Assembly: GCA_002840685.1 (NCBI GenBank)
Contig: PHBU01000018.1
Location: 1-64,000, forward strand
Reading direction: 5' to 3'
Length of the DNA: 64,000 bases
DNA from: Chloroflexi bacterium HGW-Chloroflexi-6
GTDB taxonomy: Bacteria > Chloroflexota > Anaerolineae > Anaerolineales > Villigracilaceae
The position numbers and the translations under genes were made by a program. The notes beneath the pieces are model-generated. The model had not been told where the DNA came from. It saw nothing but the letters and a program-made list of their open reading frames with translations, and made no database searches. Below are positions 1-64,000 of this stretch, piece after piece. Positions within the stretch are counted from its first letter, which is position 1. Every line of letters starts with the position of its first letter.

Positions 1-72
1 AAAACAGGCATCACTTAATACAAACAGAACCCGCGCGGCTTTACTGCCGAGGGAAAAGGAGAATCAAAAATT

Positions 73-1026
73 ATGGGAACCCCGTCTATTCTCAACCAAA
101 TCAATGCTGCCTTGCAAACCGTTGTCATGAATGAAGAAGAACAGCAGGCTTACAAGGCCAAGCACCAGGTTGCTTCGGTGAAGAAGGCCTTGCGCCGCAA
201 GGGCAAGCCGAACCGCACCCTGCCAGCCATCCTGGGCAAACGCACGCTTTCCAATTATCTGGAAACCTGCACCACCTTCTTCGTGCGCGCCCGCGAGCTG
301 ACCGGCATGAAGATGCTTGCCGACCTGTTCACTGCGGCGATCATCCTGGAAACCCTGGATACCTACTACCAGGACAAGGCTCCCGCCACTTTGCGTGGGC
401 TGCTCTCAGCCCTGAACATGCTGCACCAGGCTTTACGCCGCTTGCGCTGGGTGAAGGGCTGGAGCCCGATCAACGGTGCACTGCGCCAGCATGTGCGCGA
501 TTACCGCGACGATGGTGCCGTGCGCGCGCCACGCTTTGGCTACCTGCCGGAGGATGCCCTGCGCATCATTGAGCACCTGAAAACCAAAGACTCTGTTTTC
601 GCTCTGCCTGCGGAGATCGTTTTGCGCTGCGGCCTGCGCCGCTCAGAAGTGGCCGGGATGAAGGGCAGCGATATCGACCTGGTGAACCAGAAGCTGCGCA
701 TCCAGGGCAAGGGCGGCAAGATCCGTTTCGTGGAGTTGCCGGCAGACCTGGCGGTAAAGTTGAACACTTCGAAGGAATATCTGTTCACTCCCAACCAGTC
801 CTGGAAGTCTGCTTTCTACCAGGCGGTGCGCCAGGCAGCCCGTGAACTGGGCATCAAGATCTCCGGGCTGCACCGTTTGCGCTCCAACTATGCCCAGGAG
901 AAGTACCGCAAGCTGCGCAAACAGGGCAAGCCGGACATGGCAGCGCGTCTGGCTGTCTCACAGGCTCTCGGCCATAACCGTGTCGATGTGATGGGAAGTT
1001 ATGTGGATGTAAAGCAGGTGATATAA
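73..1026 (+). CDS. Tyrosine recombinase / phage-type integrase
   Basis: The 317-residue protein is a Xer/integrase-type site-specific DNA recombinase. It has an N-terminal SAM-like DNA-binding part (about residues 50-150) and a catalytic part from about residue 165. The expected catalytic residues are all visible: Arg in LRCGLRRSEV, Lys in GKGGKIRF, the HRLR box, His in ALGHNR and the tyrosine in GSYVDV near the C terminus. AAAGGAG precedes the ATG. It stands alone next to the accessory end of a type I restriction locus, which fits an island integrase or a recombinase acting on that locus. Which site it cuts cannot be seen. Family assignment is firm; role is inferred. Confidence 0.93.
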   Translation: MGTPSILNQINAALQTVVMNEEEQQAYKAKHQVASVKKALRRKGKPNRTLPAILGKRTLSNYLETCTTFFVRARELTGMKMLADLFTAAIILETLDTYYQDKAPATLRGLLSALNMLHQALRRLRWVKGWSPINGALRQHVRDYRDDGAVRAPRFGYLPEDALRIIEHLKTKDSVFALPAEIVLRCGLRRSEVAGMKGSDIDLVNQKLRIQGKGGKIRFVELPADLAVKLNTSKEYLFTPNQSWKSAFYQAVRQAARELGIKISGLHRLRSNYAQEKYRKLRKQGKPDMAARLAVSQALGHNRVDVMGSYVDVKQVI

Positions 1027-1160
1027 AAATAAGCAAGACCGCCCGTGCGTCTGGATGCTTTTGCAGCCTTGCTTCATGATCTTCCTGTGCTTGAATGGCT
1101 ACCGGCTGAAAGCCAGCAATGCCGAGTTGGAGCAGTTCACCTTTACCCTTAAAGTTTTCT

Positions 1161-1219
1161 TCCTCCCCCAAGTGGGGGAGGACAATACTCCCCGGTCGAT
1201 GGATGCGGCCCGGGAGTAT
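1161..1219. other. Two consecutive stem-loops between recombinase and receiver gene
   Basis: TCCTCCCCCA/TGGGGGAGGA (1161-1182) forms a very GC-rich hairpin. ATACTCCCCGG pairs with CCCGGGAGTAT (1185-1219) with one mismatch. Neither is followed by a T run, so they are not classic terminators. They may end or stabilise the recombinase transcript, or belong to the leader of the gene starting at 1238. Confidence 0.4.
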
Positions 1220-1237
1220 CTGTTGTAGCATGAGGGC

Positions 1238-1612
1238 ATGACCCGCGTATTTTTAGCTGATTCCTTACTCGATGAACGTTCAGCGTTGCGGCTGGTGCTC
1301 TTGGATTTGAAGATGAAGGTAGTTGGTGAAGCTGCAGACTGGCCCACCACGTTAGCCGATGCACCCGCAACCCGCCTGGACATGCTGTTAATTGACTGGG
1401 ATCTACTGCCAATCGATTTGCCAATGCAGGCTTTGGCAAAACTGCGCGCAGCCTGTTCTAACGCAATCGTTGTAGTTCTGATCAGTCTCCGTGATGCTCG
1501 TCAACAAGCCGCGCTCTCGGCTGGCGCGGATGCGTTTATCAGTAAAAGTGAGTCGCCTGAGCGCGTGGCTTTACACCTGCGTCTCGCAGCCGCCAAAGTT
1601 CAGACAATTTGA
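1238..1612 (+). CDS. Receiver-only response regulator-like protein
   Basis: A 124-residue single-domain protein with the CheY-like receiver fold and no output domain. An acidic cluster near the N terminus (ADSLLDE), the presumed phosphoacceptor aspartate in LLIDWDL, the Ser of VVVLISL and the conserved Lys in FISKSE are all present, so phosphorylation is possible. GAGGG sits just before the ATG. No kinase gene is adjacent, and a hairpin terminator follows directly. It could be a stand-alone signalling relay protein. The partner is unknown. Confidence 0.75.
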   Translation: MTRVFLADSLLDERSALRLVLLDLKMKVVGEAADWPTTLADAPATRLDMLLIDWDLLPIDLPMQALAKLRAACSNAIVVVLISLRDARQQAALSAGADAFISKSESPERVALHLRLAAAKVQTI

Positions 1613-1617
1613 AACAT

Positions 1618-1653
1618 AAAACCGCCGGAGATTGCAACCGGCGGTTTGCTTTT
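1618..1653. terminator. Bidirectional rho-independent terminator
   Basis: The perfect stem AAACCGCCGG/CCGGCGGTTT has a 9-nt loop. T-rich tails occur on both sides (GCTTTT on plus; TTTTATG on minus). It lies between the convergent genes ending at 1612 (plus) and 1683 (minus) and probably serves both. Confidence 0.85.
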
Positions 1654-1682
1654 AATCCCGAAATGAGATCATCGAGATGCGC

Positions 1683-1907
1683 CTACTTCTTGATAGCGTT
1701 GATCTCTGCGAGTACTTTTTCAACCATTTCTTCCGTAAGCCCGGCATCTTTGGCCTGCGGCACGGCAAGCAGGACTTTCAGCGTCATGCCTCTTGCAAAG
1801 CCGATCATGGGGTTTTTGGAGACACCCGGAACGTATTTTTCCAGAATTTTCACAGCGCCAGTATCATCCAAAATTTCGCCAACTTTTGTATCCATTGTGT
1901 ATGCCAT
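1683..1907 (-). CDS. Small conserved-looking protein, 74 residues
   Basis: The ATG at 1907 is preserved by a clear AAAGGAG ribosome site with 6-nt spacing, better than the upstream ATG at 1937. The protein is acidic and helical, with a central VPGVSKNPMIGFARGM segment and a C-terminal helix. The pattern (short N-terminal strand, conserved NPMIG-RGM, C-terminal helix) resembles small stand-alone or C-terminal appended domains seen next to hydrolases, but I cannot name the family with confidence. It is the last gene of the minus-strand restriction locus, directly after an hsdS tail fragment, and ends at a shared terminator. Function unknown. Confidence 0.7.
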   Translation of the reverse strand: MAYTMDTKVGEILDDTGAVKILEKYVPGVSKNPMIGFARGMTLKVLLAVPQAKDAGLTEEMVEKVLAEINAIKK

Positions 1908-1945
1908 GCTATTCTCCTTTATAGAGTAGATGATCAATAATTCCC

Positions 1946-2050
1946 CTATGCCATCGCAGCCATCACCGACTCAACCAGCTTCGACCGTTCTTCCTGCGCC
2001 GCCCGCAGACGGGACTCGAGCGCCTCGCACAGCCCCAGCAGTTGTTCAGC
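1946..2050 (-). pseudogene. hsdS 3'-end remnant A
   Basis: On the minus strand this reads QLLGLCEALESR...AAQEERSKLVESVMAAMA-stop, the same C-terminal helix as the intact HsdS. About 76 of 85 bases match 4066-4149. There is no 5' part: the match begins abruptly at the QLLGLCE position. It lies just downstream of the fic gene. Confidence 0.85.
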
Positions 2051-2094
2051 GTGATGGCAGTAGATGAATGGTTGGTAAATTCAATCTTCATATC

Positions 2095-2970
2095 TTATTT
2101 ATTTGCCAGGCTTTGAAGTAAGCCCTGGAATTGCGAAATAAGGCTAGGCAAGGAATCTGCCCCGTGAAAGAAAGCATCGGAATCATAGCCATCATCCACA
2201 GATAATTTGGTTATTCTGCGCACCTGTTTGATGCTTGCAGAGCCCACTTGCTTAGTCCATCCAGGAAAACCTATAGAGCCAATCCGTTTTTCGACAATCT
2301 TTGTATTTCTACCAAAAAAGCCGATTCTTTCAGTTATTAATTTTATGATATCGATTTGATTCCGATCTGGATTTGAAAGGCCATACGAATAACGTCTTAA
2401 GATGGTATCCAATTGTTTGTACGTAATTATGTATTCCGCCTTATCCATTCGGCGAGTGTTTTTACGAAGAAATTCCGCAATGAACAGTACTTCTCCGTCT
2501 GGTTTACCTTTATATTTTTTATAATCTGAATATTTGTCTAACTCATTCGCTGCAACACGGATGGCTAAGCGTTCGTACTCTTTTTGCTTGGCCGATGGAT
2601 ATTTTTTTATCTTGATCAAGTGAGCAAAAAGGGTTAGAGTGGCTGTTCTTTTGTTCGCATCATGAAAAGCGTGGTTTTTAACTAATCCCCAGAAAAGTGT
2701 TGCGCAAATTTCGAAATCGTCATTCCACTTTACCTTGTTATCGTAACCGCTTGTTTGACGACTGAGTGTAGAGTGCAACAAATTTAGATCTTTTGGGCCA
2801 ATACCACCTACCCCTTCTCCATATTCATTAAAGAAATAATCTACGATCAAATAATGAGCCCGAAGCACATCAAAAATGCCAACCGACTTTGGGCCAATGT
2901 AAATATCTTCTCCAATTTTTTCTAGCCAGCGACAGTAATCTTCTTGAAGATCAGATGAAACTAACTCCAT
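2095..2970 (-). CDS. Fic/Doc family protein
   Basis: A 291-residue protein with the Fic core motif HAFHDANKRTA (consensus HxFx[D/E][A/G]N[K/G]R) at about residues 98-108. The family transfers AMP, UMP or phosphate onto target proteins, and Doc-type members are growth-inhibiting toxins. No inhibitory [S/T]xxxE[G/N] helix is obvious by eye and no small antitoxin gene is adjacent, so the mode of control is unclear. The C-terminal ~130 residues are not recognised. The gene is AT-rich compared with hsdM/hsdR, a sign of separate acquisition. GGAG lies 7 nt before the ATG. It sits downstream of hsdS and between two hsdS fragments, so a role in defence is likely but inferred. Confidence 0.87.
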   Translation of the reverse strand: MELVSSDLQEDYCRWLEKIGEDIYIGPKSVGIFDVLRAHYLIVDYFFNEYGEGVGGIGPKDLNLLHSTLSRQTSGYDNKVKWNDDFEICATLFWGLVKNHAFHDANKRTATLTLFAHLIKIKKYPSAKQKEYERLAIRVAANELDKYSDYKKYKGKPDGEVLFIAEFLRKNTRRMDKAEYIITYKQLDTILRRYSYGLSNPDRNQIDIIKLITERIGFFGRNTKIVEKRIGSIGFPGWTKQVGSASIKQVRRITKLSVDDGYDSDAFFHGADSLPSLISQFQGLLQSLANK

Positions 2971-3081
2971 GATTTACTCCACAGTTGTTTTCTGATAGTT
3001 GTCATTCGATTATGGGAGATGTATGTGCTACACAAGACTATTTGATCTGCCTACCTTTGCGCTTTTTCGAATTAGTGCTGG

Positions 3082-3155
3082 TTATTGTGGCTTGATTTGG
3101 CATCCCACTTCTGCCAGCACGGACTCCACCAGCCGCCTGCGCTCAGACTTGCGCC
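3082..3155 (-). pseudogene. hsdS 3'-end remnant B
   Basis: The minus strand reads RKSERRRLVESVLAEVG then a short tail and stop, matching EERSRLVESVLSTVG of the intact HsdS C terminus. DNA similarity is lower than for remnant A, so it derives from a different or older hsdS. It lies directly after the FRG reading frame and before fic. Confidence 0.75.
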
Positions 3156-3174
3156 AAATACCAACTCTATATCG

Positions 3175-3993
3175 CTAATCTAACAATCGCTGACTCTGTG
3201 CCGGCTCAATTATTTGAAACTTAAGCGATCTGCAAAAACCGTCGATTCCTGGAAATAATGTTGCCGAAGTAATATTCATTCGACGTAACCGTTCTAACCC
3301 TTCGTATCTCATATCAGCAGAAATAACCAATTTCTTACAAATTGGTTGAGCATCGCTCTCTGAGTATGACTGAAGGATATCTTTGAATGGCACTATCTGG
3401 CTTGCAACTAAGAATAGGCCTTGCTGAATAACTAATCGTTGATTACCATGTTCCGGTTCGTAAACGATGAGAAATTCATCATGATTTTTATCGTCAAATA
3501 TTTTATCTTATAGTGCTTCATATGTTGCTGCTTTTAAATTTTCAAAATTCGCATTTTTAATCGCGGTTTGGTGAAAAGCATAAATGCTGCAATCGTCAGA
3601 GCCTGATTCCAGAGCGAAATATGCTGCAATATGTGGTGATAGAGTAACATCTAACAATCGGGTAGGAGCGCCATAATGTTGCATTATCGCAAGCCACTCA
3701 AGAGTCTTTTCATTGTCTGGCATAAATGGCAGATATAAATTGGCGTTTGATTTGAACTTTTTGATTAGCAGCTTCTCGTGATCTCCCTCCGCAAATTTGC
3801 GAACTTTCCCTTTTGCATTTTCGATGATCGGTTGAATATCTGTAAACATTCTATCCAAGGAAGTTTGTAAAACCCACCCCGCGTTTGACTGTCCACGAAA
3901 TAACCATTCACGATGTTTCATGCTATTAATTACTTGGTCAAAGCGTTCCCAAGATAAAATTTCTATTTCTTCCCATGATTGCTTTTTTTTCAT
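3175..3993 (-). pseudogene. FRG-domain protein, interrupted by one in-frame TAA
   Basis: The frame starts at the ATG at 3993 (CAGGAG upstream). It encodes the FRG core: WLFRGQSNAGW near residue 30 and the hallmark HYGAPTRLLDVTLSPHIAA near residues 106-124. A TAA occurs at 3508-3510 (codon 162). Beyond it the same frame stays open for 110 more codons and continues the family's C-terminal half (RLVIQQGLF, then NITSATLFPGIDGF). Total frame is 273 codons, normal for FRG proteins. Either the gene is freshly broken by a point mutation, or the two halves are made separately (a GTG at 3393 could restart). FRG proteins often occur in defence islands; their biochemistry is poorly known. Confidence 0.85.
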
Positions 3994-4007
3994 CTTCGCA
4001 ACTCCTG

Positions 4008-5738
4008 TTATTCGGTGAGTTGATTTTTATCCATCGAATTAGCGCCCGCCCCCACCGTGGACAGCACCGACTCGACCAGCCTGGACCGTTCCTCCTGCGC
4101 CGCCCGCAGCCGGGACTCGAGCGCCTCGCACAGCCCCAGCAACTGCTCGACCCTGGCCACGATCCGCGCTTGTTCGGCGAGTGGAGGAATGGAAACAGCC
4201 ATCTGTTTTATCTTATTCAAATTAAGATTGGGTTGAGCGCCGCCTTCCGCCAGTAAACGCATTTCTCGATAATTTTTGAGTAAAAATAGCTTGATGTATT
4301 CCCGAAGGTTTTCGGCTCCCCCAGTAAAAACTAAAGACGCACAAGCCTGATTTATAGTTGAATCGATCAATAATTCAGATACTTGACCACGAGTTTTGCC
4401 CTGTCCATATAAAGCAACCAGCAAAGTGTGTTTGGGGTAAATGCGCAATCGTGTGTCGCGAGCAGCGTCTTCTGTAATTAATTCATCAGTTCGCGAAATA
4501 AAAGGATAGTTTGTGGCGCTACTGGTAGCCCAAGGAATTGTGCCATTTACATAATAATCGGGATTGCTTCGTGATGGTGTTGAGCCTGTACCAATGTCTG
4601 CAATCGACCCTAGCTTGGCCCACTCCCACCCGTCCGGCAGTTCAAACGGCTTTTCACTCTCCTTGACCGGCGCAAGAACCTCCTTCTTTCCACTTTCCAC
4701 TCTCTCCGCCTTGATCCGCTTCAATAACTCGCGCGCGGATTCATCCCCCGCTTCACGGCGGGTCAGTTTGCCGCGCACGGCCAGCTCTAAAATGGACTGG
4801 CGCAGCGGGGCAACGTGCTCCGGGCGGGTCAACAGGCTCTCGAAATGGGCGGCGATGAAGTCCCATTGACGATTGAATTCTTCGGGCGAATCTGCCGCCA
4901 GCAAATGAGCCAGCGCGGAGCGGTTCAGGCCGGCCAGTTCGCTCTCGGCGCGGGCCAGCTTTTCGGCCAGGGCGCTCGTCTGGGTAAAGAGCGTTTCGAC
5001 CCGCGCCACGATCCGTTTTTGTTCGGCCAGGGGAGGCAGGGGAATTAGAAATTTTGCTAGAGCTGCTGCCGACAAATTTGGTTGAGCAGTTCCATTGTCA
5101 TATTTCTTGATCATTTGACTTGACAACGGGCTGTTAAAGTAATGCAAGAAATATTGTGGATTTAGGAAAGGGTGAATTTTTACAATTACAAGCGATGACG
5201 CTATAGCACCTTCGTCAAACCCTTCAACCAGGGCTGACTTTCCCAATGATCCCCTTAGACAAAAAAGGATATCTCCATCTCTAAATTTTCCACTTCTTAG
5301 GCGGTCAAATCTTGCTTTCGTAATAAAAGTGATCGTTCGTCGATCTATGCGGCCACTTACAAGATGACCGGCGTTGACGAAAGGTATGCCTTCGCTAACC
5401 AAAGCTGACTTATTAGGATAATTCTTCTTGCTCCTATCGCCATTTTCGAGGCGACAAAGATCGCCCAATCGCACCCATTTCCAACCATTGGGCAATTTAA
5501 ATGGCTGTTCGTCAACAGCGATTTCTGCAAACAACTTATCTTTGTTGGCTTTATACAACTTATTGGACTGCGCAATCTCATCGCTAATACGTTTAATCAA
5601 TTCACTAGCAGGTTCATCGCCGGGTTCTTGCGCTACTAGCTTGCCCTGCACCGCCAGGGTCAAAATGGCGCGGTTCAAGTATTCCACATCAGCGGGCGTG
5701 GCGAGCAGGGTGTCGAAGTGTTCGAGGAGGAGGGTCAT
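4008..5738 (-). CDS. hsdS: Type I restriction-modification specificity subunit
   Basis: This DNA sequence-recognition subunit has two target-recognition domains. Each begins with the typical LPNGWKW / LPDGWEW box and ends in a conserved helix (PPLAEQKRIVARVETLF; PPLAEQARIVARVEQLL), giving the internal half-repeat of HsdS. The ATG at 5738 (MTLLLEHFDTLL) fits the family start; the longer frame to 5804 runs into a repeat. Length from there is 576 residues. It partners HsdM (methylation) and HsdR (cleavage). Its last 30 codons exist in two further truncated copies downstream (1946-2050, 3082-3155). Confidence 0.95.
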   Translation of the reverse strand: MTLLLEHFDTLLATPADVEYLNRAILTLAVQGKLVAQEPGDEPASELIKRISDEIAQSNKLYKANKDKLFAEIAVDEQPFKLPNGWKWVRLGDLCRLENGDRSKKNYPNKSALVSEGIPFVNAGHLVSGRIDRRTITFITKARFDRLRSGKFRDGDILFCLRGSLGKSALVEGFDEGAIASSLVIVKIHPFLNPQYFLHYFNSPLSSQMIKKYDNGTAQPNLSAAALAKFLIPLPPLAEQKRIVARVETLFTQTSALAEKLARAESELAGLNRSALAHLLAADSPEEFNRQWDFIAAHFESLLTRPEHVAPLRQSILELAVRGKLTRREAGDESARELLKRIKAERVESGKKEVLAPVKESEKPFELPDGWEWAKLGSIADIGTGSTPSRSNPDYYVNGTIPWATSSATNYPFISRTDELITEDAARDTRLRIYPKHTLLVALYGQGKTRGQVSELLIDSTINQACASLVFTGGAENLREYIKLFLLKNYREMRLLAEGGAQPNLNLNKIKQMAVSIPPLAEQARIVARVEQLLGLCEALESRLRAAQEERSRLVESVLSTVGAGANSMDKNQLTE

Positions 5739-5778
5739 GTTGAAGGTTGAATGTTGAAAGGTCAAAAGCGAAGATCTT

Positions 5779-5850
5779 AAACACGAAGGGCACAAAGTAC
5801 ACAAAGGAAAACCAAAATCTTTTTTCTTTACTTCGTGTCCTTGGTGTCCG
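5779..5850. repeat. Dispersed CACGAAG repeat, copy 1
   Basis: An imperfect inverted repeat (ACACGAAGGGCACAAAG ... CTTCGTGTCCTTGGTGT) fills the gap between hsdM and hsdS. It is related to 7357-7445 and 50448-50516. Confidence 0.7.
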
Positions 5851-5878
5851 CTCGCCCCGCGTTTTTGCGGGGTCGTGT

Positions 5879-7327
5879 TTAATGGTTTTTCAATGCCTGG
5901 GCCAGTTCATCTTTCAGCGCAGAACGCAGGCTGGCGATCTCGGCCAACTGTTTCTGGTAGCTGGCCAGCAAAATGGCCGGGTCAATGTGAGTCGGGTCGA
6001 CCGTGCTCGGGTTTTTGATATCCAGGTTGAAGTTGCGCGCCCGAATCTCGTCGATACTCACCCGCCAGGCATATTCGTTTTCGACACGGTTCTGCCACCA
6101 GGCCTTTTCTAGGTCAAATTCCGCGATCTCAATCGGGCGTGTCTTCGAATAATTCTTGCGGTCGGGCGGCGTGGGATGCTCGAAATACCAGACCTCCTGG
6201 GTCGGCTGGCCTTTGGTAAAAAAGAGCAGGTTGGTGTTGATCCCGGTGTACGGGTTGAAGACGCCCTTTGGCAGGCGCACGATCGTGTGCAGGTTGCAGG
6301 CGCTCAGCAAATGTTCCTTCAGGCGCGTCTTGATCCCCTCGCCAAACAGAGAGCCATCGGGCAGCACGATCGCGCCGCGCCCGGCCTGGTTATTGAGTAG
6401 TTTGACGATCAGCGCCAGGAACAGGTCGGCGGTTTCTTTTGTTTGGAAGTTCTGCGGAAAGTTCTGCTCCACGCCTGGCTCTTCCATCCCGCCAAAGGGC
6501 GGGTTGGTCAGGATCACATCCACCTGGTCGGCTTCGTCGTAATCCTTGTACGGGCGGCGGGTCAGCGTGTTATCGCGGATCACCTGCGGCACTTCGATAT
6601 CGTGCAAGATCAAATTGGTGATCGCCAGCAGGTGCGGCAGCGGCTTCTTCTCGATCCCGCGGATCGAATTTTGGAGCTTCTTCAGGTCGGCGTCGTTGCG
6701 CACATATTGAGTGCGGATGTGCTCCAGCGCGCACACCAAAAATCCGCCGGTGCCGCAGGCCGGGTCGAGCACGACTTCGCCCAACTGCGGGTCAGTCATA
6801 TCAACCATGAACTGCGTCACCGCGCGCGGGGTGTAATATTCGCCGGCGTTGCCCGCCCCTTGCAGGTCACGCAAGATTTTCTCATACAGATCGTTGAACA
6901 GGTGCCGGTCCTGGCTGGAGGTAAAGTCGATCTCGTTGATCCGATTGACCACCTGCCGCAGCAGCGTGCCCGACTTCATATAGTTGTAGGCATCCACAAA
7001 GACATCGTGGACGACGCGCGCGCGGGGATTGTCGCTGGCAAGCATTTTTTCCTGGTCTTTGAGCGCCGGAAACAACTGCCCATCGACGAATTGCAAAAGC
7101 GTCTCGCCGGTCAGCCCCTCGGGGTCCGCCGCCCAGGCCCGCCAGCGCAAATTGGCCGGGATCGGCGACTGGTAGGCGCTGTCCAGCTCATATTCCGACT
7201 CGCGGTCGTCGAAAATCTTCAAAAACAGCATCCAGGTCAACTGCGAAAGGCGCTGGGCATCCCCATCCACCCCCGCGTCCTGGCGCATGATGTCTTGTAT
7301 GGCTTTGATGGTGGTTGAAATCGACAT
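5879..7327 (-). CDS. hsdM: Type I restriction-modification DNA methyltransferase subunit
   Basis: A 482-residue N6-adenine methyltransferase subunit that modifies the site chosen by HsdS. The N-terminal helical HsdM domain is followed by GEYYTPR, the SAM-binding motif I DPACGTGG (about residues 188-195) and catalytic motif IV NPPF. I chose the ATG at 7327 (MSISTTIKAIQ), which has GGAAAAG upstream and matches family starts, over the ATG ten codons earlier. It is the second gene of hsdR-hsdM-hsdS; the gaps to both neighbours contain copies of the same dispersed repeat. Confidence 0.96.
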   Translation of the reverse strand: MSISTTIKAIQDIMRQDAGVDGDAQRLSQLTWMLFLKIFDDRESEYELDSAYQSPIPANLRWRAWAADPEGLTGETLLQFVDGQLFPALKDQEKMLASDNPRARVVHDVFVDAYNYMKSGTLLRQVVNRINEIDFTSSQDRHLFNDLYEKILRDLQGAGNAGEYYTPRAVTQFMVDMTDPQLGEVVLDPACGTGGFLVCALEHIRTQYVRNDADLKKLQNSIRGIEKKPLPHLLAITNLILHDIEVPQVIRDNTLTRRPYKDYDEADQVDVILTNPPFGGMEEPGVEQNFPQNFQTKETADLFLALIVKLLNNQAGRGAIVLPDGSLFGEGIKTRLKEHLLSACNLHTIVRLPKGVFNPYTGINTNLLFFTKGQPTQEVWYFEHPTPPDRKNYSKTRPIEIAEFDLEKAWWQNRVENEYAWRVSIDEIRARNFNLDIKNPSTVDPTHIDPAILLASYQKQLAEIASLRSALKDELAQALKNH

Positions 7328-7356
7328 TAGATTATTTCTTTTCCATTCGTGGGGCA

Positions 7357-7445
7357 TTTTTCACCACAACGGCAACGACGGGGCACGACGAAATTCCAAA
7401 TAAGGTTTTCTTTCGTGCTACTTCGTGCCCTTTGTGGTTAAAAAG
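7357..7445. repeat. Dispersed CACGAAG repeat, copy 2
   Basis: A second imperfect inverted repeat (TTCACCACAACGGC ... GGGCACGACGAAA / TTTCGTGC ... CTTCGTGCCCTTTGTGG) lies between hsdR and hsdM. Confidence 0.7.
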
Positions 7446-7453
7446 TTTTGAAT

Positions 7454-9799
7454 TTATTCGTAAATCACTTCCTGCAACTCGCGCATCGCCGCGCGAAAGG
7501 CATCCTTGCCGCCAAAAGCCCGCATCACTTCCAGCGGGCGCCCGATCTGGTCGAAGGGTGGCGAACTCAGAAAACTGACAAACTGGCCGTCATCCATAAC
7601 CTTGTCGAGCGTGGCGTAGCCGTCATCGGCAAACTTCGTTACCAGCGCTTCGAGCACCACGCGCGCTGCCGGGCCATACTTCTCAAAATAGCCTGGCTTG
7701 TGGCGGGCATGGTTGGCGCGCTCGCTGCGCGTCTGAGCCTTGCGGTCAAAGGCCACATGGCAGATCAGATCGAAGGGGTCCAGATCCAGGCCGACATCTT
7801 CCTGCAGCTTGTCCAAAAAGACACCCTGCTCGAGCAGTTCGGCCACGATCGCCGCCTTGCGCTCGGCGTTGAACCAGGCTGTCAGGAACGTCTCGACGGT
7901 CGGGAATTTCGTCACCAGGTTTTGGCGGGTGTAATCGGTGAACGATTCGGTCACCAGCTCGCCATTCACGCCCAAATACTGCACCTGGGATGAACTGACA
8001 TATACCCCCACCTTGTCTTTGACCAGGTACTTGCGCGGAGTCTGCTCATCATCATTTTCTTCGCCGGATTCAGACTCCCCGTCACCTGTCTCCGTTTCGA
8101 GAGGCGTCACCGGGTCTGCTGGCGTCGGCTCGTAAACCTGAACCGGATCGCCGTCAAAATCCTTGTCGCGGAACAGGCGTGTCGCGTTGCGAAAATCCAT
8201 AATGGTGAAGTAGAGCTTGTTCTTCTTCTCCAGCACGCGCGTTCCGCGCCCGATCATCTGCTTGAACTCAGTCATCGAGTTGATGATGCTGTCGAGCACG
8301 ATCAACTGCACCGTTTGCGTATCGACCCCCGTGCCGAGCAGCTTCGAGGTGGTCACCAGCACCGGGTAGGGTTCGTTCGGGTCGATGAAGTTGTCCAGTT
8401 CACGCTTGCCGTCCGGGCTGTCGCCGGTAATACGCATAATGTATTTAAAATTATGCGAAAACAGATCGCCGTTCTCGTTGATCAGCGCCCGGCGCATCTC
8501 CTCCGCGTGCTGGATGTCGCGACAGAACAGGATCGTTTTGTGCATGCGGTTGCTGGCCTTGAGATGTTCCGTCACCAGGTGCGCCACCAATTGTGTGCGC
8601 TCCTCGATCACCAGCGTCTTGTCAAAATCCGGGCCGTAATAAACCTCGTCCGGGATTTCGTGGCCGTAGGCATCCTTCTGTCCGGCGCGCGGCCGCCAGC
8701 CATCGATATCGCGGTCGATCTCGATCCTGACCACTTTATACGGGGCCAAAAAGCCGTCTTCGATGCCCTGCTTGAGCGAGTAGGTGTAAACCGGCTCGCC
8801 AAAGTAATCGATGTTTGAAATCTCGCTCGTTTCCTTGGGGGTGGCAGTCAGCCCGATCTGGGTGGCGGGCGCGAAATAATCCAGAATTGCGCGCCAGGCC
8901 GAATCTTCCGCAGCGCTGCCGCGATGGCATTCGTCCACAAAGATCAGGTCAAAGAAACCGGGCGAGAACTGTTTGTAGACATTCATGGCTTCTTCGGTGC
9001 CCGAAACCGCCTGGTAGAGCGCCAGGTAGACCTCGAAGGATTTGTCCACTTCGCGGTCGCTGATCTTGGTCATCACGTCGCCAAAATACTTAAAATCGTT
9101 CAGCCGCGCCTGGTCCACCAGAATGTTGCGGTCGGCCAGGAACAGGATCCGTTTTTTCTTTTTGGCCTTCCACAGCCGGTACATGATCTGGAACGCCGTG
9201 TAGGTTTTGCCGGTGCCGGTCGCCATGACCAACAAAATCCGATTCTGACCTTTGGCAATCGCTTCCACCGTGCGGTTGATCGCCACCTGCTGGTAATAGC
9301 GCGGAGGCTTCTCGCCGATGAAATACGGCTGGGTGATGATTTTCTCTTCTTCGGGCTTGATCTGCTTCCAGACTTTGTAGCGTTCCCAAAGTTCCTGCGG
9401 CGCCGGGAAATCATTCAACCCCAGGGTGCGTTCCAACTGCCCTTGCGCGCGGGTGCGGTCGTGCTCCACGAACCCGTCCCCGTTGGTGCTGTACGCAAAC
9501 GGGATATCGAGCATCTCGGCATATCTCAGCGCCTGCTGCATGCCCGCCCCGATTTCGTGATGGTTATCCTTGGCCTCGATGATCGCCAATGGCAGGTTTT
9601 TCTTGTAAAAAAGGATGTAATCCGCCCGGTCGCGCACACCGCGTCCCACCGACTTGCCGCGCACATGGATCTTCCCCAGCGTAAACTCTTCAAAAAACTG
9701 CGTCAAATCCCACCCGGCCACATCCTTGATCGCCGGGGTGATGAACTTGGTGCAAATATCGCGTTCTGAAAGAGATTTTTTGTCGATGGCATCTGTCAC
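7454..9799 (-). CDS. hsdR: Type I restriction endonuclease, motor/nuclease subunit
   Basis: A 781-residue ATP-driven DNA translocase and nuclease. The N-terminal PD-(D/E)xK nuclease part shows D...IIEAKD (ExK). Then come the SF2 helicase Walker A MATGTGKT, the DECH box in VDECHRG, motif III GLTATP, and later motif VI-like IGRGTR. A GTG at 9799 has AGGGAG 6 nt upstream and starts the family-like sequence TDAIDKKSLSERD. The open frame continues to 10249 but that part is untranslated-looking leader and overlaps promoter and terminator elements. It is the first gene of the restriction operon. Confidence 0.95.
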   Translation of the reverse strand: MTDAIDKKSLSERDICTKFITPAIKDVAGWDLTQFFEEFTLGKIHVRGKSVGRGVRDRADYILFYKKNLPLAIIEAKDNHHEIGAGMQQALRYAEMLDIPFAYSTNGDGFVEHDRTRAQGQLERTLGLNDFPAPQELWERYKVWKQIKPEEEKIITQPYFIGEKPPRYYQQVAINRTVEAIAKGQNRILLVMATGTGKTYTAFQIMYRLWKAKKKKRILFLADRNILVDQARLNDFKYFGDVMTKISDREVDKSFEVYLALYQAVSGTEEAMNVYKQFSPGFFDLIFVDECHRGSAAEDSAWRAILDYFAPATQIGLTATPKETSEISNIDYFGEPVYTYSLKQGIEDGFLAPYKVVRIEIDRDIDGWRPRAGQKDAYGHEIPDEVYYGPDFDKTLVIEERTQLVAHLVTEHLKASNRMHKTILFCRDIQHAEEMRRALINENGDLFSHNFKYIMRITGDSPDGKRELDNFIDPNEPYPVLVTTSKLLGTGVDTQTVQLIVLDSIINSMTEFKQMIGRGTRVLEKKNKLYFTIMDFRNATRLFRDKDFDGDPVQVYEPTPADPVTPLETETGDGESESGEENDDEQTPRKYLVKDKVGVYVSSSQVQYLGVNGELVTESFTDYTRQNLVTKFPTVETFLTAWFNAERKAAIVAELLEQGVFLDKLQEDVGLDLDPFDLICHVAFDRKAQTRSERANHARHKPGYFEKYGPAARVVLEALVTKFADDGYATLDKVMDDGQFVSFLSSPPFDQIGRPLEVMRAFGGKDAFRAAMRELQEVIYE

Positions 9800-9955
9800 A
9801 GTTAACTCCCTGTATGCTTCATAGTATACAGGCAATCCAGCCTTCCGGTGATTATTTTGTGCGACATCTTTTTCCACCCGTATTGTATCGAATCTCGCCA
9901 AAAATCCAGGTCTTTTTGAAGAATGGCTGCATACAATGCTTATTATCAGCTGGTA

Positions 9956-9994
9956 ATATTGTCTAACACAATAACTAATCACTTGTGCTATAAT
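9956..9994 (+). promoter_or_regulatory. Extended -10 promoter with overlapping palindromic operator (O1)
   Basis: TGCTATAAT (9986-9994) is a perfect extended -10 box. In the -35 position lies ATATTGTCT-A-ACACAATAA (9956-9974), an imperfect copy of the 19-bp palindrome found perfectly at 10892-10910. This suggests repression of the integrative element's left-end transcript. Confidence 0.6.
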
Positions 9995-10003
9995 CGCGAA
10001 AAT

Positions 10004-10038
10004 AAAAAAATGCCCACGACGTTCGCACCGTCTGGGCA
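10004..10038 (-). terminator. Rho-independent terminator, minus strand
   Basis: TGCCCA-c-GACG pairs with CGTC-TGGGCA (10011-10038). On the minus strand the hairpin is followed by TTTTTTTATT. It would stop minus-strand transcripts before they enter hsdR. On the plus strand the same hairpin forms in the leader of the gene at 10115. Confidence 0.7.
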
Positions 10039-10071
10039 ATAGACCACGCGGGATGGCTCCGCCTGATGTGC

Positions 10072-10090
10072 ATATTTTATCACACAATAA
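10072..10090. promoter_or_regulatory. Palindromic operator copy O2
   Basis: ATATTTTAT-C-ACACAATAA keeps one full half-site of the 19-bp palindrome and a degenerate second half. It lies about 80 bp downstream of the promoter at 9986. Confidence 0.5.
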
Positions 10091-10122
10091 CCAGCCATCC
10101 CTGCTACCTATAGGATGGCTGG
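10091..10122 (+). promoter_or_regulatory. Hairpin covering the start codon of the next gene
   Basis: CCAGCCATCC (10091-10100) is perfectly complementary to GGATGGCTGG (10113-10122), with a 12-nt loop. The ATG at 10115 lies inside the stem, so translation could be structure-controlled, or the real start is the TTG at 10124. Confidence 0.55.
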
Positions 10123-10873
10123 TTTGTCTCTTCCTACTTTTCACTACCAAACGATAATAAATATACCCTTCGGCGCCGTTGATGCTGAACTGGCCCTGTA
10201 TCATCAACTCTCCCGTGATTTTGGGACAAAGTTTGCCCGTTATGAACACATCCCTGGCCGCCTGGTGATTTATATTGTGACCATATTCACGCCTGACCGT
10301 GAATATGGGGAAAGCGGCCGTATTTTTGCCCAGTTCCTTGAAGATAAAAAAACGCGCCTTTCTTTTGATGTGGCCGCAGTAGATAAATACGGCGCCGCCC
10401 GATTTGCTTCTGACCCGCTCGTGAAAATGTTTGGCGGGCTTGACCCGGAACGCCTCACACCCGCTGAGTTTGAGCGAGGGGCTTCGATTCTTTTTGGGCT
10501 GCGCTTTCAGGCTTTAAAGGAAATTTGCGAGAACATCCAAAGTCGTTTAGAAACCCCGGAAGAGCCTTCGCTTTCTGAGCCTGTTGCACCGCCTTCCGAG
10601 AAAGTGCTTGGCGGCAGACCCACCCTGGATGAAGAAGTTCTCGTGTCTCGATTAGGGCTGGTTCTCCTTGAGAGGAGAATGAAGAAAAAGGACCCTGGCC
10701 TGTACAGGGATGAGTTTGTATATAAAGTACAGAAAGATCTCAAGATCCTTGTGGAGTCACATACCATCAAAAATACTATTCCAAAACTCGAAGCGATCAT
10801 GCGTGATGGGCCACAACACCTGCTTGAGCAGGCTGAAAAATTGGCAGACGAGTGGCAGGCATCGCTCAAATAG
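10115..10873 (+). CDS. Unknown protein of the integrative element
   Basis: A 252-residue protein I do not recognise. The first ~150 residues are mixed and include YIVTIFTPDREYGESG and LSFDVAAVDKYG. A proline-rich linker (SEPVAPPSEK) then leads to a charged, helical C-terminal part (GGRPTLDEE ... RRMKKKDPG ... VQKDLKIL). The R/K-rich C-terminal part could bind DNA, but no clear helix-turn-helix is visible. The ATG lies in a hairpin without a good ribosome site; a TTG at 10124 with AGGA 8 nt upstream is an alternative start. Operator-like palindromes flank the gene (9956, 10072, 10892), so it may be the element's regulator. This is inference only. Confidence 0.7.
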   Translation: MAGLSLPTFHYQTIINIPFGAVDAELALYHQLSRDFGTKFARYEHIPGRLVIYIVTIFTPDREYGESGRIFAQFLEDKKTRLSFDVAAVDKYGAARFASDPLVKMFGGLDPERLTPAEFERGASILFGLRFQALKEICENIQSRLETPEEPSLSEPVAPPSEKVLGGRPTLDEEVLVSRLGLVLLERRMKKKDPGLYRDEFVYKVQKDLKILVESHTIKNTIPKLEAIMRDGPQHLLEQAEKLADEWQASLK

Positions 10874-10891
10874 TTTTTTATTTTGTTTTAC

Positions 10892-10910
10892 TTATTGTGT
10901 CACACAATAA
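10892..10910. promoter_or_regulatory. Perfect 19-bp palindromic operator (O3)
   Basis: TTATTGTGT-C-ACACAATAA is a perfect 9-1-9 palindrome located before the two-gene unit at 11005-13877. Degenerate copies occur at 9956 and 10072. Its size and symmetry suit a dimeric repressor. Confidence 0.65.
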
Positions 10911-11004
10911 CACTAGAGCTAAAAAAGATAAAAACTCTAGAAACGATTTTTTTATCCTTGCGCGAACTGTATAAATATCTGGAGTAATTCAGGAGGTACC
11001 GCGC

Positions 11005-11199
11005 ATGGTATTCAAAATTTTATTAACCCTGTCAGATATCGAGGCCGCAGGCCTGGCTGATATGGCTGCCCGTGAAGTTCGTTCCCCGCGTGAGCAGTTG
11101 CGTTTCTTGTTGCGGCGCGAATTGAGTTCGTCTGGCGTTTTGCCCCCCGAGTTGGGCACAACGGCTGCCAAAGATTTCCTCACCACACCAAAGGAGTAG
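11005..11199 (+). CDS. Small ribbon-helix-helix-like protein
   Basis: The 64-residue sequence (LSDIEAAGLADMAAREVR, then REQLRFLLRREL) has the strand-helix-helix spacing of CopG/Arc-type DNA-binding proteins. A strong AGGAGGT lies before the ATG. It is followed after 5 nt by the replication-like gene, with which it is surely co-transcribed. It may regulate that gene through the palindrome at 10892 or aid plasmid-like replication control. The fold is judged by pattern only. Confidence 0.65.
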   Translation: MVFKILLTLSDIEAAGLADMAAREVRSPREQLRFLLRRELSSSGVLPPELGTTAAKDFLTTPKE

Positions 11200-11204
11200 A
11201 CACA

Positions 11205-13877
11205 ATGAAATCGTCCCTAAAAGAAGACGCCCCGGCTGCCACCGGAGCGTCAAATTCCGAAACGGTTCAGAACCGCCTTGTTCAACCTAATTATAGCACG
11301 CTCGAATCTGCCATGCAGTATGCGGCTCGCGGATGGCATGTTTTCCCCTGCCGCGAGAAACCAGGCGAACCATACCAGGATAAAAAAGGCAACCTGGTTA
11401 CGCCCCGCGAGAAGACACCTTACACAGCCAATGGTTTGTACGACTCCAGCACCGACCCTGTAAAGATCCAGCGCTGGTGGAAGAAATGGCCTGATGCGCT
11501 GATTGGCGTCAATTGTGGCAAGTCTGGGCTGTTTGTGGTCGATCTGGATACCAAACATGGCAAAGATGGCGTCGCGGTGTTTTCCCGGCTCGGGCTGGAT
11601 GATGAAGGCGCCTTGCACAGTCGCACACCTGCTGGTGGTTTGCATATTATCTTTTCTGGGGTTGGCAAAAATAGCAGCGGCAAGAGTGGCATTGATACGC
11701 GCGGCGAAGGCGGGTATTTCATTGCCCCGCCCAGCGTGATTCTTGATGGGGAATTTCCTGGCGGGTATGTTAACCTGGATGATTGGTCGCGTCAGCCTGC
11801 ACCGCTGCCTGCCGGCCTGCTGGAAGCAATTGCCAGGGAGAACGAAGTCGCAAAGGGGAAGCAAGCCGATCATTCTGCGCCTGATAATCACAAGGGCAAG
11901 CTCTCGCGTCAGACGCTTGAGTTTATCGCCCAGGGAGCTGGCGCCGGTGAACGCAATGAGCGTCTTTTTCGCGCTGCCTGTGATCTGGCCGGCAGCGGCT
12001 ATTCCCATGTGGAAGCCGAAACGCTCCTGCTTCCAGTGGCTGATCTGATTGGCACGCCTCGGGACGAAGCCATGTCAACAATCAAAAGTGCTTTTTCGAA
12101 GTCCCGTGTTCCAGCCATCGCGCCGGATAACCCGGTGGGCGATAAAGCGAACGAAGGCAGCCAACCGGCGCTTTTTGACACCAGTAATCTGACCAAATCT
12201 CCCTACCGGGTTTTTAGCGGTGCATTTCATTCTGTGTCGCAAGACCGCGATGGGGAGACGGTGCGGAAATTTCTTGCCAACTGGCATGCCAAGATTGTTT
12301 GCGAAGTGGCCCGCGATGATGGGCAGGATATTGCCCGCAAATTAGTTATTCAGGGTCGTTTGTCCAATGGCCGCAAATTACCGACCTGCGAAGTGGATGC
12401 GGCTGCTTTTACAACCATGAACTGGGTACTTCAGCATTGGGGCACGCAGGCCATCATTGCCGCCGGCATGGGAACCAAGGACAGGCTGCGCGAGGCCATT
12501 CAGTGGGCTTCGCAGGATGCCGACTCCAGTGTGGTTTATACCCATACGGGTTGGCGTGTGCTGGATGGCAAGCGTGTCTACCTGAGCAACAGCGGCGCCC
12601 TGGGTGGCGAAGGTGCAAAGGTTGAACTGGATGGGAACTTGAAGCGCTATGCGCTGCCGGTTGATTTGGGGGCTGTCAATCCGCGGGATGCAATGCAAGC
12701 CAGCTTGGACTTTCTCAAGGCAGCTCCTCTGTCGGCTACTTTTCCGATCTGGGGAAGCATGTTCCTCGCACCCCTGGCCGAAATCACGCCGCTCGATTTT
12801 ATGATGTGGGTGTTTGGCGAAACTGGCAGTATGAAATCTACCCTGTGTGCGTTGGCGCTCTGTCATTATGGCGAGTTCGATCACAAAAATCTACCGGAAG
12901 GTTGGGCCAGCACTGACAACATGCTCGAAAAACAAACCTTTATCGTCAAGGATGCGCCTCTGGTGATTGATGATTTTGCCCCCCAGGCCTCCGGCATAGA
13001 TGCGCAGGCTTACGAGCGCCGCGCCGCGCGCTTGATCCGTTCTATCGGCAATCACAGCCCGCGCAACCGCATGAATGCTGACACATCCACTCGCGCAGGG
13101 TTCATGGCACGTGGGCTGGTCATTTCCACTGGTGAACAACTCCCCACGGGCCAATCGGTTTTGGCACGCATCCTACCTGTTGAAATTCTGCCTCGCACGA
13201 TTGATCTTGAACGGTTAACCCTGGCCCAGCAAACACAGGCCGGCTTATATCCTTATGCCATGGCTGGCTATTTGCAGTGGGTCAGTCACAACTGGCAGGA
13301 TCTTAAAGACAATTATGTTCAGTGGCATCGCGTCATGCGTGATTCCTTGCGCGGCGAATTTCACATGCGCACGCCTGAAATGTTTGCCCATATCTTGATG
13401 GCCATTCGCTTTGCCCTGACCTACGCCGTCGAAGTCCAGGCCGTTACCAGCGGTGAAGCCGAGTCACTGCTCGATCAGGCCAAGGTTGAAGTGGTCAAAC
13501 TGGCCCAGTCGCAGAATAATCACGTGGCAGACGAGCAGCCAGCGATGAAATTCATTCACGCTATCAAGGCATTGCTTGCCAAGGGTGAGTTTTTCATCGA
13601 AGGCCTGCATCAGAGCCCGAGTGACAATGCAAAGTGGATAGGTTGGGCCACAGCAGATTTCTATTACTTGCAATCCGAAGTTACTTTCAATGCAGTGAGT
13701 GACTTTTTCCGCAAGGAAGGCTCGGTTCTTGGGCTGAAGCAGAGAGCGCTTAATGCTCAGCTCGTCGAAAAGGGGTTCATAATGCGTGGTGATAAGAACA
13801 CCTATGCCGCTCATCACAGAGAGAAGGGAACCCTGCGTACCTATGCTTTTTACCGCACGATGTTTGATGCTGAATAA
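11205..13877 (+). CDS. PrimPol-helicase replication protein of an integrative element
   Basis: An 890-residue multidomain protein. Residues ~25-210 form a bifunctional primase/polymerase domain: GWHVFPC, the metal-binding DLD in VVDLDTK and the GGLHI motif. Residues ~230-300 look like the PriCT-type domain that follows it (GERNERLFRAACDLA). Residues ~340-760 contain a DUF927/SF3-like ATPase with Walker A GETGSMKST (about residue 537) and Walker B LVIDD. Such fusions prime and unwind DNA for self-replicating phages, plasmids and satellites. AAAGGAG precedes the ATG. The iteron-like inverted repeat just downstream (13897-13953) is a plausible target. Confidence 0.88.
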   Translation: MKSSLKEDAPAATGASNSETVQNRLVQPNYSTLESAMQYAARGWHVFPCREKPGEPYQDKKGNLVTPREKTPYTANGLYDSSTDPVKIQRWWKKWPDALIGVNCGKSGLFVVDLDTKHGKDGVAVFSRLGLDDEGALHSRTPAGGLHIIFSGVGKNSSGKSGIDTRGEGGYFIAPPSVILDGEFPGGYVNLDDWSRQPAPLPAGLLEAIARENEVAKGKQADHSAPDNHKGKLSRQTLEFIAQGAGAGERNERLFRAACDLAGSGYSHVEAETLLLPVADLIGTPRDEAMSTIKSAFSKSRVPAIAPDNPVGDKANEGSQPALFDTSNLTKSPYRVFSGAFHSVSQDRDGETVRKFLANWHAKIVCEVARDDGQDIARKLVIQGRLSNGRKLPTCEVDAAAFTTMNWVLQHWGTQAIIAAGMGTKDRLREAIQWASQDADSSVVYTHTGWRVLDGKRVYLSNSGALGGEGAKVELDGNLKRYALPVDLGAVNPRDAMQASLDFLKAAPLSATFPIWGSMFLAPLAEITPLDFMMWVFGETGSMKSTLCALALCHYGEFDHKNLPEGWASTDNMLEKQTFIVKDAPLVIDDFAPQASGIDAQAYERRAARLIRSIGNHSPRNRMNADTSTRAGFMARGLVISTGEQLPTGQSVLARILPVEILPRTIDLERLTLAQQTQAGLYPYAMAGYLQWVSHNWQDLKDNYVQWHRVMRDSLRGEFHMRTPEMFAHILMAIRFALTYAVEVQAVTSGEAESLLDQAKVEVVKLAQSQNNHVADEQPAMKFIHAIKALLAKGEFFIEGLHQSPSDNAKWIGWATADFYYLQSEVTFNAVSDFFRKEGSVLGLKQRALNAQLVEKGFIMRGDKNTYAAHHREKGTLRTYAFYRTMFDAE

Positions 13878-13896
13878 GTGTAGTGCTAATTAAAAG

Positions 13897-13953
13897 GTGT
13901 AAGAAGTGTAAAAAGTGTTTAGCAACCCGTCACACTTTTTACACTTCTTACAC
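13897..13953. repeat. Perfect 22-bp inverted repeat built of 9-bp iterations
   Basis: The left arm (13897-13918) is GTGTAAGAA, GTGTAAAAA, GTGT: a 9-bp unit repeated. The right arm (13932-13953) is its exact complement, separated by 13 nt. No T run follows, so it is not an ordinary terminator. Position right after the PrimPol-helicase gene suggests an origin or a binding array. Confidence 0.85.
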
Positions 13954-13991
13954 GTTCCCAAAAGCAGGCAGAGACTTTACCTGGAGCTTGT

Positions 13992-14198
13992 ATGAAACTT
14001 GTCGGTGACAAAAAAACTCAACCTGAAGAATTCAAAGCACTTACCGTGCGTTGGCCCGCCGATTCAAAGATGCCGACCATTCGCAATCGGTGGCAACGTT
14101 TTTCAGATGGGCGAGTTCAGGCGGTTTATGCGCCTTCCGAACTTGCCGTCTGCCTGATGATCAATGAACTGCTGCACAAATTGGATGGTTCCGTTTAG
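13992..14198 (+). CDS. Small protein of the integrative element, 68 residues
   Basis: It begins MKLVGDKKTQPEE and contains a basic, Trp-containing middle (TIRNRWQRFSDGR) followed by a C-terminal helix. Family not recognised. It is the first of three tightly packed genes ending in the large serine recombinase; the next gene starts 9 nt after its stop. It could be an excision or accessory factor for the recombinase, which is inferred from position only. Confidence 0.6.
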   Translation: MKLVGDKKTQPEEFKALTVRWPADSKMPTIRNRWQRFSDGRVQAVYAPSELAVCLMINELLHKLDGSV

Positions 14199-14207
14199 GA
14201 GGTTAGT

Positions 14208-14402
14208 ATGCCAAGTCCCAAGAAATACCGCCTTGATGAATTTGGAGGCAGCGATTTTCCCACCTTTGATGTTGCCCGTCACGCTGCTACAAACCTGTTG
14301 GCCGAGACCCTTGCCTGCAAAATTCAGGCCATGCTCCAGCGGGGTGATTTGATGATTGAAAACGGAGTGGTTGTTCCCGCCAGAACCCGCAAGAACGAGT
14401 AA
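14208..14402 (+). CDS. Small protein of the integrative element, 64 residues
   Basis: An excellent ribosome site (AGGAGG, 6-nt spacing) precedes the ATG. The protein starts MPSPKKYRLDEFGG, has a helical middle (ATNLLAETLACKIQAM) and a basic tail. The family is not recognised. Its stop is 2 nt before the recombinase start, so translation of the two is probably coupled. A recombination directionality factor is possible from position and size, but nothing in the sequence proves it. Confidence 0.65.
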   Translation: MPSPKKYRLDEFGGSDFPTFDVARHAATNLLAETLACKIQAMLQRGDLMIENGVVVPARTRKNE

Positions 14403-14404
14403 CT

Positions 14405-16204
14405 ATGTCCTCATACATGCCGCCACCCTCCACGCTGAATCCCGGTGCTACCGTCTGGGATTATTTGCGTGATTCTGGCGGCACGTCGCAAGAATTGAGC
14501 GTACCCCAGCAAGACCAGGAAGTGGAAAGATTCTGTGCCATGTATGGGTTTGTGCGGGTGCGATCTTTTTGCGATGTTGCCCGTTCTGGTACATCTGTTG
14601 TTGGCCGCGACTCTTTTCTCGATATGATTGAGAAGATTCTTGACCCTAAAACGCGCCCGCATGTCATTCTTGTCTGGAATTACTCCCGTATTGCAAGAGA
14701 TTTAACTGATGCTTCATATTACAAAGGATTGATCCGGCGCTATGGCATCCAAATCCATTCCCTGACCGACCCGGTGACGGAGGGCGAGTACAAACCCTTG
14801 GTCGAGATGATGATCGACTTCTCAAACCAGGAGAAGAGCCGCCAGACTAGCAGGGATGTTAAGCGCGCATTGCACAACATGGCCAATCAGGGCTTTTCAT
14901 CAGGCGGAACGCCACCGCGCTGTTATCTTGCCGAGAAGGTTGAGATTGGTTTAAAAAGAGATGGGACGCCACGTATTGTCTCACGCTGGATTCCTGATCC
15001 TGATTTGTGGGAACTCGGTCAATTGGCCTGGAAACTACGCGCTGAAGGAAAATCCTATCTTTATATCCAGAAAGCTACTGACGGCCGTTTATATAAATCT
15101 GTCGGCTCATGGAACAGCTTTTTCGCCAACGAGAGCTATTTGGGGATTGGCAAGTGCGGCGATGAGAGAATCCCTGACCATCACCCTGCCTTGATCGACA
15201 GGCCAACCTGGGATGCTGTACAACACCTGCGCCGGTCGCATCCCAAGAATGATCCGCAAGATTCTTCGGCCCACCCCCGTCGAATTGCTGCTCCATCCTT
15301 GTTGGTCGGGATGGTATTCTGCGAAAATTGTGGCGCTGCTATGTCTCACCAGACCTATAACAAATCTACCTGGCGTTGTTATATCTGTGGAAAAAAGTGC
15401 CGGGAAGGTTGGAAGTCTTGCTCTGCACAAATGGTTAATGCGCGCAATGCTGAGATTGTTGTTTTAGACAGTGTGCTGAATCGCATTTTGACCCCAGAAT
15501 ATTTCTCCGACCTGCTCATTAAGGTTCAAGAATGCTTTGCTAACGATGCTGATTTGGAGCGTCAAATCAAAGACTCGCATACAGCTTTATCAAAAGTGGA
15601 GCGTGTGATAAACAATTTACTCGATGTCTTGGAGACCCAGGGGGGCGCATCGATCTCCTTGCGTCTGAAGGAACGTGAAACCGACAAAGCTGCCTTACAA
15701 GCTAAATTGCTGATGCTGGAAAATCAACTGGCCGCCAGCACGCTCAAGATTTCTCCTGAAGCCATCGAAGTAGTTTTGTCTGACTGGCGTGACCGTCTGC
15801 TTCATGATCTGCAAGTTCAGGATATTCAGGCGGCCCGTGCCATCCTGCAACAATTGATTGTCCGTATCGATATGGGCTACGATCATATCCGCATTTTTTA
15901 TCGTTACCCTTTGTCTGGCGGCGCGCCGATGCTTGAAGGTGATTTTATTGACCAGCGATTATCCGACCTACCGGGAGCGTGTAACCAATCTATCTTTGAG
16001 ATTGCCCCACACCTGGCCCCAGTTGCCAGACCAGCCAAGCCACCCAAGCCAGTCAATCCGCGTGATGCAGAGATTTATCGCCTGCATACCGAAGAAAAGC
16101 GGACCATCTCTTCGTTGGCGGAGGAGTTTGGGTTGGTGGAAAAAAGCATTTGGGGGATTTGTACGAGGATGCGGAAGATGACAGGAACGGTTATGCCCGG
16201 ATAA
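14405..16204 (+). CDS. Large serine recombinase
   Basis: A 599-residue serine integrase. The N-terminal resolvase domain has the catalytic Ser24 in YLRDSGGTSQ, plus VILVWNYSRIARD and QEKSRQTS. A recombinase domain follows (GGTPPRCYL ... ALIDRPTWDAVQ). Next is a zinc ribbon with two CxxC-type pairs (CENCG; CYICGKKC) and then a coiled coil (about residues 380-450). The C terminus carries a probable helix-turn-helix (RTISSLAEEFGL). It would integrate and excise the element at att sites. It is the last gene, as in many serine-integrase elements. A repeat with tRNA-like features begins 107 bp after its stop. Confidence 0.95.
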   Translation: MSSYMPPPSTLNPGATVWDYLRDSGGTSQELSVPQQDQEVERFCAMYGFVRVRSFCDVARSGTSVVGRDSFLDMIEKILDPKTRPHVILVWNYSRIARDLTDASYYKGLIRRYGIQIHSLTDPVTEGEYKPLVEMMIDFSNQEKSRQTSRDVKRALHNMANQGFSSGGTPPRCYLAEKVEIGLKRDGTPRIVSRWIPDPDLWELGQLAWKLRAEGKSYLYIQKATDGRLYKSVGSWNSFFANESYLGIGKCGDERIPDHHPALIDRPTWDAVQHLRRSHPKNDPQDSSAHPRRIAAPSLLVGMVFCENCGAAMSHQTYNKSTWRCYICGKKCREGWKSCSAQMVNARNAEIVVLDSVLNRILTPEYFSDLLIKVQECFANDADLERQIKDSHTALSKVERVINNLLDVLETQGGASISLRLKERETDKAALQAKLLMLENQLAASTLKISPEAIEVVLSDWRDRLLHDLQVQDIQAARAILQQLIVRIDMGYDHIRIFYRYPLSGGAPMLEGDFIDQRLSDLPGACNQSIFEIAPHLAPVARPAKPPKPVNPRDAEIYRLHTEEKRTISSLAEEFGLVEKSIWGICTRMRKMTGTVMPG

Positions 16205-16310
16205 ATTCTGTTGAAGTAATCGAATTTAATATGTTGGGTAAGCTGGCTTGTATTTGAATTGACAATTAATCTAAACAGTACCGTCTTGCAAACTATCTCA
16301 AGAAAACCAA

Positions 16311-16451
16311 TACATAATTGATCCTTCTCTCCTGATGGGACAAGAGAACTGCCGTCAAAGGCGGTTTTTGGTTTAAAGCCATACAATCGCATCTGAGGGA
16401 TGCAAGGCTAAAACCAGGATTCGAGTTCCCGGGCCCATCATCAATTATGTA
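16311..16451 (+). repeat. Dispersed structured repeat, copy A
   Basis: The outer arms TACATAATTGAT (16311-16322) and ATCAATTATGTA (16440-16451) are perfectly inverted. Inside are GATGGG/CCCATC, a CCGTC/GGCGG hairpin followed by TTTTT, GCATC/GATGC, and a T-arm-like GGATTCGAGTTCC. The core CGGTTTTTGGTTTAAAGCC recurs at 20345-20470 and 29605-29770. The rest of 16205-16594 shows nothing I can name. Confidence 0.75.
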
Positions 16452-16594
16452 ATGAAAGCTTGCAATGTAGCTTGTATATCTTCTCTGTTAATTTTCAGGG
16501 AATATCAAAATGCCAGATTTGAAGGCGAAAAATAACAGTGTCCTTTGGTTTGTCATTTTGTGCCTGATCGCAGGTAATAAGAGATCAAGTTTGA

Positions 16595-18853
16595 TTAGAT
16601 GAGTGAAGCCCATTGGAATCTGACTTGTGTGCCAGTTTCTGGCGATGATTCTATTTTTACATCGCCTCCAATCATCTCGGCCCGCTCCAACATTCCAGCC
16701 AGCCCAAAATGCTTATTGGTCAGTAATGTAGCCAAGCTAAAGCCTTTTCCGGTGTCGAAGCCTCTGCCATTATCGGTAATGGTTAAATTAATCTTGTTTG
16801 GTTGTAATTCGCCAGTGATGGTGATGTTGCGAGCCAGCCCGTGCCGCAAAGCGTTCTCGCAGGCTTCCTGTACAATGCGAAACAGATGCTGCTCCACTTC
16901 TGCCGGATATCTGCATCCTTCAGACTGCAAATCCAGCGTAAACACCAAACCATTTTTATCTTGCTCGATCAGGCTTTCGGCGAGTTCGTCCAGGGCTGGC
17001 TTAAGGCCATAACTGAGCATCGGTGGGCGCAGATTACTAACGATTTCTCGTAAGCGATCGATGAGCTCATCATAGGCTTCTTGAAATTGGGGTGAAATAG
17101 ATTTGTCATCCAATCTCAGCAGCATGGTTGCCAGTTGATTCAGGATACTATCGTGGAGTTCCAAAGCCAGTCGCATGCGTTCGTTTTCATGCCTGCTGAT
17201 ATCCTGTTGGTACATCTCCGATATGCGCTGGGTCTGCACGATATTGCTCAATGCAACGGCTGTTTGATTGGCAAGAATTTGGATGAGATTGATCTCTGGC
17301 TGCGAGTAGAAGTCATCCGGGTCGCGGCGACCAAATAACCACAGCCCTACCTGTTCGCCACCTATTGTTAGCTCAACCGCCAAATGTACCCATGCGAATG
17401 GATCAGTTGGATCGGCAGTTTCAGGCGTTCGATATTTTCCAGCCAACTGGTCAGTAAGCAAAAGCGCGTTCTGTACAGGCAGGTTTACTATGCCAACTGT
17501 TTGCAGAACCTGGGGCGTACCCTTTTCAACTTGTAAAAACGCAAATTGTCGGATATGCAGGCGTGGCAGAATCTCATCCGCAAGGATGGTTTGTAGGCTC
17601 AGGAGAGAAGTACTGGTGGTGATGCGCTCTGAATATAGCTCAAGCAAATCGCGAGGCGGCAGGGAGACACCCAAAATGATGTGTTCCACGAAGGCTTGAA
17701 CATAGCGGTAGCTGAAAAGTGTTAGCAAAGCCGAAATAATTAACATCAGGGCGCTAATGATGATTGCTGAGCCAGGCCCAAAAATCCACAAATTCAAAAC
17801 CCCGATTACGGGCAAAAGCACTAAGAGAAGAATGATCGTGTAAATGTAAACAGCCAGAGCCTGGTTGAAGCGAAGTTCAAGCCCACCCAATTGACGGCGC
17901 GCGACAACATAAAAATAAGCCAGCGGCAAGAGCGGCAGGCTGAGCAGACCAAGTCCATCAGAAGGATAAGGCAGCTCGATAAAGTTCTTCAATAAGCCAA
18001 GCACAATGGATGGTGCAAATGACAGGAGCGCACTTAAAAACAGCGTACGCAGTAGCTTGCGTTCTTCAGACTGGCGAATGGCATGCAACAACAAAAAGAG
18101 CAGGCTGCCAACAATGGAAAGAATAAAACCAAGATAATAAAAATTGGTTTGGAAAAGTTGAAATAATTCGGCCGCAGCCAGTAGCGCTGCTAACGAGTAG
18201 ACGATCCATATAATTCGCGGAGACAATTTGGCAAGCGGTTTTGGAAAAACCCAGTGTAAGTGCAAATAAACCGGGATGCTCAACCAGACAAAAGCTCGCA
18301 TAGCAATCAGGCTTCCCCAGAGATGTAAATATGAAACCCCGCCTCCGATCGTTAACCAGATGGCTGTCAAGAAATTAAAAGCCACCAGCAGCCTCCAGCG
18401 TTCATTGCGAGGACGAATTACAAGAAAGGTGAGAGTACCGAAAAACCAGAAGGCATATCCCAGCAGACCCTCGCTCCAAATGCGATCACTGATTTCATTG
18501 AAACTGGGGCCGGGAACGATCCAGGGAATAACTATTTCGTTTCCATCGCGCTCAATGCGGAGCTGTATCACCTGTCCAGGTTGAGCATGCGATACAAAAG
18601 GCTTACTCAAATCTTCTTTGTATTCTGTCCAGGTGACCGAATCGGCTTGCAGCAGGCGATCTCCCAGTTGAATAGGCTTTAAGTTGTCTCCGTTGGTAAA
18701 TAAAATGACAACCTCACTGCTGGAAGCCCATCTGAAGCCAATGTATGGTGCCTCAATGAACTTCACGTAGGTGTACAACAACAAAACAGCCAGTACAGCC
18801 CAGGGCAGAGCTTGTTCTACAATACGGGAGAATTGTGCTTTGAGTGCTTTCAT
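16595..18853 (-). CDS. Membrane sensor histidine kinase, NarL-type (HisKA_3)
   Basis: From the ATG at 18853 (CAAGGAG upstream) the protein has 752 residues. One N-terminal membrane segment is followed by a ~100-residue extracytoplasmic PDZ-like region, then about ten membrane helices (roughly residues 135-410), a GAF-like domain (~430-570), a HisKA_3 dimerisation box with the phospho-acceptor His in LALELHDS, and an HATPase domain (N box NALRHG, G box DNGRGFD). It would phosphorylate a LuxR/NarL-type regulator, most likely the one encoded upstream at 19173-19871. The stimulus is unknown. Confidence 0.9.
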   Translation of the reverse strand: MKALKAQFSRIVEQALPWAVLAVLLLYTYVKFIEAPYIGFRWASSSEVVILFTNGDNLKPIQLGDRLLQADSVTWTEYKEDLSKPFVSHAQPGQVIQLRIERDGNEIVIPWIVPGPSFNEISDRIWSEGLLGYAFWFFGTLTFLVIRPRNERWRLLVAFNFLTAIWLTIGGGVSYLHLWGSLIAMRAFVWLSIPVYLHLHWVFPKPLAKLSPRIIWIVYSLAALLAAAELFQLFQTNFYYLGFILSIVGSLLFLLLHAIRQSEERKLLRTLFLSALLSFAPSIVLGLLKNFIELPYPSDGLGLLSLPLLPLAYFYVVARRQLGGLELRFNQALAVYIYTIILLLVLLPVIGVLNLWIFGPGSAIIISALMLIISALLTLFSYRYVQAFVEHIILGVSLPPRDLLELYSERITTSTSLLSLQTILADEILPRLHIRQFAFLQVEKGTPQVLQTVGIVNLPVQNALLLTDQLAGKYRTPETADPTDPFAWVHLAVELTIGGEQVGLWLFGRRDPDDFYSQPEINLIQILANQTAVALSNIVQTQRISEMYQQDISRHENERMRLALELHDSILNQLATMLLRLDDKSISPQFQEAYDELIDRLREIVSNLRPPMLSYGLKPALDELAESLIEQDKNGLVFTLDLQSEGCRYPAEVEQHLFRIVQEACENALRHGLARNITITGELQPNKINLTITDNGRGFDTGKGFSLATLLTNKHFGLAGMLERAEMIGGDVKIESSPETGTQVRFQWASLI

Positions 18854-19043
18854 GTAATCTCCTTGCGAGGCAGAATTTCTCCCAATTCTTATGGTGAACG
18901 CACAGGCGCGCTGTATCAAAAAAGGGGGTGGGTTCATTTTAGCAAGCTCGATAGATTTGCACAAGCATATTTGGCTGAATTATAGTGTTAGATGGAATCG
19001 GATGATTCTGCCCCATTATGCGGCGACCGCTAAATTTATTAAC

Positions 19044-19077
19044 AAAATACTGACCGGAAGCATCCGGCCAGTATTTT
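19044..19077. terminator. Terminator between response regulator and kinase
   Basis: AAAATACTG-a-CCGG pairs with CCGG-c-CAGTATTTT around a 6-nt loop. A/T tails on both sides would allow termination in either direction. Nothing else is recognisable in 18854-19172. Confidence 0.6.
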
Positions 19078-19172
19078 GAAAGGAAAACAATTATTCAGCA
19101 ATCTCTAAAAACCGGCAAATGAAATTGTCGAGCCGGCTTGGATAGTATTCAATTTATTGGGAATGCAGCTGG

Positions 19173-19871
19173 TTACCCCACCGCTGACCAGCTTGGTGAG
19201 ATCGGTGTAATGATCCCCAGGCTTTGGGCTTTTAGAATGGCAGCCGCGCGTGTGCTTACATTCAACTTAATATATGCGCCCGAAAGCAGGTTGCGGAAGG
19301 TTGAGTTGGATATGGACATTTCGTTCGATAGCTCGGCTGTTAACTTATCCGGGTAAGCGGCGCATAGCGAAAGTGCTTCCAGTTGCCTTGAACTTAAGGC
19401 ATCTCCGGTCTGCGTGAGTTGGTAATTGAGAAAAAGTTGATGCGCTTTTTGGCTGAAGTGAATCCCGCCGCTGGCAATCGTTTGTACTACATTGGCCAGG
19501 TCGATGAGCGTGGCCCGGTCGTCCTTCAGGATGTAACCATTGGCTCCGGCTTCCATCACCCCGCGGATCAGTCCTCGTTCAGCAAACATTGATATGACCA
19601 GGATATTCAAACCGGGGTGCATCTGCAGGAGTTGGGGAATGGTATGCAAAATGGGATAATTTGTTGGATTATCTGCAGAAATCGGTACGCTTACATCCAG
19701 AATCAGAACATCGGTTGGGAATTTTTCCAGAGCCGGTTCTAGTTCGTCGCCATATCCAAGTGTGGCGACCACTTCGATCTTTGAACTAGAACTAAGACGT
19801 AAAACATAGCCATCCACGATGCTTTGGTGATCATCCAAAATTATTACATTAATTTTCCCACTCGGCTGCAT
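19173..19871 (-). CDS. NarL/LuxR-family response regulator
   Basis: A 232-residue protein with a receiver (NVIILDDH, phosphoacceptor in LILDVSVP, GYILKDD) and a C-terminal LuxR-type helix-turn-helix (LSSRQLEALSL ... STFRNLLSGAYIKL). The helix-turn-helix deviates from consensus: PDKLTAELSNEMSIS replaces the usual NKEIA...ISEHTV. It is upstream of the HisKA_3 kinase on the same strand but separated by a terminator-like hairpin, so they may form a two-component pair transcribed partly independently. Target genes unknown. Confidence 0.88.
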   Translation of the reverse strand: MQPSGKINVIILDDHQSIVDGYVLRLSSSSKIEVVATLGYGDELEPALEKFPTDVLILDVSVPISADNPTNYPILHTIPQLLQMHPGLNILVISMFAERGLIRGVMEAGANGYILKDDRATLIDLANVVQTIASGGIHFSQKAHQLFLNYQLTQTGDALSSRQLEALSLCAAYPDKLTAELSNEMSISNSTFRNLLSGAYIKLNVSTRAAAILKAQSLGIITPISPSWSAVG

Positions 19872-19969
19872 AATAATTTTCCTTTATCCAAATATAGCAA
19901 AAAAGAGCGGTATTTCAAGGCTTTTTTGAAGAATAGTACATACGTCTAGGTTTTTAGAAATCTGGTCTA

Positions 19970-19998
19970 TTTTCACATGCTCTTGATAAAGCGATAAT
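19970..19998 (+). promoter_or_regulatory. Predicted sigma-70-like promoter for a non-coding transcript
   Basis: TTTTCA (19970-19975) and GATAAT (19993-19998) are separated by 17 bp. No credible coding frame follows before the terminator at 20252. Confidence 0.5.
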
Positions 19999-20004
19999 AT
20001 GAGT

Positions 20005-20288
20005 GTGGTTGAGAAAAAATAACCCACAATCATCATCGTGGGGTATCGCCCGGGTAGTAAGGGGGTGCGCAGGGGGGAATTGCCGGGTAGGGAAGGAGGG
20101 CCTTCCTTAAATGCTGTAAGCCGGGGCGCCAGCTTCAGGGGATCTGCCGCCTGGGAAGACCCTCCTCCCCAATAATTCTTATGGAAACTCGCCTGGTAAT
20201 TTTCTTGACATTCTAACTGAAATGAACGAAAATAACTTTGCCGTTGATCAGAATGCCCCCCTCATTCTGGTGAGCGGCATTTATTTTT
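20005..20288 (+). ncRNA. Candidate structured non-coding RNA with G-quadruplex motif
   Basis: A GC-rich, purine-rich stretch has its own promoter and a terminator hairpin (AATGCC...CTCA/TGAG...GGCATT then TATTTTTG, 20252-20288). It contains a CCCAC/GTGGG hairpin, six G-tracts of 3-6 within 20052-20100 whose loops are 2-7 nt, and a long stem pairing GGAGGGCCTTCC (20097-20108) with GGAAGACCCTCC (20155-20166). I could not match it to 6S, SRP, tmRNA, RNase P or a known riboswitch. Confidence 0.5.
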
Positions 20289-20344
20289 GTTGGTGAAAGC
20301 ATACCAAAAAATGACTGCTGATTGGTAGGTAATCTGAAAAGAAT

Positions 20345-20470
20345 TCTCTGACAGACCCTCTCAAGAATCCAATACATAATTGATACGTATTCCCGTGGGG
20401 GCACAAGAAAACCGCCGTAACAGGCGGTTTTTGGTTTAAAGCCATCCAATCCCATCAAGGACACTCAGGG
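20345..20470 (+). repeat. Dispersed structured repeat, copy B
   Basis: It shares with copy A CCAATACATAATTGAT, and with copies A and C the hairpin ACCGCC...GGCGGTTTTTGG and the following GTTTAAAGCC. It also shares ACGTATTCCCGT with copy C. Orientation is the same as A and C. The hairpin with TTTTT could act as a terminator before the kdp promoter. Confidence 0.75.
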
Positions 20471-20503
20471 GCATCTCTCGGAATTACATTACAGGATGAT
20501 ATA

Positions 20504-20570
20504 TCTTGAACATTTCTTGAACATTCAGCGCATTCTCTTGAATAAAAGCTGAGACGCATCTCTCTATAAT
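20504..20570 (+). promoter_or_regulatory. kdp promoter with triple direct-repeat operator
   Basis: TCTTGAACATT occurs twice in perfect tandem (20504-20514, 20515-20525) and a third time as TCTTGAATAAA (20536-20546). TATAAT at 20565-20570 has no matching -35. Direct repeats with ~11-bp phasing upstream of a poor -35 are typical of OmpR-family activators, so KdpE (encoded downstream) is the likely binder. Confidence 0.7.
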
Positions 20571-20589
20571 TCTGGCTTAGGAGAATCCT

Positions 20590-20685
20590 ATGCCAGAATT
20601 ATTTGTTTTTATCACCATAACCATCTTTGCACTTGTCTCCTGGGGCTTGTTCAGCCTTTGCCAGAATCTTATGGAGACGAAATGA
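20590..20685 (+). CDS. 31-residue membrane peptide heading the kdp operon
   Basis: AGGAG precedes the ATG. The peptide is one hydrophobic helix (MPELFVFITITIFALVSWGL) and a short polar tail. Its TGA overlaps the kdpF start (ATGA), so translation is coupled. It is a second KdpF-like small subunit by position and form; homology cannot be judged at this length. Confidence 0.65.
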   Translation: MPELFVFITITIFALVSWGLFSLCQNLMETK

Positions 20686-20765
20686 TCACTTTCGCTGCAA
20701 TCCTTGCTGCCGTCCTGCTGATCTATCTTGGTGCGGCGCTACTCAAACCGGAGTGGTTCGAATGA
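20682..20765 (+). CDS. kdpF: Kdp potassium ATPase small subunit
   Basis: A 27-residue single-span protein (hydrophobic helix, then ALLKPEWFE) with the size and tail of KdpF, which stabilises the KdpABC complex. It overlaps both neighbours by ATGA junctions, the usual arrangement at the head of kdp operons. Confidence 0.82.
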   Translation: MITFAAILAAVLLIYLGAALLKPEWFE

Positions 20766-22483
20766 TCAATTTTGACTGGTTCCAGATCATCGTATTCTTT
20801 GCCGTGCTTTTTGCACTGGTCAAACCACTGGGCGCGTATATGGCGGGTGTTTACGAAGGCAAAATCACCTTCTTGCGCTCTGTTGAAAATGCCTTTTACC
20901 GCCTTTCCGGGATCGACCCCGCCCGCGAAATGGACTGGAAAGCCTACACCGTTGCCGTCCTGCTCTTCAACGCCATCGGCTTTCTGTTTGTTTATCTCAC
21001 TCTGCGCCTGCAAGGCTTGCTGCCACTTAACCCACAAGGCTTGATTGCCGTTCCGCCCGCGCTGTCCTTCAACACCGCCGTTAGCTTCGTCAGCAACACC
21101 AACTGGCAGGCTTACGGTGGCGAGACAACCATGAGCTATCTTTCACAGATGCTGGCGCTCGGAACGCAGAACTTCCTCTCAGCGGCCACCGGCACGGCCG
21201 TATTGATCGCCTTGATTCGTGGGATTTCTTCATCTCCCCATTTCCGCTCTCCAGAAAATGGGGGCAACGAGGCGGGCAAGCTCGGCAATTTCTATGTGGA
21301 TTTGACTCGCTCCACCCTCTACATCCTCCTGCCTCTGGCGCTGTTCCTTGCTCTGACGCTGGTTTCACAGGGGACCGTTCAAACCTTTGCCGCATCCCGT
21401 CAAATCGACCTGCTTCAACCCGCAGCCGATACTGCCACCCAGACCATCGCGCTTGGGCCAGCCGCTTCGCAGATTGCCATCAAACAGCTTGGCACCAACG
21501 GCGGCGGATTCTTCAACGTTAACTCGGCGCATCCCTTCGAGAACCCTACCCCGCTCTCCAACTTCTTGGAAATGCTCGCGATTCTGCTGATCCCCACTGC
21601 GCTGACACACACCTACGGCAAAATGGTTGGCGACACGCGCCAGGGCTGGGCCATTCTGGCCGCCATGACGATTGTTTTCGCGCTGATGTTCGGCCTGGGA
21701 TTGTGGGCAGAGTACCAGGGCAACCCCAACCTGACAGCGCTCGGCATTGACCAATCCGCTGGGAACATGGAAGGCAAGGAAATGCGCTTCGGTGCAGCGA
21801 ATTCGGTTTTATGGTCCATCGCTACCACTGCCGCGTCGAATGGTTCGGTCAATGCCATGCACGCCTCGTTTACGCCGCTGGGCGGCCTTGCCCCGATGTG
21901 GCTGATGCAGTTGGGAGAAATCATCTATGGCGGCGTAGGCTCCGGTTTGTACGGAATGCTGGCCTTCGTCATCGTGGCGGTTTTTGTCGCCGGGCTGATG
22001 GTGGGGCGCACACCGGAATATCTCGGCAAGAAAATCGAAGTCTTCGAGATGAAAATGGCCTCGCTGATGATCTTAATCCCGGTGCTGACGGTGCTTCTTG
22101 GGACTGCGCTGGCCGTCAGCCTGGAAGTGGGCCGCGCCTCCGTGCTTAACCCCGGCGCGCACGGTTTCAGCGAAATCCTGTACGCTTTTTCCTCGGCCGG
22201 CAACAACAACGGCAGCGCTTTTGTCGGGCTGAACGCCAACACCGATTTCTATAACTTCGGCCTGGGCATTGCGATGCTTGTATCGCGCTACTGGTTGATC
22301 ATTCCCGTTCTGGCGGTGGCTGGTTCATTGGCCGCCAAGAAAAAAGTACCCGTTTCTGCCGGAACTTTGCCCACCCACACTCCGCTGTTCACCTTCTGGT
22401 TGATCGGCGTCATCATTATCGTTGGCGCGCTCAGCTTCCTGCCCGCATTAGCCTTGGGCCCCATTGTGGAAGCCCTTTTATAG
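20762..22483 (+). CDS. kdpA: Potassium-transporting ATPase, K+-channel subunit
   Basis: KdpA (573 residues from the ATG at 20762) forms the selective K+ channel of the high-affinity KdpFABC pump. The four filter-loop regions are visible: SNTNWQAYGGE, TNGGGFFNVNSAHPFENP, AASNGSVNAMH and AGNNNGSAFVGLNANT. About ten membrane helices occur. A segment reading SSPHFRSPENGGNEAG is absent from textbook KdpA, where IRG... runs directly into LGN.W/YVDL. It is encoded by a palindromic repeat also found in kdpB. The gene overlaps kdpF by ATGA; the gap to kdpB is unusually long because of another repeat. Confidence 0.97.
   Translation: MINFDWFQIIVFFAVLFALVKPLGAYMAGVYEGKITFLRSVENAFYRLSGIDPAREMDWKAYTVAVLLFNAIGFLFVYLTLRLQGLLPLNPQGLIAVPPALSFNTAVSFVSNTNWQAYGGETTMSYLSQMLALGTQNFLSAATGTAVLIALIRGISSSPHFRSPENGGNEAGKLGNFYVDLTRSTLYILLPLALFLALTLVSQGTVQTFAASRQIDLLQPAADTATQTIALGPAASQIAIKQLGTNGGGFFNVNSAHPFENPTPLSNFLEMLAILLIPTALTHTYGKMVGDTRQGWAILAAMTIVFALMFGLGLWAEYQGNPNLTALGIDQSAGNMEGKEMRFGAANSVLWSIATTAASNGSVNAMHASFTPLGGLAPMWLMQLGEIIYGGVGSGLYGMLAFVIVAVFVAGLMVGRTPEYLGKKIEVFEMKMASLMILIPVLTVLLGTALAVSLEVGRASVLNPGAHGFSEILYAFSSAGNNNGSAFVGLNANTDFYNFGLGIAMLVSRYWLIIPVLAVAGSLAAKKKVPVSAGTLPTHTPLFTFWLIGVIIIVGALSFLPALALGPIVEALL
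21229..21277. repeat. Palindromic repeat inserted in frame in kdpA
   Basis: TTCATCTCCCCATTT ... AAATGGGGGCAACGAGG encodes SSPHFRSPENGGNEAG. The arms CCCCATTT/AAATGGGG are complementary. The kdpB copy (23761-23815) uses the same reading frame. Confidence 0.85.
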
Positions 22484-22484
22484 A

Positions 22485-22588
22485 TGTCATTGCGAACGAA
22501 GTGAAGCAATCTCCTACCGAACGGAAAATCCCGTTAAACGGGAGATTGCTTCGGGCTTCACAAAGAACGTTCAGCCCTCGCAATGACA
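22485..22588. repeat. Large palindromic dispersed repeat between kdpA and kdpB
   Basis: Outer arms TGTCATTGCGA (22485-22495) and TCGCAATGACA (22578-22588) are perfectly inverted. Inner arms AATCTCC/GGAGATT flank a central stem-loop (AACGG...CCGTT). The GAAGCAATCTC / TCATTGCGA words are typical of intergenic repeats common in many environmental bacterial genomes. Confidence 0.85.
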
Positions 22589-22613
22589 TGAGAAATGACA
22601 CTGGAAAACAAAA

Positions 22614-24755
22614 ATGACAACCGATTTACATCGTCCAAAATTTTTCAATCGTGAGCTTTATCTGCGCGCCCTGAGTGACGCAGTGATCAAACTCGACCCG
22701 CGCCGCATGTTACGCAACCCGGTTATGTTCATCGTCGAGATCGGCAGCGCGCTGACCAGCCTGCTGTGGATTCAAGCCCTGTTGGGCCAGGGCGAGGCTC
22801 CGGCCTGGTTCATCGGCCTGATCAGTATGTGGCTGTGGTTCACCGTGCTGTTTGCCAACTTTTCCGAAGCCCTGGCTGAAGGGCGTGGCAAAGCCCAGGC
22901 CGACGCACTGCGCCGCACCCGCAAACAGACCAGCGCCAAACGTCTGCGCCAGCCCCACCGCCCCGGCGTTCCTTTTGGGAAGCACGAAGCGAATGTTGAA
23001 CTGGTTTCCTCCACCGACCTGCGCAAAGGGGATTGTTTCCTTGTCGAAGTCGGTGACATCATCCCGGCCGATGGCGAAATCGTCGAAGGCATTGCTTCGG
23101 TCGATGAAAGTGCTGTGACCGGTGAATCGGCCCCGGTTGTGCGCGAAGCGGGCGGCGATCGCAGCGCCGTCACCGGAGGGACGCGCATCCTGTCGGACTG
23201 GCTGGTGATCCGCGTCAGCGCCGACCCCGGCGAAGGGTTTTTAGATCGCATGATCGGGTTGGTCGAAGGCGCAAAACGCCAGAAAACGCCCAACGAAATC
23301 GCGCTTAACATCCTGCTGGCCGGGTTCACCATCATTTTTCTGGTTGTGACTGCCACGCTGCTGCCGTTTTCACAGTATAGTGTGCTGGCTGTCGGGCAAG
23401 GTTCGCCCGTCACCCTGCCGGTGCTCATCGCCCTGCTGGTCTGTCTGATTCCGACTACCATCGGCGGGCTGCTTTCAGCCATTGGCATTGCGGGCATGGA
23501 CAGGCTGATCCAGCGCAATGTCATCGCCATGTCTGGCCGGGCGGTGGAAGCCGCCGGGGATGTGGATGTGCTGCTGCTCGACAAAACCGGCACCATCACC
23601 CTCGGCAACCGCCAGGCGGTAGACTTGATTCCCGTTGGCGGGGTGACTTTGCAGGAACTGGTTGAGGCGGCCCAGTTGGCTTCTTTGGCGGATGAAACGC
23701 CCGAGGGTCGTTCGATTGTCATCCTCGCCAAGGAAAAATATGGCTTGCGTGGCACCCCCCTGTCATCCCCCCATTTGCGGCGAAACCCGGCCGAAAATGG
23801 GGGCAACGAGGGCGGCGGCGCTCATTTCATCCCCTTTACTGCCCAGACGCGCATGAGTGGCGTCGATGTTGACGGTGTCCAAATCCGCAAAGGCGCGCCC
23901 AACACAATGATGGAACTTGTCAGCCAGAGCGGCAACCTGCTCCCCGCAGATCTGAAACCAGTCGTTGACCAGATTGCCCGCACCGGCGGTACGCCGCTGG
24001 TGGTGACGCGCGACAACCTCGTCCTGGGCGTGGTGCATCTCAAGGATATTGTTAAAGGCGGCATCAAGGAGCGCTTTGCGCAGTTGCGCAAAATTGGGAT
24101 CAAGACGGTGATGATCACCGGGGATAACGCCTTGACCGCCGCTGCCATCGCCGCCGAAGCCGGGGTGGATGACTTTCTGGCGCAGGCCACGCCCGAAGCC
24201 AAGCTTAAACTCATCCGCGAATACCAGGCGGGTGGGCGGCTGGTCGCCATGACTGGCGACGGCACCAACGATGCCCCCGCGTTGGCCCAAGCCGATGTGG
24301 CCGTGGCGATGAACACCGGCACCCAGCCCGCCCGCGAAGCCGCCAACATGATCGATCTGGATAGCAACCCCACCAAACTGATCGAGATCGTTGAAATCGG
24401 CAAGCAACTGCTGATGACGCGCGGCGCGCTGACCACCTTCAGCATTGCCAATGATGTCAGCAAATACTTTGCCATCATCCCGGCAGCCTTTGCGGGCACC
24501 TACCCGGCCCTGGGCGCGCTCAATTTTATGCAGCTTGCCACGCCCCAAAGCGCCATTCTCTCAGCCGTGATCTTCAACGCGCTGATCATCATCGCTCTCA
24601 TCCCGCTTGCCCTGCGCGGCGTGCCCTATCGCCCCGTTCCCGCCGAGCGTCTGCTACGCGATAACCTGCTGATTTACGGTCTCGGCGGCCTGATTGCGCC
24701 TTTCATTGGCATCAAAGTGATTGACATGCTGTTGGTGTTGTTCAAACTGACCTAA
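22614..24755 (+). CDS. kdpB: Potassium-transporting P-type ATPase, catalytic subunit
   Basis: This 713-residue P-type ATPase drives KdpA. Visible motifs: TGES actuator loop ([12 protein letters not shown]), phosphorylation site [15 protein letters not shown] and KGA of the nucleotide domain, TGDN and the hinge [18 protein letters not shown]. The family is usually about 680-700 residues. The extra length includes [18 protein letters not shown] in the nucleotide-binding domain, between RSIVILAK... and HFIPFTAQ. This stretch is encoded by the same palindromic repeat as in kdpA. kdpC follows after 11 bp. Confidence 0.97.
23761..23815. repeat. Palindromic repeat inserted in frame in kdpB
   Basis: GTCATCCCCCCATTT ... 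GAAAATGGGGGCAACGAGG encodes [18 protein letters not shown]. It is the same element, orientation and frame as 21229-21277 in kdpA, with a slightly longer centre. Confidence 0.85.
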
Positions 24756-24766
24756 AAGGATTTCTT

Positions 24767-25330
24767 ATGACCTCCCACCTTCGCCCTGCCCTTGTGCTTT
24801 TTCTCCTGCTGACCGTTCTCACCGGAGCGTTCTACCCGTTGGTTGTGACCGCCATTGCCCAGGCTGTTTTTCCCGACCAGGCCAACGGTTCGTTAATCAT
24901 CGTCGAAGGCCGGACTCTCGGCTCCGGGTTGATTGCCCAACCCTTTGGCGATCCCCGTTACTTTTGGGGACGCCCCTCCGCTGCCGGGTACAACGCTTCA
25001 GCCTCCTCCGGTTCCAACCTGGGAACCAACAACCCGGCGCTGATCGAGGTCGTTCAGGCCCGCATTGACGCGCTCCACGCTGCCGACCCGGACAACACCG
25101 CTCTCATCCCTGTGGATTTGGTCACAGCCTCCGGCTCCGGCCTCGACCCGCACATCAGCGTCGCAGCTGCTCTCTACCAGGTTTCCCGCGTTGCCAGGGT
25201 GCGCGGACTCGATGAAGCTCGGGTCAAAGATCTTGTGACACAATACACCGAAGAGCGTCAGTTTTTTATCCTCGGCCAGCCGCGCGTCAACGTGCTCAAG
25301 CTCAATTTGGCGCTGGATGAATTGTATTAA
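24767..25330 (+). CDS. kdpC: Potassium-transporting ATPase subunit C
   Basis: A 187-residue KdpC, which bridges KdpA and KdpB and assists ATP use. One N-terminal membrane helix ([17 protein letters not shown]) precedes the periplasmic domain. Family words GSxLIG-like [30 protein letters not shown] and [10 protein letters not shown] are all visible. AAAAGG lies before the ATG. It is followed 12 bp later by the KdpD-like membrane gene. Confidence 0.96.
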
Positions 25331-25342
25331 AAAGAAAGGTAT

Positions 25343-26107
25343 ATGATGAAAAAGCTCAGCTTTTTGCATTTATCTCGTTTGGCAAAGGATTCGTTTGCCG
25401 CTGTTCTCTCCGTTGCTGGCACAGCGTTAATCCTCTTCCTGGTGCGCCGGGACGTGGTCGGCGAGGGTGTAATTTCCCTGATATTCCTGATGCCTGTGGT
25501 CTGGGCTGCGTATCACTGGGGGCTGGGGGCAGGGATGAGCGCGGCCCTCTCGGCTGCGCTCATGTTCAACTTCCTTTTCATCCCGCCTTTTTACACCTTT
25601 ACGATTGCCAGGCCGGAAGGCATCCTGATTTTTGTGATTTTTTTTGCGGTTGCAATCATTGTAGTGGAGCGCATCCAGTCCACCCTGTCCAGGGCACAGG
25701 CCAGCGAACGGGAAGCCGTGCTGATGTACGAATTCAGCACTCTGTTGGCCGGCTTACGCTCCCAGGATGCGATCACCCGCAGTGTGGCGCGCTTTATTCG
25801 ACAGCGATTGATGGCAGAACTGGTTGTCGTTGTCATCCAACTTAAAGGCCAGGAAAGGCAAACCAGCGCCCGCGAACCGCAAGATAAAACCATGACGGCC
25901 AAACCCGACTGCTTGCTGCCGATTCTCAATTCATGGGGCTTGGTTGGGGAGATTCAGATCTGGCGCGGCGATGAAATCGCACTTCCTTCAGTGGAGAGCC
26001 GTCTGATGCGTAATATCACTTTGCAAATTGGCCTAGCAATCGAGCGCATACAAATCACAGAGTTCGAGTTCCAGCGCGCCTCCGCACGCGAAAGCACCCA
26101 CAATTAA
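25343..26107 (+). CDS. KdpD-like membrane protein (DUF4118 + GAF-like), no kinase domain
   Basis: A 254-residue protein with four membrane helices (about residues 15-105) carrying the DUF4118 signature of KdpD (VWAAYHWGLGAG, FNFLFIPPFYTFTIARPEG). A coiled segment and GAF-like domain follow (YEFSTLLAGLRSQDAI ...). There is no histidine box or ATPase domain. Its membrane part resembles residues ~400-500 of the full KdpD encoded next, so it may be a partial duplicate that senses K+ or turgor, or that forms mixed dimers with KdpD. It lies 12 bp after kdpC. Confidence 0.8.
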   Translation: MMKKLSFLHLSRLAKDSFAAVLSVAGTALILFLVRRDVVGEGVISLIFLMPVVWAAYHWGLGAGMSAALSAALMFNFLFIPPFYTFTIARPEGILIFVIFFAVAIIVVERIQSTLSRAQASEREAVLMYEFSTLLAGLRSQDAITRSVARFIRQRLMAELVVVVIQLKGQERQTSAREPQDKTMTAKPDCLLPILNSWGLVGEIQIWRGDEIALPSVESRLMRNITLQIGLAIERIQITEFEFQRASARESTHN

Positions 26108-26223
26108 ACAATTTTGCGATCCAATCCTGCGCTACAATAAAGATAACAGGCCCTCTAATTTCTGATATCAGGTAAAACCATTTTTCTTTAAACTCGGCGC
26201 CTGATCCCTGAAGTAGAAAATAC

Positions 26224-28899
26224 ATGCCAAACTCAGCCCCCCGTCCTGACCCTGACCAGCTCCTCGCCCAAGTTCAAAAGGAGGAGATAGCTGCCGCACG
26301 CGGCAAGCTTAAAATATTTCTTGGCTATGCCGCCGGCGTGGGCAAGACTTTTTCAATGCTTGAAGCTGCCCATCAGCGCCGCGGCGAAGGCGTGGATGTG
26401 GTTATTGGTTACATTGAAACTCACAAACGCGCCGAAACCGAAGCCCTGGTCGCCGGGCTGGAGATTGTCCCCCGCAAGCAGATCGAATATCACAATGTAA
26501 CCCTGTCTGAAATGGATGTGGACGCCATTCTCGCCCGCCATCCCAAACTGGTATTGGTGGATGAACTCGCCCATACCAATGCCCCCGGTTCGCGCCACCC
26601 GAAACGCTATCAGGATGTTTATGAACTGCTTGATGCCGGGGTCGATGTGTATACCACCCTCAACATCCAGCACTTGGAAAGCCTTAACGATGTTGTGGCA
26701 CAAATCACGGGGGTCTTGGTGCGCGAGACCATTCCCGACAAGGTTATCGATGAGGCCAGTGAACTCGAACTGATCGACCTGCCGCCTGATGAACTGCTGA
26801 CTCGCCTCACAGATGGAAAGGTTTATCTGCCAGAGCAGGCCGCGCGCGCTATCGATAAATTTTTCCGAAAGGGCAATCTAACCGCCCTGCGCGAGATGAC
26901 TCTGCGCCGCGCAGCAGAAAGAGTCGATGGTCAGATGCGCGCCTATATGCGTTCACTCGCCATCAATCAGGTCTGGGCGGCTGGCGAGCATATTGCAGTC
27001 TGCGTCAGCCCCAGCGGATTGGGAGAGCGCCTTGTTCGCTCCGCCCGCCGCCTGGCGGATGAACTCAACGCCGACTGGATGGCCGTTTACGTTGAGACGC
27101 CAGCTCACCTGGCCTTGCCGCAGAAAAAGCGCGAACAAGTGGCCCGTACCCTGCGCCTGGCTGAAGAACTTGGTGCGCGCGTCAAGGTTATTCCATCGAC
27201 TGGTACGGCTAAATCTGTTGCCAAAACCATTCTGGAGTATGCCCGCAAACACAATGTCACCAAGATTGTGGCTGGCAAACCTATCCGCCCGCGCTGGTTC
27301 GATTTGCTCCGAGGTTCACTGGTGGATGAACTTATTTATCGAAGCGGCGATATTGATATTTACGTGATTACCAGCTCCGAACCAGCCCGCATTCCCGCGG
27401 AAGAGAACCCATTTCATCGGCATAGTTCGTTTAGCCGCTATCTATGGAGCATGGCGCTGGTCATTGCCCTCACTATTTTGGGGCAATTTTGGGGTCGTGA
27501 ATTTTCGCCCACCAATCTTGCCATGCTTTACTTGATCCCGGTTGTGATTGCGGCTGTTTTTTTAGGGCGTGGCCCATCTATCCTGGCTTCTGTTCTTGGG
27601 GTGCTCGCCTTTGATTTCGTTTTTGTTCCCCCGTTTTACACGTTTGCGGTTTCCGATACAGAATATTTCCTGACGTTTATGGTGATGCTCGTGGTCGGGC
27701 TTGTGATAAGCGCCCTGGCTGTCAGGGCGCGGGAACAAGCTGATGCCGCCCAGCGCCGCGAATCTGATACCGCCGCGCTCTATGCGCTTAGCCGGGATTT
27801 CGCCGCTGCGGAAGGTTTGGAATCTGTTATTAAGGCGATCCGAACGCATCTTGCCCCGGAATTTGGGCAAGATGTGGTTGTTTTCCTACCCAAAGGAGAT
27901 TCATTGGTTCTGTACGAGGATTCCAATAACTCCCCTTTGCCTGATTCCCGTGAAACTGAATTGAGTCTGGCCCTGTGGTCATACCGGAATGCACAATCTG
28001 CGGGGTATGGCACCAATACGCTGCCCGCTGCTGATGCGCTCTATTTGCCATTAAAAACATCCCGGCAGATGGTGGGTGTGTTAAGCATTAAACCCATTCA
28101 CGCCGGGCAACAACTGACAACCGAGCAGCGCCGCCTTATGGAAGCATTTGCCAGCCAATCGGCCCAGGCGATCGAGCGCGTTCATTTGGCCGAGCAATCA
28201 CGGCAAATCAAATTGCTGCAATCGACAGAAAAATTACAGAATGCCCTGATTAACTCCATTTCGCATGATCTGCGCACGCCCCTGGTTTCGATCACTGGCG
28301 CGTTGACATCCTTGGATGAGCAAGAGAAAAGCCTGGCTCCCGAAAAGAAGCGCAGTTTAATACGGACTGCCCGGGGAGAAGCCGATCGCTTAAACCGCCT
28401 GGTGAGCAATTTGCTCGATATGACCCGCCTAGAAGCGGGGGCGCTTAACATCAAGCCCAAGCCATCAGACGTTCAGGATGTGATCGGAACATCCATCGGT
28501 CAGTTCGATGCCCGTTTAACGGGGCGCAATGTGCGGGTGGATGTTCCCGCCGCGTTTCCGCTGGTCAGCCTGGATTTTGTTCTCATTGTCCACGTTTTGA
28601 ATAATGTGATTGATAACGCGCTAAAATATTCTCCCGAAGGGTCGCCGCTCGATATTCAGGCGCGGGTAATCGCAAACGAAGCCCACGTCAGTGTGCTTGA
28701 CCGGGGTCTGGGCATCCCTGAAGGCGACATGGAGCGTGTTTTCGACAAGTTTTACCGCGTCCAGCGCCCGGAGCAGGTGACCGGAACCGGTTTGGGCCTG
28801 GCAATTTCTAAAGGGATTTTGGAAGCGCACGGCGGGCGCATTTGGGCCAGGAACCGCGAGGGCGGCGGGACGGTGGTCACAATTGCCCTGCCGATATAG
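26224..28899 (+). CDS. kdpD: Osmosensitive K+ channel sensor histidine kinase
   Basis: An 891-residue full-length KdpD. Domains in order: N-terminal KdpD domain with Walker-A-like GYAAGVGKT and VDELAHTN (about residues 25-235); universal-stress-protein-like domain (~250-375); four membrane helices/DUF4118 (~395-500); GAF (~520-650); HisKA with SISHDLRTP (~675); and HATPase (NALKY, DRGLGIP, GTGLGL). It phosphorylates KdpE when K+ is scarce. The gap of 116 bp from the previous gene allows a separate promoter. Confidence 0.97.
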   Translation: MPNSAPRPDPDQLLAQVQKEEIAAARGKLKIFLGYAAGVGKTFSMLEAAHQRRGEGVDVVIGYIETHKRAETEALVAGLEIVPRKQIEYHNVTLSEMDVDAILARHPKLVLVDELAHTNAPGSRHPKRYQDVYELLDAGVDVYTTLNIQHLESLNDVVAQITGVLVRETIPDKVIDEASELELIDLPPDELLTRLTDGKVYLPEQAARAIDKFFRKGNLTALREMTLRRAAERVDGQMRAYMRSLAINQVWAAGEHIAVCVSPSGLGERLVRSARRLADELNADWMAVYVETPAHLALPQKKREQVARTLRLAEELGARVKVIPSTGTAKSVAKTILEYARKHNVTKIVAGKPIRPRWFDLLRGSLVDELIYRSGDIDIYVITSSEPARIPAEENPFHRHSSFSRYLWSMALVIALTILGQFWGREFSPTNLAMLYLIPVVIAAVFLGRGPSILASVLGVLAFDFVFVPPFYTFAVSDTEYFLTFMVMLVVGLVISALAVRAREQADAAQRRESDTAALYALSRDFAAAEGLESVIKAIRTHLAPEFGQDVVVFLPKGDSLVLYEDSNNSPLPDSRETELSLALWSYRNAQSAGYGTNTLPAADALYLPLKTSRQMVGVLSIKPIHAGQQLTTEQRRLMEAFASQSAQAIERVHLAEQSRQIKLLQSTEKLQNALINSISHDLRTPLVSITGALTSLDEQEKSLAPEKKRSLIRTARGEADRLNRLVSNLLDMTRLEAGALNIKPKPSDVQDVIGTSIGQFDARLTGRNVRVDVPAAFPLVSLDFVLIVHVLNNVIDNALKYSPEGSPLDIQARVIANEAHVSVLDRGLGIPEGDMERVFDKFYRVQRPEQVTGTGLGLAISKGILEAHGGRIWARNREGGGTVVTIALPI

Positions 28900-28906
28900 G
28901 TGAGCC

Positions 28907-29593
28907 ATGACTGAAAATTTCCCCCGCATTCTGATTGTGGATGATGAACATCCCATTCGGCGATTCTTGAGCGATTCGTTGGATGAGCAATATACAATTG
29001 TTGAAGTTGCCAACGGGAAAGATGCCATCCGTGCTGCCGCTGCCGAACGTCCCGATCTAATTATCCTCGACCTGGGGCTGCCCGATATGGATGGCGTCGA
29101 GGTGACCCGCCGCCTGCGCGAGTGGTCTCAGACGCCCATCATTATTGTGTCGGTACGCGAGCAAGAAAATGACAAAATTGCCGCGCTTGATGCCGGGGCC
29201 GATGACTACCTGACCAAACCGTTTGGCATTGGCGAGCTTTTGGCGCGCATTCGTACTGTGTTGCGCAGAGTAACCAAGGATGATACCGAGCCGGTTTTTA
29301 TCAGCGGGGATTTGACGATGGATTTTACGCTGCGCACCGTTGCCGTGGGCGGGCAACCGATCACGCTTACACCCACCGAATACGATTTGCTCAAAACATT
29401 TATAAAGCACGCTGGCAAGGTGCTCACCCACCGGCAGTTGCTACGCATGGCCTGGGGCAATAGTTATGAAAATGAAATCCACATTTTGCAGGTCAATATC
29501 AGCAATCTGCGGCGTAAAATCGAGCCAGACCCTTCCCGCCCGACTCACATCATCACTGAACCAGGGGTGGGGTATCGGTTTCGGATGGAGTAG
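28907..29593 (+). CDS. kdpE: Kdp operon response regulator, OmpR family
   Basis: A 228-residue response regulator. The receiver has VDDEHPI, the phosphoacceptor in LILDLGLPD and the conserved Lys in YLTKPFG. The C-terminal winged helix has LTPTEYDLLKTF ... HRQLLRMAWG ... VNISNLRRKIE ... GVGYRF. It starts 7 bp after kdpD and is surely its partner. The direct repeats at 20504-20546 upstream of the operon are its likely binding site. Confidence 0.96.
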   Translation: MTENFPRILIVDDEHPIRRFLSDSLDEQYTIVEVANGKDAIRAAAAERPDLIILDLGLPDMDGVEVTRRLREWSQTPIIIVSVREQENDKIAALDAGADDYLTKPFGIGELLARIRTVLRRVTKDDTEPVFISGDLTMDFTLRTVAVGGQPITLTPTEYDLLKTFIKHAGKVLTHRQLLRMAWGNSYENEIHILQVNISNLRRKIEPDPSRPTHIITEPGVGYRFRME

Positions 29594-29604
29594 GAAAACC
29601 GGAG

Positions 29605-29770
29605 CACCCTCTCAAGAATCCAATACAATATTGAGACGTATTCCCGTGCCCGCAGGGTGCCTTACCGTTGGGGCACAAGAGAACCGCCGTAACAGGCGGT
29701 TTTTGGTTTAAAGCTCTCTTATCTTGTCGATGGAAGCAAGGCTCAAACTGAAGTTCGAAATCCCGGGGGA
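29605..29770 (+). repeat. Dispersed structured repeat, copy C
   Basis: CTCTCAAGAATCCAATAC, ACGTATTCCCGT, CACAAGA-AACCGCC and GGCGGTTTTTGGTTTAAAGC match copies A and B. A 24-bp extra piece (CCCGCAGGGTGCC...) lies between. The downstream end again contains a T-loop-like GTTCGAAATCCCGGG. The ACCGCC/GGCGGT hairpin plus TTTTT may terminate the kdp transcript. Confidence 0.75.
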
Positions 29771-29789
29771 TATAGAAATCACCCCTTTT

Positions 29790-29845
29790 GTATATGTTGC
29801 TTATTTAAATAACAACATATACTTATAGATAATTATTATTGATAA
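29790..29845. promoter_or_regulatory. PerR/Fur-type operator region
   Basis: GTATATGTTG (29790-29799) and CAACATATAC (29813-29822) flank the palindrome TTATTTAAATAA, making a near-perfect 33-bp dyad. Just downstream, AGATAATTATTATTG (29826-29840) matches the Bacillus PerR box at 11 of 15 positions. It lies immediately before the perR-like gene, so autoregulation and control of katG are likely. Confidence 0.6.
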
Positions 29846-29863
29846 GGCTGACGCGCAAAAACC

Positions 29864-30301
29864 ATGTCTCACCCAGAAGCTCGATTCAACGAAATACTCT
29901 CCTTGCTCAAAGGACGCGATTTCCGGCTGACGCCTCAGCGGGTGGAGTTGGTGCGCCTGATCGCTGTCAGCGAGGGGCATCCCAGCGCGGCGCAGCTATA
30001 CGCCAAAATCAAGGAAAAATTCCCCACCATGAGCCATGCCACCGTCTATAAGACCCTGGCCTTGCTCAAGGAAATGAACCAGGTGATGGAAATTGATCTG
30101 CGCGATGACAGCCGTTACGACGGCAACCGGCCAGACCCGCACCCGCATTTGATTTGCACCAAGTGCAACCAGATTGTGGACGGGGATATGGAGATTAATG
30201 CTGAACTGCTCAAGAAGCTGGAAGATGCTTCCGGGTATCAGATTATTCGGCCACAGATCACGTTTTATGGTCTGTGCCCGGATTGCAAGCAAAGCGCATG
30301 A
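29864..30301 (+). CDS. perR: Fur-family regulator, PerR-like
   Basis: A 145-residue metal-dependent repressor. The N-terminal winged helix (RLTPQRVELVRLIA ... SHATVYKTLALLKE) is followed by the metal-binding segment DSRYDGNRPDPHPHLIC. Two CxxC pairs (CTKC, CPDC) bind structural zinc. The D...H-H spacing before CTKC is as in PerR. Transcription runs on into katG 33 bp later, which strongly suggests peroxide sensing. No strong ribosome site is seen. Fur or Zur function is less likely given the katG neighbour. Confidence 0.88.
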   Translation: MSHPEARFNEILSLLKGRDFRLTPQRVELVRLIAVSEGHPSAAQLYAKIKEKFPTMSHATVYKTLALLKEMNQVMEIDLRDDSRYDGNRPDPHPHLICTKCNQIVDGDMEINAELLKKLEDASGYQIIRPQITFYGLCPDCKQSA

Positions 30302-32602
<2,301 letters not shown>

Positions 32603-32642
32603 TCGCGGTCTAAAAGTACGGTCAAATCGATCGTTGATACTG

Positions 32643-32672
32643 AAAACCGCGCCAATTTGGCGCGGTTTTTCT
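32643..32672. terminator. Terminator after katG
   Basis: AAAACCGCGCC pairs with GGCGCGGTTTT around AATTT and is followed by TC/T-rich sequence. The A run on the left makes it usable from the minus strand too, where the gene ending at 32788 arrives. Confidence 0.9.
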
Positions 32673-32787
32673 ATGAAAAGAACGGGTTTTGAGCTATTGC
32701 CAACTCGAGATGCCGGCTCTCAGAAAAGTCCCTTGGGGGCTTCTGTTTTCTCTTGGTTATATTTGGCTGAATGGATCTGTCTGGCGA

Positions 32788-33918
32788 TTAATTTGCCGGG
32801 TTTTGCCCGGTTGCGCTTTGTGTTTCATCCATTTGACTTCGATTCCATTGCCAGGGCCAGGCCGCCGGGATGATTGCTGCGCAGGCGATCAGCATCGCCG
32901 CAACAACCAGTACTCCGCTGAGAATCATGCTAGGCGGGAAGAGTGTCCCGATCGCTGCGAAGAACAAGGCCGCAAGGAAAATTACTGCTGCGATAGCCAG
33001 TATCGTCCCTGCCAGTTTCCAGCCTTTTTTCTGCGAAGCCAGGCGCATTCCGCCAATGGTCCCACTCTGGCCATTGAGATATAGCGTGTGTGGTTTGCCA
33101 TCGTCATCGGTGTACCATGTAACGTAAAGCGGCAGAAGTTGCTGCGTCCAGTGCAGGGATTCGTAATCGGCGCGCAGCCGAAAGTTACGAATGTGCTGTG
33201 CCCCGGAGGCTTGCTGGCATTCAGCGGCGGCGGCTTCATCCAGTTGGCCTTGGGCAAGCGGCCAGGCGCTTTCGGGCGGCAGGTCGGGAACGCGCAGCAG
33301 CGCGCCTTTAACCTGTTCCGGCTGATAAGCTTGCGCGGGGCTGCGTTGATATGGCCCGGTCAGTTTGAGCAGGCGTTTTTGTTCGCTGATGGCCGGGGCC
33401 GCCACGTTATCGTAATGACGCCGAATCTGTCCGGCGCGCGGCTCCCAGCGGATGCGTTGCTCAACCACCTCGCGGGTTTTCCAGCCAGTGTCGCCATACG
33501 ATTCCTGCGAACTTTTGACCTGATAATCGAAACCGGCTTCGGCCTGCCAGTTGCCCACCACCTCGCCATCCACCAGCCACATTGGCCAGTAGATCGTTGC
33601 GGCGCGCTGGAGCAGTTTCTCGGCGTTAAAATCTTCAGAGCGCAACCAGACTTCGTTAACGAATTTCTCCAGGCCGGGACGCAAATCGCTGAGTTTGTAC
33701 CTGAACGGCGTCAGCAGTTCAGGCGCTTCGGGGCGCAGCAGGGCTGGCTGCGCCAGGAGTTTGCCGCCCGCGCAGTTCGGGCAAGTTTGCCCGAGACGGG
33801 CAGCTTCAACAAGGTAAACATGGCGGCAGGCCGGGCAGCCAGCCGGTTCAAGCGATGTGCCCCACAGCGAGGCCGCTTCTTCAATCACCTGGGATTTTGG
33901 CAGGGTGGGGGTACTCAT
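32788..33918 (-). CDS. Zinc-ribbon membrane protein (second of a pair)
   Basis: From the ATG at 33918 (GGAGGC upstream) the protein has 376 residues. An N-terminal zinc ribbon (CPACRH ... CPNCAGG) precedes a ~250-residue soluble domain rich in Trp/Tyr (YWPMWLVDGEVVG, LLPLYVTWY) and two C-terminal membrane helices followed by a polar tail. The ATG overlaps the stop of the preceding gene (TGATG), so translation is coupled. The two products share layout and words such as LPxYV and LNGQ(S/T)G, so they are paralogues that may form one complex. Function unknown. Confidence 0.8.
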   Translation of the reverse strand: MSTPTLPKSQVIEEAASLWGTSLEPAGCPACRHVYLVEAARLGQTCPNCAGGKLLAQPALLRPEAPELLTPFRYKLSDLRPGLEKFVNEVWLRSEDFNAEKLLQRAATIYWPMWLVDGEVVGNWQAEAGFDYQVKSSQESYGDTGWKTREVVEQRIRWEPRAGQIRRHYDNVAAPAISEQKRLLKLTGPYQRSPAQAYQPEQVKGALLRVPDLPPESAWPLAQGQLDEAAAAECQQASGAQHIRNFRLRADYESLHWTQQLLPLYVTWYTDDDGKPHTLYLNGQSGTIGGMRLASQKKGWKLAGTILAIAAVIFLAALFFAAIGTLFPPSMILSGVLVVAAMLIACAAIIPAAWPWQWNRSQMDETQSATGQNPAN

Positions 33919-35210
33919 CAGACAGCCTCCGAAGCAACTGCTTTTTGATAGAGGAAGAAAGCGCCCGCCAGCCCGGCGATAAAGAAAATGAGACCGATGA
34001 TGAGTGGCACAAGCCCGATCCCGCCCGCCAGCAAAAGCGGCAGGCCCAGCAATCCCAGGCACAGACCAGGGGAAAGCATGGCCGCCACTGCCAGCCAGAT
34101 TTTCCACCAGGCCACCGGCTTTTGCCCGGCAATTGCTCCGGTTTGCCCATTCAACATAACCTGGTAAACCTTGTTTTCAAACTTATAAGCGGCCACATAT
34201 ACCGGCAAAAGGATATAGCGCCAGGTTTCTTCGTTAAAATCGGCGGTCATGCTGAAGTTGCGGACATGCAGGGAACCAATATTACTGTGACATGCGCTTT
34301 TGGCGCGCTCGCGCATGTCGGCTTTGGCCTGCTCCCAGGCTTTTGGCAGGGTTTGGTCGTAGGCCTGAGCCTGCCAGCCGGCCAGGAAATCGGGCGCATA
34401 GCTAACCAGGTCTTTCAGCTGAAAGGGTTCGACCCGCTTGATCAGAACCTGGCTGACGCGCGAACTGCCGCAGAGCAGCAGATCAGCCACATCGATTTTG
34501 ACCCGGCCATTTTCCCAGCCCCAATCAATCACGGTGCGCGTTTTCCAGCTTTTGTCGTTATGGTCATAATAGCTTTCCTGGCGTTCATGGCCAACTTCTG
34601 CTTTCCAACCTGAGGCTATTTGGGCGCTAAAGGTCCAGAATGGCAGGTAAATACCGGCAAAGTGATCCACGATGGCGGATGCGCCGAGCTCGTCGGGGTG
34701 ATACCAGCCCTGGCCCAACCAGCTTTGCGCCAGCGCGCGAGTGGCCTGGGGCTGGATTTTAAAAGGGATCAGGAAGCGCGGGCGCAATTGATCATCGGAG
34801 GCCTCGCGCACATTGACCCGGTTGGATGCGCAGAAAGGGCAGGTGGCGGTCAGGGCATTTTCGGGGATCGCCATATCCGCGCCGCAGGAATTGCAGTGGA
34901 TTTCCTTGCGCGTCACACCCCAGCCTGTTTCGGCCTTGCTGAGTGTTTCAAGCGTAAATTCCATCACTTGGGCCTGCAACCCGACAGTTTGTGCGATGGG
35001 TGCGGTTGTATACCCGCAGTGCTCGCAGGCCACGCCCCCGGCGGCTACATCAAACTTGGTGGAAGCGCCACACTGCGGACATTTGAAGATCTGCGGCGCA
35101 TCGGTTTGGGTGGTTTTAGGGCGAGGCGCAAACACAGAAATGCCCGGCAGCGCTGATTCGAGCGGCGCAAAATCGGGTGGGGGCTGCCAGATGGGTAAAG
35201 TATCGTTCAT
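33918..35210 (-). CDS. Zinc-ribbon membrane protein (first of a pair)
   Basis: A 430-residue protein with two N-terminal zinc ribbons (CPQCGAS...CEHCGY and CNSCGA...CPFCAS), a central ~200-residue domain (FLIPFKIQP, GIYLPFWTFSAQ, YILLPVYVAAYKFENK, MLNGQTGAIAG) and two C-terminal membrane helices. Annotation pipelines often label such proteins as primosome/helicase-like on account of the zinc ribbons, but no helicase motif is present. It is translationally coupled to its downstream paralogue. I infer a membrane-associated complex of unknown role. Confidence 0.82.
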   Translation of the reverse strand: MNDTLPIWQPPPDFAPLESALPGISVFAPRPKTTQTDAPQIFKCPQCGASTKFDVAAGGVACEHCGYTTAPIAQTVGLQAQVMEFTLETLSKAETGWGVTRKEIHCNSCGADMAIPENALTATCPFCASNRVNVREASDDQLRPRFLIPFKIQPQATRALAQSWLGQGWYHPDELGASAIVDHFAGIYLPFWTFSAQIASGWKAEVGHERQESYYDHNDKSWKTRTVIDWGWENGRVKIDVADLLLCGSSRVSQVLIKRVEPFQLKDLVSYAPDFLAGWQAQAYDQTLPKAWEQAKADMRERAKSACHSNIGSLHVRNFSMTADFNEETWRYILLPVYVAAYKFENKVYQVMLNGQTGAIAGQKPVAWWKIWLAVAAMLSPGLCLGLLGLPLLLAGGIGLVPLIIGLIFFIAGLAGAFFLYQKAVASEAV

Positions 35211-35463
35211 GCTGTTGAACTCTCTCTTTTTTAGTTACAGATTGAATGCCATAATTGCGTAATTATACGAGGAGATTGCTCTGCAGGTTGTACTGGCCAG
35301 GGGCAGAAAATACGTTTCTGTGCTATCCTGAATACTGAAATATTAAACCATGCCTGACTGTAAACCAAGCATCCTAGCCTTTTTTCCAGGTTAAGACCGA
35401 TCGTTCAGGTGATGCACAAAACATCCCTGGCTAGTATCCTTTGCTATAACAAAGGAGCAAAAA

Positions 35464-36396
35464 ATGACTATTTCAATGGAAGAACTCTCGAATAATTTTG
35501 CTGGCGCAACTGAGAAAGCTGCGCTCTCGACCGTACTTGTTAATGCCCGCAGGCGGATGCCCGCCAGCGGGATCGCTTTCGCTGCAGACCTGGTGCTGAC
35601 AGCAAACCATATTGTTGAATCCGACGATAACCTGCAGGTGATACTGCCGGATGGCAGTTCAGTTGTAGCCAGCCTGGCCGGGCGTGACCCTGGTTCAGAC
35701 CTGGCAGTTTTGAAACTTGAGAAGGCGCTGGCTACCCCGGCTGAAACATCCACCCAGGCGCGCGTGGGACAACTGGCCCTGGCGCTTGGCCGCCCCTCTA
35801 CCAGTGGAATCGAGGCCAGCCTGGGCGTTATCAGCGCGATCAGCGGACCGACCCGTACCTCGCTTGGCCTGCTCGACCGTTTTTTCAGGATCGACGCCAC
35901 GCCTTATCCGGGCTTTTCAGGCGGACCGTTGGTTGACGCTGTGGGCAGGGTGTTGGGCATCAATACTTCCGGTTTTGGGCCGGGTATGTTTATCAGCATT
36001 CCGGCAGATATTGCCTGGAAAACCGCCGATGAACTGGCCAGGCACGGCAGTATCAAGCGCGGCTATCTTGGCGTGCGCAGCCAGGCGGTTGAACTCCCTG
36101 CTGCGGCACAGCAGGCCCTTCAACGCCAACAGGCCAGCGGACTGCTCTTGGTCGGCATTGATGTCGATACCCCTGCGGGCCGGTCTGAGCTGATGGTTGG
36201 CGATATCCTGGTCGGTGTGGCAGGTCACCCGATCGCTGATCACGACGCGCTGTTTGTTGCCCTGTCGGGAGATGTGGTCGGCCGGTCCACCCCGGTTGAC
36301 GTGCTGCGCGGCGGACAGCCCATTTCAATCGCGGTGACTATCGAAGCCCGGCCGGCCGAACGCAGGCATGGTCATGGGCATGGCCATCAGCGCTAA
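35464..36396 (+). CDS. HtrA/DegP-like serine protease without signal peptide
   Basis: A 310-residue trypsin-fold protease plus one PDZ domain. The catalytic triad is His in LTANHIVE, Asp in GSDLAVLKL and Ser in PGFSGGPL (the usual GNSGGPL has Phe for Asn). The PDZ domain is at about residues 195-295. No signal peptide or membrane anchor is seen, so it should act in the cytoplasm, unlike typical HtrA. The tail HGHGHGH could bind metal. AAAGGAG precedes the ATG. It is followed 12 bp later by a degenerate response regulator, implying a shared job. Confidence 0.88.
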   Translation: MTISMEELSNNFAGATEKAALSTVLVNARRRMPASGIAFAADLVLTANHIVESDDNLQVILPDGSSVVASLAGRDPGSDLAVLKLEKALATPAETSTQARVGQLALALGRPSTSGIEASLGVISAISGPTRTSLGLLDRFFRIDATPYPGFSGGPLVDAVGRVLGINTSGFGPGMFISIPADIAWKTADELARHGSIKRGYLGVRSQAVELPAAAQQALQRQQASGLLLVGIDVDTPAGRSELMVGDILVGVAGHPIADHDALFVALSGDVVGRSTPVDVLRGGQPISIAVTIEARPAERRHGHGHGHQR

Positions 36397-36408
36397 AGGA
36401 ATCGATTT

Positions 36409-36999
36409 GTGATACGAGTGGCAATCCTTGCCAGCGGAATGGCGCTGCGGGTCGGCTTACGCCAGATGATTGGCGGCCTGCCTGATGTGCAAATTGTCGC
36501 CGAGAGCAACCAGACCCAGAACCTTCCGCTTGCGGATGTCTGGGTGCTGGCCTCGGCGGACCTTCTGCCCGCGCCGGAAAACTCCCCGGCTTTGCTGTTA
36601 CTTTCAGATGACCCGGCAGATGCCTCGCGGCTGGTGACCTACCCGCTGTGGGGCATTCTGCCGTTGGAGACAACTGAATCTGAACTGGCTGCGGCCCTGC
36701 GCGCGCTTGGGGAGGGTCTGTACGTGGGTGCGCCTGTGTTGTTGAGAGAATTGCTCGTACCGCTTCTGCGCCCCGGGTTGGATGCTGACGATTTAATGGC
36801 TCAACCGCTGACGGGACGCGAGTTGGAAGTTCTGCAACTGGTTGCCGAAGGCCTGGCGAACAAACAAATCGCTCTCGCGCTCGCAATCAGCGAACATACG
36901 GTCAAATTCCACCTGTCCTCGATTTACACAAAATTAAGGGTAACCAGTCGCACAGAAGCCATCCGGGTCGGCGCCCGGCACGGATGGGTGGCGCTGTGA
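36409..36999 (+). CDS. LuxR-type regulator with degenerate receiver
   Basis: A 196-residue protein starting with GTG (AAGGA upstream). The C-terminal LuxR/NarL helix-turn-helix is well conserved (LTGRELEVLQLVAEGLANKQ ... ISEHTVKFHLSSIYTKL). The N-terminal domain has receiver-like length, but the acidic pair (now LASGMAL), the phosphoacceptor (ADVWVLASADLLP) and the conserved Lys (WGILPLET) are all replaced. It should therefore act without phosphorylation. The preceding protease gene is its operon partner. A terminator follows directly. Confidence 0.85.
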   Translation: MIRVAILASGMALRVGLRQMIGGLPDVQIVAESNQTQNLPLADVWVLASADLLPAPENSPALLLLSDDPADASRLVTYPLWGILPLETTESELAAALRALGEGLYVGAPVLLRELLVPLLRPGLDADDLMAQPLTGRELEVLQLVAEGLANKQIALALAISEHTVKFHLSSIYTKLRVTSRTEAIRVGARHGWVAL

Positions 37000-37010
37000 T
37001 CCGTGGAAAC

Positions 37011-37042
37011 AAAAACCGCCCATCAGAGCGGTTTTTGTTTTA
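37011..37042. terminator. Bidirectional terminator
   Basis: AAAAACCGC pairs with GCGGTTTTT around CCATCAGA, with T-rich tails on both sides. It ends the plus-strand regulator gene and the minus-strand pst-phoU operon. Confidence 0.85.
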
Positions 37043-37106
37043 ATATCATCCAGTGTTACCAAGAGAAGTAAAGCTCAAATGGGAAACGCGCCTTCAATAT
37101 TTCCCA

Positions 37107-37784
37107 TTACCCTGACAGATCGTTCGTGGAAGTTTGAGTTTCCTTATATTGCCCTGTAACCACGAATTCCGTTCGTTCGCAGATATTGGTCACACGGTCG
37201 GCGAAGCGCTCCAGGTTGTGGGCTGCCCAGAGCAGCCAGTTGGCGTGTTCGATACTGCGTGGATCGGCCACGATAAAGGTCATTAACTCACGGTAGATTT
37301 GCACATAGAGCTGATCCACCAAATCATCTTCAGCCGGGATAAGGCGCGCGCTTTCAGCATCTTCGTTGACAAAGGCTGCCAGGGCGCGATGGAGCATGCT
37401 GACTCCTTGCTCGGCCATGCGCGGCATATCCACCAATGGCTTGAGCAGCGGCTCGCTGCCCATCCGGAGATTGATCACGCCAATGCCTTTGGCATAATCG
37501 CCCATACGCTCCAACTCACCGATCACTTCCAGGATGGATGCCAGTACGCGCAAGTCGCGCGCCATGGGCTGCTGGGTGGCGATCACGATCATGACACGGT
37601 TTTCGAGTTCGAAGCGCTTCTCGTTGATGGTTTTATCCCCGAGAATGACTTTTTCTGAGAGAGCCAAGTCACGTTTTTTGAGCGCTGTCACCGAATCAAG
37701 CAGGGCCTGCTCTGCCAAACTTCCCAGGATCAGGATTTCATCTTTAAGTTCTTGCATTTCGTGTTCAAAAGTTGTCCGAACCAT
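37107..37784 (-). CDS. phoU: Phosphate transport regulator PhoU
   Basis: A 225-residue PhoU with two three-helix repeats, each with the metal-binding E/DxxxD pattern (ELERMGDYAKGIG and NLERFADRVTNI). It links PstSCAB activity to the PhoR kinase and represses the Pho response in high phosphate. The ATG at 37784 has GGAG upstream and begins MVRTTFEHEMQEL, the family start; an ATG four codons earlier is possible. It is the last gene of the pst operon. Confidence 0.95.
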   Translation of the reverse strand: MVRTTFEHEMQELKDEILILGSLAEQALLDSVTALKKRDLALSEKVILGDKTINEKRFELENRVMIVIATQQPMARDLRVLASILEVIGELERMGDYAKGIGVINLRMGSEPLLKPLVDMPRMAEQGVSMLHRALAAFVNEDAESARLIPAEDDLVDQLYVQIYRELMTFIVADPRSIEHANWLLWAAHNLERFADRVTNICERTEFVVTGQYKETQTSTNDLSG

Positions 37785-37856
37785 ACCATTCTCCATTCTT
37801 GAATCTGGCGCATCGCGCTTGATTCTTTGTTCGCGTTGTAAGTTTTAAATCCCAAC

Positions 37857-38315
37857 TTAGTTGTCTTGAGCTATTTTGGCAGACTCAATACCCTGTTCGC
37901 GCAGCCAGGATCGGATTTTTTCAGCCATCTGATCGCGAATAACGCGTACTTTGGCCAAAACTTCGTCCGGTGCGCCCTCAATGGCGGCAGGGTCTTCAAA
38001 GGGCCAGAACAGGTGTTTGCCCATGCTCAAAAAAACGCGCGGGCATTTCTCCTCGGCCCCGCCGCAGACGGTGACCGTATAGGCAAAGGTGACTTTCCCC
38101 AGGTACTCGTTAACGCTTTTGGAGTGTTGACCCTCCATCGGCAGGCCGATTTCGTTCATAACGGTACGCACAACCGGGTGGATTTCGCCTTTGGGTTCCA
38201 GTCCCGCACTGAAAACATCGAAATGCTCGCCGGCAAAAGCGCGCAAAAATGCCTCGCCCATCTGGCTGCGGGCCGAGTTGCCCGTGCAAAGGAATAAGAA
38301 TTTCGGTTTGCTCAT
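37857..38315 (-). CDS. arsC: Arsenate reductase / low-molecular-weight phosphatase family
   Basis: A 152-residue protein with the P-loop LCTGNSARSQMGEAFLR (Cys-x5-Arg plus Ser) and the further cysteine in TVCGGAEEKCP typical of thioredoxin-coupled arsenate reductases. It ends at ELREQG-like helices. The start at 38315 is one base after the pstB stop (TAGAATG), so it is co-translated within the pst operon. Since Pst systems admit arsenate, a detoxifying partner makes sense. A true tyrosine phosphatase role is less likely because of the extra cysteines. Confidence 0.88.
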   Translation of the reverse strand: MSKPKFLFLCTGNSARSQMGEAFLRAFAGEHFDVFSAGLEPKGEIHPVVRTVMNEIGLPMEGQHSKSVNEYLGKVTFAYTVTVCGGAEEKCPRVFLSMGKHLFWPFEDPAAIEGAPDEVLAKVRVIRDQMAEKIRSWLREQGIESAKIAQDN

Positions 38316-38316
38316 T

Positions 38317-39102
38317 CTAGCCAAACCTTCCTGTTACGTAATCTTCGGTGCGTTTGTCGCTGGGGCGGGTGAAGATGATATCGGTTTTATCGTATTCGAT
38401 GACCGTGCCCGAGCGGGTTTCCCCGTGGAGCATCATCATGGCAGTGAAATCAGAAACGCGCGCGGCCTGCTGCATGTTATGGGTGACGATGATGATGGTG
38501 TAATTTTGTTTGAGTTCCTGCATTAATTCTTCAATGCGCAGGGTCGAGATAGGGTCGAGTGCCGAGGCGGGTTCATCCATCAGAATGATCTCGGGCTGGA
38601 TGGCGATCGTGCGGGCGATGCACAGGCGCTGCTGCTGGCCGCCCGAAAGGGCATAGGCGCTTTGCTTGAGTTTGTCTTTGACTTCATCCCATAGTGCCGC
38701 GGCCCGCAGAGATTGCTCAACCAGTTCATCCATGTTGCCTTTGAAGCCGTTGATGTGCGCGCCCCACGAGATGTTCTCGTAGATGGACTTTGGAAAAGGG
38801 TTGGGCTTCTGGAAGACCATCCCGATCCGGCGGCGGACTTCAACCGGGTCGATTTCCTTGCTGTACAGGTTGGTGCCGTGCAGCAGAATTTCTCCGTGGA
38901 CGCGGCTGGTGGGCACAAAATCGTTCATGCGGTTGAAGGCGCGCAGCAAGGTCGATTTGCCGCAGCCCGAAGGGCCGATGATGGCAGTGATCTTGCCTTT
39001 TTCGATTTGCAGGTTGACACCCTTCACGGCTTCAAAAGAACCGTAATAAATGCTTAGATCGCGGGTCTCGATGGCATATTGTGGGTTGTTTTCAGGTTGC
39101 AT
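38317..39102 (-). CDS. pstB: Phosphate ABC transporter ATP-binding protein
   Basis: A 261-residue ATPase that powers PstCA. Walker [10 protein letters not shown], signature [13 protein letters not shown], Walker [12 protein letters not shown] and the family end [10 protein letters not shown] are all present. Spacing to pstA is 18 bp. Confidence 0.97.
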
Positions 39103-39120
39103 GGTTATATCTCTCTTGCT

Positions 39121-40356
39121 TTAATATTTTCTCTGCAGGCGGTTGCGCAGCAAAATGGCAGTGGCGTTGAGGGTCAGGAGCAATACCAGCAGAACGAGGA
39201 TCGCTGCCGCAGCAATGGCGTGGAACTCTCCCTGGGCGCGCGAGGTCCACTGGTAGATTTGGATCGGCAGGGCGGTGAATTTGCTGAACAAGCCACTCGG
39301 ATCGACACTGATGAAGGTCGAAGCGCCGACGATGATCAGCGGCGCGGTTTCGCCAACGGCGCGCGACATGGCCAGGATGCTGCCTGTCAGAATACCCGGC
39401 AGGGCATTGGGCAGCACGTGGCTCCAGACAGTCTGCCAGCGGGTTGCGCCGACTCCGTAGGCCGCCTGGCGGATTGAATCGGGTACGGCTTTGATCGCTT
39501 CCTGGGCATTGATGATGACCAGTGGCAAAACGAGGATGCCCATGGTCAGCCCGGCGGAGAGGATGGTGCGCCCGTTTGAATCGGTCACGCCGAACAACGC
39601 GCCGCTGGTCAGGGCTTCCAGCGTGCGGACGAAGATTGCCAGGCCGAGCATCCCATACACAATCGAGGGCACGCCGGCCAGGTTATTGATGTTGGTTTGG
39701 ATAATTTTGAAGAGCAGGCTTTTCTTGCTGGCGTATTCCTGCAAATAGATCGCCGCACCCACCCCGACCGGCAGGGCAAACGAGATGGCGATGCCAACCA
39801 GCCACATCGAGCCAAACAGGGCGGTGCGCACCCCGGCAAATTCGGCTTTACTCGACATGGGCGTGCTCAGAAACTCGGGGGTCAGCCACGAGCGAAATTC
39901 CAGGCGCGCGTCTGGGAATTTCTCGGCAACCTCGGCTTCAAGTTCAGCTTTTTTCAGGATCGAATCGAAGAGCGGATACGTTTCGAGTGTCTTGATCTGG
40001 ATGATGCGCTCGATGACCAGGTTGTACAGCTCGCCCTGGCCGCGTTTTTCCATGGCGGTTTCATTGTCCAGTTTGTTGTATGCGCCGCGCGAAAGGTTTG
40101 TCTTGAGAACCGCGATCAATTCTTCTTTATTCAGCTCATCGAGCGGTTTTTCGCTGATCAGCGCCGGGTCTTTCTTGAATTCATAAGCCACGTAGCCGAA
40201 GGCGCCATCCATCACGTTTAAAACCAGGGCGGAAAGGCTTAAAATCGCGATCAGCAGGGCCGAAAGGAAGATGATCTGCCAGATCCAGGCTGTACGGTAA
40301 CGGCTGGCAACGAAATTTTCCAGCTCGTTCTTTGGGGGGTAAGTGTATTTTTCCAT
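39121..40356 (-). CDS. pstA: Phosphate ABC transporter permease PstA
   Basis: An integral membrane permease of about 411 residues. The start is either the ATG at 40356 (chosen, MEKYTYPP) or a GTG at 40377 that overlaps the pstC end. The binding-protein-dependent transport signature is seen in RQAAYGVGATRWQTVW. After the first helix there is a ~120-residue charged extracytoplasmic insertion (about residues 55-175: EEL-, KKAELEAEVAEK) that is absent from the short E. coli-type PstA. Six core helices follow. Confidence 0.95.
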   Translation of the reverse strand: MEKYTYPPKNELENFVASRYRTAWIWQIIFLSALLIAILSLSALVLNVMDGAFGYVAYEFKKDPALISEKPLDELNKEELIAVLKTNLSRGAYNKLDNETAMEKRGQGELYNLVIERIIQIKTLETYPLFDSILKKAELEAEVAEKFPDARLEFRSWLTPEFLSTPMSSKAEFAGVRTALFGSMWLVGIAISFALPVGVGAAIYLQEYASKKSLLFKIIQTNINNLAGVPSIVYGMLGLAIFVRTLEALTSGALFGVTDSNGRTILSAGLTMGILVLPLVIINAQEAIKAVPDSIRQAAYGVGATRWQTVWSHVLPNALPGILTGSILAMSRAVGETAPLIIVGASTFISVDPSGLFSKFTALPIQIYQWTSRAQGEFHAIAAAAILVLLVLLLTLNATAILLRNRLQRKY

Positions 40357-40360
40357 CGGG

Positions 40361-41308
40361 TTACTCGTATTGCTCACGGAATTTTGAAACGATCCATTGG
40401 CTGACCAGGTTCAAGACCAATGTCACCAGGAAGAGCATCAGCGCAATCGCGAACAGGCTGTTGTAGTCGATGGTGTTGTATGAGAGATCGCCGCCGCTGA
40501 TGCGGGCAATGTGGGCGGTCATTGTTTCAGCCGCTTCAAGTGGATTGAATGTGAATTTGGATGTCGCGCCTGAGGCGACTGCCACGATCATGGTTTCGCC
40601 GACCGCGCGCGAAATGCCAACGATGATGGCTGCGCCGATCCCCGAAAGCGCCGCCGGCAGGATGACCTGCGTGCTGGCCTCGAAGCGGGTCGCTCCCATG
40701 GCGTAGGCCGCTTCGCGCAGCGAATTGGGGACAGCGCTCAGGGCATCCTCGCTCATCGAAGAGATCAAGGGCAGGATCATGATACCCATCACGATGCCGG
40801 CTGAGAGCATGTTGTAAACCCCCAGGGTATCTTCGCCAATCAGGCTGCGCAGGATGGGAGTTACAAAAAGCAGGGCAAAAAAACCGTACACCACGGTTGG
40901 GATGCCTGCCAGAATTTCCAAGACAGGTTTAAGGACAGATCGGGCGCGCGGGCTGGCATATTCGCTCAAGTAGATGGCGGCGCTCATCCCGAGCGGCAGG
41001 GCGACCAACATCGCAATTGCGCTGGTGGTCAGGGTGGCGCTGATCAGCGCCCAGATGCCGAATTGTCCGATCGCGGGCTGCCACTGGGTGGTCAGGAAAA
41101 ATTCTGCGAAGCTTACTTGCGGGTCGTTGAAAAACAACAAAGCCTGGTCGCCCAGGACAATTACAATGCTGACCGTAATAAAAATTGTCAGGAACCCCAC
41201 CAGGAACAGGGATATTTCAATGATGCCTTCCCCAAGCCGCATTTTGCGTTTCAGGTTGCCGGGCTGAAAGGCAGCGGGCGCGAGAATTTTTTTCTGTGTT
41301 TCTTCCAT
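40361..41308 (-). CDS. pstC: Phosphate ABC transporter permease PstC
   Basis: A 315-residue permease partner of PstA with six membrane helices and the ATPase-contact loop LREAAYAMGATRFEAS. The ATG at 41308 is preceded by AGGA at 10 nt; a TTG three codons earlier is less likely. It follows pstS after a strong intercistronic hairpin. Confidence 0.96.
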   Translation of the reverse strand: MEETQKKILAPAAFQPGNLKRKMRLGEGIIEISLFLVGFLTIFITVSIVIVLGDQALLFFNDPQVSFAEFFLTTQWQPAIGQFGIWALISATLTTSAIAMLVALPLGMSAAIYLSEYASPRARSVLKPVLEILAGIPTVVYGFFALLFVTPILRSLIGEDTLGVYNMLSAGIVMGIMILPLISSMSEDALSAVPNSLREAAYAMGATRFEASTQVILPAALSGIGAAIIVGISRAVGETMIVAVASGATSKFTFNPLEAAETMTAHIARISGGDLSYNTIDYNSLFAIALMLFLVTLVLNLVSQWIVSKFREQYE

Positions 41309-41341
41309 AATTTGCAAATCCTGATCACATCCGATAGATTT

Positions 41342-41374
41342 GGGCTGGCCTCACTTTTTGAGAGAGGCCAGCCC
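41342..41374 (-). promoter_or_regulatory. Intercistronic hairpin between pstS and pstC
   Basis: GGGCTGGCCTC (41342-41352) and GAGGCCAGCCC (41364-41374) are perfectly complementary with an 11-nt loop. No T run follows on the minus strand. Such hairpins stabilise the binding-protein message relative to the permease genes. Confidence 0.8.
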
Positions 41375-41397
41375 TGGGAAGAGTATTTTCTTGCAGT

Positions 41398-42276
41398 TTA
41401 TTGGCTAACAGCCGCGTACCAGGCGCCCCAGGCGGAGTAAATGGCGCTCTTGGGAGCGGGGAAGTAACCGACATCGATGATGTTGTCATCGAGCTGGCCC
41501 AGGTAGAAGCCAATGAACGCGGCCACCTGCGGTTTTTCCTGCATGATCTGGGCGGTGGAGTAGATGAAGAGCGGGCGGGCCAGAGGATAGGTACCGTTAT
41601 CGACATTGGCCTGGGTGGGTTCGACATCGTTGACAGCCAGGGCTTTGAGAGTATCGGTATTTTCGTTGAAGTACGCGTAACCAAAGTACCCGATGGCATA
41701 CTGGTCGCCAGCCACACCCTGGACGAGAACGTTGTCATCTTCGGAGAACTGGGTGCCTTCGAGACCAAGCAGGGCGGCTTCGCCAGCATCGATGTCGGCT
41801 TTGCCATCGGCATTCTTGAAGTGGGGGGCCATGACAGCTTCGACGAAGTAGTCGAAGGTGCCAGAGTCAGCGCCCGGGGAGTAGACTTTGATGGCTTCGG
41901 CGGGGAATTCGGGGCGCAGGTCTGCCCAGGTCTTGGCTTCGCCAGAGAAGATCATGGCAAGTTCTTCGGTGGTCAGGGCGGTGGCGAACTCGTTCTGGGA
42001 TGAGACAACTACGGCCAGAGCGTCAGTCCCGACACGGAACTCAAGCGGTTCGCGGCCGATGGCCTGGCAGGCTTCTTTTTCACTGGCCTTGATGGCGCGC
42101 GAGGCGTTAGCGATATCGCTTTCACCGGCCACGCAGAAGCGTTCGAAACCAGCGCCGGTACCGATGCTGTCGACGGTGATGTTGCCGGTGTAGCCTTCGT
42201 TCTGGAACAGTTCGGCCATACGCTCGGAAACCGGGAAGACGGTTGATGAACCCGCGCTGATGATGTCGCCGCTAAC
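41398..42276 (-). repeat. PstS coding repeat, unit 2
   Basis: Second copy of the 894-bp coding repeat, encoding residues 367-658 and ending at the stop codon. Confidence 0.95.
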
Positions 42277-43374
42277 GGCGGACGGGTCAACCGAAAATTC
42301 CTGGGTGGAGAGCCATGCGCCCCAGGCGGAGTAGATGGCCTTGGCGGGGGCGGGGAAGTAACCGACATCGATGATGTTGTCATCGAGCTGGCTCAGGTAG
42401 AAGGCGATGAACGCGGCAACCTGGGGTTTCTCCTGCATGATTTTGGCGGTGGAGTAGATGAAGAGCGGGCGGGCCAGGGGGTAGGTGCCGTTATCGACAT
42501 TGGCCTGGGTGGGTTCGACATCATTGACGGCCAGGGCTTTGAGAGTATCGGTATTTTCGTTGAAGTAGGCATAACCGAAGTAACCAATGGCGTACTGATC
42601 GCCAGCCACACCCTGGACGAGCACGTTGTCATCTTCGGAGAACTGGGTGCCTTCAAGACCAAGCAGGGCGGCTTCACCAGCATCGATGTCGGCTTTGCCA
42701 TCGGCATTCTTGAAGTGGGGGGCCATAACGGCTTCAACGAAGTAATCGAAGGTGCCAGAGTCAGCGCCGGGGGAGTAGACCGAAATCTTGCCATCCGGGT
42801 AAGCCGGGTTCAGTTCGTTCCAGTTGGTCACCTGGCCGGAGAAGATCTTGGCGAGTTCTTCGGTGGTGATGTTGGTGGCGAAGTCATTCTGGCTGGAGAC
42901 GACCACGGCCAGAGCGTCAGTCCCAACACGAAACTCGAGCGGTTCGCGGCCGATGGCCTGGCAGGCTTCTTTTTCGCTGCCTTTGATGGCGCGGGAAGCG
43001 TTCGAGATGTCGCTTTCACCAGCCACGCAGAAGCGTTCGAAGCCAGCGCCGGTGCCTATGCTGTCGACGGTGATGTTGCCGGTGTAGCCTTCATTCTGGA
43101 AGAGTTCGGCCATGCGCTCGGAAACCGGGAAGACGGTTGATGAGCCAGCCGTGATAATGTCGCCGCTAACTTCATCGGGCAGCATGGCGTAGGGCAGCAC
43201 GATGGGCAGAATCTCTTCTTCCATCGGGGCTTCGGCGGAAGTGGCTTCAGCGCTGGGAGCCTCGCCAGCGGGCGCTTCCGTGGCCGGGACTTCGGTTGCG
43301 GGTGCGCCGCAGGCAGCCAGCGCCAGGCTGGCGATGATCAATGTGGCAAAAATAATGAGCAGGTTTTTACGCAT
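41398..43374 (-). CDS. pstS: Tandem-duplicated phosphate-binding lipoprotein PstS
   Basis: A 658-residue lipoprotein. The signal peptide ends at lipobox LAAC (Cys22), followed by an Ala/Pro/Glu linker to residue 68. Two complete PstS domains follow (69-366 and 367-658), each with GSSTVFPVSE, GTGAGFERFC, VGTDALAVVV and SPGADSGTFDYF. By eye they differ at about 25 of ~288 positions, mostly clustered in one ~40-residue stretch after SSQN. Around 110 residues from VYSPG onward are identical. Normal PstS has one domain of 300-350 residues. AGAGGA lies before the ATG; a Pho box lies upstream. Confidence 0.96.
   Translation of the reverse strand: MRKNLLIIFATLIIASLALAACGAPATEVPATEAPAGEAPSAEATSAEAPMEEEILPIVLPYAMLPDEVSGDIITAGSSTVFPVSERMAELFQNEGYTGNITVDSIGTGAGFERFCVAGESDISNASRAIKGSEKEACQAIGREPLEFRVGTDALAVVVSSQNDFATNITTEELAKIFSGQVTNWNELNPAYPDGKISVYSPGADSGTFDYFVEAVMAPHFKNADGKADIDAGEAALLGLEGTQFSEDDNVLVQGVAGDQYAIGYFGYAYFNENTDTLKALAVNDVEPTQANVDNGTYPLARPLFIYSTAKIMQEKPQVAAFIAFYLSQLDDNIIDVGYFPAPAKAIYSAWGAWLSTQEFSVDPSAVSGDIISAGSSTVFPVSERMAELFQNEGYTGNITVDSIGTGAGFERFCVAGESDIANASRAIKASEKEACQAIGREPLEFRVGTDALAVVVSSQNEFATALTTEELAMIFSGEAKTWADLRPEFPAEAIKVYSPGADSGTFDYFVEAVMAPHFKNADGKADIDAGEAALLGLEGTQFSEDDNVLVQGVAGDQYAIGYFGYAYFNENTDTLKALAVNDVEPTQANVDNGTYPLARPLFIYSTAQIMQEKPQVAAFIGFYLGQLDDNIIDVGYFPAPKSAIYSAWGAWYAAVSQ
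42277..43170 (-). repeat. PstS coding repeat, unit 1
   Basis: First copy of the repeat, encoding residues 69-366. The VSGDI start codons of the two units are exactly 894 bp apart. Confidence 0.95.
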
Positions 43375-43436
43375 TTCTCTTTTCCTCTTGTGAGTTTTTC
43401 TTTAGATTTTTTTGTTTGCCTGTTTATTTTCTCATC

Positions 43437-43480
43437 TGTCTGTTAAGGACACTGCAAGGATGGTTTAACATTCGGTTAAC
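43437..43480 (-). promoter_or_regulatory. Pho box upstream of pstS
   Basis: On the minus strand four hexamer-like sites are spaced by 11 bp: GTTAAC, GTTAAA, CTTGCA, CTTAAC. Three of four fit the TTAAC-type direct repeats bound by PhoB/PhoP proteins. It lies ~65 bp before the pstS start. Confidence 0.78.
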
Positions 43481-43508
43481 GATTTGGCATATAAAAGGCA
43501 GCCTTAAA

Positions 43509-43540
43509 TGCGTAACGCCCCTGGAATGGGGCATTACGCA
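43509..43540 (-). terminator. Hairpin after phoR
   Basis: TGCGTAA-c-GCCCC pairs with GGGGC-a-TTACGCA around TGGAAT, with a weak T-rich tail (ATTTAAGG) on the minus strand. It separates phoBR from pstS. Confidence 0.6.
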
Positions 43541-43570
43541 GTGAAAAAGGTTTTTCAAATAAGCGAATTT

Positions 43571-44824
43571 TTAGTGTATTGGGATGGTAAAGCAGAAAGT
43601 GCTGCCATCGCCTTCGCGGCTTTCGGCCCAGATTTTACCGCCGTGAGCTTCAACCAGGTGTCGGGCGATGGACAATCCCAGGCCGGTGCCGCCGCCGCTG
43701 CGTGAGCGATCTACACGATAAAAACGCTCAAAGATTCGCGGCAGATCGTCGGCCGGGATGCCGGGACCGGTATCTTGCACCAGGAAACGGACAAACTGCC
43801 CATCCGGTAGCGCAGACAATGTCACTTCACCGCCAGGCGGGGTGAACTTGACCGCATTGTGGATCAGGTTGACCAGAACCTGTTCAAGACGGGGTAAATC
43901 GGCGCGGATCAGCGGCATATCGCCAGAATAATCCACTTTCAGGGTAAGCCCGGCTCGCTCGGCCTGGGTTCTCATCCGGTCGGCGGCCGAGCTTAGCAGG
44001 CTGGCCGGAGAGATGGGTTTCAAGTCGAGCGGCACCTGACCCGATTCGATTCGCGAGAGTTCGAGCAATTCTGTGGCCATTTGCGTGAGCGCGTCCACTT
44101 CAGTCTGGATGCGGCCCAGAAAACGGTGTGCGGCGGGCGGGTCTTCGAGCGCGCCCTCCTGCAGGGTTTCAGTCAGGGCTTTTAGCGAAGCCAGCGGGGT
44201 GCGCAACTCGTGCGAAACATTGGAGATAAAGTCGCGCCGGACGGTTTCAAGGCGGCGCAGGCGCGTCAGGTCATGGATCAGCAAAATTGCTCCCCCGGCA
44301 TGCTGGTCAGGGATGGCGATCAGCTGCAGGAATTTGCGCGTGAAGGGCACCTCGACCGAATCGCTTTGGACTTCACCGCTTTGTTGACACTTGCGCCAGG
44401 TTTCGATCAACTGGTGGTGGCGCAAGGCAACGCTGACAGATTTCCCGATCAGCGTTTTGCCCTCGCCGAAGAGTTTGTCTGCGGCAGGGTTGGTCATCTG
44501 GATGCGCCCATCGGGATCGGCAATTAGAACGCCATCTGTAATTTGTGTCAGGGTGGCTTCGAGGCGGGTGCGCTCGGCATCCAACGCCAAAATTTGCAGG
44601 TCAAAGGTCTGAATCAGAGTGCGGACAGACCCCGAAAGATTTGTGAGATTCTCTATATCGGCAGGCAGGTCTACGGGAGAAAGGCTGCCCTCTGCGGCGC
44701 GGCGGATGGCACGGGCATAATTATCCGTGCTGCGGCGCAGGGAAAGATATCGCCAGCATATCCAGCCCAAGGCCAGGCTGAGCAGGAGAACCAAGATCAG
44801 CAGAAACCAGGAAATGGTATTCAT
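43571..44824 (-). CDS. phoR: Phosphate regulon sensor histidine kinase
   Basis: A 417-residue kinase with one N-terminal membrane helix ([20 protein letters not shown]), a PAS domain ([20 protein letters not shown]), HisKA with the phospho-acceptor His in [14 protein letters not shown], and HATPase (NAVKFTP, DTGPGIP, GTGLGLS). There is no large sensory loop, as expected for PhoR, which senses via PstSCAB-PhoU. The ATG at 44824 overlaps the phoB stop (ATGA). Confidence 0.94.
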
Positions 44825-45534
44825 CCTTCGAAACGATAGCCGCCGCCGCGAACGGTGACGATCCGGGTTGGGTTGGCCGCATCTTTTTCGATCTTTTGAC
44901 GCAGCCAACGGACATGGACATCGACCGTGCGGCTGTCTCCGATATAATCCCAGCCCCAGACGCGTTCAAGAATGAATTCGCGCGAGAGCATCTGGCCTTT
45001 GTGTTCGGCAAAGAACAGCAGCAGGTCATATTCCTGCGGTTTGAGGGCCAGGGGTATGGCATCAAGGGTTGTTTCGCGGCGCGTATGGTTGATGGCCAGG
45101 TTCCCGAAGATGAGTATGTCTTGGTTGGGGGCGCTGGTTTTGAGTCTGCCAAGTTCTTCGCGGATGGTCTCGGTGCGGCGGAGTTGGGCTTTGACTCGCG
45201 CGATCAGCTCGCGCATGGAGAAAGGTTTGGTGACATAATCGTCCGCGCCGATTTCGAGGCCAACAACGCGGTCGATTTCGTCGTCTCGAGCGGTCAGCAT
45301 GATGATGGGAGATTGAAAGCCCTCGCGCCGAAGAATTTTGCAAACTTCGACTCCATCCAACTGCGGAAGCATGATGTCGAGCAGGATCAGGTCCGGTTTG
45401 CGCCGCCTGGCCGTTTCGAGCGCTGTTTTTCCGTCCCCGACAGCGTCGACGGTATATCCATGCTTTTGCAGGTTGTAGGCGAGGGTCTCTTGCAGAGAGG
45501 GTTCATCTTCAACGATAAGTATGTTTTCTGGCAT
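44821..45534 (-). CDS. phoB: Phosphate regulon response regulator
   Basis: A 237-residue OmpR-family regulator. The receiver has VEDEPSLQ, the phosphoacceptor in [10 protein letters not shown] and YVTKPFS; the winged helix has [12 protein letters not shown] ... [20 protein letters not shown] ... [12 protein letters not shown] precedes the ATG. A pair of TTAAC repeats in its promoter implies autoregulation, and the pstS Pho box is its obvious target. Confidence 0.94.
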
Positions 45535-45554
45535 GGGATTTCCTGTGTAAAAGT

Positions 45555-45596
45555 ACTATATCATATCCGAAGAAATCCCAGTTAATGATTTGTTAA
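45555..45596 (-). promoter_or_regulatory. phoB promoter with Pho box
   Basis: On the minus strand TTAACA and TTAACT are spaced by exactly 11 bp (45580-45596), and a -10-like TATAGT (45555-45560) follows 19 bp later. Confidence 0.65.
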
Positions 45597-45625
45597 AAAC
45601 TTTGGAAAGTTGCTGAATAGAAAAA

Positions 45626-45657
45626 GGAACGGGCTGTAACAAGCCCCGTTCCTTTTT
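45626..45657. terminator. Bidirectional terminator
   Basis: GGAACGGG-CT pairs with AAGCCCCGTTCC with T runs on both sides (TTTTT each). It ends the riboswitch-controlled 71-residue gene on the minus strand. Confidence 0.85.
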
Positions 45658-45675
45658 GTTGGTTTTTTTTGCTGT

Positions 45676-45891
45676 TTACCCAATCAAGAAAGCGAGCAAA
45701 CGCAAGGGCGCCTTGAAGATGGCGGTCCATCCAGACTGCTGGGCTCCCTTTGTCCTTGGAGTTGCCAGGGATGCGTATTCGTTTATCATCTGAAATCGCC
45801 GCTTTTCGTGCTCGTGAGCTGCAATTTTGATTTCGTAAGCGCTTCTCCAGGCAGAGCGTTTTTCTGGAATCATGTTATTGAAGTTATACAT
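45676..45891 (-). CDS. 71-residue protein behind a c-di-AMP riboswitch
   Basis: AAGGAG lies 6 nt before the ATG. The protein starts MYNFNNMIPEKRSAW, has a charged helix (EIKIAAHEHEKRRFQMINEY) and ends in a short hydrophobic/amphipathic helix (WTAIFKAPLRLLAFLIG) that could sit on the membrane. Family not recognised. It is monocistronic, between a riboswitch and a terminator. Since c-di-AMP riboswitches usually control K+ import, osmolyte or wall genes, this small protein may take part in osmotic or envelope homeostasis; that is inference. Confidence 0.8.
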   Translation of the reverse strand: MYNFNNMIPEKRSAWRSAYEIKIAAHEHEKRRFQMINEYASLATPRTKGAQQSGWTAIFKAPLRLLAFLIG

Positions 45892-46006
45892 TGTGTTCTC
45901 CTTAAATTAAAAAACAAGTCTTTTTCCATCCGACATTTCCCTTCGCAGTGTGCGAAGCCTCACGACTCAAAACACCCATTGGAAAGGTATTTCTTGTGTG
46001 ATCTTC

Positions 46007-46113
46007 GACGCCTACGAGGTTAGCTGTCGGGCTGGAGCAGAAGACTTGCTCTATAACGCAGTTGCGCTATTTCGCCCCGGAAGTGGGTTCCCCGATCAAT
46101 AGATTCGGCGTTC
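46007..46113 (-). ncRNA. Cyclic-di-AMP riboswitch (ydaO-yuaA class)
   Basis: On the minus strand the conserved blocks appear in order: ACGCCGAATC, CGGGGAACCCA, GGGGCGAA, a variable hairpin, then CAGCCCGACAGCTAACCTCG and GGCGTC. P1 pairs ACGCC (46111-46107) with GGCGT (46012-46008). This matches the ydaO-yuaA aptamer, where bound c-di-AMP usually switches expression off. A CTTCGCA/TGCGAAG hairpin and T-rich stretch between aptamer and ATG may form the expression platform. Confidence 0.93.
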
Positions 46114-46133
46114 AACAATCAAATTACTCTATC

Positions 46134-46162
46134 AATATAACATAGTGCGCCAGATTCCGCAA
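46134..46162 (-). promoter_or_regulatory. Promoter of the riboswitch transcript
   Basis: On the minus strand TTGCGG (46162-46157) and TATATT (46139-46134) are separated by 17 bp, about 20 bp before the aptamer. Confidence 0.6.
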
Positions 46163-46277
46163 TAAATCGGCCAATGTTTATGCAAAAAGTACCCTTTTGG
46201 GCGAGATGCTGTGCATCGTATCTTGCTGGATCGCTCGAAGAATATCTGCACTGATCGTCCGATACCAGTCAGATAAA

Positions 46278-46316
46278 CAAAACGGCCCTGGCCACAGGCT
46301 GGCCAGGGCCGTTTTA
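46278..46316. terminator. Terminator of the glucuronide operon
   Basis: AAACGGCCCTGGCC pairs with GGCCAGGGCCGTTT around a 7-nt loop; the minus-strand tail is TTGTTT. It follows the last gene (kinase, ending at 46336). Confidence 0.9.
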
Positions 46317-46335
46317 TCTTTCGAATAGCTCGATC

Positions 46336-47442
46336 TTAGCGCTGAATTCTGGCCGAGCCGCCCCTGGCAAAAGCCCTGACCTGATCCAGGCTGGCCATGG
46401 TGGTATCGCCGGGGAAGGTGGTCAACAGCGCGCCGTGCGCCCAGCCCAGGTTGACGGCATCCTGTTCGGATTCGCCGCCCAGCAAACCGTAGAAAAAGCC
46501 CGAGGCGAAGCCGTCGCCGCCGCCAACGCGGTCGTAAACGTTGAGTTCACAGGTCGGAGAGACAAAGGTTTTGCCGTCGACCCAGGCCACCGCCCCCCAA
46601 CTGTGATGGTTGGTCGAGTGGACTTCGCGCAGGGTGGTGGCAACGATCTTGACGTTCGGGAATTTCTCGACAACCTTGCCGATCATGCCAAAGAAGGTGC
46701 TCGGGTCAAGCTTGTTCCCTTCGGTGCCGCTCAGGGCAGGTTTCACCGCTACTTCCGGGCCGGGGACGCCCAGGCCAAGCTGCAAATCTTCTTCGTTGCC
46801 AACCAGCACATCCACATTCTCGACAATGCGGCGCACGACCGAAACGGCTTTTTCCTGTCCGCCCCAGATGTTCCACAGCTTGGCGCGGTAGTTCAGATCA
46901 AAAGAAGTTACCGCTCCGGCGGCTTTGGCAGCCTTCATTGCTTCGATGATGACTTCGCCGGTGGTTTCAGAGAGCGCCGAGAAAATGCCGCCACTGTGGA
47001 ACCAGCGCACGCCTGCGCTGAAAATGGCTTCCCAATCGAAATCGCCGGGTTTGAGCTGGGCGGCGGCTTCGTTGGAGCGGTTGTAGAAGACAACCGGGGC
47101 GCGCACGCCGAAACCGCGGTCGCTGTAGACGGTTGCCATGTTGGGGCCGTTGACACCGTTGTGTTTGAAGTGCTTGTAGAACGGCTTTACGCCCATCGCC
47201 CTGACGCGTTCGGCGATCAAGTCACCGATCGGGTAGTCGACCATCGCGCTGGCGATGCCGGTTTTCAGGCCGAAGCAATCCGAGAGGTTGGCGGCGCAGT
47301 TGAACTCGCCGCCGCTGACGTGGATGGCGCATTCGGTGGCTTTGCGGAAGGGGATGATGCCGGGGTCGAGGCGGTGAACCAGTGCGCCGAGCGAGAGAAA
47401 GTCGAGAGTGCCCTCAGATCTAAGGTTAAGTCCGTATTGCAT
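46336..47442 (-). CDS. PfkB-family sugar-acid kinase (KDG kinase-like)
   Basis: A 368-residue kinase from the ATG at 47442 (AAGGAG upstream). N-terminal GGEFNCAANL and the C-terminal anion-hole/catalytic motif DRVGGGDGFASGF mark the PfkB/ribokinase fold, closest in style to 2-keto-3-deoxygluconate kinases. It is the last gene of the glucuronide locus, next to 6-phosphogluconate dehydrogenase. No mannonate dehydratase or KDPG aldolase is present in the window, so gluconate is an alternative substrate. A stretch reading PALSGTEGN is encoded by a dispersed repeat and looks like an in-frame insertion. Confidence 0.85.
   Translation of the reverse strand: MQYGLNLRSEGTLDFLSLGALVHRLDPGIIPFRKATECAIHVSGGEFNCAANLSDCFGLKTGIASAMVDYPIGDLIAERVRAMGVKPFYKHFKHNGVNGPNMATVYSDRGFGVRAPVVFYNRSNEAAAQLKPGDFDWEAIFSAGVRWFHSGGIFSALSETTGEVIIEAMKAAKAAGAVTSFDLNYRAKLWNIWGGQEKAVSVVRRIVENVDVLVGNEEDLQLGLGVPGPEVAVKPALSGTEGNKLDPSTFFGMIGKVVEKFPNVKIVATTLREVHSTNHHSWGAVAWVDGKTFVSPTCELNVYDRVGGGDGFASGFFYGLLGGESEQDAVNLGWAHGALLTTFPGDTTMASLDQVRAFARGGSARIQR
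46713..46742. repeat. Dispersed repeat in frame in the kinase gene
   Basis: TTCCCTTCGGTGCCGCTCAGGGCAGG-like sequence matches the CCTTCG...CGCTCAGGG family and encodes PALSGTEG on the minus strand. A relative lies in the adjacent intergenic region (47465-47575). Confidence 0.6.
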
Positions 47443-47464
47443 GTGGTTGCTCCTTTTGTCAAAT

Positions 47465-47575
47465 GCGAGGGTCGAGTAGTCCGCGCTTTTCGGGCATATC
47501 GAGACCCGCAATCGTTGGTTGCGTCCCGTGGTCTCGGTACATCCTTCGTAAAAACCGCTCAGGGGTACTCGACCA
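47465..47575. repeat. Nested palindromic repeat between gnd and kinase gene
   Basis: Outer arms GGTCGAGTA/TACTCGACC, middle arms CGAGACC/GGTCTCG and an inner CGCAA/TTGCG hairpin nest symmetrically. TCCTTCG...CCGCTCAGGG relates it to the repeat inside the kinase gene. Confidence 0.75.
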
Positions 47576-47583
47576 GCTGACGG

Positions 47584-49004
<1,421 letters not shown>

Positions 49005-49008
<4 letters not shown>

Positions 49009-49925
49009 AAAATCTCCTTGTTTCGTTTTTCAAAACGATAGATTTGCCAGGTGTTGTACAGGTTGTGGTAAAGCACATAAAAGGTCGGCCCCATCGCCGC
49101 GAGAGGGCTGATGAAGGTCAGGGCGATCCAGATCGAGAAAGAGTTGTTCTTCTGGCCGAGGGCCTGGCTGGATTCCTGCCAGTAGCTGCGCCCGCCCAGC
49201 AGCGCGCCGATGGCAAAGTTAACAGCACAGATGATCAGCGAGACCAGCGCGATTTGTCCGAGCACGATCAGCGAGCCTGAGTTCTCGTGGATGACGAAAT
49301 CGGAGGCTTTGGCGCTGATGATGAACAGGTTGGCAATCCAGAGCGGGAACGAGAGTTTTTTCCCGGCGCGGATGGCGTTTTGAGCCTCCCCGGGCAGGTG
49401 CGCGGCGAGCCGTGCCAGGATCAACGGGACGAACATGGTGATCAGCACGGGCTGGAGCACATCCCAGGTCGAGATGGGAATGGTTGCGCCGAGAACAAAG
49501 GGCAGCACGACCGGGACAACAAGCGCCATGGCGATGTTGGTCAGTAGAACGGCCGAGACCATGAATTCAACACGGCCTTCGATGAAGCTGACGATAACCG
49601 TCGATGAGATTGCGGTGGGGGCGATGGCAGTGATGAAGGCAGCCAGACCGAGATCGACGCTGAAGCGTGAGAAGGTTTCGTAGGCCAGGAAGGCCACTGC
49701 CAGGTTGGCCAGCAGCACCCAGATCACACCTTTTTGAAAGTTTTTGGGGTTGATTTCAATGTCGAGAAAGGCGAAAAAGAGCATCGCCATCAACAGATAT
49801 TGCACCATAAATGAAAGCGCGTTGGCCTGTGGCACGAGCGCGCCGATCAGCATGGTCACAACCAGCGAGATGACTTTGCCGTAGGCGTTTATCCAGGATT
49901 TGAAGCGGGAGGAAAGTTCAACCAT
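49005..49925 (-). CDS. BASS-type (bile acid:sodium symporter-like) membrane transporter
   Basis: A 306-residue protein from the ATG at 49925 with nine to ten membrane helices. The helix pattern and words such as [16 protein letters not shown] and [22 protein letters not shown] fit the BASS/arsenite-permease-like superfamily. The longer frame to 50249 overlaps the upstream gene in another frame and is ignored. The start overlaps the previous stop, so translation is coupled to both neighbours. It may carry a sugar acid or another organic anion; substrate inferred from context only. Confidence 0.78.
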
Positions 49926-50433
49926 TAAAAGTAAGATATTCTTGTAGGATGACCCGATACGCAGGATGATACAAGTGCTCATATTCGGGAGAGTGGTGTA
50001 CGGCTGGAAAGTTTTGCGCCTTAAGCGGCTCAAAAAACCGTTGCATTTCTGGCTCTGAAAAGGGAAGTTGGCCGCTTTCAGCCAGACTGATAGCTTCAGC
50101 CCAATAGCGTTCGAGACGGTCTGTCGACCCATTATGCTGGTTCGCGGTGCGGACGAAGGCTTCCAGTAATTTGGCCGGGTCGCCGCCGGAGGCGATGTAC
50201 GGGCGTAAGTGGACTCGCACAATCCCGGTTTCGCCAGAGAGCGGGTCAACCAGTGGTTCTACCGGCCCCTCGCCCATTTCGGCCAGTTCACGGGTCAGCC
50301 AGTCACCGGCGGATTTTTCGTCACGAATGGCATGTTCGCTGCCCATGGCGGCCTGGTGAATAAGTTTGTAGATGTCCGCAAGCTGCATGGCCGGGTAGCT
50401 TGCGAGTTGGGCGAGAAGGATTGACTCAAACAT
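49918..50433 (-). CDS. Unknown protein in the glucuronide operon, 171 residues
   Basis: From the ATG at 50433 (MFESILLAQLASYPAMQLAD) it is a soluble, mainly helical protein with AMGSEHAIRDEKSAGDWL, LVDPLSGETGIVRVHLRPY and HHSPEYEHLYHPAYRVI. The family is not recognised. The many His and acidic residues could bind metal, but no known active-site motif is visible. Its stop overlaps the transporter start, tying it to that gene. The ATG further upstream (50469) lies in a dispersed repeat and is not used. Confidence 0.72.
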   Translation of the reverse strand: MFESILLAQLASYPAMQLADIYKLIHQAAMGSEHAIRDEKSAGDWLTRELAEMGEGPVEPLVDPLSGETGIVRVHLRPYIASGGDPAKLLEAFVRTANQHNGSTDRLERYWAEAISLAESGQLPFSEPEMQRFFEPLKAQNFPAVHHSPEYEHLYHPAYRVILQEYLTFNG

Positions 50434-50447
50434 TAAAAAACCTTTTA

Positions 50448-50516
50448 TCACGAAGAACAAAAAGAACACAAAGGTTCACCAAATTTTTATTTTTAAATAA
50501 TTCGTGTTGTTTTGTT
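50448..50516. repeat. Dispersed CACGAAG repeat, copy 3
   Basis: ATCACGAAGAACAAAAAG ... AATTCGTGTTGTTTTG resembles the repeats flanking hsdM (5779, 7357). It fills the gap between the LarA-like gene and the 171-residue gene. Confidence 0.55.
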
Positions 50517-50526
50517 AATTTTTTGG

Positions 50527-51798
50527 CTAACTTTTCAACCGATACAAAATTTCGCCAGCCTTCGGTACGTACAAAATGCCTTCGTTCTCGCGGTTTTGCC
50601 ATTCTTCGAGATTAATGCTGGCCGGGTCGAGGTAACCCAGGTTGAGCCTGGCGCAGTCTTCGGGCGGAATCTGGCTGGCAAGGGTCACGCGCACGTTGGG
50701 TTTTTCGATGCGGTTTTCCATATAGCCGGAGCCGCGCACGTGGGTCGAGTGGGCCAGCACGCCGAGCGGGATGTGTTTGAAGTCATCCCAATCCTGCAGG
50801 AAATAAGGCAGGATGTGGTAGCCGATCTCATAGATGTATTTGCCATGCACATGGCTGACCACATCCAGGTGCGGGGCGTAGATGACGACTTCGCCGCCGA
50901 TGGCCATTGCCGGTTCAAGTTTGTACATGGCTTTGGCGCCCGTCCAGAGTTCATCGTACATTTTGGGCGCACAAGACAAAACACGCTGGTAAGGTCGCGT
51001 AGCGTCGCACCAGAGGATGTGACGCTGTGCCGATAGATCTGCAGCAGCGCTCCAGGCCGAGACATGGTCGCCGATAAACAGTCCGCTCAGATCGTGGCCT
51101 TCGACTGTCAGCGCGATGAGTGTAACCGGCGTTGAGAGCTTTTCAGCGGCGGCGTGGATCATGGCCCGAACGGGGGTGTCCTTGACGCCAATCGTTCCGA
51201 CCACGCCGGCCAACGCACCCAGCCAGTGGGTGGCGTTGATCATGTCCGCGCCTGAAATGCCGGGGAACAGGTATTTGGCTCCGCCCGAGAAACCGACCAC
51301 TTCGTGCGGAAAGGTCGGGCCAAGGATCAGGATATGGTCGTAGGCCAGGGCGGCTTTGTTTAGGCGCACATCCACGCTGTCGGGTAGGGATGAATGCCAG
51401 CGCTCCCCGGCAATCGCCTTGATCTGATCATGCTCAATCACGCCCAGGGTGGTCAGGACATCAGGATCATCCCAAGCATGGTTCAACAGGCCAATGTGTG
51501 CATATTGCGTTTTGCGTTCATCGGCAGTAATACCAACCAGTTGATTTAGACTGACCTCCGTCAGCGCAGGGTGCGTGCCCAGGGCGACCATGAAGTCGAG
51601 TTGGCGGGCATCGTGCAGGATTTCAACCAGGGCGCGGAACAAGAAGGGCAGCGGCAGGGAGCGGGTGTGATCGGGGATCAGCACCAGAAGCTTTTGACGG
51701 CTGAACTTGCCAGCAAGCCCTTTTTCGAGCGTCTCACGAATGGTGTCAGATGAGAGCAGCCCGCTGGACGCAACTGCCTGAGATGCGAGATTATTCAT
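50527..51798 (-). CDS. LarA-family nickel-dependent hydroxyacid racemase/epimerase
   Basis: A 423-residue member of the lactate racemase (LarA) superfamily, which uses the nickel-pincer cofactor to invert the C2 carbon of 2-hydroxy acids. Family features: PDHTRSLP, VALGTHPALTE, then HEVVGFSGGAKYLFPGISG with the His and the cofactor-binding Lys. The superfamily includes lactate, malate and phenyllactate racemases and a D-gluconate 2-epimerase. In this operon, between hexuronate enzymes and 6-phosphogluconate dehydrogenase, C2 epimerisation of mannonate to gluconate is an attractive role. The cofactor genes larB/C/E are not in the window. Confidence 0.88.
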   Translation of the reverse strand: MNNLASQAVASSGLLSSDTIRETLEKGLAGKFSRQKLLVLIPDHTRSLPLPFLFRALVEILHDARQLDFMVALGTHPALTEVSLNQLVGITADERKTQYAHIGLLNHAWDDPDVLTTLGVIEHDQIKAIAGERWHSSLPDSVDVRLNKAALAYDHILILGPTFPHEVVGFSGGAKYLFPGISGADMINATHWLGALAGVVGTIGVKDTPVRAMIHAAAEKLSTPVTLIALTVEGHDLSGLFIGDHVSAWSAAADLSAQRHILWCDATRPYQRVLSCAPKMYDELWTGAKAMYKLEPAMAIGGEVVIYAPHLDVVSHVHGKYIYEIGYHILPYFLQDWDDFKHIPLGVLAHSTHVRGSGYMENRIEKPNVRVTLASQIPPEDCARLNLGYLDPASINLEEWQNRENEGILYVPKAGEILYRLKS

Positions 51799-51899
51799 AG
51801 AGTTTTTGGGGATTATATGATCCTTGTAAACCGTCTACAGCATTATATCGTCTATGCTCTTCTTTCGATATGTTGTAGGTTATTGATATAAATTTACTT

Positions 51900-52790
51900 T
51901 TACCAGGTTGGTGTGTCAGGCAGCAGGTTTTCGAAGTCTGCGATCAAGCTGGCTTCATAGGCTCCGGCATAGGTGCCATTTAAGAACTTGTCTGAGGCTT
52001 CGGACAGGAAGCGTTGCCAGGATTCAATCTCGCAGCCGGGGTTGATCGGGTAAAACAAAGCGCAGTTGGCCTGCGCCGCTTTCAAATCTCCGAGGGCATC
52101 TCCGATCATCAAAATCCGCTGGGGGGCATATTTGCCACGCGCCGCCAGGGCCAGGTGCTGTTCTTTGGTGCCGGCTTCCTGCCCGGCGATCAGGCCCATG
52201 TACTGTGCCAGCTCGTGCTCCTGCCATTCACGCTCTAGCGCCTCGATCGGCGTGGCCGATACCACCATCATATCCGCGACCGGCGCCATTTTTTGCAGGC
52301 TCTCGCGCACCTGCGGAAAAGGCGGCACGCCATGTACGATATCTGCAATGGACTGATTCACGCCCAGTGACCAGGCCTGCGCCTGATCAAGCTCCGGGTG
52401 AGGGTGTTGTTCCTTATACTGGAGCAGGCCTTTCTCGCTCAAGGGAAAACCGGAAGCAATGAACTCGCGGACTTTGTTGGCCTGCGGTACATCGGCCTGG
52501 CGGGCCAGTACTTCCGGCCGGCCGCGCAACAGGTCCAGTGCGGTGATCAGGGCCGGCCAGCGGTTTGCACCGCGCCACTTGGAATACAGGTTGACAAATT
52601 CAGCCGCTTCGCGGGCATATTTTGAGACTGGCTGTAAATTCCAGTGTTTGATCGTGTTCGGGCAAAAACACTCTTTGTGTTTGATCTCCATCGAGTCGAA
52701 AACACAGCCGTCCGAGTCGATGCCGATAAAAAAATCGTGCTGCGGTTGCCAGGCGCGGAGCGGGTTGGATTCGGATGTTTGAGCGGTCAT
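51900..52790 (-). CDS. HAD-superfamily hydrolase
   Basis: A 296-residue protein with the haloacid-dehalogenase motifs: motif I GIDSDGCVFDSM (nucleophile Asp and the second Asp), motif II VVSATP, motif III Lys near GTKEQHL and motif IV MIGDALGDLKAA. A helical cap lies between motifs I and II (about residues 45-150). It probably dephosphorylates a sugar or sugar-acid phosphate of the pathway. Exact substrate unknown. AAGGAAAG precedes the ATG. Confidence 0.85.
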   Translation of the reverse strand: MTAQTSESNPLRAWQPQHDFFIGIDSDGCVFDSMEIKHKECFCPNTIKHWNLQPVSKYAREAAEFVNLYSKWRGANRWPALITALDLLRGRPEVLARQADVPQANKVREFIASGFPLSEKGLLQYKEQHPHPELDQAQAWSLGVNQSIADIVHGVPPFPQVRESLQKMAPVADMMVVSATPIEALEREWQEHELAQYMGLIAGQEAGTKEQHLALAARGKYAPQRILMIGDALGDLKAAQANCALFYPINPGCEIESWQRFLSEASDKFLNGTYAGAYEASLIADFENLLPDTPTW

Positions 52791-52801
52791 TGATACTTTC
52801 C

Positions 52802-54505
52802 TTATCCGATCCCATAGAGTGTGCGCGCTATGGCAGTCATCGATTCGGGGCCAACACCGTAACTGACCACAACCGTTTCGTATTCGGGCCTGACGGCAGT
52901 CGGGTAATGCGTGTTGGTGACGACGATCACGGGTTTCCCTAATTTCAACAGTTCCTGCCCGTAACGCTCATCCTTGGCCTGGTTGCGGTAATAGTAATCG
53001 GTGGCGATGATGATGTCCGCTTCATTCAGACGGTGCTGGATGCGTTCGTAATCCTGCCCGGTCAATTGCAGGTTGGTTTCAACCATGGCCACCTGATCGG
53101 AAATATTCAGAAGGTTTTCCCATAAAATACCGGGGTGGCATGCCTGGCTGTTCGTGTTGCGATGCAAGGGATTGATCTGCTCGATCAGCAAAACTCTCTG
53201 GTCCGGTTTGAGCGGCAGGAGTTTTTGGGTATCTTTCAAAACCCTGACGCCGCATTGGGCGGCCTGTGTGGCGATCTCAACCACCTTTGGGTCACGGATG
53301 CCGTCACTGGCCTGGCTTACAGCGCGGATCGAACCCTGTTCGAACAATCCGTAATCGTATTTTACCGACAGCGTACGGCGGATCGCATCGTTCAACCGTT
53401 CTTCTTGTAAGCGTCCCTGTTGCACCGCTTGGATCAGCCCTGCCACCACTTCATCGATCAACGGGCTTTCGTCGCGGACTAGCACCAAATCGGCGCCGGC
53501 CTCGAGCGCCAGCCGGCAGGCTTCGGGCACTTCATACTTTTGGATAATACCCCCCATCGTAATGTCGTCGGTCGTAATGGTGCCCTTGAAACCCATCTCG
53601 CCTTTCAGGAGATCGGTCAGGATCCGTTTCGAGAGGGTTGCCGGCAGGCCCGAGGGGTCAAGACTGGGATAAGCCGTATGGGCCGTCATGATGGCGGGGA
53701 TGCCGGCGTCGATCAACTGCTGAAAGGGCCTGAGATGGTTCTGCATCTCGGCGCGTGGGATATCAATGACGGGCATTTCGCTATGGGCATCGGTCACGGA
53801 CGCGCCGCGCCCCGGAAAGTGCTTGCCGGTGGTGATGATGCCCGCAGCCTGATAGCCTTTCAGGGCTTCCAGGGCATAGGCCGCCGCCGTTTCGGGATCT
53901 TCACCATAGCTGCGGGTGCCGATTTCAGGGTTGAGCGGATGGGTATTGACATCCAGGACCGGCGAATGCAGCCAATCGCAGCCAACCGGCCGCAGTTGGC
54001 GACCGATTGCCCAGGCTACTTCACGCGCCAGGTGGGGAGCGTTGCCCAGGCTGTATGCCATGGGGCTTGGAAAATAATGGATACCGCCCCGAATATAGTC
54101 GGCGCTGGTATCGCCTTCCATGTCCATGGTGATGTGCAGCGGAATTCCAAGCCCGTTATCAAGCGCGGCCTGCTTTAAGCGATTGGTAAAAGCGCAGTAT
54201 TCTTCGTTCGTGCAGTGCGGCACCCGCAAACCGGGTAGATAATCTTTAACGGTGCCCTTTGGATGGCGCACGACACGCGCAGCATACTTATCGTGGCCGA
54301 CAGAGGTCGGATCGTGCACAGCGGTTTTTACCCGAAAGGTTAAGCCGGCCCGGACGCCAGCCGGGTAATACTGACGAATGCGTTTTAAGATTTCCGGTGT
54401 AATGACGGTGCCCACAAAGCCAATCACGAGGCATTGGCCCACTTTTTGCTCAAGGGTCATTTTGTCAATCAATTGTTCAATAAAAGCTGACTTGTCTTGA
54501 TCCAT
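52802..54505 (-). CDS. Glycoside hydrolase family 3, NagZ-like
   Basis: A 567-residue GH3 enzyme. The Asp-His catalytic loop of beta-N-acetylhexosaminidases is visible in GKHFPGRGASVTDAHSEMP, and the nucleophile Asp in GTITTDDITMGGI. An additional C-terminal Rossmann-like domain (about residues 380-567) follows. No signal peptide, so it acts inside the cell on imported oligosaccharides. Together with a beta-glucuronidase it could dismantle glucuronate-hexosamine chains such as glycosaminoglycan fragments. CAGGAG precedes the ATG. Confidence 0.88.
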   Translation of the reverse strand: MDQDKSAFIEQLIDKMTLEQKVGQCLVIGFVGTVITPEILKRIRQYYPAGVRAGLTFRVKTAVHDPTSVGHDKYAARVVRHPKGTVKDYLPGLRVPHCTNEEYCAFTNRLKQAALDNGLGIPLHITMDMEGDTSADYIRGGIHYFPSPMAYSLGNAPHLAREVAWAIGRQLRPVGCDWLHSPVLDVNTHPLNPEIGTRSYGEDPETAAAYALEALKGYQAAGIITTGKHFPGRGASVTDAHSEMPVIDIPRAEMQNHLRPFQQLIDAGIPAIMTAHTAYPSLDPSGLPATLSKRILTDLLKGEMGFKGTITTDDITMGGIIQKYEVPEACRLALEAGADLVLVRDESPLIDEVVAGLIQAVQQGRLQEERLNDAIRRTLSVKYDYGLFEQGSIRAVSQASDGIRDPKVVEIATQAAQCGVRVLKDTQKLLPLKPDQRVLLIEQINPLHRNTNSQACHPGILWENLLNISDQVAMVETNLQLTGQDYERIQHRLNEADIIIATDYYYRNQAKDERYGQELLKLGKPVIVVTNTHYPTAVRPEYETVVVSYGVGPESMTAIARTLYGIG

Positions 54506-54559
54506 GGTAATTCTCCTGGCTATAAAATATATGAACTTTATGCAATTGCTGGCCGGCGG

Positions 54560-55387
54560 TTAGACCCCGCTATAGACCGAGAACCCACCATCTACCGGCA
54601 CGACCACCCCGGTTACAAACGCTGATGCCGGAGAGACCAGCCACAGCAATGTGCCCAACAAATCTTCGGGAGTACCAAAACGGTTCTGCGGGGTATGGGC
54701 AATGATGGTTTTGCCGCGGGCTGTCAGTTTGCCGGTTTCTTTATCGGTCAGCAGGAAGCGATTCTGTTCGGTGAGAAAGAATCCCGGGGCAATGGCGTTG
54801 ACGCGGATTTCAGTGGAATATTCTTGCGCCATGTGGACTGCCAGCCATTGGGTGAAGTTGCTGACTGCGGCTTTGGCCGCCGAATAAGCCGGGATGCGCG
54901 TCAGCGGGCGAAAAGCGTTCATTGATGAGATGTTGACGATCACGCCCGACTTCTGTTCGGCCATTATTTTGCCAAAAACCTGGCTCGGCAGCAGCGTGCC
55001 GATAAAGTTGAGATTGAAAACCCATTGCACGGCATCGGCCGGCAGATCGAAAAATTTTTGTTCGGCGTTGGTCGATGCCTGGGGCTTGTTGCCCCCGGCT
55101 CCATTGACCAGGATGTCGATCCGGCCAAATTTTGCCATGACATGCTGTGCGGCGGCTTCGAGGCTGTCCTTCTCCAGCACATTGCAAGCCAGACCGATGG
55201 CGCCATTGCCAAGTTCTGCAGCCAGCGCTTCGGCAGGCCCGGCGAACAGGTCTAGCACAACCACCCGGGCGCCGGCCCCGGCCAGGGCCCGGCACATGGC
55301 TGCGCACAGCACGCCTGCCCCACCTGTTACAACTGCGACTTTGCCTTGAACATCAAAAGAGACACTCATATGTTGGTTCACTTTCAT
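54560..55387 (-). CDS. SDR oxidoreductase, probable fructuronate reductase / mannonate dehydrogenase
   Basis: A 275-residue short-chain dehydrogenase with the cofactor loop VTGGAGVLCAA (TGGxxVL style), NGAGG, catalytic Ser-Tyr-Lys in NISSMNAF ... AYSAAKAAV and a C-terminal VDGGFS. The TGGxGVLG-type fingerprint and the place next to glucuronate isomerase suggest reduction of fructuronate to mannonate, as in YjmF/UxuB-type SDRs. The start may instead be the ATG at 55369; neither has a strong ribosome site. Confidence 0.85.
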   Translation of the reverse strand: MKVNQHMSVSFDVQGKVAVVTGGAGVLCAAMCRALAGAGARVVVLDLFAGPAEALAAELGNGAIGLACNVLEKDSLEAAAQHVMAKFGRIDILVNGAGGNKPQASTNAEQKFFDLPADAVQWVFNLNFIGTLLPSQVFGKIMAEQKSGVIVNISSMNAFRPLTRIPAYSAAKAAVSNFTQWLAVHMAQEYSTEIRVNAIAPGFFLTEQNRFLLTDKETGKLTARGKTIIAHTPQNRFGTPEDLLGTLLWLVSPASAFVTGVVVPVDGGFSVYSGV

Positions 55388-55435
55388 CCTGGCTCATAGA
55401 TTTTTGTTGCCACTCCAGCGGCGATCTTCGCAGCC

Positions 55436-56836
55436 TTATAAACGATAGGCGCGCCTGGCAAGCCCAACGGACAGTTCGAACATCATCTCGTGGGCATCAT
55501 CCATGTCGATCAGGTGGCGCACCACCAGCCCGGCAACCCAGTTGGCCGAGACCCGCCGCCACAGGTCGTGCCGGATCGGGATCGAGCAAAAGGCGCGCGT
55601 ATCGTCGTTGAATCCGACTGTGTTATAGATGCCTGCGGTTTCCATGATCTGGTCGAAGTAGCGCGCCATGCCGTTCGGGCTGTCGTGGAACCACCAGGGT
55701 GGGCCCAGCTTCAGGGCAGGATAATGCCCTGCCAGGGGCGCCAACTCGCGGGAGTAGGAAGTTTCATCGAGGCTAAACACGATCAGGGTCAGGCGGCTGT
55801 CGTTGCCGAATTTGTTCAATAACGGCAGCAGGTTACGGGTGTACTCGGCCTGGAGCGGAATATCCGCGCCTTTATCTGGCCCAAAGCGCTCGAAGATCAT
55901 CCGATTGTGGTTGCGCAGCGCACCCGAGTGCAATTGCATCACCAGCCCGTCTTCGATGCTCATGCGCGCCATTTCGATCAGCATATGGGCGGTGAAACGT
56001 GCCGTATCGTTGCAAGTTGTTTCGCCATGCAGGGCGCGCTGGAAAATTTCTTCAGTTTCGGTGGGACTCAATTCGGCGGTGGCGGGCGTCAGGGCAGCGT
56101 GATCGGTGGCGGTTGCGCCCATCGACTTGAAATACTCGCGGCGTTGTTCCAGGGCCCGGGTGTAGGATGTAAAATCCACAACATCGATCCCGCTGACCGC
56201 ACTGAGTTGGTCGATGTTGGCTCGCCAGCCTGGGGTATCCAGGTTGACAAGAGCATCTGGCCGGAAGGTGGGCAAAATTCGGCCATCCCAGCCTGATGCG
56301 CGGATGGCCTGATGATGTTCAAGGGTGTCCGTGGCGGCATCGGTGGTGCTGAGCACTTCGATGTTGAAACGCTTGAACAAGGCGCGCGGTGTGAATTCAG
56401 GCTGAGCCAGTTTTTCGCTGATGGCATCGTAAAGCCGGTCGGCATTGGCGGTGCAAGGTTTTTCGTTTAGGCCAAAAACCTCGCTCAGTTCGTGGGCCAG
56501 CCAGATGCCCGAAGGTGTGCCGCGGAACAGGTGGAAGTTGGCGCAGAAAAGGCGCCAGATGGCGCGCTGGTCGGTTTGAACGTTGCCGCCATCCAGGCGG
56601 AGGATGCCAAGCTCCTCCATGGAGATCCCCTGCGAGTACAGCATCCGCAAGATGTAGTGATCGGGGGTGATGAACAGCTCAGTGGGAGAGCCGAAGGTTG
56701 CGTCCGGATCGGCAAACAATCGTGGATCGACGTGACCGTGCGGACAGACCAGCGGCAGATCGAAAATGCGCTCGTATAACTGACGCGCAACTTTTTTCTG
56801 TTGGGTGGCAGGGCCAAAGTAGTGGTCATGCTGCAT
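55436..56836 (-). CDS. uxaC: Glucuronate isomerase
   Basis: A 466-residue enzyme of the amidohydrolase-like UxaC family, which interconverts D-glucuronate and D-fructuronate. The start at 56836 (MQHDHYFGP) lies 4 nt after the beta-glucuronidase stop. Metal-site VCPHGHVDPRLFAD, and later GRILPTFRPDALV, QLHSGALRNHN and PWWFHDSPNGM are typical. It catalyses the first intracellular step after glucuronide cleavage. Confidence 0.96.
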   Translation of the reverse strand: MQHDHYFGPATQQKKVARQLYERIFDLPLVCPHGHVDPRLFADPDATFGSPTELFITPDHYILRMLYSQGISMEELGILRLDGGNVQTDQRAIWRLFCANFHLFRGTPSGIWLAHELSEVFGLNEKPCTANADRLYDAISEKLAQPEFTPRALFKRFNIEVLSTTDAATDTLEHHQAIRASGWDGRILPTFRPDALVNLDTPGWRANIDQLSAVSGIDVVDFTSYTRALEQRREYFKSMGATATDHAALTPATAELSPTETEEIFQRALHGETTCNDTARFTAHMLIEMARMSIEDGLVMQLHSGALRNHNRMIFERFGPDKGADIPLQAEYTRNLLPLLNKFGNDSRLTLIVFSLDETSYSRELAPLAGHYPALKLGPPWWFHDSPNGMARYFDQIMETAGIYNTVGFNDDTRAFCSIPIRHDLWRRVSANWVAGLVVRHLIDMDDAHEMMFELSVGLARRAYRL

Positions 56837-56840
56837 ATTT

Positions 56841-58589
56841 TTATTTCGCGCCCCATATTTCGCGCAAACGATGCGCTGCCAGCTTGGGGCGGCGGTCTCG
56901 GGTAAAGACACCTTTGTGGTTCAATGCGCCGACACGCCCGACTCCCTGGCACGTCTTGAAATCGCACATATTCCAAACGTGCTCGCCGACAACGTAAGAT
57001 TTCTGGCGCAAAACTTCAATGGTGCGGGCGATAATTTCAGCCTGGTATTCTTCGCTGAACATCTCTGGCGGCTGGGCGTGCATACCAGAGACGGCATCAG
57101 CGCCGAATTCGGCCAGGATCAGCGGCTTGCTGCCATACTTCTCATGGATGGCGTCCAAATCTTCAGAGAGTACCTGCAGCCCTTTTGGGATGTCTCCACT
57201 CTGGACGTACCAGCCGTTGTAACGGTTCAAGCAGAGCACATCGCAAAATTCGAAGGATTCTTCGGCCAGCCCGACCGTGCTGACAAGCGTCACAGGGCGG
57301 GTTGAATCCAGGGCGTGGGCTTCATCGTAAAGCTGACGGAAAAATGGTTTGGCATGCGGTGGTTTGGAGTGTGGTTCGTTGGCAACACTCCACATGATGA
57401 CGCTGGGGTGATTCTTATCGCGGGTGATCAACTCGCGCACGTATTGCGAGCACAATTCAAGGCGGCGCTCCAGGCCATCTTCACGGAAATAAAGGCCGAC
57501 GGCTGGCGTTTCGGCGATCACCAGAAAACCGAGCCGGTCGGCCAACGCCAGCATCTCTTCAGAATAGGGATAATGGCTGGTGCGGAAGGAGTTGGCACCG
57601 ATCCAATTCATCAGAGCGTAATCTTTGACGATCACCGGAGGCAGCAGGCCGCGCCCGACCACCGGGAAATCTTCATGCCTGCCGAAGCCAGTCAGGTAGA
57701 TGGGCTGACCATTCAGGAGTAAGCGCTCGCCGTCCACAACCACCGTGCGGATGCCAACCGGAAGGCTGTAAACATCCTGCACGGCGCCGTTTTGGAGCAA
57801 TTCCACGCTCAGTTCATATAAATTCGGCGCGGCGGGTGACCACAGGGCCGCCTCGGGTACGGAGATGAGCGCCTCGGCGCTATCGCCGTTAAACTGTGTT
57901 TCGACAGAAATATCCTGTCCGTACCCGCGCAGAGAAAAACGGGCGCTGGCTTCGGTCTGATCATATTTCTGGGCGCGCACCCGCAGCTTGCCCTCGCTCC
58001 CGACCAGGTCGGTGACGACGGTGATATCCTGCAAGGCCTGGAGCGGTGTGGCGTAGAGCAGCACCGGGCGCTGGATGCCGCAAAATGGAAAGAAATCGAA
58101 TTGGGCCTGAGGCGTGTTGCCTCCGTGGCTGGGAAAGAAATCAACCGTATCGCCTGTCACGTTTCCGGGTGGTACCCGGTCAAAGGCCAGTTCGCCGTCC
58201 ACGCGCACAACCAGGCAGTTGGCTTGTGGCTGAACCAGTGCGGTGATATCGAATTCGAACGGCAGATGCCCGCCTTCGTGCCCGCCGATTTGGGTGCCAT
58301 TCAGCCAGACTGTGGCCAGGTAATTTACTGATCCGAAGCGCACAAAAATGCGCTTGTCTTGCCAGTTCCAGGGCAAATCAAAGCGGATTTGATACCAGGC
58401 CGGCCCCAAATAATCGCGCCCGTCTTCAAACTGATCGTTCCAACTGGCCGGCACGGCGATGGGACGACCGTGGCTAAATCCGCTGGGCCACCCTTGCGTT
58501 TCGCCAACCTGCTCACGGTCGAAACAGAAATCCCAAAAACCGGAAAGATCATTTGACTGGCGAAAGAGATTAAATTGTGGATACAGCAT
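56841..58589 (-). CDS. uidA: Beta-glucuronidase, glycoside hydrolase family 2
   Basis: A 582-residue GH2 enzyme from the ATG at 58589 (GGAGGC upstream). Sugar-binding, Ig-like and TIM-barrel domains occur in order. The acid/base Glu is in MWSVANEPHS, the nucleophile Glu in ILAEFGADAVSGMH, and SEEYQ follows. The NxK motif that recognises the glucuronate carboxylate is present as LNHKGVFTRDRRPK, which separates glucuronidases from beta-galactosidases. No signal peptide, so glucuronides must be imported, presumably by the adjacent Opp-type transporter. Confidence 0.93.
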   Translation of the reverse strand: MLYPQFNLFRQSNDLSGFWDFCFDREQVGETQGWPSGFSHGRPIAVPASWNDQFEDGRDYLGPAWYQIRFDLPWNWQDKRIFVRFGSVNYLATVWLNGTQIGGHEGGHLPFEFDITALVQPQANCLVVRVDGELAFDRVPPGNVTGDTVDFFPSHGGNTPQAQFDFFPFCGIQRPVLLYATPLQALQDITVVTDLVGSEGKLRVRAQKYDQTEASARFSLRGYGQDISVETQFNGDSAEALISVPEAALWSPAAPNLYELSVELLQNGAVQDVYSLPVGIRTVVVDGERLLLNGQPIYLTGFGRHEDFPVVGRGLLPPVIVKDYALMNWIGANSFRTSHYPYSEEMLALADRLGFLVIAETPAVGLYFREDGLERRLELCSQYVRELITRDKNHPSVIMWSVANEPHSKPPHAKPFFRQLYDEAHALDSTRPVTLVSTVGLAEESFEFCDVLCLNRYNGWYVQSGDIPKGLQVLSEDLDAIHEKYGSKPLILAEFGADAVSGMHAQPPEMFSEEYQAEIIARTIEVLRQKSYVVGEHVWNMCDFKTCQGVGRVGALNHKGVFTRDRRPKLAAHRLREIWGAK

Positions 58590-58665
58590 TTTAGGCCTCC
58601 ATTTGCGGCGCGGCTTGCGCACTATGAGTAAAGTTCGAAAATAATTGTATTCTGTTTTTTTGGGC

Positions 58666-59691
58666 TTACGGCATCCCGGACAGGGATAATTCTTCGGCAA
58701 AATGACAGGCTACTGAGTGTTTTTCGCCGATTTCTCTCAAGGACGGTTGTTCAACTTTGCAGACATCTTTGGCGTAGCGGCAGCGCGGATGGAAGTAACA
58801 GCCGCTGGGCGGGTTTGCCGGATCGGCTACATCGCCCTCCAGAATAATCCGATTGCCCCGCAGGCGTGGGTCAGGCTTTGGGACCGCCGATAAAAGCGCT
58901 TCGGTATATGGATGTCTGGGCGCGCTGAACAGTTTTGTCGTTGGCGCGATTTCCACCAGTTTGCCGACATACATTACCGCCACACGATTGGCAATATATT
59001 CCACCACGCTCAGGTCATGTGAAATGAACAGATACGTCAGGTTGAATTCGGCCTGCAAATCGAGCAGCAGGTTCAAAATTTGGGCCTGGACCGACACATC
59101 CAGCGCCGACACGGCCTCGTCGCAAATCACAACGCGCGGGTCAAGCGCCAGGGCCCGGGCAATTCCGATGCGTTGGCGCTGTCCTCCACTAAAGGCGTGC
59201 GGATAGCGGCGCATGTACTCGGGGCGCAGCCCCACTTTGCGGAGAATGACCGCCACGCGATCCTCCAGCTCTTTGCCGCGCGCCAGCTTATGAACCACGA
59301 GGGGTTCTCCGACAATATCCAAAACCGTCATGCGCGGATTAAGTGAAGCATACGGATCCTGGAAGATCATGCGCAGTTCGCGGCGATAGGGCTTGAGGAT
59401 GCTTTCGGGCAACTGCGCCAGGTCTACTGTCTGGTCGCTTTCGTTTCGATACTGGATGACGCCACCGGTGGGCTGATAAGCCCGAATCAGGCAGCGCCCT
59501 ACGGTTGTTTTGCCGCAGCCGCTTTCGCCGACCAACCCCAGGGTTTCTCCGCAGCACAGTGAAAAATTAACATCATCCACTGCTTTGACATGCCCAACCA
59601 CATTCTGCAAGAAACCTTTGCGAATCGGAAAATACATCTTGAGATCAGAAACATCCAACAGGGTGGTGTTTTCTTGTTTGGCAGCTTGCAT
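58666..59691 (-). CDS. Opp/Dpp-type ABC transporter ATPase (second)
   Basis: A 341-residue ATPase: Walker [10 protein letters not shown], signature [13 protein letters not shown], Walker [13 protein letters not shown], and the C-terminal oligopeptide/oligosaccharide domain with GCYFHPRC. It is the OppF-like partner of the ATPase encoded just upstream. GAGGAG lies before the ATG. In this locus the substrate is probably a glucuronide oligosaccharide rather than a peptide. Confidence 0.94.
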
Positions 59692-59700
59692 AGTAGCTCC

Positions 59701-60750
59701 TCAATCGTTAAAACTGTGCGTCTCGGCATACTGCCAACAGCGTACCGTCCGGCCGTCCGGTTTGCGGAACACAGGCGAGGGTTGTGTAGCGCACTTTCCC
59801 TCGATGGCTACCGCACAGCGCGGATGGAAGGGGCAGCCGGTTGGACGGTTATACGGATCCGGCACCGCGCCGGTGATCGGGTCCAGGCGTCCGCCTTTGT
59901 TGGCTCCCAGCTTCGGAATCGAGCGCAGCAAGGCCTGCGTATACGGATGTAATGGATCGTGGAAGAGCGCATCAACGCTGGCCTGCTCAACCATCTCGCC
60001 CAGATACATCACGGCCACTTCGTCGCAGATTTCAGCTACAACACCCAGGTTGTGGGTAATGAGCATGATCGCCATGCCCATTTCCTTTTGCAGGCGCAAC
60101 ATTAATTCCAGGATCTGAGCCTGCATCGTCACATCCAGGGCTGTTGTCGGTTCATCCGCAATAAGCAGATTGGGCCGGCAAACCAGCGCCATGGCGATCA
60201 TCGCGCGCTGGCGCATACCGCCGCTGAGTTGGAAGGGGTAGGCATCGATACGCTGTTCGGGTTTGGGTATGCCGACATATCCCAACATCTCAATCGCCTG
60301 GCGGCGCGCCTCGGCTGCATTGACAGGGATGTGCAATTGCAGCATCTCGATGATTTGATTGCCAACGGTATGCACCGGGCTGAAGGCTGTCATCGGTTCT
60401 TGAAAGATCATCGCAATTTCACCGCCGCGGATGGTGCGCATTTCTCTGCCGTCCGGGCGTAGTTTGGTTAAATCTATCAAATCGATCGGCAGGTTTGACC
60501 CCTCGTCACGGTTGCCGTTCTGGCGGTGATAGATAATTTCGCCTGCCACGATTCGCCCTGGCGATTCGATCAACTGCAGGATGGAATAGGCCGTTACGGT
60601 TTTGCCGCAGCCGCTTTCGCCGACCACTCCCAGGGTGCCGCCGCGTCGCAGGGTCAGATCAACCCCTTCCACGGCGCGCACGGTGCCTTCATCCAGGTGA
60701 AAATGTGTTTTCAAGCCTTTAATTTCGAGCAATAAATCTTGCGAGGTCAT
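59701..60750 (-). CDS. Opp/Dpp-type ABC transporter ATPase (first)
   Basis: A 349-residue OppD-like ATPase from the ATG at 60750 (AAGGAG upstream). Walker [10 protein letters not shown], signature [12 protein letters not shown], Walker [13 protein letters not shown], and the C-terminal cysteine-containing GCPFHPRC region are present. It forms a heterodimer with the OppF-like protein. Confidence 0.94.
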
Positions 60751-60778
60751 TTGCGCTCCTTGAGATTCTTGCGCGAGT

Positions 60779-61900
60779 TTAGCGCGCATAAGGATCGGCC
60801 GCGTCGCGCAGGCCGTCGCCTAGAAAGTTCATTGCGAGGACCGTTACCACCAAGGCCAGCGCAGGGATGAGCAGCCAGGGCGCTGTGGCAATGCTTCGGA
60901 TATTGATGGCATCTTGTAGCAGCACGCCCCAACTGACGATCGGTTCGCGCAGGCCCAGCCCAATAAAACTGAGCGCTGTCTCAGACAGGATCATATTGGG
61001 GATGGTCAGAGTGATGGTGGCAATAATATGACTGGCAAAGGCAGGAACCATGTGGCGCAAGATAATCCGCGCCTGGCTGGCGCCATCCAGCCGGGCGGCC
61101 ATGACAAAATCTTCTTCGCGCAGGGATAGAAATCGCCCGCGTATCACCCGCGCCATTCCTGGCCAGCTCACGAGCGAAAGAATCAGTGTAATGAAAAAAT
61201 ATACCTGTAGTGGCGGCAGGTCATTTGGCAGCGCAGCGGCCAGCCCCATCCACAAGGGAATGGACGGAATGGAAGAGACAAACTCGATCAGACGCTGAAT
61301 CAGCAAATCGGGCAGGCCGCCAAAATAGCCGGAAATGCCGCCTAAAACAATACCCAATGCCAGGGTCAGTAAAACTCCTACCAGCCCAACGGACAGGGAA
61401 ACGCGTGTGCCGACAATCAGGCGGCTCAGCAAATCGCGCCCGAGGCGGTCTGCGCCCAGTAGATACATGGGTTGGGTTGAGTCTAACGGGCCAATCAGAT
61501 GCCGGTCGCCTGAAATAAGATCGAACCATTTATAGGAAACGCCTTTGACAAAAAAACCTACCGGAATTTTCTGTGTTGGATCCACCGTAAACGTCCGGCG
61601 CAGAGCCACCGGATCGACAGCGCTGGTGTATCCATAGACATATAAACCTGAGCCGTCTATCTTCAAAGGTTGGGGGGGGGCATACAGATAAACATCGTTG
61701 GTCACATCTGGCGCGAAAGGCGATAAAAATTCAGCAATACCGGCCACAAGGTAAATAATCAGCACGATCACGGCGCTGATCAGCGCCACTTTATGCTTGC
61801 GAAATTTCCACCAGACCAGTTTCCACTGCGGCGCAACAAATACTTGCGCTTCTTTCGTGGATAATGCCGGGGTGATGGTTTCAAGGCTGACAGTTGACAT
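60779..61900 (-). CDS. Opp/Dpp-type ABC transporter permease (second)
   Basis: A 373-residue OppC-like permease with six membrane helices. The ATPase-contact loop is seen in DFVMAARLDGASQARIILRH. The region between helix 1 and 2 (about residues 70-165) is a long extracytoplasmic insertion ending in the family words LGADRLGRDLLSR. AGGAG precedes the ATG. Confidence 0.94.
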   Translation of the reverse strand: MSTVSLETITPALSTKEAQVFVAPQWKLVWWKFRKHKVALISAVIVLIIYLVAGIAEFLSPFAPDVTNDVYLYAPPQPLKIDGSGLYVYGYTSAVDPVALRRTFTVDPTQKIPVGFFVKGVSYKWFDLISGDRHLIGPLDSTQPMYLLGADRLGRDLLSRLIVGTRVSLSVGLVGVLLTLALGIVLGGISGYFGGLPDLLIQRLIEFVSSIPSIPLWMGLAAALPNDLPPLQVYFFITLILSLVSWPGMARVIRGRFLSLREEDFVMAARLDGASQARIILRHMVPAFASHIIATITLTIPNMILSETALSFIGLGLREPIVSWGVLLQDAINIRSIATAPWLLIPALALVVTVLAMNFLGDGLRDAADPYAR

Positions 61901-61927
61901 TGAGATTCTCCTAACCAGCAGGTCAGC

Positions 61928-62920
61928 TTATTGATAGCGAATGCGTGGGTCAAGCCAGGATAGCAAAATATCGGAAAGCAAAACACCGACAATGGTAACG
62001 ACACTCAGGATCAAGACAACCGAACCAGCCAGATACATGTCTTGTGAAGTGAGTGAGCGGAACAGGGTGGCGCCGGCAATTGGAATATTCATGATGATCG
62101 AAAGAATAACTGTTGTGCCAACAATATTGGGCACAACAAAGGCCAATCCGCTGACAAACGGGTTGAGTGCCAGTCGCAGCGGGTACTTGATGATCACCTT
62201 CCACTCTGGCAAGCCTTTGGCGCGGGCTGTGACAACATAGGGCCGGCGCATTTCGTCCAGAAGGTTTGCGCGCAAAATGCGGATAAGGCCGGCAGCCCCA
62301 CCGTATGCCGTAATTAGAACCGGTACCCAGATATGCTGCGCCATATCCCAGACCTTTTCCGGGCTCCAGGGGGCCATTTCCATTTCTGGGGAGAAAAAAC
62401 CGCCTAACGTGACACGCAGGTATTTCATACTAAAGTACATCACTAATAAGGCAACGAGAAAACCGGGCACCGAAATGCCGATAAAGGCCACGAAAGTGGC
62501 AATGTAGTCGCCGGATGAGTATTGCCGCACTGCGGAATAAATGCCGATCGGAAAAGCGATCAGCCAGGTGACAACCACGGCAGCCAGGATATAGATCATG
62601 GTGTAAAAGAGCGGTTTCCCGATAATCAAGGCTACCGGCTGCTGGTATTCAAAGGCCATTCCAAAATCGCCGCGCGTCAAAATGCCCCAGACCCACTTAA
62701 AGTACTGTATGTATGCGGGCTGGTCGAGGCCGTACATTTGCCGCATGTGTTCAAGTTGCTCGGCTGAGTTTGCGCTGGTATCCCCGGCAGCTGCCAAATT
62801 GGCCATGTAAGACTCTACATAAGAGCCGGGTGGTAATTGAATAACATAAAAGGCAACAACGGATGTCAGGATGATGGTGGGAATCATCCACAGTATGCGC
62901 CGGAAAATGTATTGCAACAT
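61928..62920 (-). CDS. Opp/Dpp-type ABC transporter permease (first)
   Basis: A 330-residue OppB-like permease starting MLQYIFRRILWMIPT, with six membrane helices and the contact loop YVVTARAKGLPEWKVI. The upstream extension of the frame to 62977 is not family-like. A strong hairpin separates it from the binding-protein gene. Confidence 0.94.
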   Translation of the reverse strand: MLQYIFRRILWMIPTIILTSVVAFYVIQLPPGSYVESYMANLAAAGDTSANSAEQLEHMRQMYGLDQPAYIQYFKWVWGILTRGDFGMAFEYQQPVALIIGKPLFYTMIYILAAVVVTWLIAFPIGIYSAVRQYSSGDYIATFVAFIGISVPGFLVALLVMYFSMKYLRVTLGGFFSPEMEMAPWSPEKVWDMAQHIWVPVLITAYGGAAGLIRILRANLLDEMRRPYVVTARAKGLPEWKVIIKYPLRLALNPFVSGLAFVVPNIVGTTVILSIIMNIPIAGATLFRSLTSQDMYLAGSVVLILSVVTIVGVLLSDILLSWLDPRIRYQ

Positions 62921-63017
62921 AGGGCATCCCGCTTTCTGCGCAGCAGTTATGGTGGCGTTGCCAACATAACCTGCCACTAAAAGAGAATGATGGCGTTCGG
63001 AAAGCTTTCCTGTGAGA

Positions 63018-63052
63018 GAGGCCGACCAGGACTGTAAAACCTGGTCGGCCTC
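63018..63052 (-). promoter_or_regulatory. Intercistronic hairpin between binding protein and permease
   Basis: GAGGCCGACCAGG (63018-63030) and CCTGGTCGGCCTC (63040-63052) form a perfect 13-bp stem. No T run follows on the minus strand. It resembles the pstS-pstC hairpin and would keep the binding-protein message more abundant than the permease message. Confidence 0.8.
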
Positions 63053-63095
63053 AGACAGTACCTTCAGGACAACTAGCTGGAGAAATTAGCGCGAA

Positions 63096-64000
63096 CTATT
63101 TGAAGAAGAAGGTGAACGTGTTATAGGGCGCGGGCGTCGGGAAGGCAAAGGAGTTAATCATCTCGTCTGGCACATTGTGCATGTTGTTTGCAACAATGCC
63201 GTAGAGATTGGGCGGGGTCGAGATGCCTATGACAAAGAAGGTATCTGCCGACATCTGCAAGAGCTCATTCATGGCCGTCACCTGATTTTCGAAACCAACG
63301 GCACTCTTTACCTCTTCATACTTGTCGTAGAAAGCCTTGATCTCCGCGGGTGGTTCTTCAGCAATACCTCCATCCGCTACCGAAGCTTGACCGTTGTACC
63401 AGGCCTGCCATGCTTCTGCGAAGTTTGATTCGCCGCTGTAGGGGAAGTAATAGCGCGGATCCAGCACCGGATTGTAGCCACTCTCGCCTTGCCAGATCGT
63501 GGCATCGGGTTGGTTGAGTCCTTTGCGCGTGTAAAACAGGGCGCGGTCTTCCGGCTTGATTTCCACATTGACGCCAACCGCTTTCCAATACTTCGCCAAC
63601 ATGTTAGCGGTATCCACTTCGCTTTTTCGAACGTTTTCTGCGACTTCAACCACGAACTTGAACGGTTTGCCATCTGCGAACGTACGCATACCGTCTGCAT
63701 CCTTGTCGGGCAGAACCTTGTCCAACGCGGCATTGGCTTTGTCTACATCGTATTCTGTATACTGGGTAGCCAGTTGCTCATTGTAGAACGGCGACCCTTC
63801 TTGCACGGCGGGTTGGAAGGGCTTGCCCTGGGTGACAAAAACCGTGTTGATGACTTCCTGACGATTGATGGCGTAGGACATGCCAACGCGGAAATCTTTG
63901 TTCTGGAAAACTTCGCGCAGGGCCGGATCTTGATGGGTCATGTTGAACTGAATCACCATCGAGTTATTGGCTGCATCTTTGAGGGTAAACAGGTGGTAGT
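63096..64000 (-). CDS. Extracellular solute-binding protein, family 5 (C-terminal part)
   Basis: The frame runs off the window end, so only the C-terminal ~300 residues are seen (from YHLFTLKDAANNSM). Family 5 words: DFRVGMSYAINRQEVIN, KPFKFVVEVAENVRK, MLAKYWKAVGVNVEI and the aromatic-rich tail. Family 5 proteins bind peptides or oligosaccharides outside the membrane and feed the Opp-type permeases that follow. The N-terminal signal lies outside the window. Confidence 0.93.
   Translation of the reverse strand, partial: YHLFTLKDAANNSMVIQFNMTHQDPALREVFQNKDFRVGMSYAINRQEVINTVFVTQGKPFQPAVQEGSPFYNEQLATQYTEYDVDKANAALDKVLPDKDADGMRTFADGKPFKFVVEVAENVRKSEVDTANMLAKYWKAVGVNVEIKPEDRALFYTRKGLNQPDATIWQGESGYNPVLDPRYYFPYSGESNFAEAWQAWYNGQASVADGGIAEEPPAEIKAFYDKYEEVKSAVGFENQVTAMNELLQMSADTFFVIGISTPPNLYGIVANNMHNVPDEMINSFAFPTPAPYNTFTFFFK

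Follow-up and report, generated by a model that had tools for sequence, protein, structure and literature searches.

A promoter and a terminator-like hairpin lie beside presumed kdp genes

The window analyzed here is a stretch of 64,000 nt from Chloroflexi bacterium HGW-Chloroflexi-6 (GTDB lineage Bacteria; Chloroflexota; Anaerolineae; Anaerolineales; Villigracilaceae), corresponding to positions 1 to 64,000 of the forward strand of PHBU01000018.1 (assembly GCA_002840685.1). On its plus strand, between a gene for a response regulator (Response_reg above the Pfam cut-off, GerE domain slightly under it) and genes that we take to be kdp, lies a hairpin at positions 20239 to 20279. Its stem pairs 20239-20255 with 20263-20279, giving 17 pairs including one mismatch, and closes a 7-nt loop, CCCCCCT (20256-20262), which is near-invariant in pattern searches and loop surveys. 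A T-rich tail, TTTATTTTTGTT, follows at 20280-20291 and is the predicted end of transcription, judging from its sequence and from the tails of other copies. Folded alone, the hairpin has a z score of -6.0 (none of 200 shuffles matches its stability), and it scores 56.3 bits with R1, the covariance model of the family described below. Near the loop, an A-U pair replaces the usual G-C (GAATG...CATTC), which is a double change.

Directly 5' of the hairpin is a promoter sequence, TTGACA-17-GAAAAT (20205-20233), matching at 10/12 positions. Its -35 box (TTGACA, 20205-20210) and -10 box (GAAAAT, 20228-20233, ending 5 nt ahead of the stem) stand in the register shared by other copies. A preliminary description of this DNA had overlooked this promoter and reported another, with boxes 17 bp apart; a promoter-like site of that kind is indeed present at 19970-19998 and matches at 9/12 positions. 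The -10 box of the window copy is weak (4/6), which counts against the explanation that we favor below. Because the promoter lies directly ahead of it, the hairpin appears to be a transcription unit of its own. Transcription is predicted to start at 20239 or an adjacent nucleotide, at the base of the stem, so that the predicted RNA would consist of the hairpin and a U-tail only, about 47 to 50 nt, i.e., nothing beyond an intrinsic terminator. The strong hairpin and T-rich tail at 20239-20291 had previously been described as the terminator of a long RNA; the structure is there, but a long RNA ending in it is not supported, and the hairpin is itself a conserved unit of ~49 nt.

Several other features were found in the window. 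A 15-nt inverted repeat (AATTCTGGCTTAGGA / TCCTATGCCAGAATT) at 20568-20600, before or at the presumed start of the kdp operon, is perhaps an operator or a leader hairpin. The c-di-AMP riboswitch (RF00379, 72.5 bits) at 45994-46120 on the minus strand is noteworthy since the window seems to contain kdp genes. By blastn, a dispersed repeat of ~110 to 127 bp, with copies 77 to 78% alike and a terminator-like hairpin (AAAACCGCC...GGCGGTTTT), occupies intergenic-looking DNA at 20330-20456, 16267-16393, and 29606-29714. Near one of these copies is a 599-amino-acid open reading frame (14405-16204, plus strand) that presumably encodes a large serine recombinase.

The G-rich region upstream of the hairpin is at chance level

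The preliminary description proposed that this locus encodes a ~280-nt structured RNA containing a G-quadruplex, with a possible response to K+ in view of the neighboring kdp genes. The six G-tracts on which it was based exist (at 20052, 20061, 20072, 20085, 20090, and 20098), and a long possible stem is present within the proposed region. A 286-nt fold gives a z score of -2.75, a value that we discount because it includes the terminal hairpin, which alone accounts for a z score of -6.0. Once this last hairpin is removed, the upstream part (20005-20204) is no more stable than expected by chance (z = -0.27; 75 of 200 shuffles are equally stable or more so). The G-tract region itself (20052-20100, plus strand) lies outside the conserved unit, and its fold and G4 content are at chance level: the window holds one G4-motif cluster, and 30 first-order Markov sequences hold 1.7 on average. 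Searching 60 relatives by blastn gave no convincing homologue of the G-rich part; among the matches listed, 15 loci showed chance-like scatter in other genes or rRNA. The same search matched the hairpin to homologous hairpins at three loci (L005, L006, and L031), in which the stem differs and the loop is identical.

An RNA G-quadruplex element should show G4 motifs beyond chance as well as conservation, and neither was found here. On the z score of -0.27 and the chance-level G4 count, we reject a long structured RNA with a G-quadruplex, and we regard the K+-responsive form of this proposal as exceedingly improbable. With no excess of G4 motifs, no excess fold stability, no convincing homologue, and variable neighbors at the other copies, the suggested link between K+ and a quadruplex is not supported. 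An Rfam search of the window region returned no family reaching its threshold, which agrees with the earlier view that the locus lies outside the common RNA classes. An undescribed structured RNA is thus upheld to that extent, but not with the length and structure first claimed for it. Hairpins of other copies (18 loci) likewise gave no Rfam family match.

The hairpin belongs to a covarying RNA family with a near-fixed loop

We measured covariation in 59 hairpins out of 81 distinct sites, kept at ≥15/16 pairs and with viral loci excluded. In this set, 98.0% of stem cells pair, two-sided changes occur in 13 of 17 pairs, and the covariation score is 0.825, compared with 0.189 for shuffled and 0.07 to 0.17 for slid partners. 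The ≥15/16-pair filter favors pairing, and the unfiltered figures are therefore important: all 16 positions are paired at 54 of the 81 sites, and among 138 host sites taken with no stem filter, the stems contain 223 G-T cells versus 21 A-C cells. This excess of G-T over A-C points to an RNA made from this strand. It is not what DNA pairing would favor, and the promoter and T-tail keep a fixed register; both observations argue against a DNA element whose extruded hairpin serves as a protein or recombination site. Although a position beside phage packaging genes (see below) and at several chromosomal locations would suit such an element, we consider it very improbable.

The loop was fixed in the first searches and in the model, and part of its constancy therefore follows from the method. 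In surveys less subject to this bias, CCCCCCU makes up 99 of 100 C-rich 7-nt loops closed by UG/CA among the loci collected at that stage. Model matches outside the first pattern revealed a second apex, GGGUG...CACCC, with the loop unchanged. Among 39 regions chosen by model score, weak matches included, at least 29 contain TGCCCCCCTCA; in a few, the number of Cs is five or seven or the last base differs. Several of the weakest model matches (e.g., L341, L343, and L346) are not member-like. The hairpin is thus a covarying RNA family in which the stem sequence is free and the 7-nt loop CCCCCCU is near-fixed.

The features flanking the hairpin recur as well. A promoter matching at ≥9/12 positions precedes 60 of 98 host copies (those kept at ≥13/16 stem pairs) and 41 of 44 viral copies, compared with about 6.5% of shuffles, the figure for the host copies being 6.6%. 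In 57 of these 60 host copies, the -10 box ends 4 to 6 nt before the stem. Four or more Ts occur within 8 nt after the stem in 88/98 host copies and 29/44 viral copies.

The predicted RNA is core, and often multicopy, in its bacterial order

The exact pattern RATGCCCCCCTCATY has 68 sites in 40 of the 152 genomes of the source's family, and its reversed control has none. R1 matches 142 of the 152 genomes, with up to 10 matches per genome. Of 400 genomes drawn evenly across the phylum, 37 have R1 matches; 35 of these belong to the source's order, and the two outside it are weak (E = 1e-4 and 1e-3). A stricter pattern, run against 84,980 species, found 61 stretches, 60 of them Chloroflexota-named and one in a metagenome-assembled genome labeled Bacteroidetes, which may be mis-binned. 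Carriers include the cultured Anaerolinea thermolimosa IMO-1 and Leptolinea sp. HRD-7. The source genome has four copies (on C24, C26, C28, and C39), of which the C39 copy is that of the window. On these searches, we regard the RNA as core, and often multicopy, in its order.

Of 26 GGGUG-type loci, 14 have a tRNA-Arg (CCU) gene a short distance upstream, and genes that we take to be ftsK-like and recN-like stand beside several; this setting looks like an ancestral core location. The tRNA gene is ~80 to 120 nt upstream of the copy at L191, L192, L195, L197, L200 to L202, L204, L205, L207, L209 to L211, and L214. Elsewhere, the neighbors of host copies are variable. The window copy and the C26 copy are both near related response regulators; we set this tie aside, since the 17-locus neighbor cluster behind it was joined by single linkage and mixes kinases with regulators.

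Of 94 intergenic host copies, 60 face a convergent gene as their nearest downstream neighbor, so at most sites the RNA cannot act as a leader, and variable, mostly convergent downstream genes rule out a cis-leader of kdp as an account of the family. The same count bears on a simpler reading, in which the unit is a promoter-proximal insulating or attenuating terminator and the RNA itself is functionless. Each unit is a promoter running straight into a terminator, and a strong stem with a T-tail is what a terminator has; a terminator does not need a fixed loop, however, and because most copies face a convergent gene, these have nothing to attenuate. We consider this reading improbable.

Viral copies frequently carry a LexA-type box in the promoter

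IMG/VR contains 8 and 49 stretches for the two apices, several of them without the stem. A TerL-like open reading frame is an upstream neighbor in 14 of the 57 viral loci, and among example neighbors we confirmed the small and large terminase subunits, a portal protein, and an M23 peptidase. Four viral loci (L236, L257, L260, and L263) carry tandem hairpins; the second unit has the apex CTTG-CCCCCCT-CAAG and is preceded by a promoter-like sequence of its own. Directly before the RNA gene are small phage open reading frames (~70 to 80 codons) of two families with 11 members each, e.g., at L249, L279, L280, and L284; one of these small reading frames matches phrog_14596, whose annotation names no function.

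Among 44 structured viral copies, 23 have GAACN4GTTC in the promoter with at most one mismatch, 4 of them exactly. The box occurs in only 1 of 98 host copies, and in shuffles at a rate of 0.6%. In 21 of the 23, the box occupies one and the same position, between the promoter boxes; it is absent from the other 21 of the 44 viral copies. We read GAACN4GTTC as the LexA box of the order because it lies upstream of lexA at 12 of 12 lexA loci. The viral copies that have the box are therefore candidate members of the LexA (SOS) regulon, with a predicted LexA site.

Copies beside packaging genes, and in tandem at four viral loci, might suggest a component of a defense, counter-defense, or toxin-antitoxin system, with the phage copies acting as decoys that divert a host factor which would otherwise sense or use the host RNA. 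The near-universal presence of this RNA within the family and its variable neighbors would be unusual for such systems, and no toxin-like neighbor is recurrent in the neighbor clusters examined. We judge a role of this kind improbable.

Of the 301 genomes examined from the order, 17 carry a TerL homologue, the best at 72% identity in one genome of the source's family (G027). None of the TerL loci fetched from these 17 genomes contains a CCCCCCU-loop hairpin, and R1 applied to longer stretches from four of the TerL genomes gave short-terminator scores only (≤19.7 bits). The source genome itself has a TerL homologue of 32% identity (G000:C17:20933-22447, L388), likely in a prophage, with no hairpin nearby. 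Among 50,697 records of isolated phages, no match covers more than 35% of the 86-base query. The TerL loci of the 17 genomes thus give no sign that the RNA-bearing phages are integrated there; the link of these phages to a host is indirect, and they presumably infect members of the source's order.

Candidate targets and a probable mode of action

A C-rich loop could pair with G-tracts in mRNAs. In 41 genomes, AGGGGGG-N4-9-ATG occurs at 841 sites, versus 613 in the reversed control, a weak signal; the source genome has 11 such sites versus 6. No recurrent target gene was seen among the sites with a G-tract before ATG.

The accessible text on B11/6C of mycobacteria describes a C-rich loop of a Rho-independent terminator that pairs with G-tracts adjacent to the ribosome-binding site, thereby lowering translation (PMC12395582), and that on B11 in M. 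abscessus reports that either of its C-rich loops is sufficient (PMC10470900). We prefer pairing with G-tracts because the C-rich terminator loop of B11/6C acts in this way, and by this analogy trans action of the C-loop is the most likely mode. Membership in 6C was considered and rejected, as the RF01066 cut-off is not reached in any of 21 genomes and the source genome has no match, although control genomes are likewise below the cut-off. Even with E values of up to 5 allowed, RF01066 does not match the window region. Like 6C, the RNA has its C-rich loop within an intrinsic terminator (loop CCCCCCT, T-tail in 88 of 98 host copies, as above); two C-rich stem-loops per RNA, another 6C trait, were not found, since only a single hairpin separates promoter from T-tail in the window copy and in the aligned copies, and each unit of the four tandem viral loci has a separate promoter-like sequence. 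6S RNA (RF00013) was also rejected, since its sole match in the source genome lies elsewhere (C32:232313-232490, 68.8 bits).

The loop could instead be recognized by a protein that binds CCCCCCU on a 16- to 17-bp stem, the RNA then serving to titrate or activate this protein; CsrB-type RNAs and 6S RNA are models. A loop that is nearly invariant across the order and in phages, with the UG/CA closing pairs also kept, fits one conserved partner, and the G-tract target signal is weak. A run of Cs is nevertheless a known antisense seed, and we regard a protein-binding decoy or cofactor as a possible but rather unlikely alternative.

DISCUSSION

Our favored explanation is that 20205-20291 of the window is the gene for a stand-alone sRNA of ~47 to 50 nt, comprising a promoter, a start at the stem base, a 16- to 17-bp stem, a CCCCCCU loop, and a U-tail. 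The C-loop would pair in trans with G-tracts (AGGGGGG or shorter) near the ribosome-binding sites of mRNAs and would lower their translation. The stem would stabilize the RNA and terminate transcription, roles for which pairing but not sequence would be selected. Phages would have acquired the gene, many under a LexA-type promoter, such that the RNA may be made upon DNA damage or prophage induction. Taken as a whole, a trans-acting, terminator-only sRNA that is core in its order and has been taken up by phages is the account toward which we cautiously lean. We put forward only tentatively, and with some doubt, the broader proposition that a bare terminator under loop constraint may be an entire trans regulator, captured by phages beside their packaging genes and placed under LexA/SOS control, and that it might take over host riboregulation at induction.

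To our knowledge, the sRNAs of Chloroflexota have been little studied, and a literature search of open-licence PMC papers found no paper on such an RNA in this phylum. A near-minimal sRNA whose loop is fixed throughout the family while its stem covaries freely would allow one to ask how little a regulator needs. That phages reuse it, in many cases behind a LexA-type promoter, offers a testable case of a host sRNA being adopted rather than sponged. R1 permits annotation of the RNA in genomes and phage contigs.

Among known RNAs, the LhrC family of Listeria and the cuckoo/CcsR-type sRNAs of alphaproteobacteria are, in the features considered here, similarly multicopy, with C-rich loop motifs able to pair with Shine-Dalgarno regions. 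They are larger RNAs, with other loop sequences and in other phyla than the hairpin described here. In 6C/B11 of Actinobacteria (RF01066), one of the C-rich loops is likewise inside a Rho-independent terminator (PMC12395582, PMC10470900). Unlike B11, described there as having several stem-loops, two of them C-rich, the Chloroflexota RNA is a single hairpin in which the CCCCCCU loop is fixed and the stem base adjoins the promoter, and it occurs in another phylum. The viral copies are comparable to AgvB and AsxR of enterohemorrhagic Escherichia coli, presented in the accessible text as phage-encoded anti-sRNAs of 51 to 60 nt, at conserved prophage positions, that act on riboregulation by the core genome (PMC4104026); both are small phage-encoded RNAs. 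AgvB is described as a target mimic that inhibits a host sRNA, whereas the viral C-loop copies share the loop of the host RNA and would either reinforce that RNA or vie with it for the same partner.

Follow-up and report, generated by a model that had tools for sequence, protein, structure and literature searches.

The window, i.e., the whole analysed stretch of 64,000 nucleotides from Chloroflexi bacterium HGW-Chloroflexi-6 (contig PHBU01000018.1), harbours a complete pst operon (order pstS-pstC-pstA-pstB-LMW phosphatase-phoU) headed by a pstS gene that encodes two PstS domains in one predicted lipoprotein. Genes for a PhoR/PnpS-type kinase and an OmpR/PhoB-type regulator are located upstream of pstS, and all genes lie on the same strand. 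The features of the locus are as follows:

44821..45534, (-): OmpR/PhoB-type response regulator (Response_reg and Trans_reg_C)
43571..44908, (-): PhoR/PnpS-type sensor histidine kinase (top NCBIfam match PnpS, under the cut-off of that model)
43465..43479, (-): Pho-box-like direct repeat TTAACC-N5-TTAA with an 11-bp period, 105 nt upstream of the pstS start codon
41398..43374, (-): pstS, 658-aa lipoprotein ORF with two tandem PstS domains (two PF12849/TIGR02136 stretches)
43309..43374, (-): signal peptide and lipobox LAAC, with Cys22 as the lipid anchor predicted from the sequence
43174..43308, (-): low-complexity tether, residues 23-67 (pLDDT <50 at residues 19-53)
42340..43173, (-): PstS domain 1 (D1), residues 68-345 (PDB 4jwo, E=1e-52)
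42775..42894, (-): divergent 40-codon block of D1, residues 161-200 (groups with D1 of genomes G274/G122 and with the single-domain PstS of G001/G012)
42280..42339, (-): inter-domain linker of 20 residues
41446..42279, (-): PstS domain 2 (D2), residues 366-643 (PDB 4jwo, E=4e-51)
41881..42000, (-): matching 40-codon block in D2, residues 459-498, of the ordinary PAE-I-YSPG type
40361..41317, (-): pstC, permease (TIGR02138 above cut-off)
39121..40377, (-): pstA, permease with a long extracytoplasmic TM1-TM2 loop (TIGR00974 above cut-off)
38317..39102, (-): pstB, ATPase (TIGR00972 above cut-off)
37857..38324, (-): LMW-phosphatase/arsenate-reductase-like protein (PF01451 above cut-off; arsenate reductase models below theirs)
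37107..37796, (-): phoU (TIGR02135 above cut-off)

The co-location with pstC, pstA, pstB and phoU agrees with the assignment of the gene to the PstS family. Of 14 genomes checked, 11 have a TTAA-N7-TTAA motif 5' of pstS, the expectation from shuffles of the window stretch being 0.0055 per 400 nt. Gene order and motif suggest phosphate control and polycistronic expression of the operon. The position of the LMW-phosphatase/arsenate-reductase-like gene between pstB and phoU (window 37857-38324, minus strand) recurs in several relatives, and at locus L065 (11758-12936, plus strand) such a gene is fused to PhoU. Further upstream, a c-di-AMP riboswitch is predicted at window 45994-46120 on the minus strand (RF00379, 72.5 bits versus a gathering score of 38), ~460 nt upstream of the gene for the PhoB-type regulator and separated from it only by a 71-aa ORF and a terminator-like hairpin; the 12 related loci searched yielded no Rfam match.

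Within the single pstS ORF, D1 and D2 form a direct repeat with an exact offset of 894 bp (298 codons), and both family models match in two stretches (TIGR02136, 495.6 bits versus a cut-off of 206.6; PF12849, 277.9 versus 27), in agreement with the two-domain lipoprotein that had been proposed from the letters of the stretch (hereafter the sequence-only reading). Residues L19, A20, A21 and C22 are constant in an alignment of seven double PstS proteins. In the AlphaFold2 model of the whole chain (pLDDT 86.7) the tether is disordered, and the top solved-structure match of the model in Foldseek is the phosphate-binding protein 4jwo. The two domains share 90.6 % of their amino acids and 87.8 % of their nucleotides. 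Of 278 residues per domain, 26 differ between D1 and D2, and 17 of these fall into one 40-codon window. None of 20,000 permutations reached such clustering. Outside this block, identity is unbroken over up to 112 residues. The figures initially given (about 25 of 288 residues, a window of ~40 residues, ~110 identical residues) are right within rounding. In D1, the block is positioned directly N-terminal to the phosphate-binding SPGADSGT loop.

As suggested by the sequence-only reading, further double PstS proteins were searched for in 400 genomes of the order, 396 of the class and 400 of the phylum, and the loci were then inspected. At least 33 genomes of Chloroflexota encode a full-length double PstS; the order and class searches together contributed 19 of them and the phylum search 14. 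This number is a lower bound, also because several drafts break inside pstS. One-contig genomes are among the 33 (including G122 and G750), as are two genomes putatively representing Chloroflexus aurantiacus J-10-fl (G864; PMC3150298) and Herpetosiphon aurantiacus 114-95T (G857; PMC3368417); PstS is unmentioned in the text of both articles. Nucleotide identity between D1 and D2 across the 33 genes has a median of 0.975 and is ≥0.99 in nine of them. The range extends from DNA-identical domains in G711 and differences confined to the domain edges in G114 and G020 to heads that differ by 16-21 % in protein in G274, G122, G545 and G601.

That the double gene merely reflects a misassembled single unit, which the sequence-only reading had named as its possible downfall, is extremely unlikely. 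The two copies are ~12 % apart in bases, and the same architecture is present in one-contig genomes and in the putative C. aurantiacus and H. aurantiacus chromosomes; an assembly artefact was rejected on these grounds, and evidence favouring it was not found for the window gene. The recurring design looks like a stable means of doubling phosphate capture, not an assembly error. Other drafts may be broken by collapsed repeats, with an N gap in L038 and contigs starting or ending inside pstS (L022, L023, L028, L029, L076, L077, L080, L082, L083 and L084). Possibly, near-identical repeats disrupting short-read assembly account for the contig breaks in pstS.

In the SAR11 PstS 9JWY, phosphate is contacted by Ser32, Ser33, Thr34, Thr61, Ser83, Gly174 and Thr175, and Pro169 replaces the usual Arg (PMC12421899). 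According to the alignment, the equivalents of these seven contacts are S78, S79, T80, T108, S127, G207 and T208 in D1 (with P202 as the Pro) and S376, S377, T378, T406, S425, G505 and T506 in D2 (with P500). This mapping also resolved a direct alignment with E. coli PstS, which contained a one-residue ambiguity near D56 and a Pro for R135. All 66 domains of the 33 double proteins have intact GSSTV, G[TS]G[AG]G, ASR and DSGT motifs, and D1/D2 dN/dS ranges from 0.01 to 0.19 wherever dS exceeds 0.1. Both heads are thus under purifying selection and, with their contacts and motifs intact, look functional.

In the tree of the order and class set, D1 and D2 of the same gene are sisters in 16 of 19 cases. 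In most lineages, the two domains of one genome are more similar to each other than to those of other genomes, and this extends to synonymous sites: in four genera, dS is smaller within genes than between species, and D1-D1 pairs are no closer than D1-D2 pairs. In the genus of G864, for example, which comprises four double-bearing species, dS amounts to 0.016-0.166 within genes and to 0.81-1.05 between species; the contrast is weaker in the genus of G857, where G1006 overlaps. In G017, G969 and G941, identical stretches meet diverged ones at sharp edges. From the sequence comparisons at hand, D1 and D2 are subject to concerted evolution. In G274 and G122, D1 and D2 are separately orthologous, dS being 0.13 for D1-D1 as well as for D2-D2 and 0.65-0.79 for D1-D2 within a gene; doubles can therefore persist through speciation.

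Independent and recent duplication of the domain in each lineage, with little conversion, would accommodate the scattered phylogenetic distribution of doubles (a minimum of 7 changes, 13 at best) and the junctions in G297 and G362, which are unlike those of other doubles and therefore indicate more than one origin. It is, however, at odds with the orthology of D1 and of D2 across G274 and G122, with the homogenised pairs of every sampled species of the G864 and G857 genera that has a double PstS and with the sharp edges mentioned above, and is considered unlikely as a general account. Part of the within-gene likeness may still result from recent independent duplication rather than from conversion, given the unrelated junctions of G297 and G362. 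Since the exact 298-codon repeat can be gained or lost in frame, single and double forms may interchange over evolution. A quite improbable extension of this view regards the pstS repeat as a reversible dosage switch, in which frequent in-frame recombination over 0.9 kb would maintain single, double and perhaps triple heads within populations, to be selected by phosphate supply, conversion being a by-product.

For the window gene, AU tests point to conflicting histories of the block and its flanks. In the flanks, D1 and D2 are sisters (100/99), with p 5e-97 for a D1-D1 clade and p 0.0013 for a D2-D2 clade. In the block, D1 groups with D1 of G274/G122 and with G001 and G012 (100/99), and the D1+D2 grouping is rejected (p 0.017). 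Accordingly, sites at which D1 equals D2 and is unlike D1 of G274, compared to sites at which D1 equals D1 of G274 and is unlike D2, number 11 versus 27 inside the block and 138 versus 30 outside (p 5e-10). A plain tally of the copy to which the relatives are more similar, inside versus outside the block, gave no significant result for the D1 or the single domains of the relatives. As the block had been chosen by the sequence-only reading for its divergence, the divergence itself does not represent independent evidence; the resemblance to other D1 blocks does. D1/D2 dN/dS in the block is ~0.47; dS there is roughly double the value of the remaining sequence, with overlapping intervals. The D1-type block is kept in D1 of G000, G274 and G122 and is also present in the single-domain PstS of G001 (the genus of the window) and of G012. 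In the window gene, it is best read as a putative relic of an old D1/D2 split that was missed by conversion.

The main alternative, import of the D1 block by recombination from another PstS lineage, is possible but doubtful. Single-domain proteins with this block type do exist, one of them in the same genus (G001, G012), but the block is 0.77-0.80 identical to its nearest relatives, close to the level at which the flanks diverge between species (0.75-0.83), and a recent donor is therefore not among the sampled genomes. Moreover, in G274 and G122 the D1-type block is found in D1, and D2 has the other type, which an old shared double would predict. The sequence-only reading had favoured a recent duplication with selection for change in a single region, which would fit the high identity outside the block and the clustering of non-synonymous changes. 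This is highly unlikely, since dS outside the block has already reached 0.37, the block is common to D1 of other species, the AU tests point to conflicting histories, and dN/dS, which the sequence-only reading had advised to check along the repeat, is below 1 in the block. Positive selection in the block was rejected for its dN/dS and its occurrence in other genomes, the likeness to their D1 being expected of unconverted sequence. Of the recent duplication with gene conversion originally envisaged, duplication and homogenisation hold; "recent" is not supported, as D1 and D2 of G274/G122 are separately orthologous and the D1 block of the window groups with theirs.

We assign a probability of about 0.7 to the explanation as a whole, including homogenisation and the relic block. 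One lipid-anchored PstS chain, carrying two full PstS domains ~20 residues apart on a flexible tether, would constitute a two-headed phosphate receptor that feeds an ordinary PstC/PstA/PstB importer under PhoR/PhoB-type control. The heads would be functionally equivalent, doubling the binding sites per anchor and placing more loaded receptor near PstCA, and either head could dock. Conversion or unequal crossing-over between the 0.9-kb repeats would hold the heads alike, and the 40-codon block would represent older D1/D2 divergence skipped by homogenisation. Raised local phosphate capture, also considered by the sequence-only reading, is probably the best functional interpretation; an uptake gain from the second head, and selection against its in-frame loss, may be presumed.

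Differences in the block or in the N-terminal part could give the heads different docking or affinity, and one may speculate that they are specialised in affinity or in docking to PstC/PstA, with the block carrying the difference. The position of the block before the SPGADSGT loop, its share of 17 of the 26 differences and the retention of the D1 type in G000, G274 and G122 would be in line with such a role. Yet all seven contact residues are alike in both heads, and most doubles lack a comparable difference (G711 being DNA-identical, G114 and G020 differing only at domain edges). In addition, the D1-type block is present in the single-domain PstS of G001 and G012 and therefore works alone. 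Specialisation thus has a low probability, and binding of phosphate at two affinities, as earlier suggested, is not borne out by the identical contacts and the near-identical domains of most genomes. Equivalence of the two heads is preferred.

PstS domains were also observed inside permeases. A circularly permuted PstS domain (C-terminal half, then N-terminal half) is located within the TM1-TM2 loop of PstA, e.g., in L160 (3768-6038, plus strand) and at the loci L155, L156, L157, L158, L169, L056, L057, L065, L066 and L067. The model of the permuted insert (pLDDT 90.3, pTM 0.84) has pneumococcal PstS2 (4h1x; Z 21.5) as its top structural match in sequence order. By sequence, the N-terminal half of this PstS2 is also positioned in its second half, so that the protein would seem to be a naturally occurring permuted PstS. 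PstC, too, can contain a PstS domain, unpermuted and inserted near the position of residue 67 of the window PstC, e.g., in L162 (7258-9444, plus strand) and at L161, L164, L165, L166, L167 and L168; in L162 and L164 this insertion co-occurs with double PstS.

The window protein shares with PstS of the TIGR02136 group (4jwo; SAR11 9JWY, PMC12421899) the fold, the seven contacts, a Pro where other clades have Arg, and the pst operon; these known structures are single-domain, whereas the window protein combines two domains in one lipoprotein. GlnPQ also combines a pair of substrate-binding domains in a single chain, joined by a short linker (14 residues versus 20 here); these serial domains can act largely independently (PMC8025302; PDB 6h30). 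By analogy, the window protein should provide two equivalent phosphate sites per lipid anchor for one PstCAB. The domains of GlnPQ are, however, fused to the permease, of the amino-acid type and different in specificity, whereas the window chain is a separate lipoprotein with near-identical heads, PstC and PstA being separate ORFs. Two serial binding-protein domains likewise occur in the tandem Venus-flytrap sensors EvgS/BvgS (Foldseek), but these are sensor kinases and not transport receptors. Long-lasting concerted evolution, with copies more alike within than between species, is described for prokaryotic paralogues (PMC6053082), among which a transporter was not encountered; those paralogues are separate genes, whereas the copies in the window are domains of one gene. 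Searches of the open-access literature for a PstS of double, tandem or permuted form yielded no description. Each element is known by itself, PstS as well as serial binding domains and concerted evolution; their phylum-wide combination in a free two-headed lipoprotein was not encountered in that literature.

PstS is the textbook single-domain receptor, and Chloroflexota are generally regarded as lacking a periplasm in which free receptors would be retained. The occurrence of a two-headed PstS across this phylum, putatively including the model phototroph Chloroflexus aurantiacus, makes an uptake gain from extra binding sites per anchor testable. The at least 33 genes also represent a clean natural case of intragenic concerted evolution, with D1/D2 divergence varying among them and the borders of converted and unconverted stretches being visible.

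Follow-up and report, generated by a model that had tools for sequence, protein, structure and literature searches.

Introduction

Riboswitches that sense c-di-AMP are regarded as turning uptake and wall genes OFF. The c-di-AMP riboswitches of Bacillus subtilis ydaO (PMC5575661) and of the B. thuringiensis kdp operon (PMC6488665) are both of the OFF type. The position of the aptamer relative to the terminator is reported to set the direction of control with the same logic in Na+ and c-di-AMP riboswitches, an aptamer that overlaps the terminator stem giving an ON switch and an aptamer that stands apart from it giving an OFF switch; the c-di-AMP example in that work stands apart and is OFF (White et al., PMC9337991). 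The Na+-I (DUF1646) riboswitch of Clostridium acetobutylicum kefB has an aptamer that overlaps the terminator stem and is ON (PMC9337991). Small proteins are also among the targets of ligand-activated leaders, as the cyanobacterial ON glutamine riboswitch drives gifB/IF17, a small inhibitor of glutamine synthetase, and also controls DUF4278 small proteins (PMC6316151). We found no published report of an ON c-di-AMP riboswitch in the literature covered, which is an incomplete coverage and does not prove absence.

Here we describe a leader from Chloroflexi bacterium HGW-Chloroflexi-6, located in a window of 64,000 nt (the whole stretch of DNA that was analysed; contig PHBU01000018.1, positions 1-64,000, forward strand). 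It shares aptamer sequence and structure, as well as transcriptional control by an intrinsic terminator, with the ydaO/yuaA leaders of B. subtilis ydaO/kimA and ktrAB and of B. thuringiensis kdpFABC. Unlike in those leaders, the 5' strand of the terminator lies inside the aptamer and the platform is predicted to be inverted, as in the kefB leader, from which it differs in aptamer and ligand. The target is an orphan small protein, whereas the ydaO/yuaA class controls transporter, osmolyte, or cell-wall genes. With the glutamine riboswitch of gifB/IF17 the locus has in common a riboswitch, here predicted to be ligand-activated, in front of a small protein; this is an analogy only; ligand, aptamer, and protein family differ, and an enzyme target is established for IF17 alone.

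Results

The features of the locus are collected in Table 1. The initial annotation had described a ydaO-yuaA aptamer with its own promoter that leads only to a tiny gene and a terminator, and each of these parts was recovered. The aptamer, 127 nt long, covers the full covariance model above its gathering score. It is the sole Rfam match in the window and the only RF00379 match across the 5.26-Mb genome; the Kdp system of the same window (20627-29593) is indeed without an RF00379 match, as had been stated. A phoB-phoR-pst-phoU type operon (37107-45534, minus strand) lies directly downstream of the riboswitch unit. The host encodes one diadenylate cyclase domain (DAC, PF02457; G000:C27:27283-27648, E 1.2e-39), and the class assignment suggests that the aptamer would bind c-di-AMP.

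Table 1. Positions of the elements of the riboswitch unit within the window, in the direction of transcription
Feature	Position	Strand	Evidence
Near-palindrome CCCAAAAGGGTA, possible operator	46190..46201	-	26-28 nt upstream of -35 in several relatives
-35 element TTGCGG	46157..46162	-	TTGC-type -35 and 17-nt spacer in most of 11 related loci
-10 element TATATT	46134..46139	-	kept directly upstream of aptamer in relatives
c-di-AMP riboswitch aptamer (ydaO/yuaA, RF00379)	45994..46120	-	cmscan 72.5 bits (gathering score 38), E 6.7e-15, full model 1-134
Terminator 5' strand (predicted), inside aptamer, GAGCAAGUCUUC..CCCGACAGCUAACCUCGUAGGCGUCGAAG	46003..46051	-	MFE folds, shuffles, swap test
Local hairpin CUUCGCA-CAC-UGCGAAG, predicted anti-terminator	45941..45957	-	downstream-only folds
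UGUCGG, partner of aptamer core CCGACA	45930..45935	-	compensatory changes in L069, L062, L017
AAGACUUG, partner of aptamer CAAGUCUU, terminator closing stem	45915..45922	-	7-9 pairs in 10/11 loci
U-tract of riboswitch terminator	45909..45914	-	UUUU or longer, same place, in 10/11 loci
Shine-Dalgarno AAGGAGAA of small gene	45896..45903	-	sequence; AGGAG invariant in alignment
71-aa small protein gene	45676..45891	-	homologues behind same leader; dN/dS; no known family
Intrinsic terminator after small gene	45624..45654	-	hairpin of -16.7 kcal/mol, then T-run; equivalents in 9/9 loci

The promoter TTGCGG-17-TATATT was not flagged by a generic single-sequence promoter scan; we regard it as more than chance because relatives share the -35/-10 arrangement directly 5' of the aptamer. 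The near-palindrome upstream of it is present in L001, L003, L004, L013, L014, and L017 at a fixed distance to the promoter. As a marker of a regulon it was rejected, since its 5 exact genome matches compare with 9 for a reversed control and it is not enriched.

All 152 genomes of the GTDB family were searched for RF00379 and for the small protein. The riboswitch is carried by 12 genomes, in one copy each, and in nine of these loci a related ORF of 69-77 aa stands at the same place and the whole unit of promoter, aptamer, gene, and terminator is found; the small frame is thus retained behind the riboswitch, as would be expected if the initial annotation was right. The remaining three loci have a NuoB-like gene instead of the small ORF. 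A profile of the nine proteins recovered exactly those nine riboswitch genomes (E below 1e-24), with one further, non-significant match (0.016) that is interrupted by a stop, and no family genome had the small protein without the riboswitch. Additional protein matches were found neither in a 301-genome sample of the order (three-sequence profile) nor in a 298-genome sample of the class, and viral contigs contained no relative. An order-wide riboswitch search did yield two more leaders of the same type, L069 and L062, both in another family. The 82-aa protein of L069 is a clear homologue (HMM E 1.4e-10), and that of L062 (69 aa) is indistinguishable from shuffled sequences in the profile comparison.

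In all 11 leaders (nine of the family, L069, and L062), the 5' strand of the terminator is the aptamer's own 3' half, and in none does the terminator stand apart from the aptamer. For each of the nine family leaders, the MFE fold is a long hairpin: it closes at the U-tract, ahead of the Shine-Dalgarno sequence, and the aptamer from GAGCAAGUC to GUCGAAG supplies its 5' strand. The duplex between the aptamer half and the downstream segment is stronger than 500 of 500 dinucleotide shuffles at every one of the nine loci (z -3.6 to -6.3). When folded without the aptamer, the downstream segment forms local hairpins, most of which end elsewhere than at the U-tract, and has no comparable stem there; one of these hairpins, the predicted anti-terminator of Table 1, would hold terminator 3'-strand bases while the aptamer is folded.

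Covariation points in the same direction. The core pairing CCGACAG/UGUCGG is replaced by CCAGC/GCUGG in L069, CCGGCAG/CUGCCGG in L062, and GGCA/UGCC in L017, and it is weak in L004. Pairs of the closing stem were counted with the U-tract as the fixed reference, as MAFFT shifts this stem by one column in L003 and L004; L062 forms this stem via GCAAG/CUUGC and CUUC/GAAG, and the U-tract position of L069 reads UACCUUUUU. In a swap test, aptamers paired better with their own downstream segment than with swapped ones, and only 9 of 20000 permutations were as good; relatedness is ignored in both the swap test and the permutations. By structure prediction and covariation, bound aptamer and terminator thus appear to exclude each other, the anti-terminator hairpin offering an alternative fold. 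Because the 5' strand of the terminator is inside the aptamer, a bound aptamer should prevent termination and turn the gene ON. As such, the leader is predicted from sequence and folding models to be a ligand-activated (genetic ON) c-di-AMP riboswitch with an inverted platform, a direction of switching that the initial annotation had missed and that would set it apart from the tested c-di-AMP riboswitches in the literature covered.

The main competitor is an ordinary OFF switch like those of ydaO/kimA, ktrAB, and B. thuringiensis kdp, in which c-di-AMP would cause termination and the protein would be made at low c-di-AMP (K+ limitation), for example to aid uptake. Precedent speaks for it, as the c-di-AMP riboswitches with experimental tests in the literature covered are OFF (PMC9337991, PMC6488665, PMC5575661). 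However, the stem abutting the U-tract draws on bases required by the ligand-bound aptamer (the 3' strand of P1, the core, and the last hairpin), the downstream segment alone offers the local hairpins described above in place of a terminator at the U-tract, and the covariation favours pairing between aptamer and terminator. We therefore consider this alternative decidedly unlikely.

The platform comparison was extended to about 50 RF00379 loci. Pairing of the last 6 nt into the aptamer with a ddG of -15 to -28 kcal/mol was seen in small-protein leaders only, L069 being weaker than the others at -9.8 kcal/mol, and nearly all other loci had a stand-alone hairpin or a ddG of 0 to -8 kcal/mol. About 40 other c-di-AMP riboswitch loci lack the pairing between aptamer and terminator, three different-looking ones aside. 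L059, L064, and L065 have a large ddG without full pairing next to the U-tract and resemble Shine-Dalgarno overlap.

Several of these other loci are of interest in their own right. In L059 and L065, as also in L058 and L064, RF00379 precedes an ABC transporter gene, and in the first two the aptamer core can pair with a strand that overlaps the Shine-Dalgarno sequence (CCCGGCAG/CUGCCGGG; GCCCGUC/GACGGGU), which suggests translational ON control. In L002, L011, L012, and L039 the gene behind RF00379 is NuoB/Oxidored_q6-like (hydrogenase or complex-I-like), which is unusual as a target of a c-di-AMP riboswitch. L023 and L046 have a gene for a cyclic-di-AMP receptor (CdAMP_rec, PF06153) downstream, so that production of the receptor may depend on the messenger itself. 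L033 has a stand-alone terminator followed by a 48-aa ORF (MDIFATNYLARMEYEERLRQ...SLIRSLLLVFV), possibly another small protein under riboswitch control; its profile match to the small protein family is no better than that of shuffled sequences. In L037, L038, L040, L042, L043, L044, and L045 (possibly also L021 and L028), RF00379 and a stand-alone terminator are followed by a conserved, apparently non-coding region with an invariant, anti-Shine-Dalgarno-like CTTCTTCTCCTCCTTTTCGA beside a long hairpin. The region of this group matches no Rfam family, 14 of 31 pairs of its predicted structure are changed on both sides, and it looks like a c-di-AMP-controlled regulatory RNA.

The small gene itself is genuine and under purifying selection: in close gene pairs pN is well below pS, dN/dS is about 0.13-0.25 in most, and third-position changes are in excess. 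The neighbouring genes are unrelated and different in almost every small-protein locus, for which reason a conserved neighbourhood was dropped as a clue to function, and promoter, leader, gene, and terminator can be taken as one self-contained unit because the neighbours vary. This bears on the idea that the true target is the downstream phoB-phoR-pst operon and the small ORF a leader ORF. The gene of a PhoB-like regulator begins at 45534, likewise on the minus strand, and other RF00379 loci in the class precede PBP_like_2 substrate-binding proteins; against this, a strong intrinsic terminator intervenes, has equivalents 3' of the gene in all nine family loci, and follows an ORF that is selected as protein in otherwise unrelated surroundings, so that the operon is a very improbable target. 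That the transcript is chiefly a regulatory RNA with an incidental ORF, as its short, monocistronic form between riboswitch and terminator and the apparent control of non-coding RNAs by other RF00379 loci in the class might suggest, is hardly credible given the codon-level conservation in all close pairs and the invariant Shine-Dalgarno sequence.

The 71-aa protein matches no Pfam, NCBIfam, or PHROGs family above cut-off, the IF7/IF17 type included, and a profile search of the PDB gave two weak, chance-like matches only. AlphaFold (three sequences, a shallow alignment) predicts helices at residues 10-43 (pLDDT 93 in the middle) and 54-70 (about 60), in a model that is moderate overall (pLDDT 69, pTM 0.36). 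The N-terminal helix is charged, with the consensus EKRxxWRSAYEIKxAAxEHEKRR. The last 18 residues have a mean hydrophobicity of about 0.9 and a hydrophobic moment of about 0.5, and every stretch of 19 residues stays below the level of transmembrane segments (maximum KD19 1.16; 0.31 to 1.42 in relatives). The C-terminal helix of the initial annotation is therefore present as a prediction, but not as the typical hydrophobic transmembrane type; it is amphipathic, and the protein lacks the membrane-spanning helix of small transporter subunits or regulators of the KdpF type. It is likely that this helix attaches to the surface of the membrane or to a partner rather than spanning the membrane.

Discussion

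The best explanation of the locus, which we hold to be probable, is an autonomous, monocistronic c-di-AMP ON unit that makes a conserved two-helix small protein. In the proposed mechanism, a housekeeping-type promoter would start a leader that carries the ydaO-class aptamer. In the ligand-free state, the aptamer would give up its 3' half to the strand immediately 5' of the U-tract, and the long intrinsic terminator formed by this pairing would leave the gene OFF. When c-di-AMP is bound, the aptamer would retain its 3' half, the downstream strand would fold into local non-terminator hairpins, and RNA polymerase would continue into the 71-codon gene (ON), whose product would be a small protein with two predicted helices, a charged N-terminal and an amphipathic C-terminal one. 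In the absence of ligand, the terminator form of the window leader is computed at -83.8 kcal/mol and the aptamer-enforced form at -60.4 kcal/mol, about 23 apart, and because the terminator form is so much more stable, switching must be kinetic and would be decided co-transcriptionally. We infer that the leader switches in this way in vivo and that the protein binds a membrane or a partner.

The predicted inversion of the platform is the most unusual feature of this unit and has immediate consequences for the possible role of the protein. The notion of a new small effector, put forward in the initial annotation, stands, as the protein is conserved, unclassified, and exclusively associated with the riboswitch in the family. 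The role suggested there, inhibition or regulation of a membrane transporter, is a conjecture that the data do not single out. By analogy with IF17, it is conceivable, if speculative, that at high c-di-AMP the protein dampens the uptake of K+/osmolytes or some other activity linked to this messenger. The narrower proposal, that a small surface-acting protein made from the riboswitch only at high c-di-AMP switches off a transporter or an enzyme, be it for K+/osmolyte uptake or for a related activity at the membrane, is tentative and rather doubtful. If true, c-di-AMP signalling would have a negative-feedback effector arm under RNA control, separate from the protein receptors.

A c-di-AMP riboswitch of the ON type that occurs in nature and is conserved would be evidence that one and the same aptamer is open to rewiring through a shift of the terminator into it, and it would supply a ready-made c-di-AMP-inducible sensor. 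The small protein, in turn, would point to a so far unstudied effector of c-di-AMP signalling in these Anaerolineales.
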